The notes beneath the pieces are model-generated. The model saw only the letters and a program-made list of their open reading frames with translations, searched no databases and was not told the origin of the DNA. A stretch of 64,000 nucleotides of DNA, from positions 186,001 through 250,000 of the forward strand of contig NZ_JAMOIC010000001.1 in assembly GCF_024448895.1 (NCBI RefSeq). The letters run 5' to 3'. Numbering within the stretch: the stretch's first letter is position 1; the number at the start of each line of letters is the position of its first letter. A program made the position numbers and the translations under genes. This stretch comes from Stutzerimonas stutzeri. GTDB taxonomy: Bacteria > Pseudomonadota > Gammaproteobacteria > Pseudomonadales > Pseudomonadaceae. Shown in pieces: positions 1 through 64,000 of this stretch.

Positions 1-396
1 CACCGCCTCAAGAAATCGTACCCGACCGTCACCCAGTACCTCGACATGCTCCTGCATCTCGACGCTGTCTGCGTTCTCGGGCATTGGCGCTCCGGTAAAG
101 ATCCTGGCGCAACTGCCCGGCTCCAGAGGCTCTGGCTGGGTCCCGGCAAAAATTTTCTGACTGACCCGAAGCGGCTCGCCGTTGAGATCCTGTTGGCGCA
201 CCGCATAGCCATCCATGGCACTGTTCGGCCAGGGCGGCAAGTCAAGTGTTGCGACCAAGGGTTCGGCCAGTACCCGGCCCTCTGCCTCGTCAATCAAAAC
301 ACTTTCTACATCCTGAATCGGAGCATTCTCCGCCAGCTTCAACAGCGCCTCGAGCGCCTGCTCTACTGGCATCAGTGACGGTTTAACGCCGCTCAT
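1..396 (-). CDS. moeA: Molybdopterin molybdenumtransferase MoeA, N-terminal part (cut by window edge)
   Basis: MoeA inserts molybdate into adenylylated molybdopterin, the last general step of molybdenum cofactor synthesis in the cytoplasm. The reverse strand encodes about 132 N-terminal residues, including the signature PPWPNSAMDGYAVR near residues 53-66 and ARIFTGAPMPENADSV further on, both typical of MoeA. The start is the ATG at 394-396, whose bases overlap the moaB stop (ATGA junction), so the two genes are translationally coupled. The C-terminal two thirds lie outside the window. The cofactor it makes is needed by the nitrate reductase at 43447-46143. The family assignment is firm; only completeness is unknown. 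Confidence 0.93.
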   Translation of the reverse strand, partial: MSGVKPSLMPVEQALEALLKLAENAPIQDVESVLIDEAEGRVLAEPLVATLDLPPWPNSAMDGYAVRQQDLNGEPLRVSQKIFAGTQPEPLEPGSCARIFTGAPMPENADSVEMQEHVEVLGDGRVRFLEAV

Positions 397-932
397 GAAC
401 GGCTCTCGCAAGGCTCCGCCAGTTTGAGATGAGGTACAAAATTGCATGGGCGGTGACGGGCATCGAGCTGCTCGGCGAGGATCCCGTCCCAGGCGGTGCG
501 GCAAGCATTGGTGGAACCGGGCAGACAGCAGACCAGTGTCGAATTTGACAATCCGGCAAGGGCCCGCGACTGGACGGTAGAACTGCCTATATCAGTCAAC
601 GATATCTGCCGAAACAACTCTCCAAACCCGTCTACCTGCTTGTCCAGCAGGCATCCAACGGCTTCAGGGGTGCTATCGCGCGCTGTAAAACCAGTACCTC
701 CCGTGATCAGCACAACCTGTACCACCTCTTCGGCGATCCAGGTCGCGACCTGTGCGCGAATCTTGTAAAGATCGTCCTTGAGCAACACGCGGGAAGCGAG
801 CCGATGGCCTGCCGCCTGCAAGCGTTCCACCAGCAGCTGGCCCGACGTGTCAGTTTCCAGCGAGCGGGTGTCGCTGACGGTCAGGACTGCGATATTGAGT
901 GGAACAAAAGTTTGATCGGCGAGGTGGCTCAT
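393..932 (-). CDS. moaB: Molybdenum cofactor biosynthesis protein B (MoaB/MogA family)
   Basis: MoaB-family proteins adenylylate molybdopterin before metal insertion by MoeA. The 179-residue product fits the family length. It shows the N-terminal LNIAVLTVSDTRS strand, the molybdopterin-binding LITGGTGFTARDSTPE segment near residues 76-92 and LPGSTNACRTAWDGIL near the C-terminus. Its stop overlaps the moeA start by the ATGA arrangement, making a moaB-moeA operon. It is divergent from mobA, with a 66-base gap that must hold both promoters. MogA is the alternative family name; MoaB is used because this short form next to moeA is usually so named in pseudomonads. Confidence 0.92.
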   Translation of the reverse strand: MSHLADQTFVPLNIAVLTVSDTRSLETDTSGQLLVERLQAAGHRLASRVLLKDDLYKIRAQVATWIAEEVVQVVLITGGTGFTARDSTPEAVGCLLDKQVDGFGELFRQISLTDIGSSTVQSRALAGLSNSTLVCCLPGSTNACRTAWDGILAEQLDARHRPCNFVPHLKLAEPCESRS

Positions 933-945
933 ACAGGCTTCCCGG

Positions 946-974
946 TTGTTGGAATCAATGGCGGGGTGTTATAT
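946..974 (+). promoter_or_regulatory. Putative sigma-70 promoter of mobA
   Basis: TTGTTG at 946-951 and TTATAT at 969-974 are separated by 17 bases, in the short divergent gap between moaB and mobA and about 25 bases ahead of the mobA start. This is pattern matching only. Confidence 0.35.
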
Positions 975-998
975 CACAGGCTTTTGGCGGAGCACTTG

Positions 999-1601
999 AT
1001 GCAACAAGGCATGCTCGCGGATTGCTCAATCTTGTTGCTTGCTGGCGGCGAGGGTCGACGGATGGGCGGAAGAGACAAGGGCCTGGTGGAGTGGCACGGC
1101 AAGCCGTTAATCGCATGGGCCTACCAAATTACCCGCCCTTTGACGGACGACCTGCTGATCTCCTGTAACCGCAACCACCAGCGTTACGAAGCTTTCGCCG
1201 ACCATCTGGTAGTAGACGAGGGATGCGATTTCGCCGGTCCGTTAGCAGGAATTCGAGCAGGGCTCGCTGTCGCCAGCCACCCATTTCTCATGATCCTGCC
1301 TTGCGACGCTCCTCTTATAGATGCAGCCCTGCTCAGGCAGCTTTATCTCACTGCGCAAGAATCACCCAAGGCCCCGGTCATGGCACGTAGAGGCACCCAG
1401 TGGGAGCCGTTGTTTTCAATCGTTCCAACCGAGCTCGTCGGCGCTATCGAAGCCGCCTGGCGTAACGGCGAACGCAGCCATCGACGAATTCTGTTGGAGC
1501 TGGGCGCACGCGCTGTCGACTTAGAGATCAACGATCCCCGGCTCGCCAACCTGAACTCACCTGCGTTGCTTTCCGCTCAGCTGCCCGCAGCGGGAACTTA
1601 G
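999..1601 (+). CDS. mobA: Molybdenum cofactor guanylyltransferase MobA
   Basis: MobA transfers GMP from GTP to molybdopterin, giving the guanine dinucleotide form used by DMSO-reductase-family enzymes such as the assimilatory nitrate reductase in this window. The nucleotide-binding signature SILLLAGGEGRRMGGRDKGL is at residues 10-29, with DFAGPLAGIRAGL and the acidic PCDAPL metal site following, as in the family. The product is 200 aa. The open frame extends further upstream, but ATG 999 is preferred: it has GGCGGAG about 8 bases upstream and gives the expected N-terminus. ATG 1011 is a weaker alternative. It is transcribed away from moaB-moeA. Confidence 0.93.
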   Translation: MQQGMLADCSILLLAGGEGRRMGGRDKGLVEWHGKPLIAWAYQITRPLTDDLLISCNRNHQRYEAFADHLVVDEGCDFAGPLAGIRAGLAVASHPFLMILPCDAPLIDAALLRQLYLTAQESPKAPVMARRGTQWEPLFSIVPTELVGAIEAAWRNGERSHRRILLELGARAVDLEINDPRLANLNSPALLSAQLPAAGT

Positions 1602-1647
1602 CGATGCCAGCCATCGTCACAGACGCAACCATCGAAGGAGAATCATC

Positions 1648-1869
1648 ATGCGCTTGTTAAATGTACCGACCCTTACACTGCTGGCTGGTCTGACCTTATT
1701 AGCCGGCTGCTCGAATCCGAGCGTCATTACGCTTAACGATGGCCGGGAAATCCAAACACTCGACCACCCGGATTATGACGACGAGGCCGGGTTCTATGAG
1801 TTTGAAGGGCTGGATGGCAAACCGGGGCGAGTCAACAAAGATCAAGTACGGACTGTGAAGGAGCTTTAA
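1648..1869 (+). CDS. Small YgdI/YgdR-type (DUF903) lipoprotein
   Basis: This 73-residue protein has a lipoprotein signal: a hydrophobic stretch then the lipobox LLAGC, which puts the acylated Cys near residue 21. The mature part, VITLNDGREIQTLDHP followed by YEFEGLDGKPGRVNKDQV, matches the small SH3-like fold of the YgdI/YgdR (DUF903) family. A good ribosome binding site, GAAGGAG, lies just upstream. The role of the family is not established. It probably sits in a membrane facing the periplasm. Confidence 0.85.
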   Translation: MRLLNVPTLTLLAGLTLLAGCSNPSVITLNDGREIQTLDHPDYDDEAGFYEFEGLDGKPGRVNKDQVRTVKEL

Positions 1870-1930
1870 ACAACGCTTATGCGACGGCGTTGCTGAAGCT
1901 TTATCCTTTAAAAAAGCCAGTGCTAAGCCC

Positions 1931-1958
1931 TTGTAGAGCCAATCTTTTTAGGTAAAAT
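1931..1958 (+). promoter_or_regulatory. Promoter of tRNA-Pro
   Basis: TTGTAG at 1931-1936 and TAAAAT at 1953-1958 with 16-base spacing. The mature tRNA begins 13 bases after the -10 box, a normal distance for a tRNA gene. Confidence 0.55.
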
Positions 1959-1970
1959 GCCGGCCATCTT

Positions 1971-2047
1971 CGGAGCGTAGCGCAGCTTGGTAGCGCGTCT
2001 CGTTCGGGACGAGAAGGTCGCTGGTTCGAATCCAGTCGCTCCGACCA
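1971..2047 (+). tRNA. tRNA-Pro (anticodon CGG)
   Basis: A 77-base cloverleaf. The acceptor arms CGGAGCG (1971-1977) and CGCTCCG (2037-2043) pair fully and are followed by an encoded ACCA end. The anticodon stem TCTCG/CGAGA encloses the loop TTCGGGA, giving anticodon CGG, which reads CCG. The T arm contains GGTTCGAATCC. The gene is flanked by its own promoter and a terminator, so it is a single-gene unit. Confidence 0.97.
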
Positions 2048-2081
2048 AACCCGACATTGTGGCTCTATCAGCGCAATGCAT

Positions 2082-2109
2082 AAAAAACCGGCCACTGGTC
2101 GGTTTTTTT
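2082..2109 (+). terminator. Rho-independent terminator after tRNA-Pro
   Basis: An AAAAAACCG / CGGTTTTTT stem, with an inner CCA/TGG pairing, ends in a T run 35 bases after the tRNA. The A run on the other side could let it act in both directions. Confidence 0.8.
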
Positions 2110-2214
2110 GTTTTATGACTCGGTAGGCAAGTCCCCTGCGTTCTGTCACAAAACCTTAACGATGAATCCCTATGATCGCGTCCGTGCTCGCGCGGCCGGA
2201 AGTCATGTGGCTAC

Positions 2215-2457
2215 TTATCGCTGAAGAAACCTTACGACCTGCTCTACCTCGAATGGCCAATCCAGCTCCGCTCCCGTATCCACCCGCCGTAGCACAGGTA
2301 TACGCAGGCCATAGTCGTCAACCGTCTCGTGACGTTCCGCGATATCCAGCAGCTCTACAAGTAACCCATTCTCGACCAAGGGAAGAAGCATCGCTTCGGC
2401 CTGCTCACATAGGTGGCAACCCAGGGTTCCAAACAATTGGCATTCAGGAAGATACAT
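2215..2457 (-). CDS. Glutaredoxin-like family protein (DUF836 type)
   Basis: This 80-residue cytoplasmic protein has a short thioredoxin fold. The redox motif LGCHLCEQAE (CxxC, Cys near residues 14 and 17) is followed by the cis-Pro segment GLRIPVLRR and a C-terminal helix. This is the pattern of the small glutaredoxin-like DUF836 family, which probably handles thiol-disulfide exchange; substrates are unknown. It lies alone between the tRNA terminator and the porin upstream region. Confidence 0.85.
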   Translation of the reverse strand: MYLPECQLFGTLGCHLCEQAEAMLLPLVENGLLVELLDIAERHETVDDYGLRIPVLRRVDTGAELDWPFEVEQVVRFLQR

Positions 2458-2858
2458 AGGCTGGGCTCATTCACATTAGCCAGATAATTCTAGCAGTTGA
2501 TTTCGACCCGACAGGCAACCATGCGCTTCAATCTTTCGGCGTATCGGATAGCGTAAAAGTGTGACATCGGACCCACTCAAACAAGGGTTTGATTTTCGCA
2601 ATCGACGGGACGGTGACAAACGGCTAGGATGCTGCAGCCCAAGCGGCCACAGAGCTACAGGGCCGGGGGTATACGTGAAAATCGGTAGCAATTTTGGCAG
2701 GGCTAGTTCCCCGTCCCAAGTACTGATTAAGTTAGTCGATGCCTCCATGCTTAAGCCTTAGAGACCAATGTCTAAAGGCTCAAATACTGATGTAGTGTTT
2801 AATTACACGGCGCCGTAAGAGCGACTTCAGAGCATCATCCAACGAGGAGAAATAAGAA
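2458..2858. other. Intergenic upstream region of the porin gene
   Basis: 400 bases without a convincing gene, visibly richer in A+T than the flanking coding DNA. It must contain the porin promoter, but I cannot pick one with confidence. An imperfect inverted repeat, GCCTTAGAGAC / GTCTAAAGGC, lies at about 2755-2779 and could be an operator. The porin ribosome binding site GAGGAGA is at the 3' end. Confidence 0.5.
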
Positions 2859-4103
2859 ATGCTCAAGACCCCAATCGCCCGGGGCGTGGCCCTAGCCACT
2901 CTGGGAGCAACACTGGCTATCCCCACCATGGCTCAGGCAGCCTTTGTGGAAGATTCCAAAGCTGGTTTGGAACTTCGTAATTTTTACATGAACTCGGATA
3001 ACCGTTCCGTTCCTTCTACCTCTCAGTCAATGAGCGAAGAGTGGGCTCAAGGCTTCCTGCTGCGCGCTGAATCGGGCTATACAGAAGGCACGGTAGGGTT
3101 TGGTGTTGATGCACTGGGCCTGCTGGGCGTTAAGTTGGATTCTGGTCGCGGACGGACTGGAACCGGCCTACTGCCGATCGATAATGACGGCGCTGCCCCT
3201 GATGAATACTCTCAACTCGGCTTGACCGCTAAAGCGAAGATCTCCAACTCCGTATTGAAAGTTGGCACGCTTGAGCCGAAGAACATGGCTGTTGCCCGTA
3301 GCGACTCGCGCCTACTACCGCAGACTTTCAAAGGCGGCCAACTGGTCTCCCAGGAAGTAAAAGGTCTAACACTGGATATCGGTTACCTAACCGAAGTAAA
3401 CGAGCGTAACGACTCTAACTTTGAAGATCTGAAAGGAGCTTTGAAGGGCGGCACTACCGTTGACGAAATCGACAATTTCCTTTTCGCCGGCGCTAGCTAC
3501 AAGCTTCTCGACAACCTGACCGGTAGCTACTACTACAGCAACCTGGAAGAAGCCTACAAGCAGCACTCGTTCAACCTCGTGCATATCCAGCCGTTGGGAG
3601 AAGGACAGTCGCTGAAAACCGACCTCCGCTACGCTCGCTCCAGCGATGACGGTTCTTCTACCGTTGACAACAAAGCGCTGGGCGGAATGGTGACCTACTC
3701 TGTAAGTGGCCACAGCTTCGGTCTTGCGTACCAAGAAATGAAAGGCGATACCGGCTTTGCCTACCTGAGCGGTACCGACCCCTTCCTCGTCAACTACGTG
3801 ATGATTGCTGCAGACTTCGCCAATGCTGACGAAGAATCTTGGCAGGCACGTTACGACTATAATTTCGCGGCCATCGGCATCCCTGGCTTGACCTTCATGA
3901 CGCGCTACGTCACTGGGGACAACTTCGGCGCTGGCGGAAATGGCAAGGAATGGGAACGCGATACCGACATCGCTTATACCTTCCAGGACGGAGCACTCAA
4001 GAACCTTGGTGTCAAATGGCGTAACGGTACTTATCGCAGCAATAGCACTCGCGATATCGACCAGAACCGTCTGATCGTCAGCTACACCATCCCGCTGATG
4101 TAA
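2859..4103 (+). CDS. OprD-family outer membrane porin
   Basis: A 414-residue precursor with a Sec signal peptide ending in TMAQA near residue 27. The mature part begins FVEDSKAGLELRNFYMN, the usual opening of the OprD/OpdK specific-porin family. It has amphipathic beta strands throughout, the conserved VKVGTLEPK-like plug segment and a final strand LIVSYTIPLM ending hydrophobic for BAM assembly. These porins import small substrates such as amino acids or carboxylates. The substrate cannot be deduced and no catabolic genes adjoin it. GAGGAGA stands 10 bases upstream of the ATG and a strong terminator follows, so it is monocistronic. Confidence 0.93.
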   Translation: MLKTPIARGVALATLGATLAIPTMAQAAFVEDSKAGLELRNFYMNSDNRSVPSTSQSMSEEWAQGFLLRAESGYTEGTVGFGVDALGLLGVKLDSGRGRTGTGLLPIDNDGAAPDEYSQLGLTAKAKISNSVLKVGTLEPKNMAVARSDSRLLPQTFKGGQLVSQEVKGLTLDIGYLTEVNERNDSNFEDLKGALKGGTTVDEIDNFLFAGASYKLLDNLTGSYYYSNLEEAYKQHSFNLVHIQPLGEGQSLKTDLRYARSSDDGSSTVDNKALGGMVTYSVSGHSFGLAYQEMKGDTGFAYLSGTDPFLVNYVMIAADFANADEESWQARYDYNFAAIGIPGLTFMTRYVTGDNFGAGGNGKEWERDTDIAYTFQDGALKNLGVKWRNGTYRSNSTRDIDQNRLIVSYTIPLM

Positions 4104-4133
4104 TAGCGGCTACAGCGTGAAAACGCAGTAGAG

Positions 4134-4165
4134 AAAGAAAACCCGCTTCGGCGGGTTTTCTTTTA
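4134..4165 (+). terminator. Rho-independent terminator of the porin gene
   Basis: AAAACCCGC-TTCG-GCGGGTTTTC, a perfect stem closed by the stable TTCG tetraloop and followed by T residues, 30 bases after the porin stop. Confidence 0.92.
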
Positions 4166-4308
4166 TCCTTGAAAAAACCAGCTGACTACTGACATCACCC
4201 CACTACTGCAGTCGATTTCAAACGAAGCGGGAACCTTGCCCCAACTGCATGCTCGAAATCCTAGGCACCGGGACCTGTCGTCCCTGCGAGACTCAAGAGG
4301 AAATGCAG

Positions 4309-4713
4309 ATGTCTACCGAATCGACTTTCGGCACCAGCGACAACACGCCAATACCCGACGGAACAACCAGCACCAATCCTTCGTCTCTAATCGACAAATC
4401 CGCTCACCGCCGCAATCTTCAGGCTGCACAGAATGCGCTGATCGAAGAATTCCACACCCTTATCGGTGACACTGAGCGCCTGCTGAAGCACACGCAGGAT
4501 ACAGCCGGAACTCAGACAGAAGAATTACGCGGCAAGATCAATGCAAACCTGAGCCGTGCTCGTCAGATGCTCAAAGAACAGGAAGGCACCTTGCGCGAGC
4601 AAGGCCAGGCCGCCATTCAGTGCACCGAAGAGTATGTCCATACTCATCCTTGGCAGTCGATTGGTATCGCCGCGGGCGTCGGCTTTCTCCTCGGCCTGAT
4701 CACCCGCCGCTAA
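4309..4713 (+). CDS. DUF883 (ElaB/YqjD-like) membrane-anchored protein
   Basis: The 134-residue product has a long polar helical region (about 30-110) and one C-terminal membrane segment, IGIAAGVGFLLGLITRR, preceded by HTHPWQS. That is the hallmark of the ElaB/YqjD/DUF883 family. In E. coli YqjD and relatives are stationary-phase inner membrane proteins reported to bind ribosomes. ATG 4309 is chosen because AGAGGA lies 7 bases upstream; the open frame begins further upstream at 4249, without such support. It is the first gene of a three-gene set with the two below, as in yqjD-yqjE-yqjK. Confidence 0.87.
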   Translation: MSTESTFGTSDNTPIPDGTTSTNPSSLIDKSAHRRNLQAAQNALIEEFHTLIGDTERLLKHTQDTAGTQTEELRGKINANLSRARQMLKEQEGTLREQGQAAIQCTEEYVHTHPWQSIGIAAGVGFLLGLITRR

Positions 4714-4730
4714 TGTGGGGAACGGATCCA

Positions 4731-5111
4731 ATGGAAACCAGACACGCTGACGATGCCCCTGCACCGTCCATCAAAAAGATGGGCAGCGCTATAGCTGGCC
4801 TCGTGCAAGGACATCTGGAACTCATCGGAATTGAGATCCAAGAAGAACGCGTCAGAGTATTCAAGCTGTTCCTGCTCGCCAGCGTCAGTTTGATACTCGG
4901 CCTGCTTGTCCTTGTAGGGCTTTCGGCAGCGATCGTGATCGCCTTCTGGGATAGCAACCCGATCGCCGCAATACTCGTGCTATGCGCGGTCTACGCCATA
5001 GTTCTGGCGATCTGTATCAGCCGCGCGATCCGTCTGGCCAAAGAAAGCGCTTCGCCCTTCCAGGCGACGGTCGAAGAATTGGCCCGTAACCGGGAGCGTT
5101 TATTACCATGA
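4731..5111 (+). CDS. YqjE-like (DUF1469, phage-holin-like) inner membrane protein
   Basis: This 126-residue protein has two strong hydrophobic helices (about residues 46-72 and 80-100) separated by the short WDSNP turn, with amphipathic ends, matching the DUF1469/YqjE family. The ATG at 4731 has a purine-rich GGGGAACGGA upstream. An alternative ATG at 4713 overlaps the stop of the preceding gene. Its stop overlaps the next start (ATGA), which indicates an operon. Despite the 'holin' label in some databases there is no phage context here. Function unknown. Confidence 0.83.
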   Translation: METRHADDAPAPSIKKMGSAIAGLVQGHLELIGIEIQEERVRVFKLFLLASVSLILGLLVLVGLSAAIVIAFWDSNPIAAILVLCAVYAIVLAICISRAIRLAKESASPFQATVEELARNRERLLP

Positions 5112-5410
5112 GCCTTCCACTTAGCAGTTCTAGCGATCTGGCTATGCGTAAAGATTTAGTTCGATTGCGCATGGAGATGAATCGGCAACAAGTGCTTTAC
5201 CATTCCCAACCGCTCGCACACCCCTTTCAGCGGATCAAGGGTATGGTGACGCATCGCAATAGCAGCAGCGACCATAACGGAGGCAAAGGGCCACTAATGG
5301 TCGCCGCAACGTTGGGCCTGACGCTGTTCGGCCGTCGGCTAGGCAAATTCGGCAAGTTAGCCCGGCTCGGGATGGTGCTATATCCGATCATCCGCCGGTT
5401 GCGTTCCTAG
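5108..5410 (+). CDS. Small basic protein, YqjK-like
   Basis: A 100-residue, Arg/Lys-rich product. Its first half is polar and helical (RKDLVRLRMEMNRQQVLYH); the second half carries a weakly hydrophobic segment (GPLMVAATLGLTLFGRRLG) and ends with RRLRS. Its position directly behind a YqjE-like gene, sharing ATGA, is the main reason to compare it with YqjK. Sequence resemblance alone is weak. Probably membrane-associated; function unknown. Confidence 0.75.
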   Translation: MSLPLSSSSDLAMRKDLVRLRMEMNRQQVLYHSQPLAHPFQRIKGMVTHRNSSSDHNGGKGPLMVAATLGLTLFGRRLGKFGKLARLGMVLYPIIRRLRS

Positions 5411-5420
5411 CGTGGATGAA

Positions 5421-5489
5421 CCGCAGCACTGCGGCTCTCACTGCGGGACCGTTAGACCCAGCGTGAGCTATGGTCTAGCGGTCCGCAGT
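5421..5489. repeat. Two nested CTGCGG hairpins in the gap before dgt
   Basis: CCGCAG-CA-CTGCGG at 5421-5434 is a perfect short palindrome. At 5440-5489 ACTGCGGGACCG and TAGACC pair with GGTCTA and GCGGTCCGCAGT over about 18 positions, with one bulge and one G-T pair, leaving a 13-base loop. There is no T run, so a classic terminator is unlikely. The element separates the YqjK-like gene from dgt. Confidence 0.6.
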
Positions 5490-5610
5490 TGCTGTAGGCT
5501 GCGTTCTTGATTCAAAAAACTTTCTAAGCTGGATCTGTCCTTGCGCCCGACGAGGGGTGTGGTACCGCGCTAGCAAACCTGCCTCACTGGCGACATTAAG
5601 GAGGTTGCTC

Positions 5611-6942
5611 TTGGACTGGCAGACCCTGTTGAATCGTGAACGACTCGGTAAATCTGTTCACAGTGATGAAGAGCTTGGCCGAAGCCCCTTCCACAAGGAT
5701 CACGACAGAATCATCTTTTCGGGCGCTTTCCGCCGACTCGGGCGTAAAACCCAGGTGCACCCGGTTTCAAGCAATGACCATATCCATACTCGACTTACCC
5801 ATTCGCTGGAAGTGAGCTGCGTCGGGCGGTCTCTAGGCATGCGCGTGGGAGAAGTCGTTCGCGACGACATGCCGTCATGGTGCAGCCCAGCTGATCTGGG
5901 AATGGTCATACAATCGGCCTGTCTGGCCCACGACATCGGCAACCCTCCTTTCGGCCACTCCGGGGAGGATGCAATCCGTCACTGGTTCCAACAGGCGGCG
6001 GGACGTGGATGGCTGGATGACATGAGCGATGCGGAGCGCAGCGATTTCCTGAATTTCGAAGGTAACGCTCAAGGGTTTCGAGTCCTCACGCAGCTCGAAT
6101 ACCACCAGTTCGATGGCGGCACTCGCCTGACATACGCCACCCTTGGTACCTACCTGAAGTATCCCTGGACGTCGCGCCACGCCGAGGCCCTTGGCTACAA
6201 GAAACACAAGTTCGGTTGCTATCAGAGCGAGCTGCCATTGCTTGAGCAGATCGCTGCAAAACTCGGACTTCCTCAGATAGAAGATCAGCGCTGGGCCCGC
6301 CACCCTCTGGTGTATCTGATGGAGGCAGCAGACGACATCTGTTACGGCCTGATCGATCTCGAAGACGGCCTTGAGATGGATCTTCTCGACTATTCGGAGG
6401 TTGAAGCCCTGCTATTGAATCTGGTGGGAGATGACGTTCCGGAAACCTACCGACAGCTCGGCCCGAAAGATTCTCGACGACGCAAGTTGGCGATTCTTCG
6501 CGGAAAAGCCATCGAGCACCTTACCAATGCAGCGGCAGATGCTTTCGTGGAGCAACAGGGCGCCCTGCTGTCCGGCGACCTGGCTGGAGATCTGGTTGAG
6601 CACATGCACGGCCCCGCCAAGGAATGCGTCCTGCAGGCCAAAGCAATGGCTCGGGAGAAGATTTTTCAGGACAAGCGAAAGACACTGCATGAGATCGGCG
6701 CGTACACCACTCTCGAAATATTGCTGAATGCTTTCTGTGGCGCGGCGCTGGAACAACATGGTGGCCGTACACCCTCGTTTAAGAATCGACGGATACTGGA
6801 TCTGCTCGGTAGCAGCGCGCCGAGCCCCGACTGGACCCTCTATCAATCCTTCGTGCGGATGATCGATTTCATCGCCGGGATGACGGACAGCTATGCAACC
6901 GAGATGGCTGGCGAGATGACTGGACGCTCTAGCCCGACATGA
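5611..6942 (+). CDS. dgt: Deoxyguanosinetriphosphate triphosphohydrolase-like protein (HD domain dNTPase)
   Basis: HD-domain dNTPases hydrolyse dGTP or other dNTPs to the nucleoside and tripolyphosphate. With a TTG start at 5611 the protein is 443 aa and begins [13 protein letters not shown], the typical opening of the pseudomonad family. AAGGAGG stands 6 bases before this TTG, whereas the first ATG at 5557 has no such site. Metal-binding motifs are visible: H64 in RLTHSLEV, the HD pair at 107-108 in [15 protein letters not shown], and [17 protein letters not shown] further on. The next gene overlaps by ATGA. Substrate preference among dNTPs cannot be read from sequence. Confidence 0.93.
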
Positions 6943-8036
6943 GCAAAAGGTCGCTGTGGAAGTTCATCGGCTGGCAACCGGGTCGTCCTGCATGGGGCGC
7001 CGCAGCCGTTGCGGGCCTCGGATGTGCATTGCCGCTGCTGCTCGGCCTGTTCAGTGGGCACCCGGGTTTTCTCTGGGCGACCGTTGGGGCTTTCCAGGCG
7101 GCGAAGGCGAATCCCCTGCATAGACTCGGCATGCTGCGAATGCTGCTGCTGATCTGTCTGGGCGCCGGTAGCGCAGGGCTCGGATTCTGGTCGGCAACCC
7201 ATCCATTGGTCAGCCTAGGCTTGTTTGCATTTTACGGCCTGCTGTTGGCATGGCTACAACGTTACGGAAGCGAAGCCGGCAAACTGGGCATCGGACTGGC
7301 GATCTGTCTTTGCCTTGGCCAAGGACAATATGGGATCGGCGATTTCAACAATCCCCAAGCCATCGCCGCCCTGTTTGCCCTGGGCGGTCTTTGGGTCACA
7401 TTGCTAGCCTTTGGCTTGCGCGGAATCCATGGCCTGCGCATGTGGCCGTACATGCCCCGGTTGCTTAGTCTATTGAAGGTATTGCGTCGACGAGCACGGC
7501 GCACGCCGATTCGACAATGGCGCCTGCACGCCCTGACTTACATGCTCGCAGCCGCAGCCAGCGGTCTTATTGTGACCTTAGCCAATCTTCCTAGGGGGTA
7601 TTGGTTGACGCTGGCTGTCTTCACTACCCTGCAGATGAACCTGCAGCGCAGCCTCGTTCGAGCCCTGCAAGCCGGAGCCGGGATCTTCTGCGCAGCTGCA
7701 GTGCTGATCTATATGGGTCACAGCCTGGCCGACCCGCCGATGATGGTCATGATCATGCTGCCGCTGGTGATGCTCAGCCGCGCCTTCCAATCAAATCACT
7801 ATGGGCTTTTTGTCCTGCAGACGACGCTGAGCTTTGTGTTGCTGGCTGAAACACTGGCACAGGATTGGGAGCTTCCCCAACTACGCCTCATCAATGCTGC
7901 CATAGGCGTGGGAGTGGCCCTGGCCGTAACCTTGATGATGGTTGGGTTGCGTCGGTTGATCGCCCGGATCGCATTGCGCAGATCAAGGCGATCAGCCGAA
8001 ACCGATCAGGACAGTAAAGACTCGATCACGCCTTAG
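6939..8036 (+). CDS. FUSC-like integral membrane protein
   Basis: The 365-residue protein has two blocks of hydrophobic helices, about residues 20-160 and 200-345. They are separated by a basic cytoplasmic linker ([16 protein letters not shown]) and followed by a charged tail. The repeated arrangement and the [13 protein letters not shown] segment at the head of the second block resemble the FUSC/aromatic-acid-exporter-like permease family. Substrate unknown. It overlaps the dgt stop by ATGA, and its 3' end overlaps the convergent YggL gene by 11 bases. Confidence 0.78.
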
Positions 8037-8370
8037 CGTTGATCTCGTTTTCGGGGTACCACACATCCATCAACGGGCTCACGGCGAACTCAGACAGTTC
8101 CTTACGACCCTTGAGCCACGCCTCGACCTGACCACGTTGCTCTTCGTTGACCGAGCCACGGCTGGCCAGACATACGAAACCGTAATCTTCACCACCGATG
8201 TAGCCCAGGCCATTGGACTCGATAGCCTCGCTCAGGAAGGCTTCGAGGAAATCGTCTACAGCCTTGGCTTCAAGGCCGTCGCTATAAGTCAGATTGACTT
8301 CGAAACCCAGTTCCTGGAATTCGTCGACACAGAGTTTCTTGCGCAAGCGACGCGAGCGATTGGTAGCCAT
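8026..8370 (-). CDS. yggL: YggL family (DUF469) protein
   Basis: A 114-residue acidic protein with the family pattern: basic start ATNRSRRLRKKLCVDEFQELGFEV, then GLGYIGGEDYGFVC in the middle and VSPLMDVWY near the end. YggL is reported as a protein that binds the 50S ribosomal subunit in E. coli, and the gene is widely conserved. AAAAAGGACC lies just upstream of the ATG. It is convergent with the FUSC-like gene and divergent from dacB, with a 279-base gap before the latter. Confidence 0.92.
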   Translation of the reverse strand: MATNRSRRLRKKLCVDEFQELGFEVNLTYSDGLEAKAVDDFLEAFLSEAIESNGLGYIGGEDYGFVCLASRGSVNEEQRGQVEAWLKGRKELSEFAVSPLMDVWYPENEINAKA

Positions 8371-8649
8371 TGAATCGGTCCTTTTTCTAACGAGATGACG
8401 GCGCGCACTCTAACAGCAACGCCACACTTTCGCGATTGCGAGCGCCAGTCTGCATCGTCTTCATTTCAACTGATGTCGCCAACTGGGCGCTTTTTTTACC
8501 GGGATTGCAGGCAGGCGGCTACGCTTGTCGGATGAGAAGCATGTCACTTCTCCGACCTGGGCATAATGGCCCGTCATTTTTCCCTGAACGCTGTAGGGAA
8601 CCTCCACATGTCGTTGATATCGATTCTGTCCGCCTTTCGAGGCCGGAAA

Positions 8650-10110
8650 ATGAGCAAGCTCCAGAGCTGTTTCGCCGTCGCTACGCTGGCGCTGCCGTTA
8701 GCTGTTCCGGCGCTGGCTGAAACGGTCAACCAGACCCTGCCGCCTCGCGTCGCTCAAGCGCTCAAGGCGAACAAGATCGAGAGCAGTGCTCTCTCGGTCG
8801 TCATGCTGCCGCTCAACGGTGGCGGTTCGCCGACGTTTATCAACGCTGACGTGTCGGTCAACCCGGCCTCCACGATGAAGTTGGTAACGACCTACGCAGC
8901 GCTGGAACTGTTGGGCCCCAACCACCAGTGGAAAACCGAATTTCATGCTGACGGGCCAATCGAAAACGGCACGCTCAATGGCAACCTTTATTTAAAGGGT
9001 GGCGGTGACCCCAAGCTCAACATGGAGAAACTCTGGCTCCTGCTGCGTGATCTGCGCGCTAATGGCGTCGAGACGGTGACAGGGGATCTCGTCCTAGATC
9101 GAAGTCATTTCGTGCAGCCGGCCCTGCCCGTCTTCGATGACGACGGTAATGACAAGAACAAGCCTTTCCTGGTGGGCCCGGACTCTCTGCTGGTCAATCT
9201 CAAGGCACTTCGCTTCATTGCCCGCAACGACGACGGCAAGGTGAAGGTATTAGTCGAGCCGCCAATAGAGACCGTTCGCATCGACAATCGCATACAGGCG
9301 CTGCCAAAGGCGAAATGCCCCGGCTGGCCGGACATTCGTTATAACCCCATCGAAGACGCGGACGGCGTGACCGTCGTAGTGACGGGCAAGCTGGCGGTCG
9401 GCTGCAGCGGGCAGACGTACCTTTCTCTTCTAGATCATCAGCGCTACGCAGCCGGTGCCGTAAGGGCAATTTGGAAAGAACTGGGCGGCAAGATCCTGGG
9501 CGGCGACCGAGTGTCCTCAGTTCCAAAGGATGCACGAATGATCGCCCGGGCTTACTCACCCGACCTGGTCGAAATCATTCGTGACATCAACAAGTACAGC
9601 AACAACACCATGGCGCGGCAGTTGTTTCTGAGCCTTGGCGCGGAGTTTCGTAACGAAGCGGATCGCGACGACTCCATGGCCGCGCAGCGCGTGATTCGCC
9701 AGTGGCTGGCGAAGAAGGGGCTGATTTCACCTCATCTGGTGATCGAGAACGGTTCAGGACTCTCACGTGCGGAACGCGTCAGCGCTCGCGAGCTGGCCAG
9801 CCTACTGCAGGCCGCGTGGCAGAGCCCCTATGCAGCGGAATTTATCTCATCGATGCCGCTTGCCGCTGTAGACGGCACGATGCGCAAACGTCTGCGCAAC
9901 ACCGGTGTCGCAGGTAAAGCGCATCTCAAGACAGGGACCCTGAATACCGTGCGCGCCATCGCAGGCTTCAGCCGAGACAGTGAAGGCAAGACCTGGGCTG
10001 TCGTCGCCATACTCAACCATCCGCGGCCATGGGGTGCTTCCTCGATCCTCGATCAAGTACTCGTCAGCCTCTACAACCGCCCAAGTTCTAGCAGGACTGC
10101 TCAACGCTAG
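8650..10110 (+). CDS. dacB: D-alanyl-D-alanine carboxypeptidase/endopeptidase (PBP4, DacB)
   Basis: A periplasmic low-molecular-mass penicillin-binding protein that trims and cleaves peptidoglycan cross-links. From ATG 8650 the 486-residue precursor starts with a signal peptide ending ALA near residue 23. The serine-peptidase S13 motifs are all present: S74-TM-K77 (SxxK), SNN at about 317-319 (SxN) and KTG at about 427-429. The long segment between the first two motifs is the class C insertion. GAGG lies 7 bases before ATG 8650. ATG 8608 also has a plausible site and would add 14 residues in front of the signal peptide. Confidence 0.94.
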   Translation: MSKLQSCFAVATLALPLAVPALAETVNQTLPPRVAQALKANKIESSALSVVMLPLNGGGSPTFINADVSVNPASTMKLVTTYAALELLGPNHQWKTEFHADGPIENGTLNGNLYLKGGGDPKLNMEKLWLLLRDLRANGVETVTGDLVLDRSHFVQPALPVFDDDGNDKNKPFLVGPDSLLVNLKALRFIARNDDGKVKVLVEPPIETVRIDNRIQALPKAKCPGWPDIRYNPIEDADGVTVVVTGKLAVGCSGQTYLSLLDHQRYAAGAVRAIWKELGGKILGGDRVSSVPKDARMIARAYSPDLVEIIRDINKYSNNTMARQLFLSLGAEFRNEADRDDSMAAQRVIRQWLAKKGLISPHLVIENGSGLSRAERVSARELASLLQAAWQSPYAAEFISSMPLAAVDGTMRKRLRNTGVAGKAHLKTGTLNTVRAIAGFSRDSEGKTWAVVAILNHPRPWGASSILDQVLVSLYNRPSSSRTAQR

Positions 10111-10154
10111 CCGATTGCCACCCATGCGGGTGAAGGCTACGCAATGACCCTGCC

Positions 10155-10186
10155 TGGGGCGCGAGGAACTTAACCTCCCCGCCCCA
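10155..10186. terminator. Hairpin between convergent dacB and rlmL
   Basis: TGGGGCG (10155-10161) pairs with CGCCCCA (10180-10186), with GAGG/CCTC pairing inside. It lies in the 86-base convergent gap and lacks a T run on either strand, so its role as terminator is likely but unproven. Confidence 0.45.
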
Positions 10187-10196
10187 CGCGCAGCCG

Positions 10197-12389
10197 TCAC
10201 CGGGATTGCAGCTTCCAGGCACGGTGGATCTTGCTGTTGCGACGGAAGTCTTCGTCCAATGTGGCACCCGTTATCTCTTCAACCGCATAGCGCTGAGCGA
10301 TATCGGCGTCGAGCACGAATTTGCGAAAGTTGTTGGAAAAGTAAAGGGTCCCACCCGTAGCCAGCCGTGCCATTGCCAGGTCCAGCAATGCAACGTGGTC
10401 ACGCTGAACATCGAACACGCCTTCCATGCGCTTGGAGTTCGAAAACGTCGGTGGATCGATGAAAATCAGGTCGTACTCGCCACGATCCTCTTCCAGCCAT
10501 GCCATCACGTCGCCCTGCTCCAGGCGTTGCCGGTAGGACAGACCGTTCAACGCGAGATTGCGACGAGCCCAGTCCAGATAGGTTTTCGACAGGTCGACGC
10601 TCGTCGTGCTGCGGGCGCCACCCTTCGCTGCATGGACGGTCGCGGTGGCCGTGTAGCAATACAGATTCAAAAAGCGCTTGCCCGCCGCTTCGCGCGCAAT
10701 GCGCAGTCTGAGCGGGCGATGATCGAGGAACAGCCCTGTATCCAGGTAGTCGGTCAGGTTCACCAGCAATTTGACGTCACCCTCATGGACTTCTAGAAAC
10801 TCGCCCTGACTGGCCTGCCGCTCATACTGGCGCGTCCCACTCTGGCGCTCCCGGCGCTTGACCACGACACGCTCACGGGAGATGCCCAACGCCTGGGGGA
10901 TCGCGCCCAGCGCATCGTAAAGCCGCGCCTGGGCCTTTTCCGGATCGATCGAGCGTGGCGGCGCATATTCCTGCACATGCACCCAATCACCATAAAGATC
11001 GATCGCCAGCGCATACTCGGGCATGTCGGCGTCGTATAGGCGGTAGCACTGAATGTTTTGCTTGCGAGCCCATTTGCCTAGCAACTTCAGGTTTTTCTGA
11101 AGGCGGTTGGCAAACATCTGTCCGCCTTCACTGAGACGGGCCAGTTCCGCTACCGGCTTCTCCTTCTCATCGACCTCGGCCTTCGGCTCGTTTGACGTCG
11201 AGCGTTGACCAGTGACGAACTGGTCCAGTTCGACCTTTATCAGCAACAGCTTGCAAGGCAACGCGCCATTCCAGAATGCGTACTGCCTATGGCTTCGGAT
11301 GCCCATGCGTTTGCCGAGATCAGGTGCGGAGGTCAGGACTGCCGCTTCCCAGCCGAGGCAGGCCTGCCGCAGGCGTTCACCCATATTCTGATAGAGATAA
11401 ACCAGGCTCGCCTCATCGCCGAGGCGCTCGCCATACGGTGGATTGCAGATCACCAGCCCTTTCTGGTTCTGATCCGGACGTGGCTCGAACGTCGCCACGT
11501 CGCCTTGATAGACACGGATCCAGCTCGCCAAACCAGCGCGCTCGATATTGTTCTTGGCCGGCTGGATTAGACGTGGATCGGCCTCATAACCGCGGATCCA
11601 GAGTGGTGGTTTGGCGAGCCCAGCCTCGGCGCGCGTCTGTGCTTCGGCATGCAGCCGGTTCCACAACGCCGGGACGTGCCCAAGCCAGGCACTGAAGCCC
11701 CACCGCTCGCGGCGTAGATTCGGCGCAATGTCGGCAGCGATCATGGCCCCTTCGACAAGAAAGGTTCCAACACCACACATAGGGTCGCTCAGCGCGCCTC
11801 CAGCGGCGGCGATCCTCGGCCAGCCGGCGCGGATGAGCACTGCTGCAGCGAGGTTTTCCTTCAGCGGCGCAGCGCCCTGCTGCAATCGATAGCCACGTTG
11901 GTGCAGGCTATGACCGGAGAGATCCAGCGAGAGAATCGCCTGACCTCGATCCAGGCGCAGGTGAACGCGTAGATCTGGATTGAGCTTGTCCACGCTCGGC
12001 CGCTCACCGCTGGCGGTGCGGAGGCGATCGACGATGGCATCTTTGACCTTGAGTGCACCGAAGTGAGTGTTGTCGATGCCCGAACCATGTCCGCTGAACT
12101 CCACGGCCAGGCTACCCGTCGCCTCAAGGTGCTCGGACCAGTCCACCTCATGCACACCTTCGTATAGGGTTTCGGCGTTCACCGTAGCGAAGCGATTGAT
12201 CACGAGCAGAACCCGATTGGCCAGACGCGACCAAAGACATAACCGATAAGCGACCTCCATCTCAGCAAAGCCACGGATCGCCGCAGTCTGCTCGCGCGCC
12301 TCTTCAAGACCGAGCCCAATGGCTTCGTCGAGCAGTAGGCCTTCCAGCCCTTTTGGACAGGTAAGGATGAGTTCGTGGCGATCAGTCAT
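10197..12389 (-). CDS. rlmL: Bifunctional 23S rRNA methyltransferase RlmKL (m2G2445 / m7G2069)
   Basis: A 730-residue fused enzyme. The N-terminal THUMP domain (about 50-160) and the first methyltransferase, with SDPMCGVGTFLVEGA and the catalytic ICNPPYGERLG, form the RlmL half, which makes m2G2445. The C-terminal half has FLDHRPLRLRIA, FLNLYCYTATATVHAAKGG and LIFIDPPTFSNSKRM, the RlmK/RlmI-type fold that makes m7G2069. The start is the ATG at 12387-12389, giving MTDRHELILTCPKGLEGLL. The open frame runs 53 codons further upstream, but that extension is arginine/serine-rich and not family-like. It is convergent with dacB. Confidence 0.95.
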   Translation of the reverse strand: MTDRHELILTCPKGLEGLLLDEAIGLGLEEAREQTAAIRGFAEMEVAYRLCLWSRLANRVLLVINRFATVNAETLYEGVHEVDWSEHLEATGSLAVEFSGHGSGIDNTHFGALKVKDAIVDRLRTASGERPSVDKLNPDLRVHLRLDRGQAILSLDLSGHSLHQRGYRLQQGAAPLKENLAAAVLIRAGWPRIAAAGGALSDPMCGVGTFLVEGAMIAADIAPNLRRERWGFSAWLGHVPALWNRLHAEAQTRAEAGLAKPPLWIRGYEADPRLIQPAKNNIERAGLASWIRVYQGDVATFEPRPDQNQKGLVICNPPYGERLGDEASLVYLYQNMGERLRQACLGWEAAVLTSAPDLGKRMGIRSHRQYAFWNGALPCKLLLIKVELDQFVTGQRSTSNEPKAEVDEKEKPVAELARLSEGGQMFANRLQKNLKLLGKWARKQNIQCYRLYDADMPEYALAIDLYGDWVHVQEYAPPRSIDPEKAQARLYDALGAIPQALGISRERVVVKRRERQSGTRQYERQASQGEFLEVHEGDVKLLVNLTDYLDTGLFLDHRPLRLRIAREAAGKRFLNLYCYTATATVHAAKGGARSTTSVDLSKTYLDWARRNLALNGLSYRQRLEQGDVMAWLEEDRGEYDLIFIDPPTFSNSKRMEGVFDVQRDHVALLDLAMARLATGGTLYFSNNFRKFVLDADIAQRYAVEEITGATLDEDFRRNSKIHRAWKLQSR

Positions 12390-12743
12390 GGTATGTCCAG
12401 AAAAAAGTAGTGGATCCGGCGGGCTATCCACTCTGGATCTCGATTCGAAGTTGATGCAGTTCCGACTGTTTCGTCGTGAACTTGATTCGGCAGCGTGGTG
12501 GGGAGCTTCGTGAACAGCGCGTCTCATGCGCCTTATGGGCGACACCACAGTTTAGTTACTTGCTTATTACAAAACGGTCATTCCCGCGCCGGAAGTTTTT
12601 GAGTTAGAACTCGACTCAGCCCGGCATCGCAACGATGTTCGGCAGAACCCGCCACGCCGGCAGCGGGCTTCGTTGGCAGTCTATCTGCCGACCTCGACTT
12701 GAGGTCAACAGGAACACCAGTCAACCACTGAGGGCAATACCCA
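12390..12743. other. Divergent intergenic region rlmL / rmf
   Basis: 354 bases with no credible gene. It must contain the rlmL promoter on the minus strand and the growth-phase-regulated rmf promoter on the plus strand. I could not fix -10/-35 boxes for either with confidence. Confidence 0.5.
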
Positions 12744-12959
12744 ATGAGAAGACTCAAGCGTGATCCGATGGAACGAGCATTTCTACGCGGTTATCAGCAT
12801 GGCATACACGGTAAATCTCGCGACCTATGTCCTTTTTCTCATCCCGAGGTACGCCAAGCCTGGATTAACGGCTGGCGGGAGGGTCGCGGCGACAATTGGG
12901 ACGGCCTGACTGGCGCGGCCGGTATTCATCGATTAAACGAACTCCACGCAGTCGGCTGA
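12744..12959 (+). CDS. rmf: Ribosome modulation factor
   Basis: A 71-residue basic protein, MRRLKRDPMERAFLRGYQHG then LCPFSHPEVRQAWINGWREG, the near-invariant Rmf sequence. Rmf drives 70S ribosomes into inactive 100S dimers in stationary phase. The length is slightly above the E. coli protein because of a C-terminal extension common in pseudomonads. The start has GAGGG about 11 bases upstream, longer than ideal spacing. It lies between rlmL (divergent) and pyrD (convergent). Confidence 0.97.
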   Translation: MRRLKRDPMERAFLRGYQHGIHGKSRDLCPFSHPEVRQAWINGWREGRGDNWDGLTGAAGIHRLNELHAVG

Positions 12960-13011
12960 CACAATCTAACCGACTTCAAATGGCACGCCCCAACCGGGCG
13001 GCGGGCTTGAA

Positions 13012-13043
13012 GCCCGGGGCTCCCAAAGGGAGCCCCTCCGGGC
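13012..13043. terminator. Strong hairpin between convergent rmf and pyrD
   Basis: GCCCGG and GGCTCCC (13012-13024) pair across an AAA loop with GGGAGCC and CCGGGC (13028-13043), interrupted by a 3-base bulge. There is no T run, but the position three bases from the pyrD stop and the stability suggest a two-way stop or an mRNA-stabilising structure. Confidence 0.6.
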
Positions 13044-13045
13044 AA

Positions 13046-14086
13046 TCAACCAATCACATCCTTGCGAGACTGCAGCGCAGCGATCGCATCCACTGCCTCG
13101 CGGATCAATGCCGGACCTTTATAGATGAAGCCGGTATACAGCTGCACCAGAGTCGCACCAGCCTCGATCTTCTCCGCCGCATGGCGCCCTTCAGTGATAC
13201 CGCCAACGGCAATGATCGGAAGACGCCCGTTCAGCGTCTGAGCGAGCACCCGGACAGTATGGGTACTCTTTTCACGAACAGGCGAACCGGACAGCCCGCC
13301 CGCCTCATCGGCATTGGCGAGACCAGCGACACCTTCTCGACCAAGGGTCGTGTTGGTGGCGATGATGGCGTCCATCCCTGCCTGAAAGACGGATTCCGCA
13401 ACGAGCGTGATTTCTTCATCGGTCATGTCTGGCGCGATCTTGATGGCCAGTGGCACTCGTTTGCCATGCAGCACTTCTAGTTCTTCGCGACGCTGGCCGA
13501 TTGCATCGAGCAACTGTTTTAGAGAATCGCCGAACTGCAAACTGCGAAGGCCTGGCGTGTTGGGCGAACTGACATTGACCGTCACATAACTGGCCTGGTG
13601 ATAAACCTTGTCGAGGCAGAGCAGATAATCGTCCTGGGCGCGGTCGACTGGCGTATCGAAGTTTTTGCCGATATTGATTCCGAGGACACCTTTGAAACGG
13701 GCCGCATCAACGCGCTCCAGCAAGGCATCGACACCATGGTTGTTGAAGCCCATGCGGTTGATGATGGCCTCGGCTTCGGGAAGACGGAAGATACGAGGTT
13801 TGGGATTACCCGGCTGCGGCCTGGGCGTTACCGTCCCGACCTCGACAAATCCGAACCCCAACTGTGACATCCCGCAGATCGCCTCGCCATTCTTGTCCAG
13901 GCCCGCGGCCAGCCCCACCGGGTTGGGAAATTCAAGCCCCATCACCCGCACTGGCAGGCTTGCCGGCGCCTTGCCGAGCAGGGCATTGAGTCCCAGGCGG
14001 CCGCCTGCACCAATTAGATCGAGCGATAGCTCGTGTGCTGTCTCGGGAGTGAACTTGAAAAGCAGCTGGCGGGCCAGGTTATACAT
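13046..14086 (-). CDS. pyrD: Dihydroorotate dehydrogenase (quinone), class 2
   Basis: It oxidises dihydroorotate to orotate with FMN and the quinone pool in pyrimidine synthesis, at the inner face of the membrane. The 346-residue protein has the N-terminal membrane-associating helix ([20 protein letters not shown]) that marks class 2. It also has [10 protein letters not shown], the FMN segment [27 protein letters not shown] with the catalytic serine, and IAVGGI near the C-terminus. The start gives the standard N-terminus. The gene is alone in orientation between rmf and the DUF2835 gene. Confidence 0.96.
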
Positions 14087-14186
14087 ACGCAGCCTAGATC
14101 CTGGGAAAGTGTGGCGCGAGAGTATAGCAGGCGGGCGCTATTCTCAGCGTTGGCGGAACGCTGCCGGCGCATTCGAACAGCACCAG

Positions 14187-14411
14187 CTATGAACTGATCC
14201 GACGCAAGCGAACCAGCTTGCCTTCAGGCGCGAACTCCAGCTCGAATGAACCAAACACTCCAGCCGTTGTCAGAAAGGGTCGCAGATGATGTGCCGGCAG
14301 GCTGACGCTCGTCCCTTCCCGGCTCTTGATCAGGATACGATTAGCGCGCCCTTGATAAACCGCCAGTAGTTTTTCGGCGGGCAGTGCAATATCCAGTACG
14401 AGGCTTGGCAT
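14187..14411 (-). CDS. DUF2835 family protein
   Basis: A 74-residue protein, about the usual family size. It reads as a small beta-rich domain: LDIALPAEKLLAVYQGRANRI, then LPAHHLRPFLTTAGVFGSFEL and a basic end. From memory this matches DUF2835, a family of unknown function in gamma-proteobacteria. GGAGCC lies just upstream of the ATG. Confidence 0.8.
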   Translation of the reverse strand: MPSLVLDIALPAEKLLAVYQGRANRILIKSREGTSVSLPAHHLRPFLTTAGVFGSFELEFAPEGKLVRLRRISS

Positions 14412-14578
14412 GGAGGCTCCTCAATGATCAGCGCAACGATTTTGCCATATCGGCCCTGCACCCGTGTTCGACCACTGGCCTTCAAGCTTGTGATCCAGGA
14501 TCAAAACCCCGGCAAATACGGTGCGCAGCTTCCTCAGCTCTGCCACACTCCGTTCGTTGCCCCACGTGCTCACTCACT

Positions 14579-15493
14579 ATGATGAGCCTGCCCGAGCCGA
14601 TGCCACTCGTGACCTCTCGAATCGCCAGACTTGCTCAGCGCCTTGGACTGACCGGTAGATCCCCGCGTCAGGCCCTCGAGCAGGCCAGCCAGATCAGATT
14701 GCCGTTCGCGCCGCTCTCAGAGCCGGCGCCGAGCATCTACTGGCACGACGGCCCATGTTTACAGCGATTCGTCGACCTTCCAAGAAGCGCGCTATCGGGC
14801 CCGATCCAGGAAGACAAGGCCAGAGCTCGTGCCGCTCTGACCCGGCTCGTACGTCAGGAGCAGAGCACTCATGCGGCACTTGACCTTCGGCAGATCGACG
14901 GTCTCGGTGGGCAGAGCGCTGACGGAGCCACATATCCCACCTTTGAATCCTTCGCCGCCACGCCTGCCTGCCGCCAGCTACGCGTGATCAGTTATAAGGA
15001 TTTCGTACGCACCATCAGCTCTGCGCTGCCCGATTTCGGCTCCATGGGGCCAATCGATGTGCGTCAGGCCAGCTGGCTCGGCGAACGCCTCTACTGGTCA
15101 GGCGAGCACCACGCAGAAGCCTTCGCCTGCGCCATCGCCTATGCGCGACTGCGCGGCCTTGAAGTCAATCTGCCGTGCGAACTGACCGATTACCGTCTCG
15201 ACGCATCAGGCCTCCAAGCGCTCGACAACGAGTACCACGCCGTGACGATGCCCGCGCAGGCGTGGAGTGATCGAGAATTCATGGGGCTGCTGCTCGAAGC
15301 AAAGATTCCTTATGCCCGCCTGACCCTTCTACGCAATGCCAACAACTCCGAACTGCTGCTGCTGGATAAACGTCAGCCTGCCGCCAGCGCGCTGGGCGAA
15401 GGGCTCAAGCTTGCGGGTGCTCCGGACATGGTTCGCTATCTGCGCGACCTCCCCCAGATCACCCGGTTTCGACTCGGCAACAGAACGCTGTAA
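14579..15493 (+). CDS. Conserved hypothetical protein upstream of gdhB (possibly DUF6685)
   Basis: A 304-residue soluble protein with no signal peptide or membrane segment and no motif I can tie to a reaction. Visible landmarks are an N-terminal helix RIARLAQRLGLTG, a central YPTFESFAATPACRQLRVISYKDFV and a C-terminal FRLGNRTL. I connect it with DUF6685 from memory only. The open frame extends upstream to 14384, but tandem ATGs at 14579 and 14582 look more likely, though neither has a strong ribosome binding site. It is convergent with gdhB. Confidence 0.72.
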   Translation: MMSLPEPMPLVTSRIARLAQRLGLTGRSPRQALEQASQIRLPFAPLSEPAPSIYWHDGPCLQRFVDLPRSALSGPIQEDKARARAALTRLVRQEQSTHAALDLRQIDGLGGQSADGATYPTFESFAATPACRQLRVISYKDFVRTISSALPDFGSMGPIDVRQASWLGERLYWSGEHHAEAFACAIAYARLRGLEVNLPCELTDYRLDASGLQALDNEYHAVTMPAQAWSDREFMGLLLEAKIPYARLTLLRNANNSELLLLDKRQPAASALGEGLKLAGAPDMVRYLRDLPQITRFRLGNRTL

Positions 15494-15563
15494 GCACCCT
15501 TAACGATTTCGACGTATTCCACATACGCGTCGACTCGCTCTCCCTCCCAAATTTTACAGAACG

Positions 15564-15594
15564 AAAAAAAACGCCGGTGCGTAAGCACCGGCGT
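15564..15594 (-). terminator. Rho-independent terminator of gdhB
   Basis: A perfect 10-base-pair stem, ACGCCGGTGC / GCACCGGCGT (15571-15594), with a four-base loop. Read on the minus strand it is followed by a run of seven to eight T, 45 bases after the gdhB stop. Confidence 0.92.
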
Positions 15595-15609
15595 CTCGAC
15601 TCGACGGAT

Positions 15610-15633
15610 CAGCCGCCGGTTACCCGGCGGCTG
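15610..15633 (-). other. Second perfect hairpin directly after the gdhB stop
   Basis: CAGCCGCCGG-TTAC-CCGGCGGCTG, a perfect 10-base-pair stem five bases beyond the gdhB stop and just upstream of the true terminator. It has no T run and may protect the long mRNA from 3' decay. Confidence 0.6.
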
Positions 15634-15638
15634 TTGCA

Positions 15639-18600
15639 CTAGCGTCGCGCGCTTTCCATCGCCAGGTCCTGCAGTTCACGACCGGCGACAGCATACATCG
15701 CGTAGTCCACACCGCTCGCGCTGCGCAATTCGACCAGCATTCGCCGCCAGCGCTCAACCTGGTATTCCCGCTGCTCCAGCCACAGCTGAACACGAGCATC
15801 CAGATCTTCAGGCGCATCGCTCATCTGCAGCACAGACACCGTTATGGCCCGTTGCTGACTGTCCAGGTCATCGCGGAAGCTTTCCCGTGCCAGCGCCTGC
15901 CAGTTGTTCTCAACCGGCAAGCTAGTCACCTGCTGCAGATACCAAGGCAGTTCCAGCGCGCCGCCTACGGCGAAATAGGCTGCAGCCACGTCTGCCGGGG
16001 GCTGACCAGTTTCATCAGCGGCCTCCAGAATTGGCAGCAACGTATAGAGGTGATTGGTACCCGCCACCATTCGCGCCAGCAACTCGGGCACACCTGCTTC
16101 GGTATAACGCTCGTAACGTGCCTGCCACAGCTCACGTGTACCACCTTGAAGCAAGGAGTCGAGTTTCAAGCCGAGCGCGGCGACACGAGGCCCGAAATGC
16201 CCAACGTCACGCGCGGCATCCAGCTCATTGCGACGATTGCGCAAGAACCAGCGCGTCGCCCGACGCCCGAGGCGCATCAGCTCGTTCATGAGATTGAGCT
16301 GAAGTTCGGCAGGCACTTTGTAATCCAGCGCCTCGATCTGACGGAACCAGTGAGGCAGATGGAATATGTCACGCACGATTACATAGGCACCGGCAACGTT
16401 GGCCGCACTTAGCCCAGTGGCTTCTCTGAGTCGCTGAACGAAAGTGATACCCATGTTGTTGATCAGATCGTTGGCGATCTGAGTGCTGACGATCTCGCGC
16501 TTGAGTCGATGCTGCAGCATGGACGGGCGATACTGCTCAGCCAGCAGCTGCGGGAAGGCGCTCTCCATTTCCCGTGCAAGATAGTCATCGTCCGGCACGC
16601 GCGATTGCAGCAGCGCCTCCTTGAGATCGATCTTGCTATACGAGATCAGCACTGACAGCTCGGCACGCGTCAGCCCCTTGCCCAGCGATGCACGCTCGGC
16701 CAGCGCGTCGTCACCTGGCAGGAATTCAAGGGCACGATCCAGCAAGCCCGCAGACTCAAGAGAATTGATCAGGCGCTTATATTCAGCCCCACCTTCGCGT
16801 GCGCGGTGTTCGGCCTGAGACAGCGCCTGAGTCTGCTTGTAGTTGTCATGCAGAACCAACTCGCCAACCGCATCCGTCATGTCGAACAGCAACTGATCGC
16901 GCTGTTTGCCAGTCATGTCTCCGGCGCTAACGATTTCGTTGAGCAGGATCTTGATGTTGACCTCATGGTCGGAGCAGTTCACGCCGCCGGCGTTGTCGAT
17001 GAAGTCTGTATTAGCTGCCCCGCCATGCAGGCAGTACTCGACGCGCCCCAACTGGGTGATGCCGAGGTTGCCGCCCTCGCCAATGACCTTTGCCCGCAAC
17101 TCGTTGCCGTTGACCCGCAGAATGTCGTTGGCCTTGTCGCCGACATCCGCATGGCTTTCCGACGTGCTTTTCACATAGGTGCCGATACCGCCGTTCCAGA
17201 GCAGGTCCACCGGCGCCTTTAGCAGTGCATGTATCAGCTCCGCCGGGGTCAGGTGATCGGCCTCGATATCGAATCGTTCCTTCATCTGCGGTGTGATCGC
17301 GATGCGCTTTGCCGAGCGCGGGAACACTCCACCACCGGCGGAGATCAACGACGCGTCGTAATCGGTCCACGAAGACCGCGGCAATTCGAACAGGCGCTTT
17401 CGCTCGACAAAGCTACGCGCGGCGTCAGGGTTAGGATCGATGAAGATGTGCAGATGGTTGAAGGCGGCGACCAGCTGCAGGGTCTCGGACATGAGCAGGC
17501 CGTTGCCAAACACGTCACCGGCCATATCACCGATGCCGATCACGCTGATGATGTCGCGCTGAACGTCTATACCGCGCTCACGGAAGTGGCGCTGTACCGA
17601 TACCCACGCGCCCTTGGCGGTGATGCCCATCTTCTTGTGATCGTAACCAGCCGATCCGCCTGAGGCGAAAGCATCGCCGAGCCAGAAGTCATACTCGGCC
17701 GCAATGCCGTTGGCGATATCGGAGAACGTTGCAGTGCCTTTGTCGGCGGCAACCACTAGATAGGGATCATCCTCGTCGTAGCGCAGAACGTTGGTCGGCG
17801 GAACGACCTGCCCGTCCTTGAGGTTATCGGTGATATCCAACAGCCCGCTGATGAAGATCCGGTAGCAGGCGATACCTTCAGCCAGCACCTCGTCTCGCGA
17901 ACCACTGGTCGGCAGCCGGCGGGGCACGAAGCCGCCCTTCGCTCCGCCGGGCACGATGATGGCGTTCTTGACCTGCTGCGCTTTGACCAGACCCAGCACC
18001 TCGGTGCGGTAATCCTCCTCGCGGTCGGACCAGCGCAACCCACCACGCGCCACCTTGCCACCACGCAGATGCACACCTTCGACCCGCGGCGAGTACACGA
18101 AGATCTCGAACTTTGGCGCCGGACGTGGCATTTCCGGAATGGACCGCGGATCGAGCTTGAAGCTGAAGTAGCTCTTCAGCTTGCCGCTGGCATCGGTCTG
18201 ATAGAAGTTGGTCCTCAGGGTCGCTTTGATCAACGCCAGATAGCGCCGCAGGATGCGGTCTTCGTTGAGCACTGCAACGTCGTCCAGCGCCGTGATGATT
18301 GCCTGCTCGAGGCGAGCCTGCTTGTCAGCGAGGTCTTCCTCGCCAAGCTTGCGGGCGAGATAGAAGCGCATCTTGAACAGGCGGACCAGCTCGCGCGCGA
18401 TCTCGGTGTGATTGAGCAAGGCGCTGGCGATGTAGCCCAGATCGAAGCCCATGCGGATCTGCTTGAGGTAACGGCCGTAGGCCCGCAGCAGCGCCACTTC
18501 GCGCCAGGTCAGACCCGCCGTCAGCACCAATCGGTTGAAAGCGTCGTTTTCCGCCTGGCCGTTGTGGATGGCAATGAATGCATCCTGCAGCGGCTCGTTG

Positions 18601-20486
18601 ATCTCCATCAGATCGATTTCAAGCCCTTCGGCATAGGTGAAGGCGAAATCGTGAATCCAGTACTCGCAGCCATCCTTGCGACGCAGGTAGAAGGGGAATT
18701 CACCGAGTACGCGCAGCCCCAGGTTTTCCAGGATCGGCAGCATGTCCGAGAGCGGCAGCGGCGTGTTCATGTGGTAGAGCTTGCAATGCAGACGATTCTC
18801 TACAGCCGTGATCGGCTGGTAGAAACTCATTACCAGCGGACGCTCTTCACTGAGGCTGAGCACGTGCTGCATGTCCACCGCTGCCGAATGCGGCGCAAAG
18901 CGTTCGCGGTATCCAGCGGGGAAGCCTTTTGGGAAGTCCGCCAGAATCCCGGTGCCCTGCCCTTCGCCGAAGCGCTCGACGACCACACTGGTGTAATCGT
19001 CCTGCCAGGTCCGGCAGGCCTGAACCACTTCGTTTTCCAGTTGCACCGGATCGAACGACACCTGCTTGTTTGGATCCAGACGCAGAATGAATTGCACCCG
19101 GATCAGCACGGACTCGGAGAAATACGTCGAGAACTCACAGCCGCTGGCTTCCAGACGATCCACCAGTACCTGCTGGATACGCAAGCGGGTCTCGGTCGAG
19201 TAGCTGTCGCGCGGTACGTAGGCCAGGCAATAGCAGAAGCGGCCGTAGGGATCGGTACGCATGAACAGACGCAGTTTGTTGCGTTCCTGGATTTGCACGA
19301 TTGCGATAGCGGTGTTGAACAGCTGATCGAGCGTCATCTGGAACAGTTCATCGCGCGGCAGTACTTCGAGGACCTGCGTCAGCTCCTTGGCCAGGTGCGC
19401 CGAATCATCGAACTGCGAACGCTTGACGACTTCTGCCACTTTGCTGCGGATGTAGGGAATTCGACGCACGCTCTGAGTGTAAACCGAAGAGGTGAACAGC
19501 CCGAGGAAGCGGCATTCCTTGACAACACGTCCCTGCTCGTCGAACTGACGGATCGACACGAAATCCGGATAGGCCGGGCGGTGTACCCGGCTCGGCGTCG
19601 CGGCCTTGGCGAAGGACAGCAGCAAGGGCTCACGCAGGTAAGCCAGTGCAGGGGCGGGGATGAGCTGATCGTCTTCCTCAAGACCCGTGCGCAAGATGCG
19701 CGACAAGCCGAGCAGCGAAGACTCGTCATAAATGATGCGCCCGCCCTCTCCCTGATCGACGACGGTGAACTCTTCGTAGCCCAGGAACGTGAAATGATCG
19801 TCTGCCAGCCAACGCATGAAATCCATGCTTTCGGCGACTTGGGCGTCCTCCTCCTGCTGCAGCGTGCCAAGACGGGCGTGGTGCTCTTCCGCCTTGGCCC
19901 GCATGGCCGGAAAGTCGGTCACGGCCAGGCGTACTTCAGCCAGCACGCCGAGTAACGATTGCTCCAGTTCGCGCAAGGCAGCGGCACTGGCGCAACGGTC
20001 TATCTCCACGAAGATCAGCGACTCGGCTTTGCTGTCATCGGCCGTGCTGCCTTTAGGCAGGAGTTCGACCAGACTGCCGTCCGCGTCCCGACGAACCTGC
20101 AGGACACTGTTCTGCAGCGTGTGGATCGCATAACCGCGGCGGGTCAGCTCCATGCGGACCGAGTCGACGAGAAACGGCATGTCCGGATGCAGCACTTCGA
20201 CCACACTGTGGGTCGACTGCCAGCCATGCTTTTCATAATCAGGGTTGAAAACGTGGACCTCGGGATTGCCCGGGTCGAATCGCTCCAGAACGCGCCAGCT
20301 GGCGAGTGTCGAGCCTACTAGGTCGGTCATGCGTCGTTCGGTGAGTTCGGGCAGCGCCACGATCCCGAAGAATTGCTCGGCGAAAAGTCCCACTTGTGGC
20401 AGAAGTTTTTCGTCGACATGCTGCGCTAGTGCCGCTTGCAGTTGTTGCTGAAAGTCGGCTTTGCTGGCAGCTGTAAAGAACGCCAT
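15639..20486 (-). CDS. gdhB: NAD-specific glutamate dehydrogenase, large 180-kDa type
   Basis: It oxidises glutamate to 2-oxoglutarate and ammonia with NAD, feeding amino acids into the TCA cycle. At 1615 residues it matches the giant GDH class first seen in Streptomyces and Pseudomonas. The catalytic region (about 800-1150) shows ARGGLRWSDREEDYRTEVLG and NAIIVPGGAKGGFV, then the NAD-binding VIGIGDMAGDVFGNG and GEGGNLGITQLGR. Long N- and C-terminal flanks contain ACT-like and helical regions thought to be regulatory. It has its own terminator. An uninterrupted 628-codon frame opposite it is a codon-bias shadow. Confidence 0.97.
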   Translation of the reverse strand: MAFFTAASKADFQQQLQAALAQHVDEKLLPQVGLFAEQFFGIVALPELTERRMTDLVGSTLASWRVLERFDPGNPEVHVFNPDYEKHGWQSTHSVVEVLHPDMPFLVDSVRMELTRRGYAIHTLQNSVLQVRRDADGSLVELLPKGSTADDSKAESLIFVEIDRCASAAALRELEQSLLGVLAEVRLAVTDFPAMRAKAEEHHARLGTLQQEEDAQVAESMDFMRWLADDHFTFLGYEEFTVVDQGEGGRIIYDESSLLGLSRILRTGLEEDDQLIPAPALAYLREPLLLSFAKAATPSRVHRPAYPDFVSIRQFDEQGRVVKECRFLGLFTSSVYTQSVRRIPYIRSKVAEVVKRSQFDDSAHLAKELTQVLEVLPRDELFQMTLDQLFNTAIAIVQIQERNKLRLFMRTDPYGRFCYCLAYVPRDSYSTETRLRIQQVLVDRLEASGCEFSTYFSESVLIRVQFILRLDPNKQVSFDPVQLENEVVQACRTWQDDYTSVVVERFGEGQGTGILADFPKGFPAGYRERFAPHSAAVDMQHVLSLSEERPLVMSFYQPITAVENRLHCKLYHMNTPLPLSDMLPILENLGLRVLGEFPFYLRRKDGCEYWIHDFAFTYAEGLEIDLMEINEPLQDAFIAIHNGQAENDAFNRLVLTAGLTWREVALLRAYGRYLKQIRMGFDLGYIASALLNHTEIARELVRLFKMRFYLARKLGEEDLADKQARLEQAIITALDDVAVLNEDRILRRYLALIKATLRTNFYQTDASGKLKSYFSFKLDPRSIPEMPRPAPKFEIFVYSPRVEGVHLRGGKVARGGLRWSDREEDYRTEVLGLVKAQQVKNAIIVPGGAKGGFVPRRLPTSGSRDEVLAEGIACYRIFISGLLDITDNLKDGQVVPPTNVLRYDEDDPYLVVAADKGTATFSDIANGIAAEYDFWLGDAFASGGSAGYDHKKMGITAKGAWVSVQRHFRERGIDVQRDIISVIGIGDMAGDVFGNGLLMSETLQLVAAFNHLHIFIDPNPDAARSFVERKRLFELPRSSWTDYDASLISAGGGVFPRSAKRIAITPQMKERFDIEADHLTPAELIHALLKAPVDLLWNGGIGTYVKSTSESHADVGDKANDILRVNGNELRAKVIGEGGNLGITQLGRVEYCLHGGAANTDFIDNAGGVNCSDHEVNIKILLNEIVSAGDMTGKQRDQLLFDMTDAVGELVLHDNYKQTQALSQAEHRAREGGAEYKRLINSLESAGLLDRALEFLPGDDALAERASLGKGLTRAELSVLISYSKIDLKEALLQSRVPDDDYLAREMESAFPQLLAEQYRPSMLQHRLKREIVSTQIANDLINNMGITFVQRLREATGLSAANVAGAYVIVRDIFHLPHWFRQIEALDYKVPAELQLNLMNELMRLGRRATRWFLRNRRNELDAARDVGHFGPRVAALGLKLDSLLQGGTRELWQARYERYTEAGVPELLARMVAGTNHLYTLLPILEAADETGQPPADVAAAYFAVGGALELPWYLQQVTSLPVENNWQALARESFRDDLDSQQRAITVSVLQMSDAPEDLDARVQLWLEQREYQVERWRRMLVELRSASGVDYAMYAVAGRELQDLAMESARR

Positions 20487-20891
20487 TTTTTCGCTCCATT
20501 CTGGCTTGGAATTCGACTAAGGCAGTCGCGGCAGCTGACTGGCAACGCAACGTGGAAGTTCCACGTCAGTTAAGCAGATCACCGATTGCTTGAACGCGAC
20601 CCTACGGTTATCTGGCGCCCCCCGAGACCTGGCAGTCACATTTAATCCGAGGAAGATTGCGAACATTTGTCCATGCCATCAGAAGCCCCTGCCTACAGAC
20701 TTTAGCCCAACCCGCTCAAGCGCCAGCCACACAGGCCGGAATCGCCCATTTCAAGCGCTCGCAGCTGCCCCAAGCAAGCGCTACATCTGACCGAACTTGC
20801 AGAGCCGCTCATAGCCTGTGCAACGGCAAATGAATTAAAGTCACGCCCGTCGGGCACTCGCCCCGACACGCCCCTTCAGAAGAGCTCAGCG
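20487..20891. other. Divergent intergenic region gdhB / moxR
   Basis: 405 bases without a convincing gene. It should hold the promoters of gdhB (minus) and of the moxR-bat operon (plus). I saw no strong -10/-35 pair, terminator or repeat. Confidence 0.5.
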
Positions 20892-21851
20892 ATGGACCAC
20901 CGTGAAGCGATAGTCGCGCTACGACAGTTTCTTTCAACCCAGATTCTTGGCCAGGAACGGCTGATCGAACGGCTGCTCATTGCCCTGCTCGCCGATGGTC
21001 ATCTGCTGGTGGAAGGTGCACCGGGTCTGGCCAAGACTCGGGCTATCAAGGAGCTGGCCGGCGGCATCGAGGCCGAATTTCACCGCATCCAGTTCACGCC
21101 GGATCTACTCCCGGCGGACATCACCGGCACCGAGATCTATCGTCCGGAAACAGGCAGCTTCGTCTTCCAGCAAGGGCCGATCTTTCATAATCTCGTGCTC
21201 GCCGACGAAATCAACAGAGCGCCGGCCAAAGTCCAGTCGGCTCTGCTCGAGGCCATGGCCGAACGGCAGGTCAGCGTCGGCCGAAGCACCTATGACCTGT
21301 CGCCGCTGTTTCTCGTAATGGCCACGCAGAACCCCATCGAACAGGAAGGCACCTACCCGCTCCCCGAGGCGCAGCTCGACCGCTTTTTGCTACACGTGAA
21401 GTTGGGTTTTCCCGATGCCTCGGTGGAACGGCGCATCCTTCAACAGGCCCGAGGCGAGGCCATCAACGGCGAAACGCCGCCCGAGCACCGTGTGTCGCAA
21501 CAGGCGATATTCGCCGCGCGCAAGGAAATCCTTGGTCTGTACATGGCCGATGCGGTTGAGGAGTATCTGGTGCAGCTGGTCATGGCGACGCGCACGCCGG
21601 CCAAGTTCGACGCCGAGCTGGCTGGGTGGATCGCCTATGGCGCAAGCCCGCGTGGGTCTATCTCGCTGGATCGCTGCGCCCGCGCCCATGCCTGGCTTGC
21701 CGGTCGTGATTTCGTCAGTCCTGAAGATATCCAGGCTATGCTGTTCGACGTGCTACGCCATCGTCTGATTCTGTCATTCGAAGCGGAGGCAGCTGGCATC
21801 GACCAGGATCGTGTATTGCAACGCATCCTTGATGTGGTGGCGGTGGCCTGA
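20892..21851 (+). CDS. moxR: MoxR-type AAA+ ATPase
   Basis: A 319-residue AAA+ chaperone-like ATPase: Walker A in VEGAPGLAKTRAI (about residues 37-49), Walker B LVLADEINRAPAKVQSALLEAM near 110-130, sensor MATQNPIEQEGTYPLPEAQLDRF, and the C-terminal lid. MoxR ATPases work with von Willebrand factor A (VWA) proteins, here the BatA and BatB-like products of the same operon, to mature or insert metal into partner complexes. The target here is unknown. It heads a six-gene operon in which every junction overlaps. Confidence 0.94.
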   Translation: MDHREAIVALRQFLSTQILGQERLIERLLIALLADGHLLVEGAPGLAKTRAIKELAGGIEAEFHRIQFTPDLLPADITGTEIYRPETGSFVFQQGPIFHNLVLADEINRAPAKVQSALLEAMAERQVSVGRSTYDLSPLFLVMATQNPIEQEGTYPLPEAQLDRFLLHVKLGFPDASVERRILQQARGEAINGETPPEHRVSQQAIFAARKEILGLYMADAVEEYLVQLVMATRTPAKFDAELAGWIAYGASPRGSISLDRCARAHAWLAGRDFVSPEDIQAMLFDVLRHRLILSFEAEAAGIDQDRVLQRILDVVAVA

Positions 21852-22819
21852 TGGCCCCCACCTCGACGGCCCCCGGCCATGCTGCGCCAGCGCCAGGCAA
21901 TGGCGTTCAGGTGAGTCTGGCCGAATTGATCGACATGCGTCATCGGGTTCGTGAAGTCCCTCTTTTCTCCAGCCCGAACCGCCGCAGCCCGCTGGTTGGC
22001 CTGCATCACTCGAAGCTCCGAGGGCGCGGGGTCGACTTCGATCAGGTCCGTATCTACCAGGCCGGAGACGACGTTCGTACCATCGACTGGCGAGTGACGG
22101 CGCGCACTCAGGAGCCCCATACCAAGCTGTTTCACGAAGAGCGCGAGCGGCCCATCTACATTCTTGTGGAGCAGAGCCCCCGTTTGTTCTTTGGTAGCGG
22201 GCTGGCCTTCAAATCGGTAGTCGCCGCCCGCGTTGCCAGCCTTGTCGGCTGGGCCGCACTGAGCCACAACGACCGAGTCGGCGGGCTGGTTTTCGGCCAC
22301 GGTGAGCTGCATGAGATCAAACCCCGGCGCAGCAAGCAGAGCCTGCTGCAACTGCTCGACCGTCTGGCCCGTGCCAGCGCTGGCCTTGATACCGACCAAA
22401 GCGTCGATTTGGAGGCCTTTGGTCTGGCTCTCAGACGTGCCCGCGAGGCGCTGCGGCCCGGCAGCCTTGCCGTGGTGATCTGCGACGAACGCGCGCTGAG
22501 TGATGCAGCCGAGCAACAACTGACACTGCTGGCCCGTCATGTTGATCTGTTGCTGGTGCCCGTACACGACCCGCTCGACCACGCATTGCCCGCTGCCGGC
22601 CTGCTGCGCTTTGCCCAGTTCGGTGCCAGGCTGGAGCTAGACTGCCATGACGCGTCTGTACGCCAGACTTATCGCCAGCAAGCCGAAGCACGCACGGCTC
22701 GCTGGCGGCGCCTGGCTGACCGGCTTCGTCTGCCATTGATGCCGTTGGACACCCAGCGCGATCTTGTCGATCAGCTGCGAGAGCACCTTAACGTGCAGCA
22801 TCCCGGAGCGACTCGATGA
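21851..22819 (+). CDS. DUF58 domain protein of the MoxR/Bat operon
   Basis: A 322-residue cytoplasmic protein with the DUF58 core GRGVDFDQVRIYQAGDDVRT, IDWRVTARTQEPHTKLFHEE (about residues 58-100), followed by a VWA-like fold (PIYILVEQSPRLFFGSG). The first metal-site motif is degenerate (EQSPR instead of DxSxS), as is common in DUF58. The start codon shares one base with the moxR stop (TGATG), and the stop overlaps the next start (ATGA). Confidence 0.92.
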   Translation: MAPTSTAPGHAAPAPGNGVQVSLAELIDMRHRVREVPLFSSPNRRSPLVGLHHSKLRGRGVDFDQVRIYQAGDDVRTIDWRVTARTQEPHTKLFHEERERPIYILVEQSPRLFFGSGLAFKSVVAARVASLVGWAALSHNDRVGGLVFGHGELHEIKPRRSKQSLLQLLDRLARASAGLDTDQSVDLEAFGLALRRAREALRPGSLAVVICDERALSDAAEQQLTLLARHVDLLLVPVHDPLDHALPAAGLLRFAQFGARLELDCHDASVRQTYRQQAEARTARWRRLADRLRLPLMPLDTQRDLVDQLREHLNVQHPGATR

Positions 22820-23310
22820 GTTCGCTCGACCAGCTTGAACCCATGATTGCACCCGCCCCGATAAGTGCCTGGCCTCCAGCGCCAGGCTGGTGGTTCCTTG
22901 CCGCACTGATTCTGGCCATCGTGCTCGTGCTGCGCTTGAAGCCCTGGCAGCGCAAGCGCCGGGAGCAGACGCAACCGAGCGAAGCGGCAATAGACCCTCA
23001 ACGCCAGGCCGCACTCGACGAGCTGGCGCAGCTGCACAAACCTTACGGCGGACAGCCGGCCAACCAGTGGCTGCAGCAATTGAATGGCTTGCTCAAGCGC
23101 CTGTGCCGTACCCGCTATCCGGGCGACAACCCTCACACTCTCAGTGGTCGCGGCTGGTTGGCTTTTCTCGACAGTCGTTGCCCTGCGGCCGGCCTGACGC
23201 GCTGGATGGTACTGGTCGAAGGGGTGTACCGGGCCGAATGCAGGCTCGATGACAAAGCGATCCAGGGGCTCGAGCAATCCATACAGATCTGGATTCGCAA
23301 ACATGTTTGA
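22816..23310 (+). CDS. DUF4381 family membrane protein
   Basis: A 164-residue protein with one membrane helix (about residues 24-43, WWFLAALILAIVLVLRL) and a basic cytoplasmic helical domain that includes WLQQLNGLLKRLCRTRYPG and LSGRGWLAFLDSRCP. This layout is the DUF4381 family, always found between DUF58 and BatA genes of MoxR operons. It probably anchors or tethers the VWA proteins. It overlaps both neighbours. Confidence 0.9.
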   Translation: MSSLDQLEPMIAPAPISAWPPAPGWWFLAALILAIVLVLRLKPWQRKRREQTQPSEAAIDPQRQAALDELAQLHKPYGGQPANQWLQQLNGLLKRLCRTRYPGDNPHTLSGRGWLAFLDSRCPAAGLTRWMVLVEGVYRAECRLDDKAIQGLEQSIQIWIRKHV

Positions 23311-24316
23311 GCTGGCATGGCCCTGGATCTTCCTGTTGCTGCCACTGCCGTGGATCTTGCGCTGGGTGCTGCCGGCCGCCGATAGCGGTGATTCCGCTTT
23401 GAAAGTCAGCTTTCTCGGTGAGCTGGAAACGCTTGTCGGCCGTCGGGCAGTCGTAGCGCTGCCGTCCTGGCGACAACAGCTTCCGTACCTGGTGATCTGG
23501 CTGCTGTTGCTGTTTGCCGCTGCACGACCGCAATGGCTTGGCGAACCGCTGCCGTTGCCAACCAGCGGCCGGGACCTGCTGCTCGCGGTGGATGTCTCGG
23601 GGTCAATGGATTATCCGGACATGCAATGGCAAGGCGACGAAATCAGCCGTCTGGAGCTGGTCAAGCATCTGCTCGGCGACTTCATCGCCGAGCGGCGTGG
23701 TGATCGTGTCGGGCTGATTCTGTTTGGTAGCAATGCCTACCTCCAGGCACCGCTAACCTTCGACCGCCAGACCGTTCGCACATGGCTGGATGAGGCCGTG
23801 ATCGGCATTGCCGGGAGCAACACCGCAATCGGCGACGCCATCGGCCTAGCCGTCAAACGCCTGCGTGACCGCCCGGCAGAGAGCCGGGTGTTGGTGTTGA
23901 TCACTGACGGCGCCAGCAACGGCGGCGAGATCGAGCCACTGCTGGCAGCACGGCTGGCTGCACAGGAAAAGATCAAGATCCATACCATCGGAATCGGGGC
24001 CGATGCCGACGCTGAAAATGTCCTTCAGCGCTTCGGCTTCAGCTCAGGCGCCGAGCTGGACGAAAGGACGTTGCGAGCAATAGCCGATCAAACAGGCGGC
24101 AGATATTTCAGGGCGCGCTCGAGCGGCGAGCTGGAAGACATTGGCGCCATGCTCGACGAACTCGAACCAGCGGCTCAGCAACCGACCCAGGCGCGTATTG
24201 CCGACGCACTTTATGTCTGGCCGCTCTCCGCAGCATTGCTGATCAGCCTGATGCTGGTCGCGAACAACCTCTGGCACCCCAAGCTGCAGCGTCTGGCCAC
24301 CCGAGGCAAGCGGTGA
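23303..24316 (+). CDS. batA: VWA-domain membrane protein, BatA type
   Basis: A 337-residue protein with N-terminal membrane helices (about 4-18 and 60-75), a VWA domain facing the periplasm and a C-terminal helix (WPLSAALLISLMLVA). The metal-ion-dependent adhesion site is complete, D97-V-S-G-S101 followed by MD, with the later T and D positions in NTAIGDAIG and VLITDGAS. ATG 23303 is chosen: it overlaps the previous stop by eight bases and gives the conserved MFELAWPWIFLLLPLP opening. The frame begins earlier, at 23249. Confidence 0.93.
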   Translation: MFELAWPWIFLLLPLPWILRWVLPAADSGDSALKVSFLGELETLVGRRAVVALPSWRQQLPYLVIWLLLLFAAARPQWLGEPLPLPTSGRDLLLAVDVSGSMDYPDMQWQGDEISRLELVKHLLGDFIAERRGDRVGLILFGSNAYLQAPLTFDRQTVRTWLDEAVIGIAGSNTAIGDAIGLAVKRLRDRPAESRVLVLITDGASNGGEIEPLLAARLAAQEKIKIHTIGIGADADAENVLQRFGFSSGAELDERTLRAIADQTGGRYFRARSSGELEDIGAMLDELEPAAQQPTQARIADALYVWPLSAALLISLMLVANNLWHPKLQRLATRGKR

Positions 24317-26058
24317 TGAGCGAACTACTGCCGCATCTGCTGAGGCCTTACTGGCTGTTGATTCTGCCGTTGCCGATCTGGCTTCTGTGGCGGCTCTGGC
24401 ATCGCCAACGGCAGGTCGGACGCTGGCAACGCCTCCTGCCTGAAGCCTTCCATACCGCATTGCTGACCCGCGGCAAGCTGCGCAACAGCAGGAGACCCTG
24501 GCTGTTGCTCTGTCTGGCCTGGCTCGTGGCTACGCTGGCGCTGCTGGGCCCGAGTTGGGAGCTTGTCGAACAACCCAGCGTGTCGCGTGCCGATCCGCTG
24601 GTCGTGCTGCTCGATACCACGCCCGCGATGCTCGCCACAGACGCCAACCCCAATCGCCTGGAGCAGGCAAAGCGCAAGATCCTCGATCTATTGCAGGCCC
24701 GGCAAGATGCGCAGACGGCGGTGGTTGCCTTCGCAGGTAGCGCACATACGCTGGTGCCCCTGACCAACGATGTTGCCACCACGCAAAATCTGCTTGATGC
24801 GTTGCAACCCGACCTGATGCCGGAGGCGGGTCACCGCGCTGACCTGGCGGTAGCGCACGGCATCGAATTGCTGCAGCGAGGGGCAAATGGACGTGGCCGC
24901 TTGCTGCTCATCGGAAGCAGCCTGACCGCTGAGGAACGCAGCGCTATCAGCACGGCGCTCGAGGCCAGCGGTCATCGTCTGCTGATACTGGGGGTCGGTA
25001 CAGCGCAGGGTGCTCCCATTGCCAGAGAGGATGGCAGCTTCCTCAAGGACCCTGCCGGGGCCATTCTGATTCCACGACTGGACGACGCCTCGCTACGCCG
25101 TTTCGCCAGCAGCATTGAAGGTGGTTACCAGCGGGCGCGCATCGACGAAGCCGACCTGCGCAAACTCGGCTTGCTGGAGCGTAGCGGCGAGCTGCTCGAC
25201 GAGGACGATTCGACCCGACTCGACAGCCGGCTCGATCAGGGCTACTGGTTGCTGCTGCCGCTGTTGTTACTGGCTGCATTTGCCGGGCGCCGCGGCTGGC
25301 TGTTCTGCCTGCCGCTGCTCTTCGTTATGCCGCAGCCAGCCAGTGCGCTGAGCCTGGAGGATTTCTGGCTGCGCGGTGATCAGCAAGGTATCCGCTTGCT
25401 GGAGTCCCAACGTCCCGCTGAAGCGGCAGAGCGATTCGACGACGCTCGCTGGCAGGGCTATGCCCACTACCTGGCCGGGAACTTTGCCGAAGCGGCAAAG
25501 CAGTTTGCCAAGGGCGATACCGCGCCCGATCACTACAATCGCGGCAATGCGCTGGCGCGCACTGAAGACCTGGAAGCAGCCATCGAAGCCTACGAGCAAG
25601 CCCTGGCGCTTGATCCCGATCTGGAGTCTGCGCAGCGCAACAAGACCATTGTCGAGGAGATCCTGCGTCGGCGGCAGCAACAGGCCGAGCAAGAGTCACC
25701 GGCAGATGAGCCGCAGGCCCAGGATGCACCCACGGATGCCAAGCCCTCTGAGCCGCGCGCGGCGAGCACCGATTCGACAGCTGAACAGAAACGTGACCCC
25801 GATGCCGCCGGCCAGCAAGAGCCAGGCACGAACGACGAAAACGCCCGTGGAGAACCTGTCGAAGCACCCGCCTCGATCGATGAAGATGAGCAAGCTGAAA
25901 ACGAGGAATCGCTCGCCCTGCCCCAGGACGCGGCCTTCGATCCCGAGCAGGATCAGGCCATGAACCAGTGGCTGCGCAAGATCCCCGACAACCCCGGCGA
26001 GTTGCTTCGCCGCAAGTTTCTATACGAACAACGCAAGCGCCAGGAATCGAACAGATGA
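24316..26058 (+). CDS. VWA-TPR fusion membrane protein, BatB/BatC type
   Basis: 580 residues. Two N-terminal membrane helices and a VWA domain (about 95-290) are followed by a membrane segment (YWLLLPLLLLAAFAG), a TPR region (about 350-450, with NRGNALARTEDLEAAIEAYE) and a long acidic, low-complexity tail rich in Glu, Gln, Asp and Pro. It therefore joins BatB-like and BatC-like parts in one chain. The metal site reads D100-TTP-A104 instead of DxSxS, so Ser is replaced by Thr and Ala and metal binding may be weak or lost. GTG 24313 in frame is an alternative start. Confidence 0.9.
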   Translation: MSELLPHLLRPYWLLILPLPIWLLWRLWHRQRQVGRWQRLLPEAFHTALLTRGKLRNSRRPWLLLCLAWLVATLALLGPSWELVEQPSVSRADPLVVLLDTTPAMLATDANPNRLEQAKRKILDLLQARQDAQTAVVAFAGSAHTLVPLTNDVATTQNLLDALQPDLMPEAGHRADLAVAHGIELLQRGANGRGRLLLIGSSLTAEERSAISTALEASGHRLLILGVGTAQGAPIAREDGSFLKDPAGAILIPRLDDASLRRFASSIEGGYQRARIDEADLRKLGLLERSGELLDEDDSTRLDSRLDQGYWLLLPLLLLAAFAGRRGWLFCLPLLFVMPQPASALSLEDFWLRGDQQGIRLLESQRPAEAAERFDDARWQGYAHYLAGNFAEAAKQFAKGDTAPDHYNRGNALARTEDLEAAIEAYEQALALDPDLESAQRNKTIVEEILRRRQQQAEQESPADEPQAQDAPTDAKPSEPRAASTDSTAEQKRDPDAAGQQEPGTNDENARGEPVEAPASIDEDEQAENEESLALPQDAAFDPEQDQAMNQWLRKIPDNPGELLRRKFLYEQRKRQESNR

Positions 26059-27677
26059 TGCGGCTGATGACTGTGGTGTTGCTGCTCCTGCTCGGCCTTC
26101 AGGCAAGCGCTGCAACACTGAATGCACGGGTCGATCGCACCCAGCTGACCGTCGACGAAACCGTTGAGTTGACGCTCGAAACAGCTGACACAACGGTCTT
26201 TGGAAAGCCGGATCTGCAGCCACTCGAGAGCCTGTTCAAGGTGTTCGGCACCCGCCAGACCAATCAGATTGGCGGCACGAACGGTGAGGCTCGCGCGATC
26301 ACACAGTGGCTGATCACGCTCCAGCCGAGACAGACCGGTTACGTGGTGATACCGCCGCTGCAACTGGGCGACTGGCGCAGCGAGCCGATCACGCTGAATG
26401 TCAGCGAGTCCGGCATCGACGACGGGGACAAGCTGGCGCCGATATTCATCGATTCCAGCCTCGATCACGAAAGCGTCTACGTACAAGCGCAGGTCGTGCT
26501 CACCCTGCGCATCTACCATTCCGTATCGCTCTATGACGACAGCACACTTTCGCCCTTGCAGATGAGCGATGCACTGGTCGAACGCCTGGGCGAACCGCGA
26601 ACCTATGAAAAAGACATCAACGGCATCCGTCATGGGGTGATCGAAATCCGTTACGCGGTGTTCCCGCAGAAAAGCGGCGCGCTGAGCATCCCCGCTCAGC
26701 TATTCAGCGCCACCACGGTTGCCGGGAATGGGGACTACTATGGCTCGCGTTTCGGTAAATCCACGCAGGTCAAATCCCCGGAGATCCCTTTACAGGTCAA
26801 GCCCAAGCCGGCTGACTACCCAGCAGATGCGCCCTGGCTGCCGGCGACTGACGTAACACTGGTCGAAGCCTGGAGCCCCCAGCCTCAGGATGCGCAGCTG
26901 GGTGAAGCGCTGACACGCAGCCTGATGATCAAGGCCGATGGCCTCACCAGCACTCAATTGCCCCCGCTGGAGCAATCGACCGTTCCCGGCTTGCGTCGAT
27001 ATCCCGATCAACCGAGCCTGAACGACGCCGCCTCTGACGCTGGAGTGAGCGGAAGCCGGGAGCAGCGTGACGCGCTCGTGGCGACGCAGGCAGGCGACTA
27101 CGTGCTGCCCGCGGTAGAGCTGGTCTGGTGGAACACCACCGAAGACAGGCTGGAGCGCAGCACGCTGCCCGAGCGCATCCTTCAGGTGGCGGATAACCCG
27201 GAACTGACCCAACCAGCCGTAGAAGAGCCTGACGCGCTCTTGCCACAGGCCCAGCAGCGGCCGGTGTGGCCGTGGCAGCTAAGCAGTGCGCTGCTCGCGC
27301 TGACGACGCTGCTTGGTTTCGGTCTCTGGCTCAGGGCGCGCAGCCAGCCGGCAGTGATCCGCACGGTCCAGGCGGGGCCAACCCCTCGCAGCCTGCTGGA
27401 AGACCTCAAACGTGCCTGTCTGGCCAACGACACCCAGGCGACCCGTCACGCACTCGACGCCTGGGCGCGCCAACAGCCCGAGACGCTGGCCGACATGGCC
27501 GCGCGCTTCGTTCCGTTGTCCGACGCCTTGGATGGCTTGAACGGCGCGCTTTACAGCGAAACCGGGCAGCGCTGGCAGGGCGATGCACTCTGGCAAGCCA
27601 TTCGCACACTTCCGCCGCGCCAGTCAGACGAAACCGAGCAGGACGCGACGACCCTTCCTCCGCTTTACCCTCGCTAA
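26055..27677 (+). CDS. batD: BatD-family protein
   Basis: A 540-residue precursor with a signal peptide (MMRLMTVVLLLLLGLQASA), a long periplasmic region of beta-sandwich character (VDRTQLTVDETVELTLE near the start, later SGALSIPAQLFSATT), one membrane helix near residue 415 (SALLALTTLLGFGLWL) and a short cytoplasmic tail. This is the BatD layout. The start overlaps the previous stop (ATGATG); the open frame itself begins 29 codons earlier. It is the last gene of the MoxR operon, 60 bases before the nasS promoter element. Confidence 0.92.
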   Translation: MMRLMTVVLLLLLGLQASAATLNARVDRTQLTVDETVELTLETADTTVFGKPDLQPLESLFKVFGTRQTNQIGGTNGEARAITQWLITLQPRQTGYVVIPPLQLGDWRSEPITLNVSESGIDDGDKLAPIFIDSSLDHESVYVQAQVVLTLRIYHSVSLYDDSTLSPLQMSDALVERLGEPRTYEKDINGIRHGVIEIRYAVFPQKSGALSIPAQLFSATTVAGNGDYYGSRFGKSTQVKSPEIPLQVKPKPADYPADAPWLPATDVTLVEAWSPQPQDAQLGEALTRSLMIKADGLTSTQLPPLEQSTVPGLRRYPDQPSLNDAASDAGVSGSREQRDALVATQAGDYVLPAVELVWWNTTEDRLERSTLPERILQVADNPELTQPAVEEPDALLPQAQQRPVWPWQLSSALLALTTLLGFGLWLRARSQPAVIRTVQAGPTPRSLLEDLKRACLANDTQATRHALDAWARQQPETLADMAARFVPLSDALDGLNGALYSETGQRWQGDALWQAIRTLPPRQSDETEQDATTLPPLYPR

Positions 27678-27738
27678 CGCGCAATCAGCCGCAACCTTCC
27701 GGGCGGAGTGGGCTTACGGCAAAGCGAATGCAGAATCC

Positions 27739-27755
27739 TTGGCATGTGGCTTGCT
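27739..27755 (+). promoter_or_regulatory. Putative sigma-54 promoter of nasST
   Basis: TTGGCATGTGGCTTGCT has the -24 GG and -12 GC exactly 12 bases apart and matches the consensus TGGCAC-N5-TTGC at all but one position. It lies 78 bases before nasS. NtrC-dependent expression under nitrogen limitation would follow; no clear NtrC site was found nearby. Confidence 0.75.
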
Positions 27756-27832
27756 TCGTCAGGCTTGTCCATCATCAACAAGCGCAGCCCGTGATGTATC
27801 AAGCGTGCGCCGCATGACAAGGTTCCTTTTCC

Positions 27833-29056
27833 ATGACCGATCTCCACAACCCTCCCCGCCCCGATCCGCAGGCGTGGGTCGCTGGCAGCGATGCGCCCGA
27901 AAAGCACGTCGTCAACCTCGGGTTCATGGCACTCACTGACGCTGCCTCACTGATCGTCGCGGCCACCCAGGGCTTCGCTCAGCCATATGGCCTGACGCTG
28001 AACCTGCACCGGCAGACGTCATGGTCGAACATCCGCGACAAGCTGATCGAAGGTGAGCTGGACGCTGCCCACGGCCTCTATGGGCTGATCTACGCCGTCC
28101 ACCTGGGCATTGGCGGCAGCCCACCGGTGGACATGGCAGTCCTCATGGGTTTGGCACAAAACGGCCAGAGCATCAGCCTGTCCAGTTCACTCAGGGCGGC
28201 GGGCGTGACCGATCCGGAGGCGCTGGGTCGCTGCGTGCGCCAGAGTGGTGCAAAGATCACCCTCGCCCAGACGTTTCCTACTGGCACCCATGCCCTCTGG
28301 CTTTACTACTACCTGGCAGCATATGGCATCCATCCGCTGAACGACGTGCGCACCTTAGTGGTGCCCCCCTCACAGATGGTTGCTCATCTACAGGCGCGAC
28401 GCATCGACGGCTTCTGTGCCGGTGAGCCGTGGGGCGCACAAGCTATCCAGGACGACATGGGTTTCACGCTGGCGACCAGCCAATCCATCTGGCCGGATCA
28501 TCCTGAGAAGGTGCTCGGCTGCACCCGAGCCTTTGTCGAGCAATACCCAAACACTGCTCGTGCGCTGATCATGGCGATCCTGGAGGCGAGCCGTTTCATC
28601 GATCAAAGCCAGGAGAACCGGCGTAGCACGGCTCACCTGATCGCCGGTCATGAGTATGTGAATGCGCCGGTTACCGCCATAGAGCCTCGCTTCCTCGGCC
28701 AATATGAAGACGGCCTCGGCCATGCTTGGCTCGATAAACATCCGCTGCGATTCTTTGGCGATGGCGAAGTGAACATGCCGTACCACTCCGACGGCCTGTG
28801 GTTCATGACCCAGCTCCGGCGCTGGGGCCTGTTACGTGAGGATCCGGATTACCTCGCCGTGGCCAAGAGTGTTCAGCAGACCAGCCTGTATCGTGACGCA
28901 GCCTCCGCTCTGAATATTCCAGTACCGGATTCACTCATGCGCAGCGCCCTGCTGATGGATGGCAGCCACTGGGATGGCAGCGATCCCGCAGCCTACGCCC
29001 GCAGTTTCGCCCTGCACGCGCTGGCAGATGCCCCCATGTCCTCCGTGCCTTGCTGA
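27833..29056 (+). CDS. nasS: Nitrate/nitrite sensor NasS (cytoplasmic NrtA-like)
   Basis: A 407-residue protein of the CmpA/NrtA substrate-binding fold but without a signal peptide, so it acts in the cytoplasm. Landmarks are VVNLGFMALTDAASLIVAAT, the ligand-pocket region TFPTGTHALWLYYYLAAYGI, and DGFCAGEPWGAQAI. In Paracoccus and Azotobacter NasS sequesters the antiterminator NasT and releases it when nitrate or nitrite binds. The nasT gene follows after 12 bases. Lack of a signal sequence plus adjacency to nasT separates it from the transporter protein at 30508. Confidence 0.93.
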   Translation: MTDLHNPPRPDPQAWVAGSDAPEKHVVNLGFMALTDAASLIVAATQGFAQPYGLTLNLHRQTSWSNIRDKLIEGELDAAHGLYGLIYAVHLGIGGSPPVDMAVLMGLAQNGQSISLSSSLRAAGVTDPEALGRCVRQSGAKITLAQTFPTGTHALWLYYYLAAYGIHPLNDVRTLVVPPSQMVAHLQARRIDGFCAGEPWGAQAIQDDMGFTLATSQSIWPDHPEKVLGCTRAFVEQYPNTARALIMAILEASRFIDQSQENRRSTAHLIAGHEYVNAPVTAIEPRFLGQYEDGLGHAWLDKHPLRFFGDGEVNMPYHSDGLWFMTQLRRWGLLREDPDYLAVAKSVQQTSLYRDAASALNIPVPDSLMRSALLMDGSHWDGSDPAAYARSFALHALADAPMSSVPC

Positions 29057-29068
29057 GAGGAGACAGCC

Positions 29069-29647
29069 ATGCTTCGCGTCCTCCTGATTGACGACACGCC
29101 ACGCAAGGTTGGCCGACTTCGCACCGCGCTGATCGAGGCCGGGTTCGAGGTCATCGAAGAATCCGGTCTGACCATCGACCTTCCCGAGCGGGTCGAGGCC
29201 GTTCGCCCGGATGTCGTGCTGATCGATACCGACTCACCCGGCCGCGACGTAATGGAGCAGGTGGTGATGGTCAGCCGCGACCAACCACGACCCATCGTCA
29301 TGTTCACCGACGACAACAACCCCGATGCCATGCGTCAGGCGATTCGTGCAGGCGTCAGCGCCTACATCGTCGAAGGCATCCAGGCCCAGCGCCTGAAACC
29401 GATTCTCGATGTCGCAATGGCTCGCTTCGAGAGCGATCAGGCGATTCGTGCGCAACTGCACGCCCGTGATCAGCAATTGGTCGAGCGCAAGCGCATTGAG
29501 CTCGCCAAGGGCATGCTCATGAAGATGCGCAGCTGCAACGAGGAAGAGGCCTACACCCTGATGCGCCGCCAGGCCATGAGCCGGCAGCAGAAACTGATTC
29601 AGGTGGCCGAGCAGATCATCGCGATGAACGATCTGCTGGGCCAGTGA
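29069..29647 (+). CDS. nasT: ANTAR-domain antiterminator NasT
   Basis: A 192-residue response-regulator-like protein. The receiver domain (about 1-120) keeps LLIDDTP and an acceptor-like Asp in VVLIDTDSP (about residue 53). The usual switch lysine is Glu (AYIVEG), so phosphorylation may not matter. The C-terminal ANTAR domain (about 130-190) has RKRIELAKGMLMKMRSCNEE and AYTLMRRQAM, the RNA-binding three-helix pattern. It should bind the dual hexaloop leaders found before nasF, nasA and nirB in this window and prevent termination. GAGAGGAG precedes the ATG. Confidence 0.95.
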   Translation: MLRVLLIDDTPRKVGRLRTALIEAGFEVIEESGLTIDLPERVEAVRPDVVLIDTDSPGRDVMEQVVMVSRDQPRPIVMFTDDNNPDAMRQAIRAGVSAYIVEGIQAQRLKPILDVAMARFESDQAIRAQLHARDQQLVERKRIELAKGMLMKMRSCNEEEAYTLMRRQAMSRQQKLIQVAEQIIAMNDLLGQ

Positions 29648-29693
29648 TTAGTACCACTGCTTCAGCGACGCCGCCGAGGATCGGCGAAGTCCT

Positions 29694-30114
29694 GGCCGAA
29701 TAAATTCGGCCGCTACGATCACTGCAGCTCGGCTGTCACTCGGTCCCCATGTAGGGGCTAACTTGTTCGCCCCATCGAGCCGATCGAGACCGGTCAGGTC
29801 ACGTGATGAACGAGTGGCCAGAGCAGCTATTCGCGCTGCTCCAGCGACCGACGGAACCCCGCAATCTGGCCGAATAAATTCGGCCGCTACAGACACTTCG
29901 GCTCCGCTATTACTCGGTTCCCATGTAGGGGCGAACTTGTTCGCCCAATCGAGCCGATCGAGACCGGTCAGGTCACGTGATGAACGAGTGGCCAGAGCAG
30001 CAATTCGCCGCCCTGCTCTAGCGACCCCGCATCCCGGCCGAATAAATTCGGCCGCTATAGACACTTCGGCTCCGCTATCACTCGGTCCCCCTGTAGGGGC
30101 GAACTTGTTCGCCC
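29694..30114. repeat. Tandem array of REP palindromes, period about 170 bases
   Basis: Inverted REP copies with GGCCGAA-TAAA-TTCGGCC begin at 29694, 29868 and 30036. Direct copies headed GTAGGGGC with GAAC-TTG-TTCGCCC begin at 29751, 29935 and 30093. Successive units are 174 and 168 bases apart. Between the palindromes, a stretch beginning ATCGAGCCGATCGAGACCGG is shared almost identically by two units, and CACTTCGGCTCCGCTAT by two to three. This is a tandem duplication of a REPIN-like element in the nasT / nasF gap. Confidence 0.9.
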
Positions 30115-30205
30115 GCCGAACAGCACGACCTCGCGTAAAACCTCTCTGACGCGATCCACGCCCGCAATCAGGCGAACCAAAACGGAGCCAGTTGATGCGA
30201 AGACT

Positions 30206-30220
30206 GCACGGCAATCGCGC
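30206..30220. promoter_or_regulatory. Possible NtrC site upstream of the nitrate transporter promoter
   Basis: GCAC-N7-GCGC, one mismatch from the NtrC half-site pair GCAC-N7-GTGC, about 145 bases upstream of the sigma-54 element, a normal enhancer distance. A weak match on its own. Confidence 0.3.
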
Positions 30221-30350
30221 CGGGCGTGGGTGATGGGGGAAGGCATCACGCCAATGGCCCTTGCAGGCCTTCTCAGCAGGGTCTCGTAACCCACTGTAAT
30301 GTCAGGTTAATTCTCGTATTTCACCAGCTAAGCCTTCAGTGGAACCTGAA

Positions 30351-30367
30351 TTGGCAAGCCACTTGCA
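30351..30367 (+). promoter_or_regulatory. Putative sigma-54 promoter of the nitrate ABC transporter operon
   Basis: TTGGCAAGCCACTTGCA has GG and GC with the 12-base offset of -24/-12 promoters. Transcription would start near 30378, about 15 bases before the first hexaloop hairpin of the leader. Confidence 0.75.
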
Positions 30368-30392
30368 ATCTCTCCGATACCACGTCTTCGGG

Positions 30393-30434
30393 TCGCCAAC
30401 GGCGGTGATCGGGACGAATTGACAAAGGCGTCAA
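30393..30434 (+). promoter_or_regulatory. ANTAR-type dual-hexaloop leader (NasT target) of the nitrate transporter operon
   Basis: Hairpin P1 at 30393-30408 is TCGCC-[AACGGC]-GGTGA. Hairpin P2 at 30419-30434 is TTGAC-[AAAGGC]-GTCAA. Both six-base loops have A at position 1 and G at position 4, the rule known for ANTAR RNA targets. P2 shares bases 30424-30431 with the 5' arm of the following terminator, so the two structures exclude each other. Confidence 0.85.
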
Positions 30435-30483
30435 CGGTGCTCGCTCTGCTCACGCAGAGCGTTCGTCCGTTACGCCTTTTTTT
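30424..30483 (+). terminator. Leader attenuator terminator of the nitrate transporter operon
   Basis: AAAGGCGT and AACGG pair with CCGTT and ACGCCTTT, enclosing an inner hairpin CGCTCTGC/GCAGAGCG; a T run follows. It ends about 25 bases before the coding start, a classic conditional terminator. Confidence 0.85.
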
Positions 30484-30507
30484 CGTTTCGCGATTGAGGG
30501 ATGAATC

Positions 30508-31881
30508 ATGCGCAAGACTCGCCGTACGATGCTGAAAACGCTCCTGGCCAGCGTTGGATGTTCCGCCCTGCTGCAATTGGTACCGATGACTGTCTGGGCT
30601 GCCGAGCCTGAAAAGGAAGAACTCAAGCTCGGCTTCATCAAGCTCACCGACATGGCGCCGCTGGCGATTGCCTACGAAAAGGGCTACTTCGAAGACGAAG
30701 GTCTCTACGTCACGCTCGAAGCCCAGGCGAACTGGAAGGTCTTGCTGGACCGTGTCATCGATGGCGAGTTGGACGGCGCCCACATGCTCTCCGGCCAGCC
30801 GATCGGCGCGACCATCGGATTCGGCACCAAGGCCGACATCATCACCGCCTTCACCATGGACCTCAATGGCAACGCCATCACCATGTCCAACGCCATCTGG
30901 GAACAGATGAAGCCCCATGTGCCAATGGTGGATGACAAGCCGCAGCATCCTATCAAGGCCGACGCGCTCAAGCCTGTGATCGAGCAACTCAACGCCAGCG
31001 GCAAGTCGTTCAACCTGGGCATGGTCTTTCCCGTATCCACCCATAACTACGAGCTGCGCTACTGGCTCGCCGCTGGAGGTATCCATCCCGGCTACTACGC
31101 ACCGAACAAGGGCGACATCAGCGGCCAGATCGACGCCCAGGCGCTGCTCTCGGTCACCCCGCCGCCGCAGATGCCTTCGACAATGGAAGCCGGCACCATC
31201 CATGGCTACAGCGTGGGCGAGCCGTGGAACCAGCAGGCGGTGTTCAAGGGCATCGGCGTGCCGGTGGTAGCCGACTATGCGATTCGCAAGAACATGTCCG
31301 AGAAGGTTTTTGGCGTCTCGAAGGCGTGGGCCGAGGCGAACCCGGAAACCCACTAGCGCCTGGTCAAGGCGCTGATCCGCGCCGGCAAGTGGCTCGATGA
31401 AGACAACAACGCCAATCGCCAGGAAGCAGTGGAGATCCTCTCGCGCCCCGAGTACGTCGGTGCCGACGCCAAAGTGATCGCCAACTCCATGACCGGCACT
31501 TTCGAATTCGAGAAAGGCGACAAGCGTGAAGTGCCGGACTTCAACGTGTTCTTCCGCTACCACGCGACCTACCCCTACTACTCCGACGCCATCTGGTACC
31601 TGACGCAGATGCGCCGCTGGGGCCAGATCGCCGAAGCCAAGCCCGACAGCTGGTATCTGGAGACCGCCAAGCAGGTCTACCGCCCCGACATCTACCGCGA
31701 AGCCGCCGCCGCGCTGATCGAAGACGGTCTGCTGACCGCCGAAGATTTCCCCGCCGCAGACGAAGACGGCATACGCGAGCCGCTGGCCGACACCATCGAC
31801 GGCATTGCCTATGACGGGCACGCGCCCAACGCGTACCTCGAACAGTTTTCGATCGGCCTGAAAGGCGATACCACACTCTGA
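30508..31881 (+). pseudogene. Nitrate ABC transporter substrate-binding protein (NrtA/NasF type), interrupted by an in-frame TAG
   Basis: The periplasmic nitrate-binding component. The N-terminus carries a Tat-like signal (TRRTMLK, then a hydrophobic stretch to about residue 31). The body has [40 protein letters not shown] and [12 protein letters not shown]. After residue 282 (NPETH) the codon at 31354-31356 is TAG. The same frame then continues with [18 protein letters not shown] to a natural stop at 31881, giving a family-length 458 codons. A CAG-to-TAG change would explain it. The visible product lacks the C-terminal third and is probably nonfunctional unless the stop is suppressed or is a sequencing error. 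Confidence 0.88.
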
Positions 31882-31932
31882 TTCCGCCTACGGGAGCCTG
31901 CGCGGCTCCCGCCTTTAGGAGAGGACACGTCG

Positions 31933-32922
31933 ATGAGCAATCCAGCCGTCGTGCAGAACATCAAGCAAACACTACGGGCCGGCCGCCAGGCTCGCCTCAA
32001 GCGCTGGCTGCCGCAGGTCATCATGCCGCTGGTGGGCATCTTCGCCTTCCTGCTGTTCTGGCAACTCGTGGCAACCAACATCCAGACCAGCCTTGGCCAG
32101 TTTCCGGGCCCCAGCCAGGTAGCCGAGCAGTTCACGGGATTGGTCGATGCGCATGTCCAGTCGCGGGACAAAGCCGAGGCGTTCTATCAGCGTCAGGAAG
32201 ATCGCAACGCCGCCAAGTTGGCCAAGAACCCAGATGCCGAGGTGAAGATCCGCCCCTACACCGGCAAGCCGACTTTCTTCGAGCAGATCTTCACCAGCCT
32301 TTACACGGTAATGACCGGCTTCGCGATTGCCTCCCTGATAGCCGTGCCGCTGGGCATCGTCTGCGGGCTGAGCAAGACGGTGTACAGCGCGATGAATCCG
32401 CTGATTCAGATCTTCAAACCGGTATCGCCGCTGGCCTGGCTACCGCTGGTGACCATGGTGGTCAGCGCCGTTTATGTAAGTGACGACCCGCTGATGGCGA
32501 AATCCTTCGTCACCTCGGCGCTGACCGTTGCGCTGTGCTGCCTGTGGCCCACGGTGATCAACACCACGGTGGGCGTTGCCAACCTGGACAAGGACCTGCA
32601 GAACGTCAGCCGCGTGCTGCGTCTGTCGCCGCTCGGCCATGTGCGTCGCATCGTCCTGCCCGCTGCCATTCCGATGATCTTCACCGGCCTGCGCCTGTCG
32701 CTGGCAACCGGTTGGATGGTGCTGATTGCCGCGGAAATGCTGGCGCAGAACCCCGGCCTCGGGAAATTCATCTGGGACGAGTTCCAGAACGGCAGCTCCA
32801 ACTCGCTCGGCCGAATCATGGTCGCAGTGATCGTCATCGGCCTGATCGGCTTCGCCCTGGATCGCATCATGCTGATGCTCCAGCGCCGCGTGAGCTGGGA
32901 CAAGAACGCAGACCTGCGCTGA
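31933..32922 (+). CDS. Nitrate ABC transporter permease (NtrB/NasE type)
   Basis: A 329-residue inner membrane protein with one N-terminal helix (VIMPLVGIFAFLLFWQLVA), a long periplasmic-side loop rich in charges (about 60-115) and five further helices. The permease coupling loop is in SPLGHVRRIVLPAAIPMIFTGLRLSLATG, residues near 235-265. The loop after the first helix is typical of the nitrate/cyanate branch, distinguishing it from taurine or sulfonate permeases. AGGAGAGGA lies upstream. It follows the broken binding-protein gene by 51 bases in the same operon. Confidence 0.93.
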   Translation: MSNPAVVQNIKQTLRAGRQARLKRWLPQVIMPLVGIFAFLLFWQLVATNIQTSLGQFPGPSQVAEQFTGLVDAHVQSRDKAEAFYQRQEDRNAAKLAKNPDAEVKIRPYTGKPTFFEQIFTSLYTVMTGFAIASLIAVPLGIVCGLSKTVYSAMNPLIQIFKPVSPLAWLPLVTMVVSAVYVSDDPLMAKSFVTSALTVALCCLWPTVINTTVGVANLDKDLQNVSRVLRLSPLGHVRRIVLPAAIPMIFTGLRLSLATGWMVLIAAEMLAQNPGLGKFIWDEFQNGSSNSLGRIMVAVIVIGLIGFALDRIMLMLQRRVSWDKNADLR

Positions 32923-32933
32923 GGGAAACCACC

Positions 32934-33728
32934 ATGAACAATGCCCACCTCGAACTCACTGGCGTCGGTATCAGCTTCCCCACAGACAAGGGGCTCTATT
33001 GCGCGCTGCAGAACGTCAACCTGCGTATCGCCAAGGGCGAATTCGTCTCCCTGATCGGCCACTCCGGCTGCGGCAAGTCGACCGTGCTGAACATCGTCGC
33101 GGGGCTTTATCAAGCCACCACCGGCGGCGTGATCCTCGATGGCCGCGAGGTCAACGAGCCCGGCCCTGAACGCGCCGTGGTCTTCCAGAACCACAGCTTG
33201 CTGCCCTGGCTTTCCTGCTACGAGAACGTCGAACTGGCGGTGCGCCAAGTCTTCAACGGAAAGAAGAGCAAGCGCGAAATGCGCGAATGGATCGAGCACA
33301 ACCTCGAACTGGTGCACATGACCCATGCGCGTGAAAAGCGCCCAAGCGAGATTTCCGGCGGGATGAAGCAGCGCATCGGTATCGCCCGCGCCCTGGCCAT
33401 GCAGCCCAAGGTGCTGCTGATGGACGAGCCCTTCGGCGCACTCGATGCGCTGACCCGCGCGCACTTGCAGGACTCGCTGATGGAGATCCATGCGGACCTT
33501 GGAAACACTGTGATCATGATCACCCATGACGTCGACGAGGCCGTGCTGCTTTCAGACCGCATCGTGATGATGACCAACGGGCCATCGGCAACCATCGGCG
33601 AATTTCTCCGCGTAGAGCTGCCGCACCCGCGTGACCGCATGGCACTGGCGCATGACGCCCAGTACCACGCCTATCGGGCGCAGGTCTTGGAGTTTCTCTA
33701 CCAGCGCCAGCAACGGCCGGCTGCCTGA
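32934..33728 (+). CDS. Nitrate ABC transporter ATP-binding protein (NtrD/NasD type)
   Basis: 264 residues, cytoplasmic. Walker [10 protein letters not shown] is near residues 43-51, followed by the Q-loop [11 protein letters not shown], signature [15 protein letters not shown], Walker [16 protein letters not shown] and the switch histidine in [10 protein letters not shown]. The start is ATG 32934, with GAGGGAAA upstream. The same frame is open far back into the permease gene, but in a region already coding in another frame. This completes the nitrate/nitrite importer with the permease and the damaged binding protein. Confidence 0.94.
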
Positions 33729-33753
33729 ACAAGGGCCCTCCAGGAGCGGAAAT

Positions 33754-34833
33754 ATGACCATGGACAGAGCATTGACAAGCACGCCGCTGGCAATTGAAAC
33801 GCCGCGGGTGACCGAGACCGCTGTCGCTTTGAAGCCACACACTGACTGGCTGCTGCTTGCAGCCTGGTCGACGGCCTGTATCGCGGGGCTGTGGCAACAG
33901 CAGTGGCTGGCGCTCACCCTTGCCTGCCTGGCGGCGGGTTTACAGCTTTTGCAGCAGCGCAAACGACAGGGCCTCGATCATCCGCGGGAGGATCTGGTAG
34001 CCGCATTCGGTGCACAGTCGCTGCGAAACGCCCGCCTGCGCAGCGAAGTGCAGTTCGCCAGCGACGCGCTTGAACGCATGGCTGGCACAGCCGAGCACAG
34101 CAGCATCGATCAGGCCCAGCGGGTATTGGCGATCACCGAATCCAGCAAGGACTTGAGTCATAACCTCGACCGCGTCAGCACCCTTGGGCAGCAGGCCATG
34201 GAGGCATTTGCCGAGACGCATCGTGAAAGCGAGACCGGGCGCAACAGCGCCATGCGGGTCAGTGCCAGCATGAGCGACGTTCGCGAAAGCATGCAGCGAA
34301 CGGCCGATGCTGTCGGTCAGCTGATGCAGGACACCGCAGCCGTGGGCAAGGCCGCGCTGAGCATCCAGGCGGTTGCCAGGCAAACCCAGCTACTTGCGCT
34401 CAACGCCTCCATCGAAGCGGCGCGGGCCGGTGACCATGGTCGCGGCTTTGCCGTTGTGGCTGACGAAGTGCGCCAGTTGGCACTGACCAGCGACCGCGCC
34501 GCCCAGGACATCTACCGCGTAGTCGACACCACCGGACACACCGTGCGCCGCGTCGAGGCCGAAGTCGTCCAGCACAAACAGCTGCTCGAGCAGAGTGGCC
34601 AGCAAAGCAGCACCCTGGCGACCGAACTCGATCAGCTGGCTTTGCGCAGTCAGCGGAGCCTGGCTGAGCTGGACCACCTGTATGCGGCGCTCGAAGAGCA
34701 AAGACACAGCAACGGCCAGCTTCGCCAACAGCTCGATTACGTGGGAGCCGGCGTCCAGCTCCAGCGCGCCCAGGCCGAAGAGCTGCACAGCCTGACGCTC
34801 TACCTCACCCGCCTCAGCCGAACGGAAGCCTGA
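33754..34833 (+). CDS. Small methyl-accepting-chemotaxis-like protein in the nitrate operon
   Basis: 359 residues: two closely spaced hydrophobic helices (about 30-68) with almost no periplasmic loop and no recognisable HAMP or sensor domain, then a coiled-coil signalling region. The chemoreceptor hairpin tip is present as [28 protein letters not shown] (about 212-240), the part that contacts CheA/CheW. It therefore has output but no visible input. The next gene, two bases away, has a NIT-like sensor region and may supply it. CAGGAGCGG precedes ATG 33754. Confidence 0.87.
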
Positions 34834-34835
34834 CC

Positions 34836-35531
34836 ATGGAAGTATCGATCGCCCTCACCCTGGCTGCCTGCCTGGTATTGCTCGGCAACCACCTGAGCCG
34901 CGTTGCGGCGGAACGCCATCGCAAACGGCTCTGCGCAACCGATGTGCAAGCGCTTCAACACGCATTGGAGGTCCTGCAGTTCGTGCAGAAGCACCGCGGC
35001 CTCGGCGGTCAGCGCGAAGCAGCAGCGGCAGCGCAACGGCTGGAAGTCGCATCTCGCCTCGACCAGCTCTGGCACGACTGGAAGGGAGAAGAGAACCGGC
35101 CTGCGATGCGCGCCTTGTGGCAGGAGATTCGTCAGAACCCGGCGGATTTCGAGCCGCATTGCATCCTGATCGAACAGCTGCTGGAGAGCATTCATGTGCT
35201 TGAACTGCGTCTGGCCTTCCAGGGCAACCCGCAAGTGAATGGCATGTGCGAGGCCTGCCGCGCACTCGAAGATCTGGGCCGTCTGCGCGGCTTGGCAGTG
35301 CGAGCGGCCAACTTTGAACGCTGTCCGCTGGATATGCAGATCCAGATGCGCTACCTCTGCCAGCGCCTGGCCGACCCTATCGGCGGCAAGAGTCTCGGCA
35401 ACCTCATCGAACATCTGGAACGTAACCTGATCAACGCACCACGGGTCAGCCTGGCACCGGCCGAATGCTACGCGCTGATCACACCGATCATCGACGAGCG
35501 GCTGCGGGGCATTCGCCTCAGCATTGCCTGA
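34836..35531 (+). CDS. NIT-like (nitrate/nitrite-sensing type) protein, probable partner of the MCP-like protein
   Basis: A 231-residue helical protein with one N-terminal membrane helix (VSIALTLAACLVLLGNHLS). The segment LEVLQFVQKHRGLGG (about residues 45-60) and the later ALEDLGRLRGLAVRA (about 143-157) resemble the paired terminal motifs of NIT domains, which sense nitrate and nitrite in proteins such as NasR. No output domain is present. It begins two bases after the stop of the chemoreceptor-like gene. The NIT assignment rests on these two motifs and on context, not on a profile search. Confidence 0.72.
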   Translation: MEVSIALTLAACLVLLGNHLSRVAAERHRKRLCATDVQALQHALEVLQFVQKHRGLGGQREAAAAAQRLEVASRLDQLWHDWKGEENRPAMRALWQEIRQNPADFEPHCILIEQLLESIHVLELRLAFQGNPQVNGMCEACRALEDLGRLRGLAVRAANFERCPLDMQIQMRYLCQRLADPIGGKSLGNLIEHLERNLINAPRVSLAPAECYALITPIIDERLRGIRLSIA

Positions 35532-35573
35532 GGCGTGGAACAAATACCGGGATATTCCGCTGACCGTTCCGGC

Positions 35574-35601
35574 TTGGGGCCGGCGCACGGACGCGTACAA
35601 T
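35574..35601 (+). promoter_or_regulatory. Putative sigma-70 promoter of the thioesterase gene
   Basis: TTGGGG at 35574-35579 and TACAAT at 35596-35601, 16-base spacing, 55 bases before the start codon. It suggests that this gene is not part of the nitrate operon. Confidence 0.45.
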
Positions 35602-35656
35602 CCGCGTCCGCACGTCGCGCCAAACCAGCGCTTAGTATTCAGCCCACGAGATCACC

Positions 35657-36100
35657 ATGGCCCGCCTGACCCTGCAATTTCCGGAAGACCAGTTCTGCTT
35701 TACCACCCAACTTACCGTACGCATCACCGACATCAACGCCGGCAACCATCTGGCCAACGATTCCATGATCTCGATGATTTCCGAAGCGCGCGCACGTTTT
35801 CTGTTCGCCTACGGTATCGCCGAAACCAGTAAGGATGGCGGGGGCATCATCGTGACCGACCTGGCCACCACCTATAAAGCCGAGGCGCATGCGCGCGACG
35901 TGCTGCAATTCGAAGTCGGTGTTATGGACTTCAACAAGTACGGTGGCGATATCACTTTCCGCATTACACGCCCGGCTGACGACACATTGATTGCCATGGC
36001 CAAGTCCGGCTTCGTTTTCTACAACTATTTGGAAAGCCGCGTGGTATCGATGCCCACCGAGTTCGAAGCGAAATTCCCCAAGGTCAATCGAATCGCCTGA
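35657..36100 (+). CDS. Hotdog-fold acyl-CoA thioesterase-like protein
   Basis: 147 residues with the 4HBT hotdog pattern: VRITDINAGNHLANDSMISM (about 21-40, with the Asp and Asn-His region used in catalysis), a long central helix EARARFLFAYGI, and strands ending FVFYNYLESRVVSMP. Such enzymes hydrolyse acyl-CoA thioesters; the substrate is not apparent. It sits between two nitrate assimilation units but appears to have its own promoter, so a link to nitrate use is not implied. Confidence 0.85.
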   Translation: MARLTLQFPEDQFCFTTQLTVRITDINAGNHLANDSMISMISEARARFLFAYGIAETSKDGGGIIVTDLATTYKAEAHARDVLQFEVGVMDFNKYGGDITFRITRPADDTLIAMAKSGFVFYNYLESRVVSMPTEFEAKFPKVNRIA

Positions 36101-36123
36101 TACGCCCCGTTTCGAAGCACTGC

Positions 36124-36138
36124 GCACCACGGCTGCGC
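36124..36138. promoter_or_regulatory. Possible NtrC site upstream of the MFS nitrate transporter promoter
   Basis: GCAC-N7-GCGC, the same one-mismatch form as at 30206, about 64 bases upstream of the sigma-54 element. Weak alone; the recurrence is the reason to record it. Confidence 0.3.
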
Positions 36139-36201
36139 GCTTCAGGCCGGTTTCAGCGCGTCTCGAACGTCAGCAAAGCCCAGATTCCACCGCTTTAGCG
36201 C

Positions 36202-36218
36202 TTGGCACAGCTTCTGCT
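36202..36218 (+). promoter_or_regulatory. Putative sigma-54 promoter of the MFS nitrate transporter gene
   Basis: TTGGCACAGCTTCTGCT, with correct GG/GC spacing and near-identical to the nirB element. Together with the leader structures it accounts for most of the 338-base gap 36101-36438. Confidence 0.78.
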
Positions 36219-36230
36219 TAGGCAAGGCAG

Positions 36231-36270
36231 GTAGCCAAAGGCGGTTACTCACAGACATGACAAAGGCGTC
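36231..36270 (+). promoter_or_regulatory. ANTAR-type dual-hexaloop leader (NasT target) of the MFS nitrate transporter gene
   Basis: P1 at 36231-36248 is GTAGCC-[AAAGGC]-GGTTAC; P2 at 36259-36270 is GAC-[AAAGGC]-GTC. Both loops have A1 and G4. P2 bases 36262-36269 are also the start of the terminator stem, giving the same switch geometry as at the ABC operon. Confidence 0.85.
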
Positions 36271-36314
36271 GCGTTGCCCCGTTGAGATTGACGGTGGTTC
36301 GCGGCGCCTTTTTC
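36262..36314 (+). terminator. Leader attenuator terminator of the MFS nitrate transporter gene
   Basis: AAAGGCG and CGCG pair with CGCG and CGCCTTT around a 25-base loop, followed by a T run, about 125 bases before the coding start. Confidence 0.82.
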
Positions 36315-36438
36315 GTTTGGCCCCAACGAACAGGGGCGCGGGCATGGCTCGCATGGATTTGAGGCTGCCACCAGGCAGCGGGGCATTCCCCGACCGCCAG
36401 CTGGCGCGCCGGTAAAAACTTGTCTAGTGAGGTGTTCG

Positions 36439-37650
36439 ATGAATACGAGTTTCTGGAAATCCGGCCACACGCCGACGTTGTTCTCCGCCTTTCTCTACTT
36501 CGATCTGAGCTTCATGGTGTGGTACGTGCTCGGCCCCATGGGCGTGCAGATTGCCGCCGACCTTGGCCTGACCACACAACAACGCGCTTTCATGGTGGCT
36601 ACCCCGATCCTCTCCGGTGCGGTCCTGCGCCTGGTGTTGGGCGTACTCGCAGATCGAACGTCTCCCAAGACCGCCGGGCTGTTCGGCCAGATCGTAGTGA
36701 TCGCCGCCTTGTTCGTCGCTTGGGTCCATGGCATCCACAGCTATGAACAGGCCCTGCTGCTCGGCTTGTTCCTCGGCATGGCTGGCGCTTCTTTTGCCGT
36801 CGCGCTACCGCTGGCGTCCCAGTGGTATCCCCCGCAGCATCAGGGCAAAGCCATGGGCATCGCCGGGGCGGGCAATTCAGGAACCGTGCTCGCCGCGTTG
36901 TTCGCGCCTGTGCTGGCGTCCACCTTTGGCTGGAGCAATGTGTTCGGGCTGGCGCTGATTCCCCTGGTGCTGACCCTGATCATCTTTGCCAGCGTCGCCA
37001 AGAATGCCCCAAACCGTCCGGCGCCGAAGTCCTTCGCCGATTACATGAAAGCCTTGGGCGACCGCGACAGCTGGTGGTTCATGTTCTTCTACAGCGTGAC
37101 CTTTGGCGGCTTTCTCGGGCTGGCGAGCACCCTGCCTGGCTATTTCCACGACCAGTACGCCTTCGATCCGGTCAAGGCCGGCTACTACACCGCCGCCTGC
37201 GTATTTGCCGGCAGCCTGCTGCGGCCACTGGGTGGTGCGCTGGCCGACCGCATCGGCGGAATCCGTTCGCTGCTGGTCATGTACACCGTCGCCGCGGCGT
37301 GCCTATTCGTGGTTGGCTTCAACCTGCCCAGTTCGACGGCGGCGCTGGCGCTGTTCGTCGTTGCCATGCTCAGCCTTGGCGCGGGCAACGGTGCGGTGTT
37401 CCAGTTGGTGCCGCAGCGCTTCAACAAGGAAATCGGTGTGATGACAGGGTTGGTGGGTATGGCCGGCGGTATCGGTGGTTTCCTGCTCACCGCCGGGCTC
37501 GGTGCAGTTAAACAGGCCACCGGTGACTATCAGATGGGGCTCTGGCTGTTCGCCAGCCTGGGTGCACTGGCTTGGTTCGGGCTCTATGGTGTGAAGCGTC
37601 GCTGGAGAACTACCTGGGGCTCCGCCGCGATGACCGCTGCGCGCGTCTGA
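36439..37650 (+). CDS. nasA: MFS nitrate/nitrite transporter (NarK/NasA type)
   Basis: A 403-residue inner membrane protein with about twelve hydrophobic helices. Family landmarks are FDLSFMVWYVLGPMG in helix 1, RLVLGVLADRTSPKTAG after helix 2, and the nitrate signature-like segments GIAGAGNSGTVLAAL (about 140) and GMAGGIGGFLL (about 345). These glycine-rich motifs define the nitrate/nitrite porter branch. ATG 36439 is chosen because GAGGTG lies 6 bases upstream; an in-frame GTG at 36427 is less likely. With the ABC binding protein broken, this may be the main nitrate importer. Confidence 0.94.
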   Translation: MNTSFWKSGHTPTLFSAFLYFDLSFMVWYVLGPMGVQIAADLGLTTQQRAFMVATPILSGAVLRLVLGVLADRTSPKTAGLFGQIVVIAALFVAWVHGIHSYEQALLLGLFLGMAGASFAVALPLASQWYPPQHQGKAMGIAGAGNSGTVLAALFAPVLASTFGWSNVFGLALIPLVLTLIIFASVAKNAPNRPAPKSFADYMKALGDRDSWWFMFFYSVTFGGFLGLASTLPGYFHDQYAFDPVKAGYYTAACVFAGSLLRPLGGALADRIGGIRSLLVMYTVAAACLFVVGFNLPSSTAALALFVVAMLSLGAGNGAVFQLVPQRFNKEIGVMTGLVGMAGGIGGFLLTAGLGAVKQATGDYQMGLWLFASLGALAWFGLYGVKRRWRTTWGSAAMTAARV

Positions 37651-37733
37651 GTTCGAATACGCTGACCATGGGTAGGCCATAGGGCCTGCCTCCGCCGTCC
37701 GTTTCCCCTAGCGCGCCACCGGAGCATTGCCTC

Positions 37734-39407
37734 ATGCCGTTGCAGCTGTCGTTTGGCGAAGCCACCGCAACCGGCCCCCGCGAGGAGAACCAGGACGCCC
37801 TGCGCATCGTCACGCCAACGCCGGGCCTGGCAGCGAGCAAAGGCTCGCTGTTCGCGATTGCCGACGGCGTCAGCCAGTGCGCCGATGGCGGCCTCGCCGC
37901 TCGAGCTACCTTGCAGGCGTTGGCCACCGATTACTATGCGACGCCGGAAACCTGGACCGTCGCGCAGTCCCTCGACCGGCTACTCGTTGCTCACAACCGC
38001 TGGCTGCAGGCAAACGGCGGCGGCCAGCCACTGCTCACCACCCTGACCGCACTAGTACTGCGCGGGCGTCGCTTCACCCTCGCCCATGTTGGCGACGGCC
38101 GCGCCTACCGCTGGTTCGACGGTGAGCTGCAGCGCCTCAGCGAAGACCATGTGTGGGAACAGCCGAACATGCAGCACGTGCTCAAGCGCGCCATGGGCCT
38201 GGACCAGCATCTGGTGGTGGACTACCTCGATGGTGAACTGCGTCTTGGCGAATGTTTTGTGCTGCTCAGTGACGGCGTCTGGGCCAGCATTACCGAGGGC
38301 GATATCCAGAATGTCCTCCGTGCCGAGCCGGATCTTTCCAGCGCGGCCAAAACGCTGGTGAATCTCGCCCACCAGACCGGCAGCCAGGACAACGCCAGCG
38401 CTCTGCTGCTGCGTGTCGAAGAACTGCCGCCAGCGGCGTTGGCCGACTCTCTCGCTCAACTGGCGGACTGGCCGCTGCCACCCAGGTTGCGAAACGGCCA
38501 GGTATTCGAGGGCTGGACCATAGAGGCGTTACTTGCCGAGTCACGGCAGTCGCTGGTCTACCGGGTAAGCGACCAGCAAGGTCAGCCCTGGTTGCTGAAG
38601 ACCTTGCCGCCCAGCCGTGCTGATGAACCCGACGCCGGGCCGGCACTGCTGCAGGAAGAATGGTTCCTGCGGCGTGTTGCTGGCCGCCACTTTCCCGAAA
38701 CCCACGGCTTGTCTCAGCGTCAGCACCTGTATTACGTGCAGCGCGAATACAGCGGCCAGACCCTCGCTCAGCAATTCAGCCAGCACGGCCCGCTGGAATT
38801 AGCTGACTGGTTGCACCTCGCGCCACGACTTATCCGTGCGCTGGGCATGCTGCATCGGCGCAACATCCTGCACCGCGACATCAAACCGGAAAACCTTCAC
38901 CAGGCAGGCGACGGCGAGCTACGGTTGCTGGATTTCGGCCTCGCGTACTGCCCAGGCTTGTCCACGGATAAGCCACACACTCTACCGGGCACGCCGAGCT
39001 ATATCGCCCCCGAGGCGTTCGCCGGCGAACCACCAAGCCGCGAGCAGGATCTCTACGCGGCCGGCGTCACGCTCTACTACCTACTCACCGGACACTATCC
39101 CTACGGCGAGGTCGAGGCGTTCCAGCGTCCGCGCTTCGGCACTCCGGTGTCGGCCAGCCGCTATCGCCCCGACCTGCCGCAGTGGCTGGATGAAATGCTC
39201 AAGCGCGCTATTGCGGCCGATCCGGCTCAGCGGTTCGAAACCGCGGAGGAGTGGCTGCTGACTCTGGAACAGGGCGAACGTTTGAGTGCCGGCACAACTC
39301 ATCGGCCCTTGCTCGAGCGCGAGCCCTTGAAGGTTTGGCGCGGCCTCGCCCTACTCTCGCTGCTGCTGAATCTGATTCTGCTGGTATGGCTGGCGAAAGG
39401 CAGCTGA
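37734..39407 (+). CDS. PP2C phosphatase / Ser-Thr protein kinase fusion with C-terminal membrane anchor
   Basis: 557 residues. The PP2C-type domain (about 1-235) has ENQDALRIV, FAIADGVSQCADGG, LAHVGDGRAYRW and LLSDGVWASI, so the metal-binding Asp residues are in place. The kinase domain (about 260-525) has LLKTLPPS with the ATP lysine, ILHRDIKPENL with the catalytic HRD, LLDFGLAY, and APE in SYIAPEAF. The glycine-rich loop is poorly conserved. A last helix (LALLSLLLNLILLVWLA) anchors it. It follows the nitrate transporter by 83 bases and precedes nirB; from memory P. aeruginosa has the same order. Substrates unknown. Confidence 0.93.
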   Translation: MPLQLSFGEATATGPREENQDALRIVTPTPGLAASKGSLFAIADGVSQCADGGLAARATLQALATDYYATPETWTVAQSLDRLLVAHNRWLQANGGGQPLLTTLTALVLRGRRFTLAHVGDGRAYRWFDGELQRLSEDHVWEQPNMQHVLKRAMGLDQHLVVDYLDGELRLGECFVLLSDGVWASITEGDIQNVLRAEPDLSSAAKTLVNLAHQTGSQDNASALLLRVEELPPAALADSLAQLADWPLPPRLRNGQVFEGWTIEALLAESRQSLVYRVSDQQGQPWLLKTLPPSRADEPDAGPALLQEEWFLRRVAGRHFPETHGLSQRQHLYYVQREYSGQTLAQQFSQHGPLELADWLHLAPRLIRALGMLHRRNILHRDIKPENLHQAGDGELRLLDFGLAYCPGLSTDKPHTLPGTPSYIAPEAFAGEPPSREQDLYAAGVTLYYLLTGHYPYGEVEAFQRPRFGTPVSASRYRPDLPQWLDEMLKRAIAADPAQRFETAEEWLLTLEQGERLSAGTTHRPLLEREPLKVWRGLALLSLLLNLILLVWLAKGS

Positions 39408-39418
39408 GCGAATCGCGA

Positions 39419-39739
39419 TCAGATCGACATGCGCCGGACGATCAGCCCCTGGCGTGCAACGCGAACCAGTTGCCGCACGCAATCTCCGAGACGTTCTGTG
39501 CTCGGCGCCTGGATCACCGCCAGGTCGAAACTGTTGGACGCGAAGTGCGCCAGCGATTCATCCGCCCCGGTGAACTGAACCTGAAAGGCGCGTGGCTTGC
39601 CCCAGCGCTTCGGCCAGCCATCCAGATAACGCAACAGCGAGGGTTGATGGCTGCCGCCAAGGAGGATTTTCGGGTTGCTGCGGACCAGCCCACTTGTGAT
39701 TGGGGCCAAACGTAGAGGGGTGCGTTGTAGTGCATTCAT
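39419..39739 (-). CDS. Small conserved-looking protein of unknown function
   Basis: 106 residues from the ATG at 39737-39739. Codon use is strongly GC3-biased like neighbouring genes, which argues that it is real. The C-terminal part, SFDLAVIQAPSTERLGDCVR then VARQGLIVRR, reads like the last strands of a class I methyltransferase fold, but the SAM-binding half is absent, so activity is doubtful. No clear ribosome binding site; the frame is open up to 39865. It is convergent with the kinase gene, 11 bases apart. Confidence 0.65.
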   Translation of the reverse strand: MNALQRTPLRLAPITSGLVRSNPKILLGGSHQPSLLRYLDGWPKRWGKPRAFQVQFTGADESLAHFASNSFDLAVIQAPSTERLGDCVRQLVRVARQGLIVRRMSI

Positions 39740-40209
39740 TGGGAGAAGTTCCGCCTCAAAAATTCCGCTGGGCAGCGGTGGGAGGCGACACCGAACCAGC
39801 GCTTTAGCGGTATTTCGAAGCCGTGGCTCCAGGCGCCCCGCAAGTAGCTGACTAAATCGGCGCATGGGCGAAACAATAGAAAAGCGGGCCGGCGGCTGTC
39901 AACGGTCAATTTCGCCATGCAGCCCGCGGCCCCCTCCGTGATGGTTGGCTGAAGCCCACCAACAAGACTCGCAGCAGTCCACCGACGCACCAGTACTGCG
40001 CAGCTTGCTATATAGGGGTGCAGCTGCAAGTCGCTTCGGCCCGGTTGCGCAGGCTTGGCGAAACGATACGACAGCGCAGCATTACGTGCGCCTGTACGGG
40101 GTTCGCTCCGTGCCAGCGCCCGTAAGTGCTGGGCTTCGCGACGAAGACATTGCACAGGGCGACCTGCGCGCTACGGCTGACCGCGGCCAGCCGCTGAACC
40201 GCGATCAGG
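39740..40209. other. Intergenic region upstream of the nirB promoter
   Basis: 470 bases without a credible gene. A 13-base imperfect inverted repeat, GGGCCGGCGGCTG / CAGCCCGCGGCCC, lies at 39886-39932. The remainder may contain NtrC enhancer sites for nirB, but no good GCAC-N7-GTGC match was found. Confidence 0.5.
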
Positions 40210-40226
40210 TTGGCACAGCCTCTGCA
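40210..40226 (+). promoter_or_regulatory. Putative sigma-54 promoter of nirB
   Basis: TTGGCACAGCCTCTGCA with GG and GC twelve bases apart, 23 bases ahead of the first leader hairpin. Confidence 0.78.
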
Positions 40227-40248
40227 TTAGCAGGCTTACATAGGCGGG

Positions 40249-40304
40249 ACCTTCAACGTGGAGGGTTCGGCTCCGAATACGGAAAACAAGGACAAAGGCG
40301 TCCT
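40249..40304 (+). promoter_or_regulatory. ANTAR-type dual-hexaloop leader (NasT target) of nirB
   Basis: P1 at 40249-40266 is ACCTTC-[AACGTG]-GAGGGT; P2 at 40289-40304 is AGGAC-[AAAGGC]-GTCCT. Loops again show A1 and G4. P2 overlaps the 5' arm of the attenuator that begins at 40294. Confidence 0.86.
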
Positions 40305-40333
40305 CACTGGGAGATCAGTGGGACGTCTTTTTT
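40294..40333 (+). terminator. Leader attenuator terminator of nirB
   Basis: AAAGGCGTCC and CACTG pair with CAGTG and GGACGTCTTT (one bulge, one G-T pair) around a short GGAGAT loop, with a run of T residues. It ends about 65 bases before the nirB ATG. Confidence 0.88.
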
Positions 40334-40398
40334 CATTTCTGGATTTTCAAAAGCATGGCCAGGCGCAGCTGACCGCCAGGCCCGGCGCGGAGAACGGC

Positions 40399-42849
40399 AT
40401 GAAGAAACTCAAGCTTGTGATGATTGGCAACGGCATGGCCGGGGTGCGTACCCTGGAAGAGCTGCTCAAGCTCGCCCCTGAGCTCTACGACATCACGGTT
40501 TTCGGTGCCGAGCCCCATCCCAACTACAACCGCATCCTGCTTTCCCCCGTGCTTGCCGGCGAGCAGACCTTCGAGGAAATCGTCCTCAACAGTCTTGATT
40601 GGTACGCAGAAAACAACATCCGCCTGATGCTCAACCGCAAGGTGGTGGAGATTGATCGCGCCAAGCGCCGCGTGATCGCCTCGGACGGCACCGAGGCCGA
40701 GTACGACCGACTGCTTATCGCCACCGGTTCCAACCCGTTCATTCTGCCCATCCCCGGCAATGATCTGGAGGGCGTGATCGGTTATCGCGACATCGCCGAT
40801 ACACAGGCCATGATGGACGCTGCCAAGACCCACAAGCACGCGGTTGTCATCGGTGGCGGATTGCTGGGGTTGGAGGCTGCGAACGGCCTCAAGCTGCGTG
40901 GGATGGACGTGACAGTAGTGCACATCGGCGAGTGGCCGATGGAGCGCCAGCTCGACAAGACCGCCGGCACCTTGTTGCAGCAGGCGCTGGAAAGCCGTGG
41001 CCTCGCGTTCAAGATGCAGAAGCAGACTGCCGAGCTGATCGGCAACGAAGGGGGCCGGGTCCGCGCCGTGCGTTTCGCCGACGACGAAGTGATTGACGCG
41101 GATCTGGTGGTGATGGCCGCTGGCATCCGCCCCAACAGTGAGCTGGCCGAAAAATCCGGCATTCCTTGCAATCGCGGGATTCTGGTCAACGACACCCTGC
41201 AAACCTATGACCCTCGCGTTTACGCAGTCGGTGAATGCGCCAATCATCGCGGTACTGCCTATGGGCTGGTGGCCCCGCTGTTCGAGCAGGCCAAGGTTTG
41301 CGCTAACCACTTGGCGATGCTCGGCTTCTCCCGCTATCTGGGCTCGGTTACCTCGACCAAGCTGAAAGTCACAGGAATTGATCTGTTCTCCGCTGGCGAC
41401 TTTCTCGGCGGCGACGGTACCGAAACCATCACCCTCTCCGACCCAATCGGCGGCGTGTACAAAAAGTTGGTGATCAAGGACAACATCCTTGTCGGCGCCT
41501 GCCTGTACGGCGATACGGCAGACGGAGGCTGGTACTTCCGCCAAGTCCGCGAAGGCCACAACGTCAGCGAGATTCGTGACCACCTGATGTTCGGCGAGGG
41601 CGCCATCGGCGACACCGGTCACCAGGGCCAGAACAAGGCGATGGCCATGCCGGACAGCATGGAAGTCTGCGGCTGCAATGGCGTGTGCAAGGGCGAGATC
41701 GTCAAGGCGATTCAGGAACACGGTCTGTTTTCCGTCGACGACGTGAAAAAGCACACCAAGGCCGCCAGCTCCTGTGGGTCCTGCGCCGGTCTGGTAGAAC
41801 AAATTCTGATGAATACCGTCGGCGGCGCAGCTGATGTAAAGCCGAAAAGCGAAAAAGCCATCTGTGGCTGCAGCGACCTCAACCACGGCCAAGTGCGCAA
41901 AGCCATCGTCGACCACCATCTGATCAGCATTCCGGAGGCGATGAGCTACATGAACTGGCGCACCCCCAACGGTTGCGCCACCTGCCGCCCGGCACTGAAT
42001 TACTACCTGATCTCCTCCTGGCCGGGCGAAGCGAAGGACGACCCGCAATCGCGCTTCATCAACGAACGTGCCCACGCCAATATCCAGAAGGACGGCACCT
42101 ATTCGGTTATCCCACGGATGTTCGGCGGCGTCACCAATGCCGCCGAACTGCGCCGCATCGCTGACGTTGCCGACAAGTACAAGGTGCCCATGGTGAAAGT
42201 CACCGGCGGGCAGCGCATCGATCTGCTGGGCATCAAGAAGGACGACCTGCCCAAAGTCTGGCAGGACCTGGACATGCCCGACGGGCACGCCTACGGCAAA
42301 TCCATCCGCACCGTTAAAACCTGTGTCGGGCAGGAATTCTGCCGCTTCGGCACCCAGAACTCGACCGGGCTGGGCATCGATCTGGAGAAGGCGCTGTTCG
42401 GCATGTACTCGCCGCACAAGGTCAAGCTCGCCGTCTCCGCCTGCCCGCGCAACTGCGCTGAGTCGGGCATCAAGGACGTCGGCATTATCGGCGTCGATTC
42501 CGGCTGGGAGCTGTACATCGGTGGCAACGGCGGCATCAAGACTGAGGCCGGTGAATTCTTCGTCAAGGTCAAGACCGCCGAGGACGTCGCCGAATACAGC
42601 TTCGCCTTCCTCCAGCTCTACCGCGAAGAAGGCTTCTACCTCGAACGCACCGTGCACTACATGCAGCGCGTCGGCCTGGAATACATCAAGAAGGCCGTCC
42701 TGGAAGACGAAACCCGGCGCAAGGCGCTGGCGCAGCGACTGATGTTCTCGCTGACTTTCGAGGGCGACGGCTGGAAGAGAGTTATTGCCGAGCAGTCGCG
42801 TAAGAAAGAGTACGAAACGATCCAGTTGACCCAGATCGAGCCCGCTTGA
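40399..42849 (+). CDS. nirB: Assimilatory nitrite reductase, large subunit
   Basis: NirB reduces nitrite to ammonium with NAD(P)H through FAD, iron-sulfur centres and siroheme. From ATG 40399, with GGAG 6 bases upstream, it is 816 aa and begins MKKLKLVMIGNGMAGVRTLE. In order: FAD and NAD domains (VVIGGGLLGLEAANGL near 150; YAVGECANHRG near 280), two BFD-like [2Fe-2S] domains (CGCNGVCKG with CGSCAG near 420-465; CGCSDLNHGQ with CATCRP), then the siroheme/[4Fe-4S] part with cysteines in TCVGQEFCRFG and ACPRNCAESG (near 640 and 680). An open 774-codon frame on the other strand is a shadow. Confidence 0.97.
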   Translation: MKKLKLVMIGNGMAGVRTLEELLKLAPELYDITVFGAEPHPNYNRILLSPVLAGEQTFEEIVLNSLDWYAENNIRLMLNRKVVEIDRAKRRVIASDGTEAEYDRLLIATGSNPFILPIPGNDLEGVIGYRDIADTQAMMDAAKTHKHAVVIGGGLLGLEAANGLKLRGMDVTVVHIGEWPMERQLDKTAGTLLQQALESRGLAFKMQKQTAELIGNEGGRVRAVRFADDEVIDADLVVMAAGIRPNSELAEKSGIPCNRGILVNDTLQTYDPRVYAVGECANHRGTAYGLVAPLFEQAKVCANHLAMLGFSRYLGSVTSTKLKVTGIDLFSAGDFLGGDGTETITLSDPIGGVYKKLVIKDNILVGACLYGDTADGGWYFRQVREGHNVSEIRDHLMFGEGAIGDTGHQGQNKAMAMPDSMEVCGCNGVCKGEIVKAIQEHGLFSVDDVKKHTKAASSCGSCAGLVEQILMNTVGGAADVKPKSEKAICGCSDLNHGQVRKAIVDHHLISIPEAMSYMNWRTPNGCATCRPALNYYLISSWPGEAKDDPQSRFINERAHANIQKDGTYSVIPRMFGGVTNAAELRRIADVADKYKVPMVKVTGGQRIDLLGIKKDDLPKVWQDLDMPDGHAYGKSIRTVKTCVGQEFCRFGTQNSTGLGIDLEKALFGMYSPHKVKLAVSACPRNCAESGIKDVGIIGVDSGWELYIGGNGGIKTEAGEFFVKVKTAEDVAEYSFAFLQLYREEGFYLERTVHYMQRVGLEYIKKAVLEDETRRKALAQRLMFSLTFEGDGWKRVIAEQSRKKEYETIQLTQIEPA

Positions 42850-42855
42850 CCGTCC

Positions 42856-42922
42856 GTGTAGGGGCGGACTTGTTCGCCCAGATGGCTGGACAGCGCATCG
42901 GGCGAATGAATTCGCCCCTACG
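42856..42922. repeat. REPIN-like REP pair between nirB and nirD
   Basis: A direct REP (GTAGGGGCGGAC...GTTCGCCC, 42858-42879) and an inverted one (GGGCGAATGAATTCGCCCC then CTAC, to 42922) face each other with GTAG heads outermost. Confidence 0.85.
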
Positions 42923-42973
42923 GAAGCGCTCCGGCGTGGTTACCAGAAGATGCCATGAACAGATCACGGCCAT

Positions 42974-43026
42974 GTAGGGGCGAATTTATTCGCCCGATTC
43001 AGCCATGGGGGCGAATGAGTTGCCCC
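42974..43026. repeat. Second REP pair between nirB and nirD, one arm degenerate
   Basis: A full REP headed GTAGGGGCGAATTTATTCGC at 42974-42995, then a degraded inverted copy, GGGGCGAATGAGTTGCCCC, at about 43008-43026, without the CTAC end. Confidence 0.75.
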
Positions 43027-43069
43027 GACGGAATAGCTGCTTGATCAACCGAATTGCGAGGAAACAGCC

Positions 43070-43396
43070 ATGAAATGGTTCGACATCTGCTCACTGGACG
43101 AGATCAACCCACTGGGCGCGCGCATCGTCGCTGGGCCCAAGGGTGATATTGCGGTGTTCCGGACAGCGGACGATCAAGTGTTCGCCCTGGATGATCGCTG
43201 CCCGCACAAGGGTGGCCCACTCTCTCAAGGCATCGTATTCGGCAAGCAAGTCGCCTGCCCGCTGCACAACTGGCAGATCAACCTCGACAGCGGCGAAGCC
43301 GTGGCGCCGGATGTGGGTTGCGCGCACCGCCATGAAGCGCGTGTCGAAAACGGCCGCGTGCTGCTTTCGCTGAACAGCGCAACCGAATACGCATGA
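43070..43396 (+). CDS. nirD: Nitrite reductase small subunit (Rieske [2Fe-2S])
   Basis: 108 residues. The Rieske cluster ligands are CPHKGGPL (near residue 44) and CPLHNWQINL (near 63), together with YCF-like strands FALDDR and GRVLLS. It pairs with NirB. It is 220 bases downstream of nirB, an unusually long gap for an obligate partner, filled by REP elements. GCGAGGAAACAGCC precedes the ATG. Its stop overlaps an in-frame ATG of the following reductase gene. Confidence 0.96.
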   Translation: MKWFDICSLDEINPLGARIVAGPKGDIAVFRTADDQVFALDDRCPHKGGPLSQGIVFGKQVACPLHNWQINLDSGEAVAPDVGCAHRHEARVENGRVLLSLNSATEYA

Positions 43397-43446
43397 GTTC
43401 ACAACAGGCAGGCGAGCCAACCATGAATCAGACGTCAGGAGACGCC

Positions 43447-46143
43447 ATGCGCCAGACAACCGCCTCCACCTGCTGCTATTGCGGCGTGGGCTGTGGCGTG
43501 CTGATCGAGCACGACGGCGAGCGCATCCTCGATGTTGCCGGCGACCCAAGCCACCCGGCCAACTTCGGCAAGCTCTGCAGCAAAGGTTCGACGCTGCACC
43601 TGACCGGCGACCTCGACGCCCGCGCGCTTTACCCCGAGCTGCGTCTGGGCAAAGGCCTGGCCCGCACACGCACCAGCTGGGACAGTGCACTGGACCACGC
43701 CGCCAATGTGTTTGCCGAAACTATCGCCGAGCACGGCCCGGACAGCGTGGCCTTCTACATCTCCGGACAGCTGCTGACCGAAGACTATTACGCGTTCAAC
43801 AAGCTGGCCCGCGCACTGGTCGGCACCAACAACATCGACTCCAACTCGCGCCTGTGCATGTCGTCCGCCGTGGTCGGCTACAAGCGCAGCCTCGGCGCGG
43901 ACGCGCCGCCGTGCAGCTACGAAGACATCGAGCAGAGCGATTGCCTGCTGATCGTCGGCAGCAATATGGCCTACGCCCACCCGGTGCTGTTCCGCCGCCT
44001 GGAAGAGGCCAAGGCTTCGCGACCCGAGATGAAGGTCATCGTGGTCGACCCGCGCCGCACCGATACTTGCGATCTGGCGGACCTGCACCTGCCGATCCTG
44101 CCCGGTACCGACGTCGCGCTGTTCCACGGCATCCTGCATATCCTCATGTGGGAAGGCTGGATAGATCGCAGCTTCATCGACGCTCATACGGAGGGCTTCG
44201 ATGCGTTGAAAAGCATGGTGCGCGACTACAGCCCGGCCATGGTCGCCGACCTGTGCGGCATCAGCGTCGATGCCTTGCAGACCTGTGCACGGCTGATCGG
44301 GCAATCGCCGACGTTTCTCTCGCTCTGGTGCATGGGTGTCAACCAGTCCACCGCCGGCAGCGCCAAGAACAGCGCGCTGATCAACCTGCACCTTGCCACG
44401 GGCCAGATTGGCAAGCCCGGCGCTGGCCCTTTCTCGCTGACCGGCCAGCCCAACGCCATGGGCGGGCGTGAGACGGGCAGTCTTTCCAACCTGCTACCCG
44501 GGCATCGCGAGGCCGGTAACGCGTCACATCGCGCTGAAGTAGCGGACTACTGGGGCGTTCCTGAGTTGCCCGAGACGCCAGGCCTGTCAGCGATCGAATT
44601 GTTCGACGCCGTGCACAGCGGCAAGATCAAGGCGCTGTGGATCGCCTGTACCAATCCCGCGCAATCGATGCCGGACCAGCGGAAAGTTCATGAGGCTCTC
44701 GCAGCTTGCCCGTTCGTGGTCGTGCAGGAAGCCTTCTTCACCACCGAGACCTGCCGCTACGCTGACCTGTTGCTACCCGCCGCCAGCTGGGGCGAGAAGG
44801 AAGGCACCGTGACCAACTCCGAGCGCCGCGTCAGCCATGTGCGCTCGGCCATTGCAGCACCTGGCGAAGCGCGTCCTGACTGGTCGATCACCTGCGACTT
44901 CGCCCGTCGCCTGGAAATGCTAATGCGTCCGGGCCAGGCCAGCCTGTTTGACTTTGACGCACCAGCTGCGCTGTTCGACGAGTACAAACAGCTGACTCAG
45001 GGTCGTGACCTGGATCTGTCCGGGCTCAGCCATGCGCTGATCGACAGGCTCGGCCCGCAGCAGTGGCCCTTCCCCGCCGGAGCCCTGCAAGGCACGCCGC
45101 GACTCTATGGTGACGGCGTGTTCCCCACCGAAGATGGCCGCGCACATTTCCTTGCCGAGCAGTACCAGGCGCCAAAGGAAAAACGCGAGGCACGCTTCCC
45201 GCTGACACTGAACACCGGCCGCCTACGTGATCACTGGCACGGCATGAGCCGCACCGGCACCGCCGCGCGCCTGTTCGGTCACGTCGAAGAAGCGCTGCTG
45301 AGCATGAGCGGCGACGATATGCGCCGTCGCCGCCTGCTCGATGGACAGCTGGTCAAGGTCCGCAGCCGCCGGGGCGAATTGTTGCTGCCGGTGCAAAAGG
45401 ACGACAGTTTGCGACCCGGCCAGGCCTTCCTGCCGATGCATTGGGGCGACCGGTTTCTCAAGGGGCTGGGGGTCAACAAACTCACGCTTCCCGACTTCGA
45501 TCCAATCTCCAAGCAGCCCGAGCTCAAGCATGCTGGGGTCGAGGTGGAAAAAGTCGAGCTGCCCTGGCAGTTTTTCGCCCTCGTCGAAGGCTCAGTACAG
45601 AAACGCTTCGAGGCGCTGCGCCCGCTGTTCGAGGGGTTCGCCTACGCCAGCTTCAGCCTGACCGGGCGTGACCGGCCTGCACTGGTCATCCGTGCCGCCT
45701 GCAACGAAGCGCCGAGCCGGGCGCAGTTGGCGCAGCTCGAGCAACTGCTGGGACTGGATGAAGGCCCAGTACTGGTTTACGACGACCCGCGTCGCGCCGT
45801 TGGCAAGCGGGTACGCATCGAGGATGGGCGCATCGTGGCCCTCAGCCTTTCCGGCGAAACCGCGGCACGTGAATGGCTCAAGCAGCTCTGGCATGACGGC
45901 AAAGCCGATCAGGCGTTACGCCGCTGGCTGCTTGCGCCCTTGAGCACCCCGCCGGGCGGGGAAGTACGTGCAGGCAAAACCTTGTGCAATTGCATGAACG
46001 TCAGCCAGGACTCGATCTGCGCGGGAATCGAGCGGGGCCTGGATCTGAATGGTTTGAAGCAGGAACTGGGCTGCGGCACCAGCTGCGGCTCCTGCGTACC
46101 AGAAATCAAGCGGTTGCTGATGAAGCAACCGGCGGTGGCCTGA
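43447..46143 (+). CDS. nasC: Assimilatory nitrate reductase, catalytic subunit (molybdopterin)
   Basis: It reduces nitrate to nitrite with bis-MGD molybdenum cofactor in the cytoplasm. From ATG 43447 it is 898 aa. The [4Fe-4S] site CCYCGVGCGV with CSKG (about residues 9-50), molybdopterin-binding stretches such as VDPRRTDTCDLADLHLPILP and SLTGQPNAMGGRE, and the C-terminal dinucleotide-binding domain are visible. It ends in a BFD-like [2Fe-2S] domain (LCNCMNVSQ, CGTSCGSCVPE), as in the NADH-linked type. AGGAG lies 5 bases before 43447. ATG 43393, overlapping the nirD stop, would add 18 residues. Confidence 0.95.
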   Translation: MRQTTASTCCYCGVGCGVLIEHDGERILDVAGDPSHPANFGKLCSKGSTLHLTGDLDARALYPELRLGKGLARTRTSWDSALDHAANVFAETIAEHGPDSVAFYISGQLLTEDYYAFNKLARALVGTNNIDSNSRLCMSSAVVGYKRSLGADAPPCSYEDIEQSDCLLIVGSNMAYAHPVLFRRLEEAKASRPEMKVIVVDPRRTDTCDLADLHLPILPGTDVALFHGILHILMWEGWIDRSFIDAHTEGFDALKSMVRDYSPAMVADLCGISVDALQTCARLIGQSPTFLSLWCMGVNQSTAGSAKNSALINLHLATGQIGKPGAGPFSLTGQPNAMGGRETGSLSNLLPGHREAGNASHRAEVADYWGVPELPETPGLSAIELFDAVHSGKIKALWIACTNPAQSMPDQRKVHEALAACPFVVVQEAFFTTETCRYADLLLPAASWGEKEGTVTNSERRVSHVRSAIAAPGEARPDWSITCDFARRLEMLMRPGQASLFDFDAPAALFDEYKQLTQGRDLDLSGLSHALIDRLGPQQWPFPAGALQGTPRLYGDGVFPTEDGRAHFLAEQYQAPKEKREARFPLTLNTGRLRDHWHGMSRTGTAARLFGHVEEALLSMSGDDMRRRRLLDGQLVKVRSRRGELLLPVQKDDSLRPGQAFLPMHWGDRFLKGLGVNKLTLPDFDPISKQPELKHAGVEVEKVELPWQFFALVEGSVQKRFEALRPLFEGFAYASFSLTGRDRPALVIRAACNEAPSRAQLAQLEQLLGLDEGPVLVYDDPRRAVGKRVRIEDGRIVALSLSGETAAREWLKQLWHDGKADQALRRWLLAPLSTPPGGEVRAGKTLCNCMNVSQDSICAGIERGLDLNGLKQELGCGTSCGSCVPEIKRLLMKQPAVA

Positions 46144-46213
46144 GCGACGCGTCGGTAGACAGGCGATGCCAGCGCATCGCCAAGATGATCATAGAAGCAG
46201 GAGAGGTAAACAC

Positions 46214-46951
46214 ATGAGCGCAAAAGTCTGGCTGGTTGGTGCAGGTCCTGGCGACCCGGAGCTGCTGACGCTCAAGGCCGTGCGCGCCATGGGCGAAGCA
46301 CAGGTGGTGCTGATCGATGATCTGGTCAATCCAGCCATCCTCGAACACTGCCCGAATGCCCGGGTAATTGCGGTGGGCAAGCGCGGCGGTTGCCGCTCTA
46401 CCCCTCAGGCGTTCATCCATCGGCTGATGCTGCGCTACGCGCGTCAGGGCAAATGCGTGGTGCGCCTCAAAGGTGGTGACCCCTGCATTTTCGGTCGCGG
46501 CGGCGAAGAAGCCGAATGGCTGGCCGAACGCGGTATCGAAGTCGAGCTGGTCAATGGCATTACCGCAGGCCTGGCTGGTGCGACCCAATGCGGGATCTCC
46601 CTGACCCAACGCGGCATTGCCCGTGGCGTCACTCTCGTCACTGCGCACACCCTGGACGGCAGCAGCCCCGAGTGGCACGCACTCGCGAAGACCGGCACTA
46701 CGCTGGTCGTCTACATGGGCGTCAGCAGCCTGCATCAGGTGCAGACGGGACTGATGGAAGGTGGCCTGCCAGCAAGCACTCCGGTGGCCATGATCGAGAA
46801 CGCCTCCCTCCCCCAACAACGCGAATGCCGCTCGCAACTCGGTGCTATGTGCACGGATGCCGCCGCTTTCCAGCTCAAGAGTCCAGCGATCCTGGTGATC
46901 GGCGAAGTGGCCGCCCAGGCTGTTACGCAGGTATTGAGCCAAACGGCCTGA
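46214..46951 (+). CDS. cobA: Uroporphyrinogen-III C-methyltransferase (SUMT)
   Basis: It methylates uroporphyrinogen III twice to precorrin-2, the precursor of siroheme and cobalamin. 245 residues from ATG 46214: VWLVGAGPGDPELLTLKA at the N-terminus, RLKGGDPCIFGRGGEEAEWL (about 85-105), GITAGLAGATQCGI and VVYMGV, all SUMT signatures. There is no CysG-type dehydrogenase/chelatase part. It lies 70 bases after the nitrate reductase, so here it most likely supplies siroheme for NirB. GCAGGAGAGG is the ribosome binding site. nirE or sumT are alternative names. Confidence 0.95.
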   Translation: MSAKVWLVGAGPGDPELLTLKAVRAMGEAQVVLIDDLVNPAILEHCPNARVIAVGKRGGCRSTPQAFIHRLMLRYARQGKCVVRLKGGDPCIFGRGGEEAEWLAERGIEVELVNGITAGLAGATQCGISLTQRGIARGVTLVTAHTLDGSSPEWHALAKTGTTLVVYMGVSSLHQVQTGLMEGGLPASTPVAMIENASLPQQRECRSQLGAMCTDAAAFQLKSPAILVIGEVAAQAVTQVLSQTA

Positions 46952-46988
46952 AGATCGAAACGGCGGTCCGGCGGCCGGCGATCCGGCA

Positions 46989-47010
46989 GTAGAGGCGAAT
47001 TCATTCGCCT
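46989..47010. repeat. Single REP palindrome downstream of cobA
   Basis: GTAGAGGCGAATTCATTCGC, the GTAG-headed REP form seen near nirB. A weak inverted remnant follows to about 47040. Confidence 0.75.
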
Positions 47011-47043
47011 GCTCGAAAAGCGAACGAATGACTTCGACGTCAT

Positions 47044-47076
47044 AAAAAAACCGCGACCCAAGGGCCGCGGTTTTTT
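47044..47076. terminator. Bidirectional Rho-independent terminator
   Basis: AAAAAACCGCG pairs with CGCGGTTTTTT, with inner CCC/GGG pairing. A and T tracts flank it on both sides, so it can serve cobA (plus) and the RND gene (minus), which converge here. Confidence 0.9.
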
Positions 47077-47091
47077 GTTACGACTTAGCCA

Positions 47092-49446
47092 TCAGCCTTT
47101 CTGCCGCAGCTTCTCCGGCTTGATCAGGAAGCGCGCCAGTGCTGGGAGCAGCCAGATCGCACCGACCATGTTCCAGAGGAACATGAAGGTCAGCATCAGG
47201 CCCATGTCCGCCTGGAACTTGATTGCCGAGAACACCCAGGTGAACACGCCAATCGCCAGACAGATACCGGTGAAGATCACCGCCTTACCGGTGGACTTCA
47301 GCGTCTGATAGTAGGCTTCCTGCAGCGTCAATCCCTGGCGCAGATAAGACTCCAGACGGCTGTAGATGTAGATGCCGTAATCGACACCGATACCCACACC
47401 GAGCGCGATCACCGGCAGTGTCGCCACCTTTACCCCGATACCCATGAAGGCCATCAGGGCGTTGCCGAGGATTGAGGTCAATACCAGCGGCAGGATCACG
47501 CAGAGCGTCGCGGCCAAGGAGCGGAAGGTCAGCAGACACATGAAGCTCACCGCTGCGTATACCGCGATCAGCATGGTGGTTTCCGATGCCGCGATCACTT
47601 CGTTGGTGGCCGCTTCGATGCCAGCGTTACCGGCCGCCAGCACGAACTCGAGCCCTTCACGGTTGTTCTCTTCGGCAAACTCACGCGCTGCGGCTACTAC
47701 GTGCTCCAGCGTTTCAGCCTTGTGGTCGTTAAGGAAGACCAGCACTGGCGCCAGTGAGCAGTCGCCGTTGTACATGCCTTCGGCGCGCGCAATGGAGCTG
47801 TTGAGGACGAACTGGTTACGCGACAGGGTTTCCCATTTAAGGCTGCCCTCGTTCATCCCCTTGATGCTCTGCCGGGCGACGGTGACCATGGAAACGGCCG
47901 ACTGCACACCCGCGGTGTTTTCCATCTTCCACATCAGCTCGTCCATCGCGGCGAGCGTGTCGTAGTGGGCACAACCTTCGGGCGCCGTCTTGACCATCAC
48001 CACCAGTACGTCGGAGCTGGTCGAGTAGTTCCGTATGACGAAGTCATTGTCGAGGTTGTAACGCGAGTCCGGATGCAGCTCGGGTGCGCCCTGATCGAGG
48101 TCACCGATCTTGAGGTTCTGCCCGTACCACAGGCCGCCCCCAACAGCGAGCATGGCGATGACGATGGAGATCGGTGCCACGGTAGGGCTGGCGAAGTTCG
48201 ACAGCGCACGCCAGAAAGGATGATCGCGCGAGGCTTCCTCACGTGCCTGTTTGACCGCACGCTGGCTGATACCCATGTAGGAAATCGCAACCGGCAGCAG
48301 GATCAGGTTGGTCAGGATGATCACCGCCACGCCCAAGGACGCGCCAATGGCCAGTTCGCGGATCACGCCGATATCGATCAGCAGCAGGGTCACGAAGCCG
48401 ACGGCATCGGACGCGAGTGCGACCATGCCTGGAATGAACAGCTGACGGAACGCCATCCGTGCGGCCGCCAGAGGATCATCCGTCTGACCCGAGGCCATGG
48501 CGATGCCGTTGATTTTTTGCACGCCGTGGGAAATACCGATGGCAAACACCAGGAATGGCACCAGCATCGAATAGGGATCGAGCCCGAAGCCCAGCGTATG
48601 CAGCAGACCGAGCTGCCAGGCAACGGCGATCAGCGTGGTGACCACCACGGCAATGGTGCTCTTGACGCAGCGGGTGAACCACAGCAGCAGCGCCAGGGTG
48701 ATGCCGATTGCGACGAAGAAGAACAGGACAACCCCGACCAGACCATCGATCAGGTCACCAACCTTCTTGGCAAAACCGATGATGTGAATGTCGACGTTCG
48801 GATTCTGCGCCTTGTACTTGTCGCGGATCTTTTCTTCCAGCTCGTGGGAGAACTTCTGATAGTCGAGGGTAATCTGCTTGCTACGGTCTTCAGGGTCCGA
48901 ATAGGACTCCATCAGCGGAACGTCGATGATGCTGGACTTGAAATCGTTGGCCACCAGACGGCCGATCTGTCCGGATTTGAGGATGTTGCTGCGCAGATCA
49001 TCAAGGCTTTCCGGCGAGCCATCGTAGGTCTGCGGAATCACTTCACCACCGGCGAAGCCCTGCTCCGTCACCTCGGTCCAGCGAACGCTGGGACTCCACA
49101 GCGACTTCATGTTGGAGCGATCGACACCCTGGATGTAGAAGACTTCGTCGTGGATCTGACGCAGCGTCTCCATGTATTCCTTGGAGAAGATGTCGCCGTC
49201 CTTGGCCGCGACCGAGATCCGCACGGTGTTGCCCAGGTTGGCCAGGTCATCCCGGTGTTGCAGCATGTTCTGAATATAGGGATGCCCCAGCGGGATCATC
49301 TTTTCGAAGCTGGTCGCCGGGCGAACCTGTGCCGCCTGGTAGAAGAGAAAAACACTGATCAACAGGCAGATCAGGATCACTGCCGGTCGATTGTTGAAGA
49401 TCAGGCGTTCCAGAAAGGATGCCGGCTTCTGCTGATGCTTGGTCAT
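47092..49446 (-). CDS. RND-superfamily (MMPL-type) transporter
   Basis: 784 residues, inner membrane. One N-terminal helix, a large periplasmic loop (about 40-225), a block of five to six helices (about 230-400), a second periplasmic loop and a second helix block (about 620-770) give the twelve-helix RND plan. Motifs such as FAIGISHGVQKINGI and GVGIGVDYGIYIYSRLESYL belong to the MMPL/sterol-sensing branch, not to the AcrB drug pumps; no membrane-fusion gene adjoins. The cargo, possibly lipid-like, is unknown. The YCF48-like gene lies 12 bases upstream in the same operon. Confidence 0.92.
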   Translation of the reverse strand: MTKHQQKPASFLERLIFNNRPAVILICLLISVFLFYQAAQVRPATSFEKMIPLGHPYIQNMLQHRDDLANLGNTVRISVAAKDGDIFSKEYMETLRQIHDEVFYIQGVDRSNMKSLWSPSVRWTEVTEQGFAGGEVIPQTYDGSPESLDDLRSNILKSGQIGRLVANDFKSSIIDVPLMESYSDPEDRSKQITLDYQKFSHELEEKIRDKYKAQNPNVDIHIIGFAKKVGDLIDGLVGVVLFFFVAIGITLALLLWFTRCVKSTIAVVVTTLIAVAWQLGLLHTLGFGLDPYSMLVPFLVFAIGISHGVQKINGIAMASGQTDDPLAAARMAFRQLFIPGMVALASDAVGFVTLLLIDIGVIRELAIGASLGVAVIILTNLILLPVAISYMGISQRAVKQAREEASRDHPFWRALSNFASPTVAPISIVIAMLAVGGGLWYGQNLKIGDLDQGAPELHPDSRYNLDNDFVIRNYSTSSDVLVVMVKTAPEGCAHYDTLAAMDELMWKMENTAGVQSAVSMVTVARQSIKGMNEGSLKWETLSRNQFVLNSSIARAEGMYNGDCSLAPVLVFLNDHKAETLEHVVAAAREFAEENNREGLEFVLAAGNAGIEAATNEVIAASETTMLIAVYAAVSFMCLLTFRSLAATLCVILPLVLTSILGNALMAFMGIGVKVATLPVIALGVGIGVDYGIYIYSRLESYLRQGLTLQEAYYQTLKSTGKAVIFTGICLAIGVFTWVFSAIKFQADMGLMLTFMFLWNMVGAIWLLPALARFLIKPEKLRQKG

Positions 49447-49458
49447 GTTGGCTCCGGC

Positions 49459-50550
49459 TTATTGTTGTTGTACGGGCAGATTGGCGCCATCTGGCGAGAC
49501 GACCCTGACGCCGCTCTGCCCTACCAGCACCAGATTGCCGTTGGGATTGCCGACCACGCCTGACAGCGAGCGCCGATCGGGACGGCTGAACAGCTTGAAG
49601 GATTGGCCGTTATCCGAGCTGCTGAGTACCGTGCCGCCGTGACCCACCACGACGATGCGACCATCTGGAAGCCGATTGCCATCGGCCAGGCCGGACTCGA
49701 CAGCATCACCATCGTCCAGCAGTTCAATGGCCTGCCAGCTATCCCCAAAATCGGCAGAACGGAACAGATTGCCGCGCAGGCCGAACGCCACGACTACGCC
49801 GGGCTCCGTACCGCCAACTACACCGAAGAACGAGCCTTGATAGGGAGACTCGACACGCTCCCAGGTCTCACCCATGTCGGGGGATCGGAACATGCCGCCC
49901 ATTTCACCTACGATGAACAGGCCGGAGCCGTTGATCTCGGCAATGGCATTGAGGTGGGAACCGTCCTCGTTGTCGAGGCGATCAGTGACATCCTCCCAGT
50001 TCTGCCCATCAGTGGTTTCCAGCAGCACGCCGTAAGCACCGGTGGCAAAACCATGCTGAGCATTCTCGAACCACACATCGAGCAGCGGTACTTCGCCCTC
50101 ACGGTTCTCGTATTGCTGTGTCCAGGTCTGGCCGCCATCGCTGGTAGCCAGGATCAGCGCATCATGGCCAACGGCCCAACCGTGCTTTTCATCGGCAAAG
50201 GATACGGCTGTAAGCAATTGCCGAGTCGGCACCTTGGCCTGCGTCCAGCTGCTGCCGCCGTCATCGGAATAGAGAATGTGTCCACGATCGCCGACGGCAA
50301 CCAGACGCTTGCCGGCATACGCGATGTCCAGGAGCAAGGTAGAGGCGGCTTTCTGTGATTCCAGCGCGTGGCGCACGCCTGGCTCGGCAGGGCTTTGTGC
50401 CTGGGCCGGAACGGCTGCAAAAAGAAGGATGGATAGAACACTGCAGAGCGAGAGCGTTCTTGCCAGCGGCGATTGACTGCTAGACATCGGCGTGCGGGAC
50501 TTTTTTTCCGCGCGGCCAACCGGTGTGCGCCACATGACGGGCTCACTCAT
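49459..50550 (-). CDS. YCF48/BNR-repeat exported protein, partner of the RND transporter
   Basis: 363 residues: an N-terminal segment with a hydrophobic signal core (LSLCSVLSILLFAAVPAQA) about 50 residues in, then a beta-propeller of repeated blades with Asp-box-like motifs (YSDDGGSSW, TSDGGQTW, RSPDMGETW, RSADFGDSW, SSDNGQSF). This is the YCF48/BNR type seen next to MMPL-type RND genes in many environmental gamma-proteobacteria. ATG 50550 is chosen because AAAGGGGG lies directly upstream. ATG 50487 would start right at the signal peptide but has no ribosome binding site. Confidence 0.88.
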   Translation of the reverse strand: MSEPVMWRTPVGRAEKKSRTPMSSSQSPLARTLSLCSVLSILLFAAVPAQAQSPAEPGVRHALESQKAASTLLLDIAYAGKRLVAVGDRGHILYSDDGGSSWTQAKVPTRQLLTAVSFADEKHGWAVGHDALILATSDGGQTWTQQYENREGEVPLLDVWFENAQHGFATGAYGVLLETTDGQNWEDVTDRLDNEDGSHLNAIAEINGSGLFIVGEMGGMFRSPDMGETWERVESPYQGSFFGVVGGTEPGVVVAFGLRGNLFRSADFGDSWQAIELLDDGDAVESGLADGNRLPDGRIVVVGHGGTVLSSSDNGQSFKLFSRPDRRSLSGVVGNPNGNLVLVGQSGVRVVSPDGANLPVQQQ

Positions 50551-50648
50551 ACATACCCCCTTTATTTTTATTAGGTAGGGCCTGCGTATGGAGACAGGCG
50601 AAGCCATGCTATAGGGCTTTCGAAAGCGGCGGCAATTGCCTGGACGTT

Positions 50649-50664
50649 ATGTTTTGTTAAACAT
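50649..50664. promoter_or_regulatory. Perfect inverted repeat upstream of the YCF48-RND operon
   Basis: ATGTTT-TGTT-AAACAT, about 100 bases upstream of the start on the minus strand, in an otherwise featureless gap. It has the size of a dimeric repressor or TetR-like operator half-site pair. No regulator gene is nearby. Confidence 0.4.
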
Positions 50665-50761
50665 GGCTGATTGATGTTGCCTGATAGGTACGCCTTATGG
50701 CACGGGGCTTAGAAGCCGTTTCCAGATGCCACGTAAAATCATCGTGCAACCCATGAAAATA

Positions 50762-50792
50762 GAAAAAAATCCCGCGGCGGTGCGCGGGATTT
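50762..50792 (-). terminator. Rho-independent terminator of pepN
   Basis: AAATCCCGCG-type stem (50767-50776 with 50783-50792) with a six-base loop; on the minus strand a run of T follows. About 40 bases after the pepN stop. Confidence 0.9.
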
Positions 50793-50830
50793 CTCGTTAC
50801 TGACCGGCTGATCTCAGCGCGCGTCACCCA

Positions 50831-53488
50831 TCAGGCAAGACTCTTGCTGACCACCTCGTAGACATCGCTCGAAAGCTCGCCGGCAGCCAGAATCCGCTCT
50901 AGTTCGGCCTTCATCAGCGCCTGACGGCTGGTGTCGTACTTGCGCCAGCGCGTCAACGGCGCCAGCAGCCGCGATGCGATCTGCGGGTTGAGCTTGTTCA
51001 GCACGATGACCTGATCGGCCAGGAATCGATAGCCAGCACCATCCGCTCGATGGAAGTTGAGCAGATTCTGATTAGCGAAGGCGCCGATCAGCGCACGCAC
51101 CTTGTTCGGGTTTTTCAACGTGAACGCCGAGTGCTGCATCAGCTGCTGCACGCGTTCCAATCCGCCCGGCTGAGTGTTGCCGGCCTGTACGCTGAACCAC
51201 TGATCCATGACCAGCGGGTTGTCCTTGAAGTGCTCGGCGAACGAAGTCAATGCCTTGTCACGCTCGGCCTCGAAGCCCGAATTGACCAGCACGGCGAGTG
51301 CAGTCAGGCGCTCGGTCATGTTGTCGGCTTCTTCGAACTGCTCGACGCAGGCTGCAACCACTTCAGGTTTGCCGCATAGCATCAGGTAAGACAGCGAGAT
51401 GTTCTGCAGGGCGCGACGGGCGAAGTGCCCCGCCTCGGCGACATAGGGTGTCTGCCGAGACACTTCGCGATTGGCCTGATAACGCTTCCAGAACAGATCG
51501 AACAAGGCGCTGGCGATACCCTGGCGGGCAAAGTCGCGTGCCGCGTGAATGGCATCCACGTCGGCAACCTCGCTGATCTCAGTGAGGTAAGCCTCGCTAG
51601 GCAGCGAAAGCATCTCGGCCACCATCGACGGATCGAGGCTTTCATCCTCGAGCTGGCTGCGCAGCGCTGCGACCAGGCGTTCATCGAGCTGCAGCGCTTC
51701 GCCGCGCTGATGCTGCGCGACCATTTCCTGCAGCACCTGCACCGACAACTGCTGACCGGCCTCCCAGCGGTTGAAACCGTCGGAATCATGCTGCATCAGG
51801 AACATCAGCTGATCACGGCTATAGGGAAAGTCCAGTTTTACCGGCGCGGAGAAGCCTCGTAGCAGTGACGGCAGCGGCTGCTCGGGAACGTCAACGAAGG
51901 TGAAGGTCTGCTCGGGTTGATCGACCGCCAGTACGCGAGTATTGCCAACCGCAGCACCTTCGCCTTGCAGGCGCAGCGCAATCTCGTTGCCCTGGCCATC
52001 CAACAGGCCCAGCGAAACCGGAATGACGAACGCAAGCTTTTCGCTCTGGCCCGGCGTCGGCGGGCAGCTCTGGCGGAACGTCAGGCTGTAGGTCTTGCCC
52101 GCGGCATCGTATTGCTCGCTGACGGCCAGGCGCGGCGTGCCGGCCTGGCTGTACCAGCGCTTGAACTGTGTCAGGTCCGCGCCGTTGGCGTCTTCCATGG
52201 CCTTGACGAAGTCATCGACAGTCACGGCCTGGCCGTCATGGCGCTCGAAGTAGAGGTCGCTGCCCTTGCGGAAGCCCTCTTCACCCAGCAGCGTCTGGAT
52301 CATGCGCACCACTTCTGCGCCCTTTTCGTACACGGTCAGGGTGTAGAAGTTGGAGATCTCGATGAAGGATTCCGGGCGCACCGAATGCGCCATCGGGCCG
52401 GCATCTTCGGCGAACTGGTGCGTACGCAGGTAAGAGACGTCCTCGACGCGCTTGACGGTCGGTGAGTTCATGTCAGCGCTGAACTGCGCATCGCGGAAGA
52501 CGGTGAAGCCTTCCTTCAATGACAGCTGGAACCAGTCGCGGCAGGTCACGCGGTTGCCGGTCCAGTTGTGGAAGTATTCGTGGGCAACGATCGCCTCGAC
52601 GCGCTGGTGAGCGGCGTCGGTGGCGGTTTCAGCACGCGCCAGTACAGCGCTGGAGTTGAAGATGTTGAGACCCTTGTTCTCCATGGCACCCATGTTGAAG
52701 TCGTTGACCGCGACGATCATGAAGATGTCCAGGTCGTACTCGCGACCATAGGCTTCTTCATCCCACTTCATCGACTTCTTCAGGCTGTCCATGGCGTGCT
52801 GGCACTTGTCGATGTTTTCCGGCTCGACATAGATGCGCAACGCCACGTTACGACTGCTCATGGTGGTGAAGCTGTCTTCGACGCACCAGAGATCCCCGGC
52901 CACCAATGCAAACAGATAGGCAGGCTTCTTGAACGGGTCTTCCCAGGTCGTCCAGTGACGGCCGTCATCTTCCTCGCCGCTGGCGATCGGGTTGCCGTTG
53001 GACAGCAGGATCGGATAGGCATGCTTCTCGGCGCTGACCGTGGTGGTGAACTTGCTCATCACATCCGGGCGGTCGAGGTAGTAGGTAATCTTGCGGAAGC
53101 CCTCGGCCTCGCATTGGGTGCAGAACATGCCGCCGGACTTGTAGAGGCCTTCGAGCGCGGTGTTACTTTCCGGGTGGATCACCACGGTGCTGTCCAGCGT
53201 GAAGCTGGCGGCATCGGGTTGTAGGGTCAGGCTTTCCTCGGCGATCTGGTAGTCACCCAGGCCAAGCTGGCGGTCGTTCAACGCAAGGGAGATCAGTTCG
53301 AGGTCCTGGCCGTCCAGCTGTAAAGGCGGCAAACCGGCACCAGCGTCTGGATTTCTCCGCATTACCAACTGCGCATGGACCAGCGTTCGGTCCTCGTAAA
53401 GCTCGAAGGTCAGGTGGGTTTCATCGATCAGGTAATCCGGAGCCTGATAGTCCTTGAGATGAATGACTTTCGGTTGTTCGGTGCGCAT
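50831..53488 (-). CDS. pepN: Aminopeptidase N (M1 zinc metallopeptidase)
   Basis: A broad-specificity cytoplasmic aminopeptidase. The 885-residue length is that of the gamma-proteobacterial PepN. The exopeptidase motif GAMEN (about 265) and the zinc site HEYFHNWTGNRVTCRDWFQL followed by SLKEG (about 300-325) are intact. The catalytic tyrosine lies in the NFYTLTVYEKGAEVVRM region (about 385). The C-terminal half is the helical Pfam-type superhelix. The start gives the usual N-terminus MRTEQPKVIHLKDYQAPDYL. It has its own terminator. Confidence 0.97.
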   Translation of the reverse strand: MRTEQPKVIHLKDYQAPDYLIDETHLTFELYEDRTLVHAQLVMRRNPDAGAGLPPLQLDGQDLELISLALNDRQLGLGDYQIAEESLTLQPDAASFTLDSTVVIHPESNTALEGLYKSGGMFCTQCEAEGFRKITYYLDRPDVMSKFTTTVSAEKHAYPILLSNGNPIASGEEDDGRHWTTWEDPFKKPAYLFALVAGDLWCVEDSFTTMSSRNVALRIYVEPENIDKCQHAMDSLKKSMKWDEEAYGREYDLDIFMIVAVNDFNMGAMENKGLNIFNSSAVLARAETATDAAHQRVEAIVAHEYFHNWTGNRVTCRDWFQLSLKEGFTVFRDAQFSADMNSPTVKRVEDVSYLRTHQFAEDAGPMAHSVRPESFIEISNFYTLTVYEKGAEVVRMIQTLLGEEGFRKGSDLYFERHDGQAVTVDDFVKAMEDANGADLTQFKRWYSQAGTPRLAVSEQYDAAGKTYSLTFRQSCPPTPGQSEKLAFVIPVSLGLLDGQGNEIALRLQGEGAAVGNTRVLAVDQPEQTFTFVDVPEQPLPSLLRGFSAPVKLDFPYSRDQLMFLMQHDSDGFNRWEAGQQLSVQVLQEMVAQHQRGEALQLDERLVAALRSQLEDESLDPSMVAEMLSLPSEAYLTEISEVADVDAIHAARDFARQGIASALFDLFWKRYQANREVSRQTPYVAEAGHFARRALQNISLSYLMLCGKPEVVAACVEQFEEADNMTERLTALAVLVNSGFEAERDKALTSFAEHFKDNPLVMDQWFSVQAGNTQPGGLERVQQLMQHSAFTLKNPNKVRALIGAFANQNLLNFHRADGAGYRFLADQVIVLNKLNPQIASRLLAPLTRWRKYDTSRQALMKAELERILAAGELSSDVYEVVSKSLA

Positions 53489-53600
53489 CGGTAAGGCCTC
53501 TTCGAGGCAGCTTCAAGCGGCGAGCCAGAAGCTGCAATTGAATAGCATTCGTCTGGCGGATCGTAACGGGTGATCCAGCCAACAACTGCGTGATCGATCT

Positions 53601-53696
53601 GTAGGGGGATGTCGCTTTCTACATCCACCAATCATTTGCCTCTGTTCATTCTGGTGGCTGGCCACCCGTGGAGCGGTGAAGCGTGATCCACCCTAC
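53601..53696. repeat. Divergent-subfamily REP pair between pepN and the DUF2797 gene
   Basis: A direct copy GTAGGGGGATGTCGCTT...ACATCC (53601-53626) and an inverted copy whose minus-strand reading is GTAGGGTGGATCACGCTTC (ending 53696). The two share the GTAGGG-GGAT-CGCTT order but differ from the GGGCGAA type near nirB. The outer CTAC supplies the stop codon of the DUF2797 gene. Confidence 0.7.
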
Positions 53697-54526
53697 GGCG
53701 CGCTGCTTGCAGCTATCTGATAGGACGTGAACTTGCGGATGTTGATAACGCCCGTATCCAGGATCAAATATTGACCCTTGATGCCGCGCAGGGTGCCTTC
53801 CACGACTGGGGTCTTTTCCAAATCCAGACTGACGACCTTGGTTGGATAGGCTTCTACGGGGTAGCGGATTTCAAGCACCTCGGCGTCCGCCATTGGCTGG
53901 ATCGCCTGTAACCCATAGCGCTGTTGCAGGTCGCGCAGCCCCTCGGCGCACGCATCGAAAATCCGTTCGCGCATCTCGATCAGGTCAATGGGCTCGGCAT
54001 CGCCCTTGAGCAGCGCGCGCCAGTTGGTGCGGTCAGCGACCTGACTGCGCAACAGGTCTTCGACCATGCCGGACTGCTGGCGAGTCGCGACACGCATGAT
54101 CGGCAGCGCCTGACTGGCACCCTGATCGAGCCAGCGGGTCGGTAACTGCGTAGCGCGGGTGATGCCGACCTTGATGCCAGACGAGTTCGCCAGATAAACC
54201 ACGTGGTCGGTCATGCAGAAGTCCATGCCCCACTGCGGATCGCGGCAAGTGCCGAAGTCGTGGTGGCATTTTTCCGGACTCATGATGCAGACGTCGCACT
54301 GCGGCAGCTTCTTGAAGCAGGGGTAGCAATAGCCCTGGCTGAAGCTCTTGTTGGTCTTGCGACCACAATGGCTGCAATGGATGGCGCCCAGGTATTCAAG
54401 CCGAACCGTCTTGCCGATAAGCGGATTGACGGCCACCAAGGTGTCGTTCAGGCGAAACGAATACTGGGCCTGCTCGCCCAGCTGAATCGACATCTTGCTC
54501 AGAGCGCCACGTCCCAATTCGAGCAT
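53693..54526 (-). CDS. DUF2797 domain protein with zinc-finger-like cysteines
   Basis: 277 residues. The N-terminal half has CSHCGRKTNKSFSQGYCYPC then CDVCIMSPEKCHH (about 60-95), which look like zinc ligands. A GIY-YIG-like segment follows, HVVYLANSSGIKVGITRATQLPTRW (about 125-150), with arginine in the expected place. This matches DUF2797, an uncharacterised family possibly related to nuclease folds. ATG 54526 overlaps the previous stop (TAATG). The frame begins 25 codons earlier, within the preceding gene. Confidence 0.88.
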   Translation of the reverse strand: MLELGRGALSKMSIQLGEQAQYSFRLNDTLVAVNPLIGKTVRLEYLGAIHCSHCGRKTNKSFSQGYCYPCFKKLPQCDVCIMSPEKCHHDFGTCRDPQWGMDFCMTDHVVYLANSSGIKVGITRATQLPTRWLDQGASQALPIMRVATRQQSGMVEDLLRSQVADRTNWRALLKGDAEPIDLIEMRERIFDACAEGLRDLQQRYGLQAIQPMADAEVLEIRYPVEAYPTKVVSLDLEKTPVVEGTLRGIKGQYLILDTGVINIRKFTSYQIAASSAP

Positions 54527-54801
54527 TAGTGCCGCGTCCCGGATGCCGGGGAGAACAGGCTGGTGTCGATTGGCGCCTTGTTCTTGCTCTTGGAGGCGCA
54601 TTCCTGGCCGCCCATGTAGCCGGTGCGCTGCTCTTCCGGCAGATTCTTCATCTCCCAGGCAATCATCGCGCCGAGGCAGGTTTCTTTCTGCTCAGGCGTT
54701 AGCTTGCGGCCGTCGCTCCATTTACCCAGTTCGACGGCGGTTTTAAGGCTTTCGTAGATTTCAGGCGTGATGTTTTCGATGGCTTCGATAAAAGACGACA
54801 T
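54526..54801 (-). CDS. DUF1315 (YeaC-like) family protein
   Basis: A 91-residue acidic cytoplasmic protein: ITPEIYESLKTAVELGKWSD, GRKLTPEQKETCLGAMIAWE and KNLPEEQRTGYM match the YeaC/DUF1315 family. No function is known. It overlaps the DUF2797 gene by one base, as in other pseudomonads, so the two are probably co-translated. Confidence 0.9.
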   Translation of the reverse strand: MSSFIEAIENITPEIYESLKTAVELGKWSDGRKLTPEQKETCLGAMIAWEMKNLPEEQRTGYMGGQECASKSKNKAPIDTSLFSPASGTRH

Positions 54802-54880
54802 GACCGGCTCCCGGGGAAACGAGCGCGCATTCTACCGAGCGGAGCCGTTTTAGGGAAAACCAAGCAGCCGCTGTATGGCA

Positions 54881-55747
54881 CTAGGCGGTGGCCCTGCGCC
54901 GAGACAGCAACCCGCCGAGGATACCGGTGATGCAGCCGGCAACCAGCCCGCCGACATGGGCCGCATTGGCGATTGCCAAGGCGCCGAAACTCACCACCTC
55001 AATCACGCCCGTCAGGCAGACCACCAACCAGACCAGCATCAGCACCACCACGCCGGGCGGCAGGCGGTAGGCCTCGTCGGGTGACAGTTTCTGGAACAGC
55101 CAACAGTGCCCAAGCAGCCCGTACAACACGCCGGATAGCCCGCCGAAGATGCCGGGACCTCCATAGGTGTATTGCGCGACGTTGGATACAGCACCGAACA
55201 CCAGCGTCAGGCCTAGCAACATCAGCGCGCCTTGACGATATTCAATGCGCCGCCCGAGCTCCCAATACCACATCGAATTCATTGCCAGGTGCAGAAAGCC
55301 GAAGTGCACGAAGATCGGCGTTATCAGCCGCCACCACTCCCCTGCGGCCAATGTCTGTTCGAGCGTCGCGAAATAGGCATAGTCGCCCTCGATGCGGAAA
55401 TCACTGAAGCTGAACCAGCGGATCGTCTCGAAATTGTCGCCCAACATGGTGATGGCCGCCGCGATCAGCGTCAGCAGCAGCACGGCGGCCGTCAACGGGC
55501 TGCGGCGCAGGCTGGCTATAAATCCACCGCCGCGGCGCGCAGGTTGTTCGGCAACTACCGCACCGTCGCCATTGGGGAAACGCTGATACAGCTCGCGGAC
55601 CTGCTCGGCCGTTTCTGCCGGCACCCGCAAAACCTGCTCGCCAGCCTGCTCCGACACCCGGCAAGGCACTTGCAGGCGCCTCAACAGGGCAATGAAACCG
55701 CTCAGGTCTTCCGCCAACGGCAGGCGTAACGCCTCTACAACAGCCAT
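54881..55747 (-). CDS. Rhomboid-family intramembrane serine protease
   Basis: 288 residues. A cytoplasmic N-terminal domain (about 1-85) precedes six membrane helices. The catalytic serine is in GGLSGVLYGLLGH (near residue 200) and the histidine in NAAHVGGLVAG (near 265), with the helix-2 HFGFLHLAMNSMWYWELG motif (about 150-168) also present, so it should be active. It starts right after the metallophosphoesterase stop with no gap. Substrates unknown; the first domain resembles the GlpG cytoplasmic region in position only. Confidence 0.93.
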   Translation of the reverse strand: MAVVEALRLPLAEDLSGFIALLRRLQVPCRVSEQAGEQVLRVPAETAEQVRELYQRFPNGDGAVVAEQPARRGGGFIASLRRSPLTAAVLLLTLIAAAITMLGDNFETIRWFSFSDFRIEGDYAYFATLEQTLAAGEWWRLITPIFVHFGFLHLAMNSMWYWELGRRIEYRQGALMLLGLTLVFGAVSNVAQYTYGGPGIFGGLSGVLYGLLGHCWLFQKLSPDEAYRLPPGVVVLMLVWLVVCLTGVIEVVSFGALAIANAAHVGGLVAGCITGILGGLLSRRRATA

Positions 55748-56707
55748 CTAACGCTCCACGTTCACCCAGACGAACTTGGCCGGGTCGAGTCGGGTTTCCT
55801 GATCGAGCCGATAGGCGACCAGCTTGCCGTACTTGACGGCGCTGTAGTCCAGACAGGCGAGGTTGTGGCGAATGGGTGCAGGCTCGCCACTGCGCCAGTA
55901 ATGCCCGACGAACAACAACGGGTCGGACGGACCATAGAGAAACAGACGACTTTTCTGACTCTCGCTCAGCGGCAGCCGCGCAGCTTTTTCTGGCAGTCCG
56001 TCCGGCTGGAAAACGATGTCGCCGTAGGTCTGGGGATTTTCTTCCCAGAATTTCGTACGGAAAAAGCTCCGGGTAAAGCCTTCGGCACTGGTCAGCGTGA
56101 GCCCTTCCGGTAGCGGCATATCGGTACCGCGTAACAGCCGATCCAACGCTTTCGCTGCAAAGCCTTCGGAAAACGCAGCATCACGGAGGAATTCCTCATC
56201 GACACGGCCATGGCTCAGGCGTTGGCGTAGCTGGTCGATCACCGCGTTGTCCCAGCAGGCGTGAACCACACGGAATCGCTCACTTTCGAGAAACAACGGC
56301 AACTCCATGAACCACTCACAAAACGCCTGCCATTCCTGTGGGTACTGTTCGAACTGCTGAAAGGTCTGCTGCAGCAGCATCGCGTAGCGCGGCGTATGTT
56401 CGCGGACGAAGGTCTTGCCGCTCTCGGGCGGCGCCGGTGTGTGCCAGCCCAGCGCATTGAATTCATGATTGCCCATGATGCAGTGGGCCTGCCCGGCGTC
56501 CACCATTGCGTGAACAAGGTGCAGCGATTCACGGATGCGCGGACCACGGTCGATGATGTCGCCAAGAAAGATCACCTGCCGCCGCGGATGGCGCCACACC
56601 TCGCCGTGCTGACGGTAGCCCAGTTGCTCGAGCAGGTGAGCCAGCGTATGGGCGCAACCGTGCACGTCCCCGATGAGGTCGTAGCTACGCTCCGGATCGA
56701 CGATCAC
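55748..56707 (-). CDS. Metallophosphoesterase (calcineurin-like)
   Basis: 319 residues with the dinuclear metal signature: LIGDVHGCAHTL (about 11-22), IFLGDIIDRGPR (about 46-57), IMGNHEFNALGW (about 77-88) and FVGHYWRSGEP near the C-terminus. The order resembles ApaH/PrpE-type phosphatases, so the substrate may be a nucleotide polyphosphate or phosphoprotein. The start is GTG at 56705-56707, overlapping the nadK TAG stop by one base, with GGAGGGGA upstream on the minus strand. Confidence 0.92.
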   Translation of the reverse strand: MIVDPERSYDLIGDVHGCAHTLAHLLEQLGYRQHGEVWRHPRRQVIFLGDIIDRGPRIRESLHLVHAMVDAGQAHCIMGNHEFNALGWHTPAPPESGKTFVREHTPRYAMLLQQTFQQFEQYPQEWQAFCEWFMELPLFLESERFRVVHACWDNAVIDQLRQRLSHGRVDEEFLRDAAFSEGFAAKALDRLLRGTDMPLPEGLTLTSAEGFTRSFFRTKFWEENPQTYGDIVFQPDGLPEKAARLPLSESQKSRLFLYGPSDPLLFVGHYWRSGEPAPIRHNLACLDYSAVKYGKLVAYRLDQETRLDPAKFVWVNVER

Positions 56708-57594
56708 TATTCCCCTCCACCGAGGCGGCTACCCCAACCAAGCTTGGTGCGGCAGACCTCGTAGTAGTTGTGGTCAAGCGGGTGAATCAGGTGAAGTTTC
56801 TGCGGCTTCTTGCGCACCGTAACGGTATCGCCCGGCGCACAGGTGAAATGGTTCTGGCCGTCACAGGAAACTTGCGGATAGATCTGCATGTTCGGTGAGA
56901 CAACGATCTTCAGCTCGCTGTTTCCATCGACCACGATCGGCCGGCTGGACAGCGTGTGCGGATACATCGGTACGACGACGATGGCATCCAGCCGTGGATG
57001 CATGATCGGCCCGCCCGCCGATAGCGAATACGCAGTGGAGCCCGTGGGGGTCGCGATGATAAGGCCGTCGGCCTTCTGGCTGCAGACGAATTGGCCGTCG
57101 ATGTACAGCTCGAACTCTATCATTCGGGTGGACTTGCCGGGATGCAACACCACATCGTTGAGGGCGTCCCCCTCGCCAATCGACTCTTCGAAGCGTCGCA
57201 CCTGCGCTTCGAGCAGGAACCTATTTTCCAGCGTGTACTGGCCGCTGAGCACTTCGGCGACCTTTTCTTCCAGTTCATCCGGGCGAATGTCGGTGAGAAA
57301 GCCCAGGCTGCCGCGGTTGATACCCAGAACCGGCACCCGATGTTTAGCCAGCGCGCGGGCCGCCCCCAGCAGACTGCCGTCGCCGCCGACTACGATCACC
57401 AGATCGCAAGAATCGCCCAAACGTTGCCGGGAAGAGGTTTGCATGCCGTGACCAGGCAGCACTTCGGCGATGTGTTCCTCGAGAATGACGTGCAGATGGC
57501 GCTCCACGAGGAATTTCTTCAACCGGCGAATGGTATCCAACACCTGGGAACTGCCTAGGCGGCCGATGATGCCGATGTTACGGAACTGGTCCAT
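56707..57594 (-). CDS. nadK: NAD kinase
   Basis: It phosphorylates NAD to NADP. 295 residues: IGIIGRLGSSQVLDTIRRL at the N-terminus, the catalytic VVVGGDGSLLGAARAL (about 64-79), LGINRGSLGFLTDI and ADGLIIATPTGSTAYSLSAGGP (about 170-190), all NadK signatures. It heads the minus-strand run nadK, metallophosphoesterase, rhomboid with overlapping or abutting junctions. The ATG at 57594 follows the purine-rich GGGAGCTTCA. Confidence 0.97.
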   Translation of the reverse strand: MDQFRNIGIIGRLGSSQVLDTIRRLKKFLVERHLHVILEEHIAEVLPGHGMQTSSRQRLGDSCDLVIVVGGDGSLLGAARALAKHRVPVLGINRGSLGFLTDIRPDELEEKVAEVLSGQYTLENRFLLEAQVRRFEESIGEGDALNDVVLHPGKSTRMIEFELYIDGQFVCSQKADGLIIATPTGSTAYSLSAGGPIMHPRLDAIVVVPMYPHTLSSRPIVVDGNSELKIVVSPNMQIYPQVSCDGQNHFTCAPGDTVTVRKKPQKLHLIHPLDHNYYEVCRTKLGWGSRLGGGE

Positions 57595-57800
57595 TGAAGC
57601 TCCCTGATAGCGTGGCTGGTAACGGACGGGCTGGTGTTGAATTGCAGCCAGGGCGGTACATAACAGGCACTAGGTTGGTGTCACACGGGCGTGTTTGAGT
57701 TCAACGCCTCGCTCGACCTGTGATCCCCGTGCGGGCGCAGCGCCCGGATTATGGGTGAAACGCAGAAGTAGCGGCAAACCATCCCGTCTATGCTTGTTGC

Positions 57801-58727
57801 ATGAGCCTTCCTCTGCTTGCCGAATTGCTGCCCAGATTGCTGCACCCTCAGGTGCGCGATCTCGCCTGGGTGCTGTTGTCTCCGCCGCTGTTGAGCGACA
57901 CGCCTTCACCGCAGCGCCATCCTCTGGCGGCCAGCCGGTGGGCGTCGCGCCCCGGCGAACTGGCTGACTGGTTGCTGTCACACGATAGCCAGCCGACCGT
58001 GCTGGAGACCTGGCTGGCGCAACACAGCATCCGCCGGCTGGGCCTGTATTACGAACGCTTGTGGCAATTCGCGGTGGGGCAAGCGCCGGATGTCGATGTG
58101 CTGGTTGCCAACCTGCCGATCCGGGATGGCGGCCATACGCTGGGCGAGCTGGACCTGATCCTTCTTGATGCCGATGGTGTCCACCATGTCGAACTGGCCG
58201 TGAAGTTCTATCTGGGGCTGGAAGCCGGTGACAGGCGCCGTCACGATCACTGGCTGGGACCGGGCAGCCATGACCGGCTGGACATCAAGCTGAAGCGTCT
58301 TTGCGAGCATCAGCTGCGGCTTTCCTCGACCGATCACGCCAGGACGTTGCTGAGTGAACTGACCTGTCGCGAGATCGACAGCGCGCTCTGGCTGGGAGGC
58401 TACCTATGCCAGCCGTGGCCTTCCGGCTGTGAATCGCCGATGGGTGCCAACCCGGATCACCTCAGCGGCGGCTGGCTGCGACAGCATGCATGGACTCACT
58501 CCTTCCAGCGGAACGAGGCACGCTGGCAGCCGCTGCCACGGCAAGCCTGGCTCGCGCCTGCTCAGCTTGAACCTGGTCAGATCTGGCAGTCTGATGACGT
58601 CGAGCGCTGGGTCAGCGAAGCCGATGGAAAACATGCGCGGCTGCTGGCTCGTGTCGAGCCTGGAGCGCGTGGCCGATGGGTCGAGCACGAACGCCTGTTC
58701 GTCGTCCCCGATAGCTGGCCCGGTTAA
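57801..58727 (+). CDS. DUF1853 family protein
   Basis: 308 residues, soluble. It contains RRLGLYYERLWQFAV (about 74-88), LGELDLILLDADG and VHHVELAVKFYLGLE (about 115-145). The D...ELAVKFYL arrangement is reminiscent of the PD-(D/E)xK nuclease fold and matches DUF1853. Activity unproven. It is divergent from nadK across a 206-base gap that holds a CGGGCG-CAG-CGCCCG hairpin at 57732-57746. Confidence 0.86.
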   Translation: MSLPLLAELLPRLLHPQVRDLAWVLLSPPLLSDTPSPQRHPLAASRWASRPGELADWLLSHDSQPTVLETWLAQHSIRRLGLYYERLWQFAVGQAPDVDVLVANLPIRDGGHTLGELDLILLDADGVHHVELAVKFYLGLEAGDRRRHDHWLGPGSHDRLDIKLKRLCEHQLRLSSTDHARTLLSELTCREIDSALWLGGYLCQPWPSGCESPMGANPDHLSGGWLRQHAWTHSFQRNEARWQPLPRQAWLAPAQLEPGQIWQSDDVERWVSEADGKHARLLARVEPGARGRWVEHERLFVVPDSWPG

Positions 58728-58812
58728 ACATCCGCGACGCGCCCTTCAAACTGTCATGCCCACATTGCACACTGTCGCGTCAGCGCGCCTTTCGCATAAC
58801 AGAAGTTCCAAG

Positions 58813-60033
58813 ATGCCCTCAGCTACTCAGGTTTCAGAACAGCCCAAGCGTTCCAGCATCTGGGCGATCTTCATGGTCTTCCTTCGCCTGGGCCTGACCT
58901 CTTTCGGTGGCCCTGTGGCACACCTTGGCTACTTTCGCGAAGAGTTCGTCAATCGCCGGCGTTGGCTGGATGAAGCGCGGTATGCCGATCTGGTCGCCCT
59001 CTGTCAGTTTCTCCCTGGCCCCGCCAGTAGTCAGGTGGGGATCGCTGTCGGCCTCATGCGCGGTGGCTACGGCGGGTCGCTGGCCGCGTGGGCCGGTTTT
59101 ACCCTGCCCTCCGCTATCGCGCTGGCGCTGTTCGCGCTGGGTATCGCCAGTTGGGGCGATGCCGTGCCAGAGGGTCTCCTGCATGGATTGAAAATCGTCG
59201 CGGTGGCGGTAGTGGCTCAAGCGGTATGGGGGATGGCCAGAAATCTGTGCACGGACGGCACGCGCATAACCATCGCGCTGGTCGCTGCCTGCGCCGTACT
59301 GATGCTGCCCAATGCATGGGCTCAGCTCGGTGTGATTGTCGTGGCCGGCATGATCGGACTGTTACTGTTTCGCCCGTCGATCGAGCCGCCTGTCACGCAT
59401 CCAGCTCAGGCTGGCGGGAGGCTGGCCGCAACCCTGTTCCTGCTGGTGTTCTTTGCGCTATTGATCGCGCTTCCCGCCTTGGCTGCCGGCTCTGACAGCC
59501 ACGGGCTAGCCTTGCTGGACACCTTTTATCGGGTGGGAGCACTGGTTTTTGGCGGCGGGCACGTAGTACTGCCTCTGCTGCAGGCGGAAGTCGTGCCAAA
59601 CGGATGGGTGAGCAATGACACCTTTCTCGCCGGTTATGGCGCTGCGCAGGCGGTCCCGGGGCCGCTGTTCACCTTTTCTGCCTTTCTTGGGGCGTCGATG
59701 AATGAAGGAGCAAAGAGCCTGCTGAGCGCCGGTCTTTGCCTTGTCGCAGTATTCATTCCCTCGTTCCTGCTGGTGTTTGGCGTTATGCCGTTCTGGGACA
59801 GGCTGCGCGCCAATAGCCGAGTGCAGGCAGCCCTGGCAGGTGTGAATGCTGCGGTGGTGGGCCTGCTGCTCGCGGCGCTTTACGATCCGGTCTGGACCAG
59901 CGCTATATTCGGGCCTGGCGATTTCACGCTGGCGATGATCGCGCTAGTGGCGCTGATGGTCTGGAAGCTGCCGCCGTGGCTGGTCGTATTGGCAGGCGGC
60001 ATCGCTGGATGGGCATTGGCCGCTCTTCTTTGA
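58813..60033 (+). CDS. chrA: Chromate transporter, ChrA family
   Basis: A 406-residue inner membrane protein made of two homologous CHR halves. The first half starts FLRLGLTSFGGPVAHLGYFR (about 22-41) with CQFLPGPASSQVG; the second has RVGALVFGGGHVVLPLL (about 240-256) with AQAVPGPLFTFSAFLG. These paired GGP/GGGH and PGP motifs define the long ChrA proteins, which export chromate. ATG 58813 is chosen; an in-frame ATG at 58755 is possible and neither has a strong ribosome binding site. No chrB regulator is visible. Confidence 0.93.
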   Translation: MPSATQVSEQPKRSSIWAIFMVFLRLGLTSFGGPVAHLGYFREEFVNRRRWLDEARYADLVALCQFLPGPASSQVGIAVGLMRGGYGGSLAAWAGFTLPSAIALALFALGIASWGDAVPEGLLHGLKIVAVAVVAQAVWGMARNLCTDGTRITIALVAACAVLMLPNAWAQLGVIVVAGMIGLLLFRPSIEPPVTHPAQAGGRLAATLFLLVFFALLIALPALAAGSDSHGLALLDTFYRVGALVFGGGHVVLPLLQAEVVPNGWVSNDTFLAGYGAAQAVPGPLFTFSAFLGASMNEGAKSLLSAGLCLVAVFIPSFLLVFGVMPFWDRLRANSRVQAALAGVNAAVVGLLLAALYDPVWTSAIFGPGDFTLAMIALVALMVWKLPPWLVVLAGGIAGWALAALL

Positions 60034-60058
60034 TCAGCACAGCAGCTTCATGACGGCC

Positions 60059-61162
60059 TCAGCCACTGAGTTCGGTGCGTCCACCCGAACGCGCGAGGTA
60101 TCCCCTTCCCGTCTCCGAAATAAGCGCGGCATAGGCTGCGGCCGGTAGCGCCTCGAGCCCATCGCGCAGGGGGTAAGCAGTGAAACCCAGTTGCGTCAGA
60201 AGAAAAACGGCGCTCGCGCTGCGTTTGCTGCTATCGCAGTAACACAGGTAAATGCGGTCTGGCCGCAGAAGCCGCGACTTCAGCCGTAACAGATGAAGCG
60301 GCATGTTCAAGGCCTCGAATGCATGGCCACGCTGGTACTCGTCGAGCAGCCGTACATCAAGCCATTGCGCGCCCTCGGCGATCAGCTGATTGGCGCGGAC
60401 CAGATCCAGCTCGTTCACCACCGGCGCGCGAAGCAGTGCGAGAAAGTCCTGCCGCGCCAGGCGCAGCACGCAGGCATCCTCGATCAAAGTCACCGTGGCG
60501 TTGCGAGGGCGCTCCGAAAGCAGGGCCTCCTCACCGAAGCAGGCACCTACTCCCAGTTCCGCGACCACCTGTTCGTCGCTGCCAATGCCGATCACCACCT
60601 CGGCACGGCCGCTCTTGAGAAAGTAGCAGCAATCACCCGCGTCGCCTTCGCGGAGCAGCACGTGGCCGCTCGGGACATCCATCAATTGGAGCCTGTTCAG
60701 CATCGTGCGGACATTCTCGGTCGGCACCTTGGCGAACAGCGGATTCTCCAGCAGTTCTTCGAGCCAATCGGTCAACTCGCCAGCAGTAGCCAGCTCAAGA
60801 AGCAGATCGGCGTTTGCCTGCTGCCAGGACAACAGGCGATCCAGCCGGACACCATCGATGATCAGAACACTGGAGTCTTCCAGTGCCCGCGCCTCGCTGA
60901 CTCTTGGCCCGGCGATGATGGCGTGGCAGCTCTCAGGTGAGCCGGCAGCCAACCGGCGCTGTTCTCCATCGGGCCCTCGCAGCGACAGCGCACCGGCGAG
61001 CAGAAAGTAGCTGAGCCCGCCGTCGTCGCTCTGAAAAAGCAGCTCGCCGGCAAGCAGCGGCCGTGGAATCAGCTGATCCCTGAGTGACTGCAGACGGCGC
61101 GGGGAGAGTACGTTAAGCGGGGTCAGACTGCTTAGCTGAGCGGGGAGCAGCGGCTTGTTCAT
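60059..61162 (-). CDS. Cyclic-nucleotide-binding domains fused to a rhodanese-like domain
   Basis: 367 residues. A degenerate nucleotide-binding-like beta barrel (about 20-130) is followed by a second, better conserved one (about 145-260), with LREGDAGDCCYFLKSGRAEV, GACFGEEALLSERPRNATV and ACVLRLARQDF. A rhodanese domain (about 265-350) has WLDVRLLDEYQRGHAFEALN and the loop CYCDSSKRSASA holding the catalytic-type cysteine. It may link cAMP/cGMP-type signals to a sulfur or redox reaction; this is inference. The start is the ATG at 61160-61162, 26 bases after the deaminase-like gene. Confidence 0.88.
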   Translation of the reverse strand: MNKPLLPAQLSSLTPLNVLSPRRLQSLRDQLIPRPLLAGELLFQSDDGGLSYFLLAGALSLRGPDGEQRRLAAGSPESCHAIIAGPRVSEARALEDSSVLIIDGVRLDRLLSWQQANADLLLELATAGELTDWLEELLENPLFAKVPTENVRTMLNRLQLMDVPSGHVLLREGDAGDCCYFLKSGRAEVVIGIGSDEQVVAELGVGACFGEEALLSERPRNATVTLIEDACVLRLARQDFLALLRAPVVNELDLVRANQLIAEGAQWLDVRLLDEYQRGHAFEALNMPLHLLRLKSRLLRPDRIYLCYCDSSKRSASAVFLLTQLGFTAYPLRDGLEALPAAAYAALISETGRGYLARSGGRTELSG

Positions 61163-61187
61163 CCATGGTTCCCAGAGAATGGAGCGG

Positions 61188-62147
61188 TCAGCGCAGCAGC
61201 TCGTCCAGCTGCGACTGGGCAGCCCGCCGACCTTGTAGGCCACCGGTGTGCACGAAGATGAGCCGCGCGCCATGCGGAAAATACTCGCCCTCCACATAAA
61301 GGCGCAATGCCATCATTGCTTTGGCTGTATAAACCGGCTCCAGAGGCAGCTGGATGGCCGCTTCGGTTTCAACGATGAATCTCGCGACATCGGCATCGAA
61401 ACGGCCAAATCCTGCGCGACTGGCGTCTATCAACTGATAGTTGGGACAAGTAATCCCAGCTTCGCGGGTTAGCCGATTGATCTCTTCACCAACACCATGA
61501 GATGGCGGCCCGGCCAGCGCGCCATAGACCCGGTGCGCGCCCTGCTCGGCCTCACCGATCACCAGCCCGGCCAGTGTCGTACCTGTTCCCGCAGCCAGCC
61601 ACCAACCGTCATGGTCGGCCCAGTCAAGGGTCGCGAGCTGTTCCTGCACATAGGCAACCAGAGGGGCACAGCCCAATGCTCCGGCGAGACCGCCGCCGCC
61701 CTCGGGCACGCAATAATGATCGGGATAGCGCTCGCGCCATGTGTCGAAGAATCCGTTCTGATGACGCTCCCGGTATCCACCGTAGCCCAGCCAATGCAGC
61801 TGCATGCCGAGCCGCTCAAGGTCCTCAACGGTCGGCGTACGCTGCGAATGGCCGCGCAGCAGGCCGACGCTGGTAAAGCCGTAGCGAGCCGCTGCGGCGG
61901 CCAGGGCGTGCAGGTGATTAGAGTGCGGGCCGCCGAGGCTGAGCAGGCCGGACGCACGCTCGGCGACGGCGGCCTCCATGTGATGAGTCAGCTTGAACCA
62001 TTTATTGCCAGACAACGCCGGATCGATGAGATCCAGCCGCAGCACAGCAAGCTGCACCTCTGCTGCCCGTAGCCAGGGCAGGTCGACAATTTGCAGCGAA
62101 GCGGAGGTTAATGGTGGAGAAAACAACGAAGGTGGAAGCAAGGACAT
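61188..62147 (-). CDS. PLP-dependent ACC deaminase / D-cysteine desulfhydrase family enzyme
   Basis: 319 residues. The PLP lysine lies in LSGNKWFKLTHHM (about 45-57), with LSLGGPHSNHLHALAAAAAR following. The phosphate-binding AAGTGTTLAGL (about 185) and the C-terminal FVHTGGLQGR are typical of the family. The natural substrate cannot be told apart between ACC, D-cysteine and related amino acids. ATG 62147 overlaps the stop of the upstream coiled-coil gene by one base (TGATG). Confidence 0.9.
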   Translation of the reverse strand: MSLLPPSLFSPPLTSASLQIVDLPWLRAAEVQLAVLRLDLIDPALSGNKWFKLTHHMEAAVAERASGLLSLGGPHSNHLHALAAAAARYGFTSVGLLRGHSQRTPTVEDLERLGMQLHWLGYGGYRERHQNGFFDTWRERYPDHYCVPEGGGGLAGALGCAPLVAYVQEQLATLDWADHDGWWLAAGTGTTLAGLVIGEAEQGAHRVYGALAGPPSHGVGEEINRLTREAGITCPNYQLIDASRAGFGRFDADVARFIVETEAAIQLPLEPVYTAKAMMALRLYVEGEYFPHGARLIFVHTGGLQGRRAAQSQLDELLR

Positions 62148-63511
62148 CAACTGCCGGTTCGGAGCCGATCCAGCGATCGGTGTCTGGCGCAACAATTGGA
62201 CTCACCAATGACGAAGCGGGCCGGCGCCTCGACCTTGTCCAGCGGCATGTTGCAGCGCTCTCCGCTGGTTAACGTAGCGATACATACCGGCTGCCGATAG
62301 TGCTGCACCCAAAGCTCGTACTGCTCTTCCGATACGCCACATTTGGCAGCTGCGTAAGCCAACGGTTTTTGCTGATAGCGGGCCATATCCTGAAGCGGAA
62401 TAGTCAGATGGCCGGCCCCTGGGTGGTAAACCATGAACGTCATCCCCAGGGACGACAAACGCTCAAGCATCCGCTCACCGCTCTGGTCCATGAGCGCATC
62501 ACGTTGTTTCTGTAGCTGTTCGATCTCTTCCTGCAGCTGGCTGTCGAGCTCGTTCCGGTAAGCGAGCTCGACATCCCGGATGGACACCTGCTCCTTGTAC
62601 TCAGCTACGGCCGCCGCCACTTGCCGCTGGAGTTCCTCGTCGAACTGCGCACGCGCGGCATCGGCTTCGATACGACTGTTCTGTTCTAGAGCGCGCAGTT
62701 GGCGACTCATCTCTTCGCGGTTCTTCTGAAAGCCCTCGGCCTGGCCTTCCAGTTCCAACTGCAGCTCTGCGATGCGTTGATCCTTGATAGTCAGCTCGGT
62801 GCATAACTGAGCGACCTCCTCGCGTAATTTAGCCTGCTGCTGTGCGGCCAACTCACGAAGCCTGCTGATGTCCGTTTCCCGCTGCTGTTCCAGACTGGCG
62901 ATACGCAGCCGCTGCTGCTTTATCAACTGAGCTGCCTTGAGGCGCTGGTCTTGCTCGAATTGTTCTGGTCGCGGTGCAGAAGCTGGCTGCTTCGTCGGAT
63001 CAGCTGCGTACCAGGTGTCCTCCGCTACCATCTGGAGGCGCTCGGTTGGCACCGTTTGCGGCGCTTCATCTTCAACCAGCAGCCCCAGCTGGTTGCGTTT
63101 GATCCGGTCACGCAGCATGACGAAATGATTCTTGCCCTGAGCAAGTTCCGGATCCCACAGATGCATCTGGTACCAAGAAACAGGGCATTGGCTACGGCAG
63201 GCCAGCCGGATGGGCCCTGCCCCCAGATCCGGCCCTCGCCCTGTACGCTCAGCCAGATTGCGCAGCGGAATGTTCCAGCCGCTGTCGGCTGAGCCGTCTT
63301 CATTGAAATCGAGATAGAAGAAGACCGCCGCCCGGATATGCAGCCGGGTATTGACCAGCACATAAGCGACGCGCATCTGCTGATCGGCGAATTCGGGCAT
63401 GCTCACTACCCCATCGAGCATGGCCTCGAATTCCGGGTAGAGCATTTCCTTGCAGATGCCACCATCGTTGAAGAACAGTACGGCTTCCACCGTCTGTGGT
63501 TTGATCTGCAT
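62147..63511 (-). CDS. Coiled-coil protein of unknown function
   Basis: 454 residues. An N-terminal globular domain (about 1-165; VEAVLFFNDGGICKEMLYPE, AAVFFYLDFNEDGSADSGW, SWYQMHLWDPEL) is followed by a long Gln/Glu/Arg-rich coiled coil (about 185-350) and a C-terminal cysteine/histidine region (CIATLTSGERCNM, SNCCARHR) that might bind metal. Some pseudomonad annotations label similar proteins 'chromosome partitioning', but no ParA Walker motif is present, so I do not use that name. It heads the operon with the deaminase-like and rhodanese genes. Confidence 0.8.
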   Translation of the reverse strand: MQIKPQTVEAVLFFNDGGICKEMLYPEFEAMLDGVVSMPEFADQQMRVAYVLVNTRLHIRAAVFFYLDFNEDGSADSGWNIPLRNLAERTGRGPDLGAGPIRLACRSQCPVSWYQMHLWDPELAQGKNHFVMLRDRIKRNQLGLLVEDEAPQTVPTERLQMVAEDTWYAADPTKQPASAPRPEQFEQDQRLKAAQLIKQQRLRIASLEQQRETDISRLRELAAQQQAKLREEVAQLCTELTIKDQRIAELQLELEGQAEGFQKNREEMSRQLRALEQNSRIEADAARAQFDEELQRQVAAAVAEYKEQVSIRDVELAYRNELDSQLQEEIEQLQKQRDALMDQSGERMLERLSSLGMTFMVYHPGAGHLTIPLQDMARYQQKPLAYAAAKCGVSEEQYELWVQHYRQPVCIATLTSGERCNMPLDKVEAPARFVIGESNCCARHRSLDRLRTGS

Positions 63512-63706
63512 GCTCGCACCCTCAACGGCTTTGATCGGCCAGTTTTGATTCCGGGATTAGGTCCAACATATCCCGCTATCCCACGGTTGGCGCAAGTTTA
63601 GGGTAAAAATCCACATTGGCGATGTGACTGGGTTGGCAGCGACTCTAGCGCTGCAGTTCCCGCCGGAAAGCAGCCGGGAAACTGTGACAGGGTCGCAACT
63701 GCCCGA

Positions 63707-64000
63707 TCACGTTTTCAGCTTGGCAAGCAAAGGCCCCAGACGCCGCCCCATCTCGTCACCGAGGGCCTGCAGTCCGCTCATGGGACGCACCATCACTTCG
63801 AAATCAGTGATCAGCCCGGCTTCATCGAAGCGGATCATGTCAATGCCCTTGATCTCTTTATCCCCCACCCGGGCGCTGAATTCCAATACGACATCCAGCC
63901 CATCGGCGCTGAACAGTTCGCGATGGTAGGCAAAGTCTTCGAATACCTTCACCACGGTATTGAGGATCAGGTTGACCGCCGCTGCACTTTCGTACGGCTT
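63707..64000 (-). CDS. NTF2-like (SnoaL-type) protein, C-terminal part, cut by window edge
   Basis: The frame is open to the end of the window, giving 97 residues. FAYHRELFSADGLDVVLEFS, ARVGDKEIKGIDMIRFDEAG and LITDFEVMVRPMSGLQAL form the strand pattern of nuclear-transport-factor-2-like domains, in which a cone-shaped barrel binds small ligands. The true start lies beyond base 64000. Function unknown. Confidence 0.82.
   Translation of the reverse strand, partial: KPYESAAAVNLILNTVVKVFEDFAYHRELFSADGLDVVLEFSARVGDKEIKGIDMIRFDEAGLITDFEVMVRPMSGLQALGDEMGRRLGPLLAKLKT

Follow-up and report, generated by a model that had tools for sequence, protein, structure and literature searches.

Three dual-hexaloop leaders in a nitrate assimilation cluster of Stutzerimonas stutzeri as probable targets of the antiterminator NasT

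Introduction

In the stretch of Stutzerimonas stutzeri DNA analyzed here (64,000 nt, called the window), genes for nitrate uptake and nitrite reduction lie in the same region as nasT, which raises the question of whether one antiterminator could act on several units of the pathway through their leaders. The original prediction, made from the letters alone, placed the same ANTAR dual-hexaloop attenuator before an ABC transporter, an MFS transporter, and nirB. Leaders of this kind are already known, and the window adds further members. Four target leaders of the ANTAR protein EutV were described in the Enterococcus faecalis eut locus in 2012 (PMC3369931), and several NasT hairpins have been predicted in Bradyrhizobium (PMC6759348), so that the claim of three targets in one cluster is correct as a count but not new in kind.

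Three leaders in one cluster

A structure-only scan of both strands of the window returned exactly three dual-hexaloop leaders with an overlapping terminator, located upstream of the ABC nitrate uptake gene nrtA, the MFS transporter gene nasA, and nirB, which are precisely the predicted sites (Table 1). The scan called for two hexaloop hairpins no more than 40 nt apart, each with A1 and G4 in its loop, P1 having at least 4 bp and P2 at least 3 bp, and for a terminator arm over P2 with a T run; 20 dinucleotide shuffles yielded six hits in total and no more than two per shuffle. The observation of three leaders is confirmed. Their P1/P2 loops are AACGGC/AAAGGC (nrtA), AAAGGC/AAAGGC (nasA), and AACGTG/AAAGGC (nirB), each with A1 and G4 as claimed, and both the scan and the minimum-energy folds place the P2 loop in the 5' arm of a T-tailed terminator. 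The presence of two A1/G4 hexaloop hairpins and of the P2-terminator overlap in all three supports, at the level of sequence features, their assignment as ANTAR target RNAs.

That the switch is the same in each case holds for the loops and the places and fails for the P1-P2 linkers, which measure 8 nt in the nrtA and nasA leaders and 20 nt, with an inserted hairpin (M), in the nirB leader. This extra hairpin did not figure in the original prediction.

Searching the genome brought up no strong candidate for a fourth leader, the best additional R1 match scoring 18.6 bits against 51.2 and 48.1 for the nrtA and nasA leaders. R2 matched the nirB leader (57.3 bits) and, weakly, the nrtA leader (21). 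A generic terminator scan, which requires an unbroken stem and a short loop, found 14 terminators where 14.6 were expected and listed only the nirB terminator of the three, and a sigma70 promoter scan of the window stayed at chance level. The nirB ORF is presumably the assimilatory nitrite reductase gene. According to the ORF list, nrtA holds an in-frame TAG at 31354-31356.

Table 1. Features of the nitrate cluster, in positions of the window
Feature	Position	Strand	Basis or detail
nasS, soluble nitrate-binding sensor (NMT1_2 family)	27833..29056	+	PF13379, E 2.6e-93; adjoins nasT
nasT, receiver and ANTAR antiterminator	29069..29647	+	PF00072, PF03861
nrtA unit, sigma54 -24/-12-like promoter	30351..30366	+	TTGGCAAGCCACTTGC
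nrtA leader P1, loop AACGGC 30398-30403	30391..30410	+	Fold, scan, R1 51.2 bits
nrtA leader P2, loop AAAGGC 30424-30429	30419..30434	+	Scan
nrtA leader terminator, 5' arm over P2 loop, T tail	30424..30483	+	Minimum-energy fold, sequence
nrtA (nasF-like) binding protein	30508..31881	+	PF13379, ORF list
nasA unit, sigma54 -24/-12-like promoter	36202..36217	+	TTGGCACAGCTTCTGC
Rfam RF03032 narK RNA match (nasA leader)	36204..36272	+	53.6 bits, gathering 43.2
nasA leader P1, loop AAAGGC 36237-36242	36230..36249	+	Fold, scan, R1 48.1 bits
nasA leader P2, loop AAAGGC 36262-36267	36258..36271	+	Fold, scan
nasA leader terminator and T tail	36262..36313	+	Fold, sequence
nasA, MFS transporter	36439..37650	+	PF07690
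Rfam RF00625 P11 match (nirB leader)	40199..40327	+	74 bits, gathering 70
nirB unit, sigma54 -24/-12-like promoter	40210..40225	+	TTGGCACAGCCTCTGC
nirB leader P1, loop AACGTG 40255-40260	40247..40268	+	Fold, scan, R2 57.3 bits
nirB leader middle hairpin M, UCCG-AAUA-CGGA	40272..40283	+	Folds
nirB leader P2, loop AAAGGC 40294-40299	40289..40304	+	Fold, scan
nirB leader terminator and T tail	40294..40333	+	Fold, generic terminator scan, sequence
nirB	40399..42849	+	ORF list; tblastn matches in relatives 62-95%

Folding and covariation

At minimum energy, the three leaders fold into P1 and a terminator that absorbs the P2 loop (z -5.0, -4.9, and -6.2). When the 3' terminator arm is left off, P1 and P2 both fold in two of the three; in the shortened nrtA leader, P1 folds and a different hairpin replaces P2.

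The stems had further been said to differ while pairing is kept. This is borne out for P1, which covaries among relatives, whereas P2 hardly varies and barely tests the statement. In leaders collected by the P2 motif alone, A1 and G4 of the P1 loop are invariant in 30/30 dual leaders (nasA and nrtA; the alignment labeled A1) and in 46/46 nirB leaders. P1 covariation scored 0.398 in the dual leaders (0.169 when shuffled) and 0.160 in the nirB leaders (0.093 when shuffled), values reached by none of 500 shuffles in either set. One of five measures in the dual leaders, further pair types, did not exceed the shuffles (253/500). P2 pairs in which both partners change amount to one in the dual leaders and none in the nirB leaders, and because P2 and the M stem of nirB vary so little, covariation hardly tests either.

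The P2 motif lies upstream of nasA in 76/81 loci and upstream of nirB in all 75 loci with a nirB start, the window being counted in both. In the six relatives whose loci include nrtA-nrtB and the sequence ahead of it, the nrtA leader is present without exception.

NasS-NasT and its distribution

The placement of an ANTAR gene, nasT, in this region was correct, and at a cutoff of E 0.001 the genome yields no ANTAR match other than NasT. The adjoining nasS product is proposed as its partner; family and adjacency, an NMT1-like protein next to a receiver-ANTAR protein, are those of a NasS-NasT system. Of 148 family genomes, 105 have both NasT and a leader, 40 have neither, one has NasT alone, and two have a leader alone, counted with kinship ignored and with loops found by a rule requiring AA and G4, which makes the survey no test of those bases. 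Single family genomes carry up to four R1 matches and one R2 match, the genes behind such sites being named by eye from the first ORF residues or from what follows the start codon. A far R1 match in L131 (genome G047) apparently falls within a coding region and was left out of the leader count.

These data bear on the notion that the leaders are plain constitutive attenuators, with regulation residing solely at sigma54 promoters through NtrC. We regard this as extremely improbable, as P1 lies outside the terminator yet covaries and keeps A1 and G4, and of the 42 family genomes that lack a NasT match, 40 lack the leaders as well.

A leader with the P2 motif precedes nasS-nasT in 27/62 loci, which suggests autoregulation of the predicted regulator pair in those relatives; a hit before nasS in L026 is really the nrtA leader and is excluded from the 27. 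In the window, there is no P2 motif within 260 bases upstream of nasS. In the literature searched (titles, abstract openings, and some passages), neither nasS-nasT autoregulation nor a NasT leader of nasA was evident. A sigma54-like TGGC-N7-TTGC lies upstream of nasS in L002.

Promoters and proposed mechanism

Each of the three leaders is preceded by a sigma54-like site of the form TGGCAC-N5-TTGC, a pattern written after the sites had been seen, with GG and GC 10 bases apart. A site scoring at least 8/10 precedes 151/151 nirB and nasA leaders, a count without a random control. NtrC-type TGC-N11-GCA sites are not enriched over the window (32 observed, 50 expected by chance), and two weak neighboring sites lie at 39986-40022.

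We give a probability of roughly 90% to the reading in which, for all three units, a sigma54 promoter is followed by a terminator that incorporates P2 and by NasT antitermination under nitrate. The units would be nrtABC, nasA with downstream genes, and nirB with downstream genes, each starting at its sigma54 promoter and each halted by an intrinsic terminator with the P2 hexaloop in its 5' arm. Without nitrate, NasS would hold NasT, and RNA polymerase would stop; with nitrate, NasT would be set free and bind P1 and then P2, keeping P2 out of the terminator so that the genes are read. The switch thus probably lets the nitrate-use genes be read only when NasT is free. In this scheme, we infer the binding of the leaders by NasT, nitrate as the signal, where the operons begin and end, and an input from NtrC. 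For the nirBD leader NalA, NasT binding is described in a review (PMC12830290).

Several observations count against NasT control of all three units, among them the missing P2 in the minimum-energy fold of the shortened nrtA leader, the score of that leader below the Rfam narK gathering threshold (30.9 against 43.2; the nirB leader scores 21.1), and the 20-nt nirB linker, given that 20 nt added between the hairpins abolished EutV antitermination in vitro (PMC8934654). Two published remarks also caution that predicting a hairpin does not prove NasT control. Bradyrhizobium narK, which has predicted NasT hairpins, is reported to go up, not down, in a nasT mutant (PMC6759348), and a nasT mutant of S. 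stutzeri A1501 reportedly still takes up nitrate but does not grow on it (unpublished, quoted in PMC8443478).

The A1501 remark would fit a nirB leader that alone is a working NasT target, with the transporter leaders bound weakly or used otherwise, and so would the P2 stem of the nasA leader, the weakest of the three with three Watson-Crick pairs and one G-U. Against this, the P1 loop bases are invariant and P1 covaries in the 30 nasA and nrtA leaders, and we consider the restriction to nirB quite unlikely. Denitrifiers possess other nitrate importers, and these may mask an effect of nasT on uptake.

The nirB leader, P11 and NfiR

Rfam lists P11 as a gene and narK as a cis-regulatory element; with scores over the gathering thresholds, the nirB leader matches P11 and the nasA leader matches narK (Table 1). 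The other two leaders score 22.9 and 19.3 with P11, below its gathering threshold of 70. Both models take in sigma54 promoter sequence at or near the 5' end, which should lie outside the RNA, and the sigma54-like site of the nasA unit overlaps the 5' end of the narK match. The narK model pairs only P1. No mention of a narK motif, narK RNA, or RF03032 was found in the literature searched.

The published sRNAs P11 of Pseudomonas aeruginosa and NfiR of S. stutzeri A1501 appear to be pieces of the nirB leader. NfiR is described as a P11 homolog upstream of a nitrite reductase gene (PMC6606865), and its published geometry corresponds to P1 and M of the nirB leader in relatives: base 29 past the sigma54 site is C in 5/6 Stutzerimonas-type relatives (the count in L024 is off by one), and 54 nt from that C cover P1 and M and reach into the P2 loop.

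The nirB leader could instead be mainly the gene for a trans-acting sRNA, its place before nirB being secondary. This accords with the Rfam type of P11 and with reports that NfiR pairs with nifD mRNA and alters nif expression (PMC6606865, a paper that makes no mention of NasT) and that P11 acts on Caenorhabditis elegans maco-1 (PMC10977744). We nevertheless judge it very unlikely, given the constancy of the P2 motif before nirB, the absorption of that hexaloop by the terminator in the window, and the fit of NfiR to P1 and M. The published phenotypes considered here fail to separate the two readings, since deletion removes the nirB switch and overproduction could titrate NasT.

If the nirB leader is a NasT switch, the part played by M has to be considered, as it lengthens the distance between P1 and P2. 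M could fold away as a spacer or, given an A1/G4 loop, serve NasT as a stepping stone. Of 115 distinct nirB leaders, 80 have such a hexaloop; the M loops were classed with a single pattern, and some odd hits (GCAGCC, CGATAG) are among the classes. For some of these leaders, the P1 finder missed P1 or picked a wrong loop, and M was probably taken as P1 in the 10 rows whose gap is 12, so that the gap figures are a guide only. For the window, M as an ANTAR loop was rejected, the loop being AAUA, or GAAUAC with one pair fewer. P1, M, and P2 occur together in the minimum-energy fold of 36/58 distinct nirB leaders. In alignment A3 (20 of 22 listed leaders; L181 and L202 excluded), one M-stem pair changes from C-G to U-A in 7 of 19 distinct rows, all in one genus and perhaps in one event, and pairs changed on both sides do not exceed the shuffles (491/500 reach that count).

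A combined reading, in which the nirB leader is a three-hexaloop NasT relay, P11 and NfiR are NasT decoys, and the NasT circuit is self-amplifying, is tentative, and we would sooner doubt it than adopt it. If true, it would extend to most NasT-bearing Pseudomonadaceae: NasT would be taken up at P1 and passed by way of M to P2, and short RNAs cut or terminated from the nirB leader would carry P1 and M, so that effects credited to mRNA base pairing could be NasT titration. Where such a leader also stands ahead of nasS-nasT, as in many relatives, the circuit would amplify itself. M would then offer a natural way around the limited distance over which ANTAR antitermination works, and successive binding could be tested on it as a natural case, and the clade of the window would have kept the hairpin without its A1/G4 loop. 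No description of a third hexaloop in an ANTAR leader was found in the literature searched, mostly papers available without subscription.

Relation to known systems

The closest counterpart is NalA, the nirBD leader of Pseudomonas putida and P. aeruginosa, with the same gene, regulator pair, sigma54 promoter, and hairpins (PMC12830290); the window has, in addition, two dual-type leaders before the ABC and MFS transporters of the same cluster. The EutV leaders of the eut locus likewise comprise several ANTAR dual-hexaloop attenuators (PMC3369931) but answer to another sensor, with a critical linker length and no inserted middle hairpin seen in the accessible accounts. The NasR leader of Klebsiella nasF also undergoes nitrate-responsive ANTAR antitermination through A1/G4 loops (PMC3369931). 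Unlike NasS-NasT, Klebsiella NasR is a one-protein sensor (NIT and ANTAR).

Taken with these systems, the leaders suggest how the Rfam families P11 and narK may function and what regulates them, and would place the much-discussed sRNAs P11 and NfiR within a nitrate switch. They further suggest that NasT governs reduction as well as both uptake routes and that it controls its own production in many relatives, and the nirB leader with its inserted hairpin would be a direct test bed for the ANTAR hand-off model. The supplement of PMC3369931 lists predicted ANTAR RNAs of many bacteria, and some of these leaders may be included there.

Leaders in the nas cluster of the window

The window genome is Stutzerimonas-like, with S. 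zhaodongensis as the nearest named relative by the MFS transporter (98%). Its nas cluster comprises, in order, nasS, nasT, nrtABC, a methyl-accepting protein gene, two small genes, nasA (MFS), a phosphatase-kinase fusion and the putative nirB, nasC and cobA, these last three named from their sequences, and the leaders lie in three intergenic stretches of it, before nrtA, nasA and nirB. A structure-only scan was run for two hexaloops with A at position 1 and G at position 4 (A1/G4), a P1 stem of at least 4 and a P2 stem of at least 3, separated by up to 40 nt, and a T-tailed terminator with an arm covering the P2 loop, with no sequence knowledge otherwise. It returned three sites on both strands of the 64 kb, compared with 6 matches altogether in 20 dinucleotide shuffles. 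These are exactly the dual-hexaloop leaders of the original prediction, all three places being recovered and none besides, which confirms them; their interpretation as an ANTAR switch, a kind already known from NalA, eut and Bradyrhizobium, is also supported.

P1 followed by the terminator appears in the folds of all three leaders (z -5.0, -4.9 and -6.2), and removal of the 3' arm lets P2 form in those of nasA and nirB, though not in that of nrtA. The nirB leader matches Rfam P11 (74 bits, cut-off 70) and the nasA leader matches Rfam narK RNA (53.6 bits, cut-off 43.2), while the nrtA leader falls under the narK cut-off (30.9). The alignments place a sigma54 promoter sequence of the TGGCAC type within both Rfam models, at the 5' end or close to it. 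In the window, TTGGCAMNNNNNYTGC occurs three times, once ahead of each leader, against 0.25 expected, though the pattern was drawn from these very sites. All 151 nirB and nasA leaders from the window and its relatives have a GG-N10-GC site with a score of 8 or more out of 10, a count made without a random control; the site ends 64-90 nt upstream of the P2 loop in nirB leaders and 42-48 nt upstream in nasA leaders. In the literature searched, no report was found that links narK RNA to NasT, or that describes NasT control of the nrtA leader in relatives of Pseudomonas.

Other features of the cluster are listed in the table. The in-frame stop in the nrtA-like gene is either a genuine nonsense mutation or a sequencing artefact; the full gene has no stop in the three relatives read (L002, L006 and L026). 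The two proteins encoded behind nrtABC possibly serve nitrate chemotaxis.

Further features of the nas cluster (window positions)
Feature	Position	Description
Palindromic element	29860-30125	REP-like; twice, as near-repeats (GGCCGAATAAATTCGGCC ... GGGGCGAACTTGTTCGCCC), between nasT and the nrtA leader
In-frame stop	31354-31356	Within the nrtA-like gene that follows the first leader; frame open up to 31881
Methyl-accepting signalling domain protein	33754-34833	Behind nrtABC; no recognised sensor domain
231-residue protein	34836-35531	Behind nrtABC; no Pfam match

Conservation and co-occurrence with NasT

Eighty named loci were gathered with the MFS protein as query. Counting the window, the P2 motif is present ahead of nirB in 75/75 loci with a nirB start (six lack one) and ahead of nasA in 76/81, though the structure scan does find a leader in two of the five exceptions (L050 and L071). 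Seven relatives have nrtA then nrtB, and the leader is present in 6/6 with an upstream region, the seventh record beginning inside nrtA. In an alignment of 30 nrtA and nasA dual leaders, after removal of near-duplicates, the P1 loop bases A1 and G4 are invariant, 95.2% of cells are paired, covariation is 0.398 versus 0.169 in shuffles, and both sides have changed in four pairs of P1 and one of P2. P1 bases A1 and G4 are likewise invariant among 46 aligned nirB leaders, with covariation of 0.160 versus 0.093 in shuffles and both-side changes in six P1 pairs and two pairs of the middle hairpin M; P2 is invariant.

One covariance model (R1) scored the nrtA leader at 51.2 bits and the nasA leader at 48.1 in the genome, the next match reaching 18.6, and a second (R2) scored the nirB leader at 57.3 bits. 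NasT is the single ANTAR match of the genome at E 0.001, although the 14 control genomes gave none, so that the sensitivity of the search for other ANTAR proteins is not demonstrated. Among 148 family genomes, R1 matched in 104 (E 0.001), R2 in 101 (E 0.01) and NasT in 106 (E 1e-20). Leader and NasT occur together in 105, NasT alone in 1, a leader alone in 2 (one of them 78% complete) and neither in 40, counts that ignore kinship. In L180, from a genome without a NasT match (G046), the nirB leader keeps P2 and has no A1/G4 P1 by the rule, perhaps through decay after NasT loss. Two NasT matches occur in nine genomes of genus g12 (G011, G070, G078, G086, G094, G101, G136, G141 and G146); in G011 the second adjoins an NrtA-type leader.

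Ten of the 148 genomes have four R1 matches each. We read 23 R1 matches on 20 stretches, picked mostly for lying away from the genome's best match. Five lie ahead of a molybdopterin oxidoreductase of 1340-1380 residues, which by its start sequence is probably an assimilatory nitrate reductase, and five others share this leader and a similar start codon context, but the ORF is called in another frame. The others precede NrtA-like exported proteins (four), nasS (three) and nasA (five), and one is probably false. The NasT-type leader before a large molybdopterin oxidoreductase stands away from the nasA leader in L123, L124, L127, L128 and L130.

A leader before nasS-nasT

Counting the window, 63 loci have a nasS start, and in 28 of them the P2 motif was found within 260 bases upstream. 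The L026 site was dropped, being actually the nrtA leader, which leaves 27/62. These come from the L033-L081 range, one example being L039, where the leader lies upstream of nasS at 7748; the same 260 bases held no P2 motif in the window or in those of L002-L025 examined. Most nasS leaders have sigma54-like TGGCATATGCCTTGC and a T-tailed terminator shortly ahead of the gene. The P1 loop is AACGGC or AACGAC in 18/24 distinct leaders with P1 by the rule (two have none), and the P2 loop is mostly AATGGC or AAAGGC. Such a position directly before nasS-nasT suggests autoregulation: where the nasS leader exists, NasT at its own leader would increase its own synthesis. No report of this leader or of nasS-nasT autoregulation was found in the literature searched. 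It is reported that nasS and nasT require NtrC in S. stutzeri A1501 (PMC8443478), and that Paracoccus has an NtrC site at nasT (PMC5424462).

NfiR, P11 and the nirB leader

NfiR of A1501 is described as a predicted 54-nt RNA ahead of a nitrite reductase gene, termed a P11 homologue, that begins with C 29 bp beyond a sigma54 site (PMC6606865). Among six relatives examined, the 29th base is C in five (L009, L012, L015, L016 and L017), where 54 nt counted from it span P1 and M and stop within the P2 loop; in the sixth, L024, the geometry fits only after a one-base shift. From this geometry, placed in relatives of A1501, NfiR and P11 appear to be pieces of the NasT leader. A 2025 paper states that in PA14 P11 regulates the operon for nitrogen assimilation that contains NirB, NirD and NasC (PMC12080996).

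The middle hairpin of the nirB leader

M sits between P1 and P2 in the nirB leader only, with a CCCG/CGGG stem in most relatives; the literature searched held no report of a third hexaloop. We surveyed 145 nirB leaders, 75 of them from the named loci and 70 from family genomes, comprising 115 distinct sequences. M is an A1/G4 hexaloop in 80 of these and has G4 without A1 in 10; 2 have a different hexaloop and 18 a hairpin of another kind, and by the rule 5 have no hairpin. The 23 distinct M hexaloops have A at position 1 in 15, G at position 4 in 21 and A at position 5 in 20, and vary at positions 2, 3 and 6. In genus g5, a U-A pair replaces one C-G of the stem (7/19 distinct rows).

The distance from the P1 loop end to the P2 loop start is 16-20 nt in 68/68 distinct nasA and nrtA leaders. 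It is 34-36 nt in 67/80 nirB leaders with an A1/G4 M, a guide figure, as the P1 finder erred in some rows, and 20-28 nt, again as a guide, in four measured nirB leaders without M. The surplus roughly equals the length of M, 14-16 nt, so M looks like an insertion, with the remaining spacing like that of dual leaders. This matters because 20 extra bases between P1 and P2 are reported to abolish EutV antitermination in vitro, and the authors propose successive binding, P1 then P2 (PMC8934654).

The folded M could act as a spacer that keeps P1 and P2 close, or an A1/G4 M could act as a relay, a stepping stone for NasT. The conserved A1/G4 loop, where it exists, favours the relay. The window has UCCG-AAUA-CGGA, with no A1/G4 hexaloop, and M of L002-L008 is outside the A1/G4 class too; this clade, like those whose M loop begins with G or C, shows that other forms of M are tolerated, which there favours the spacer.
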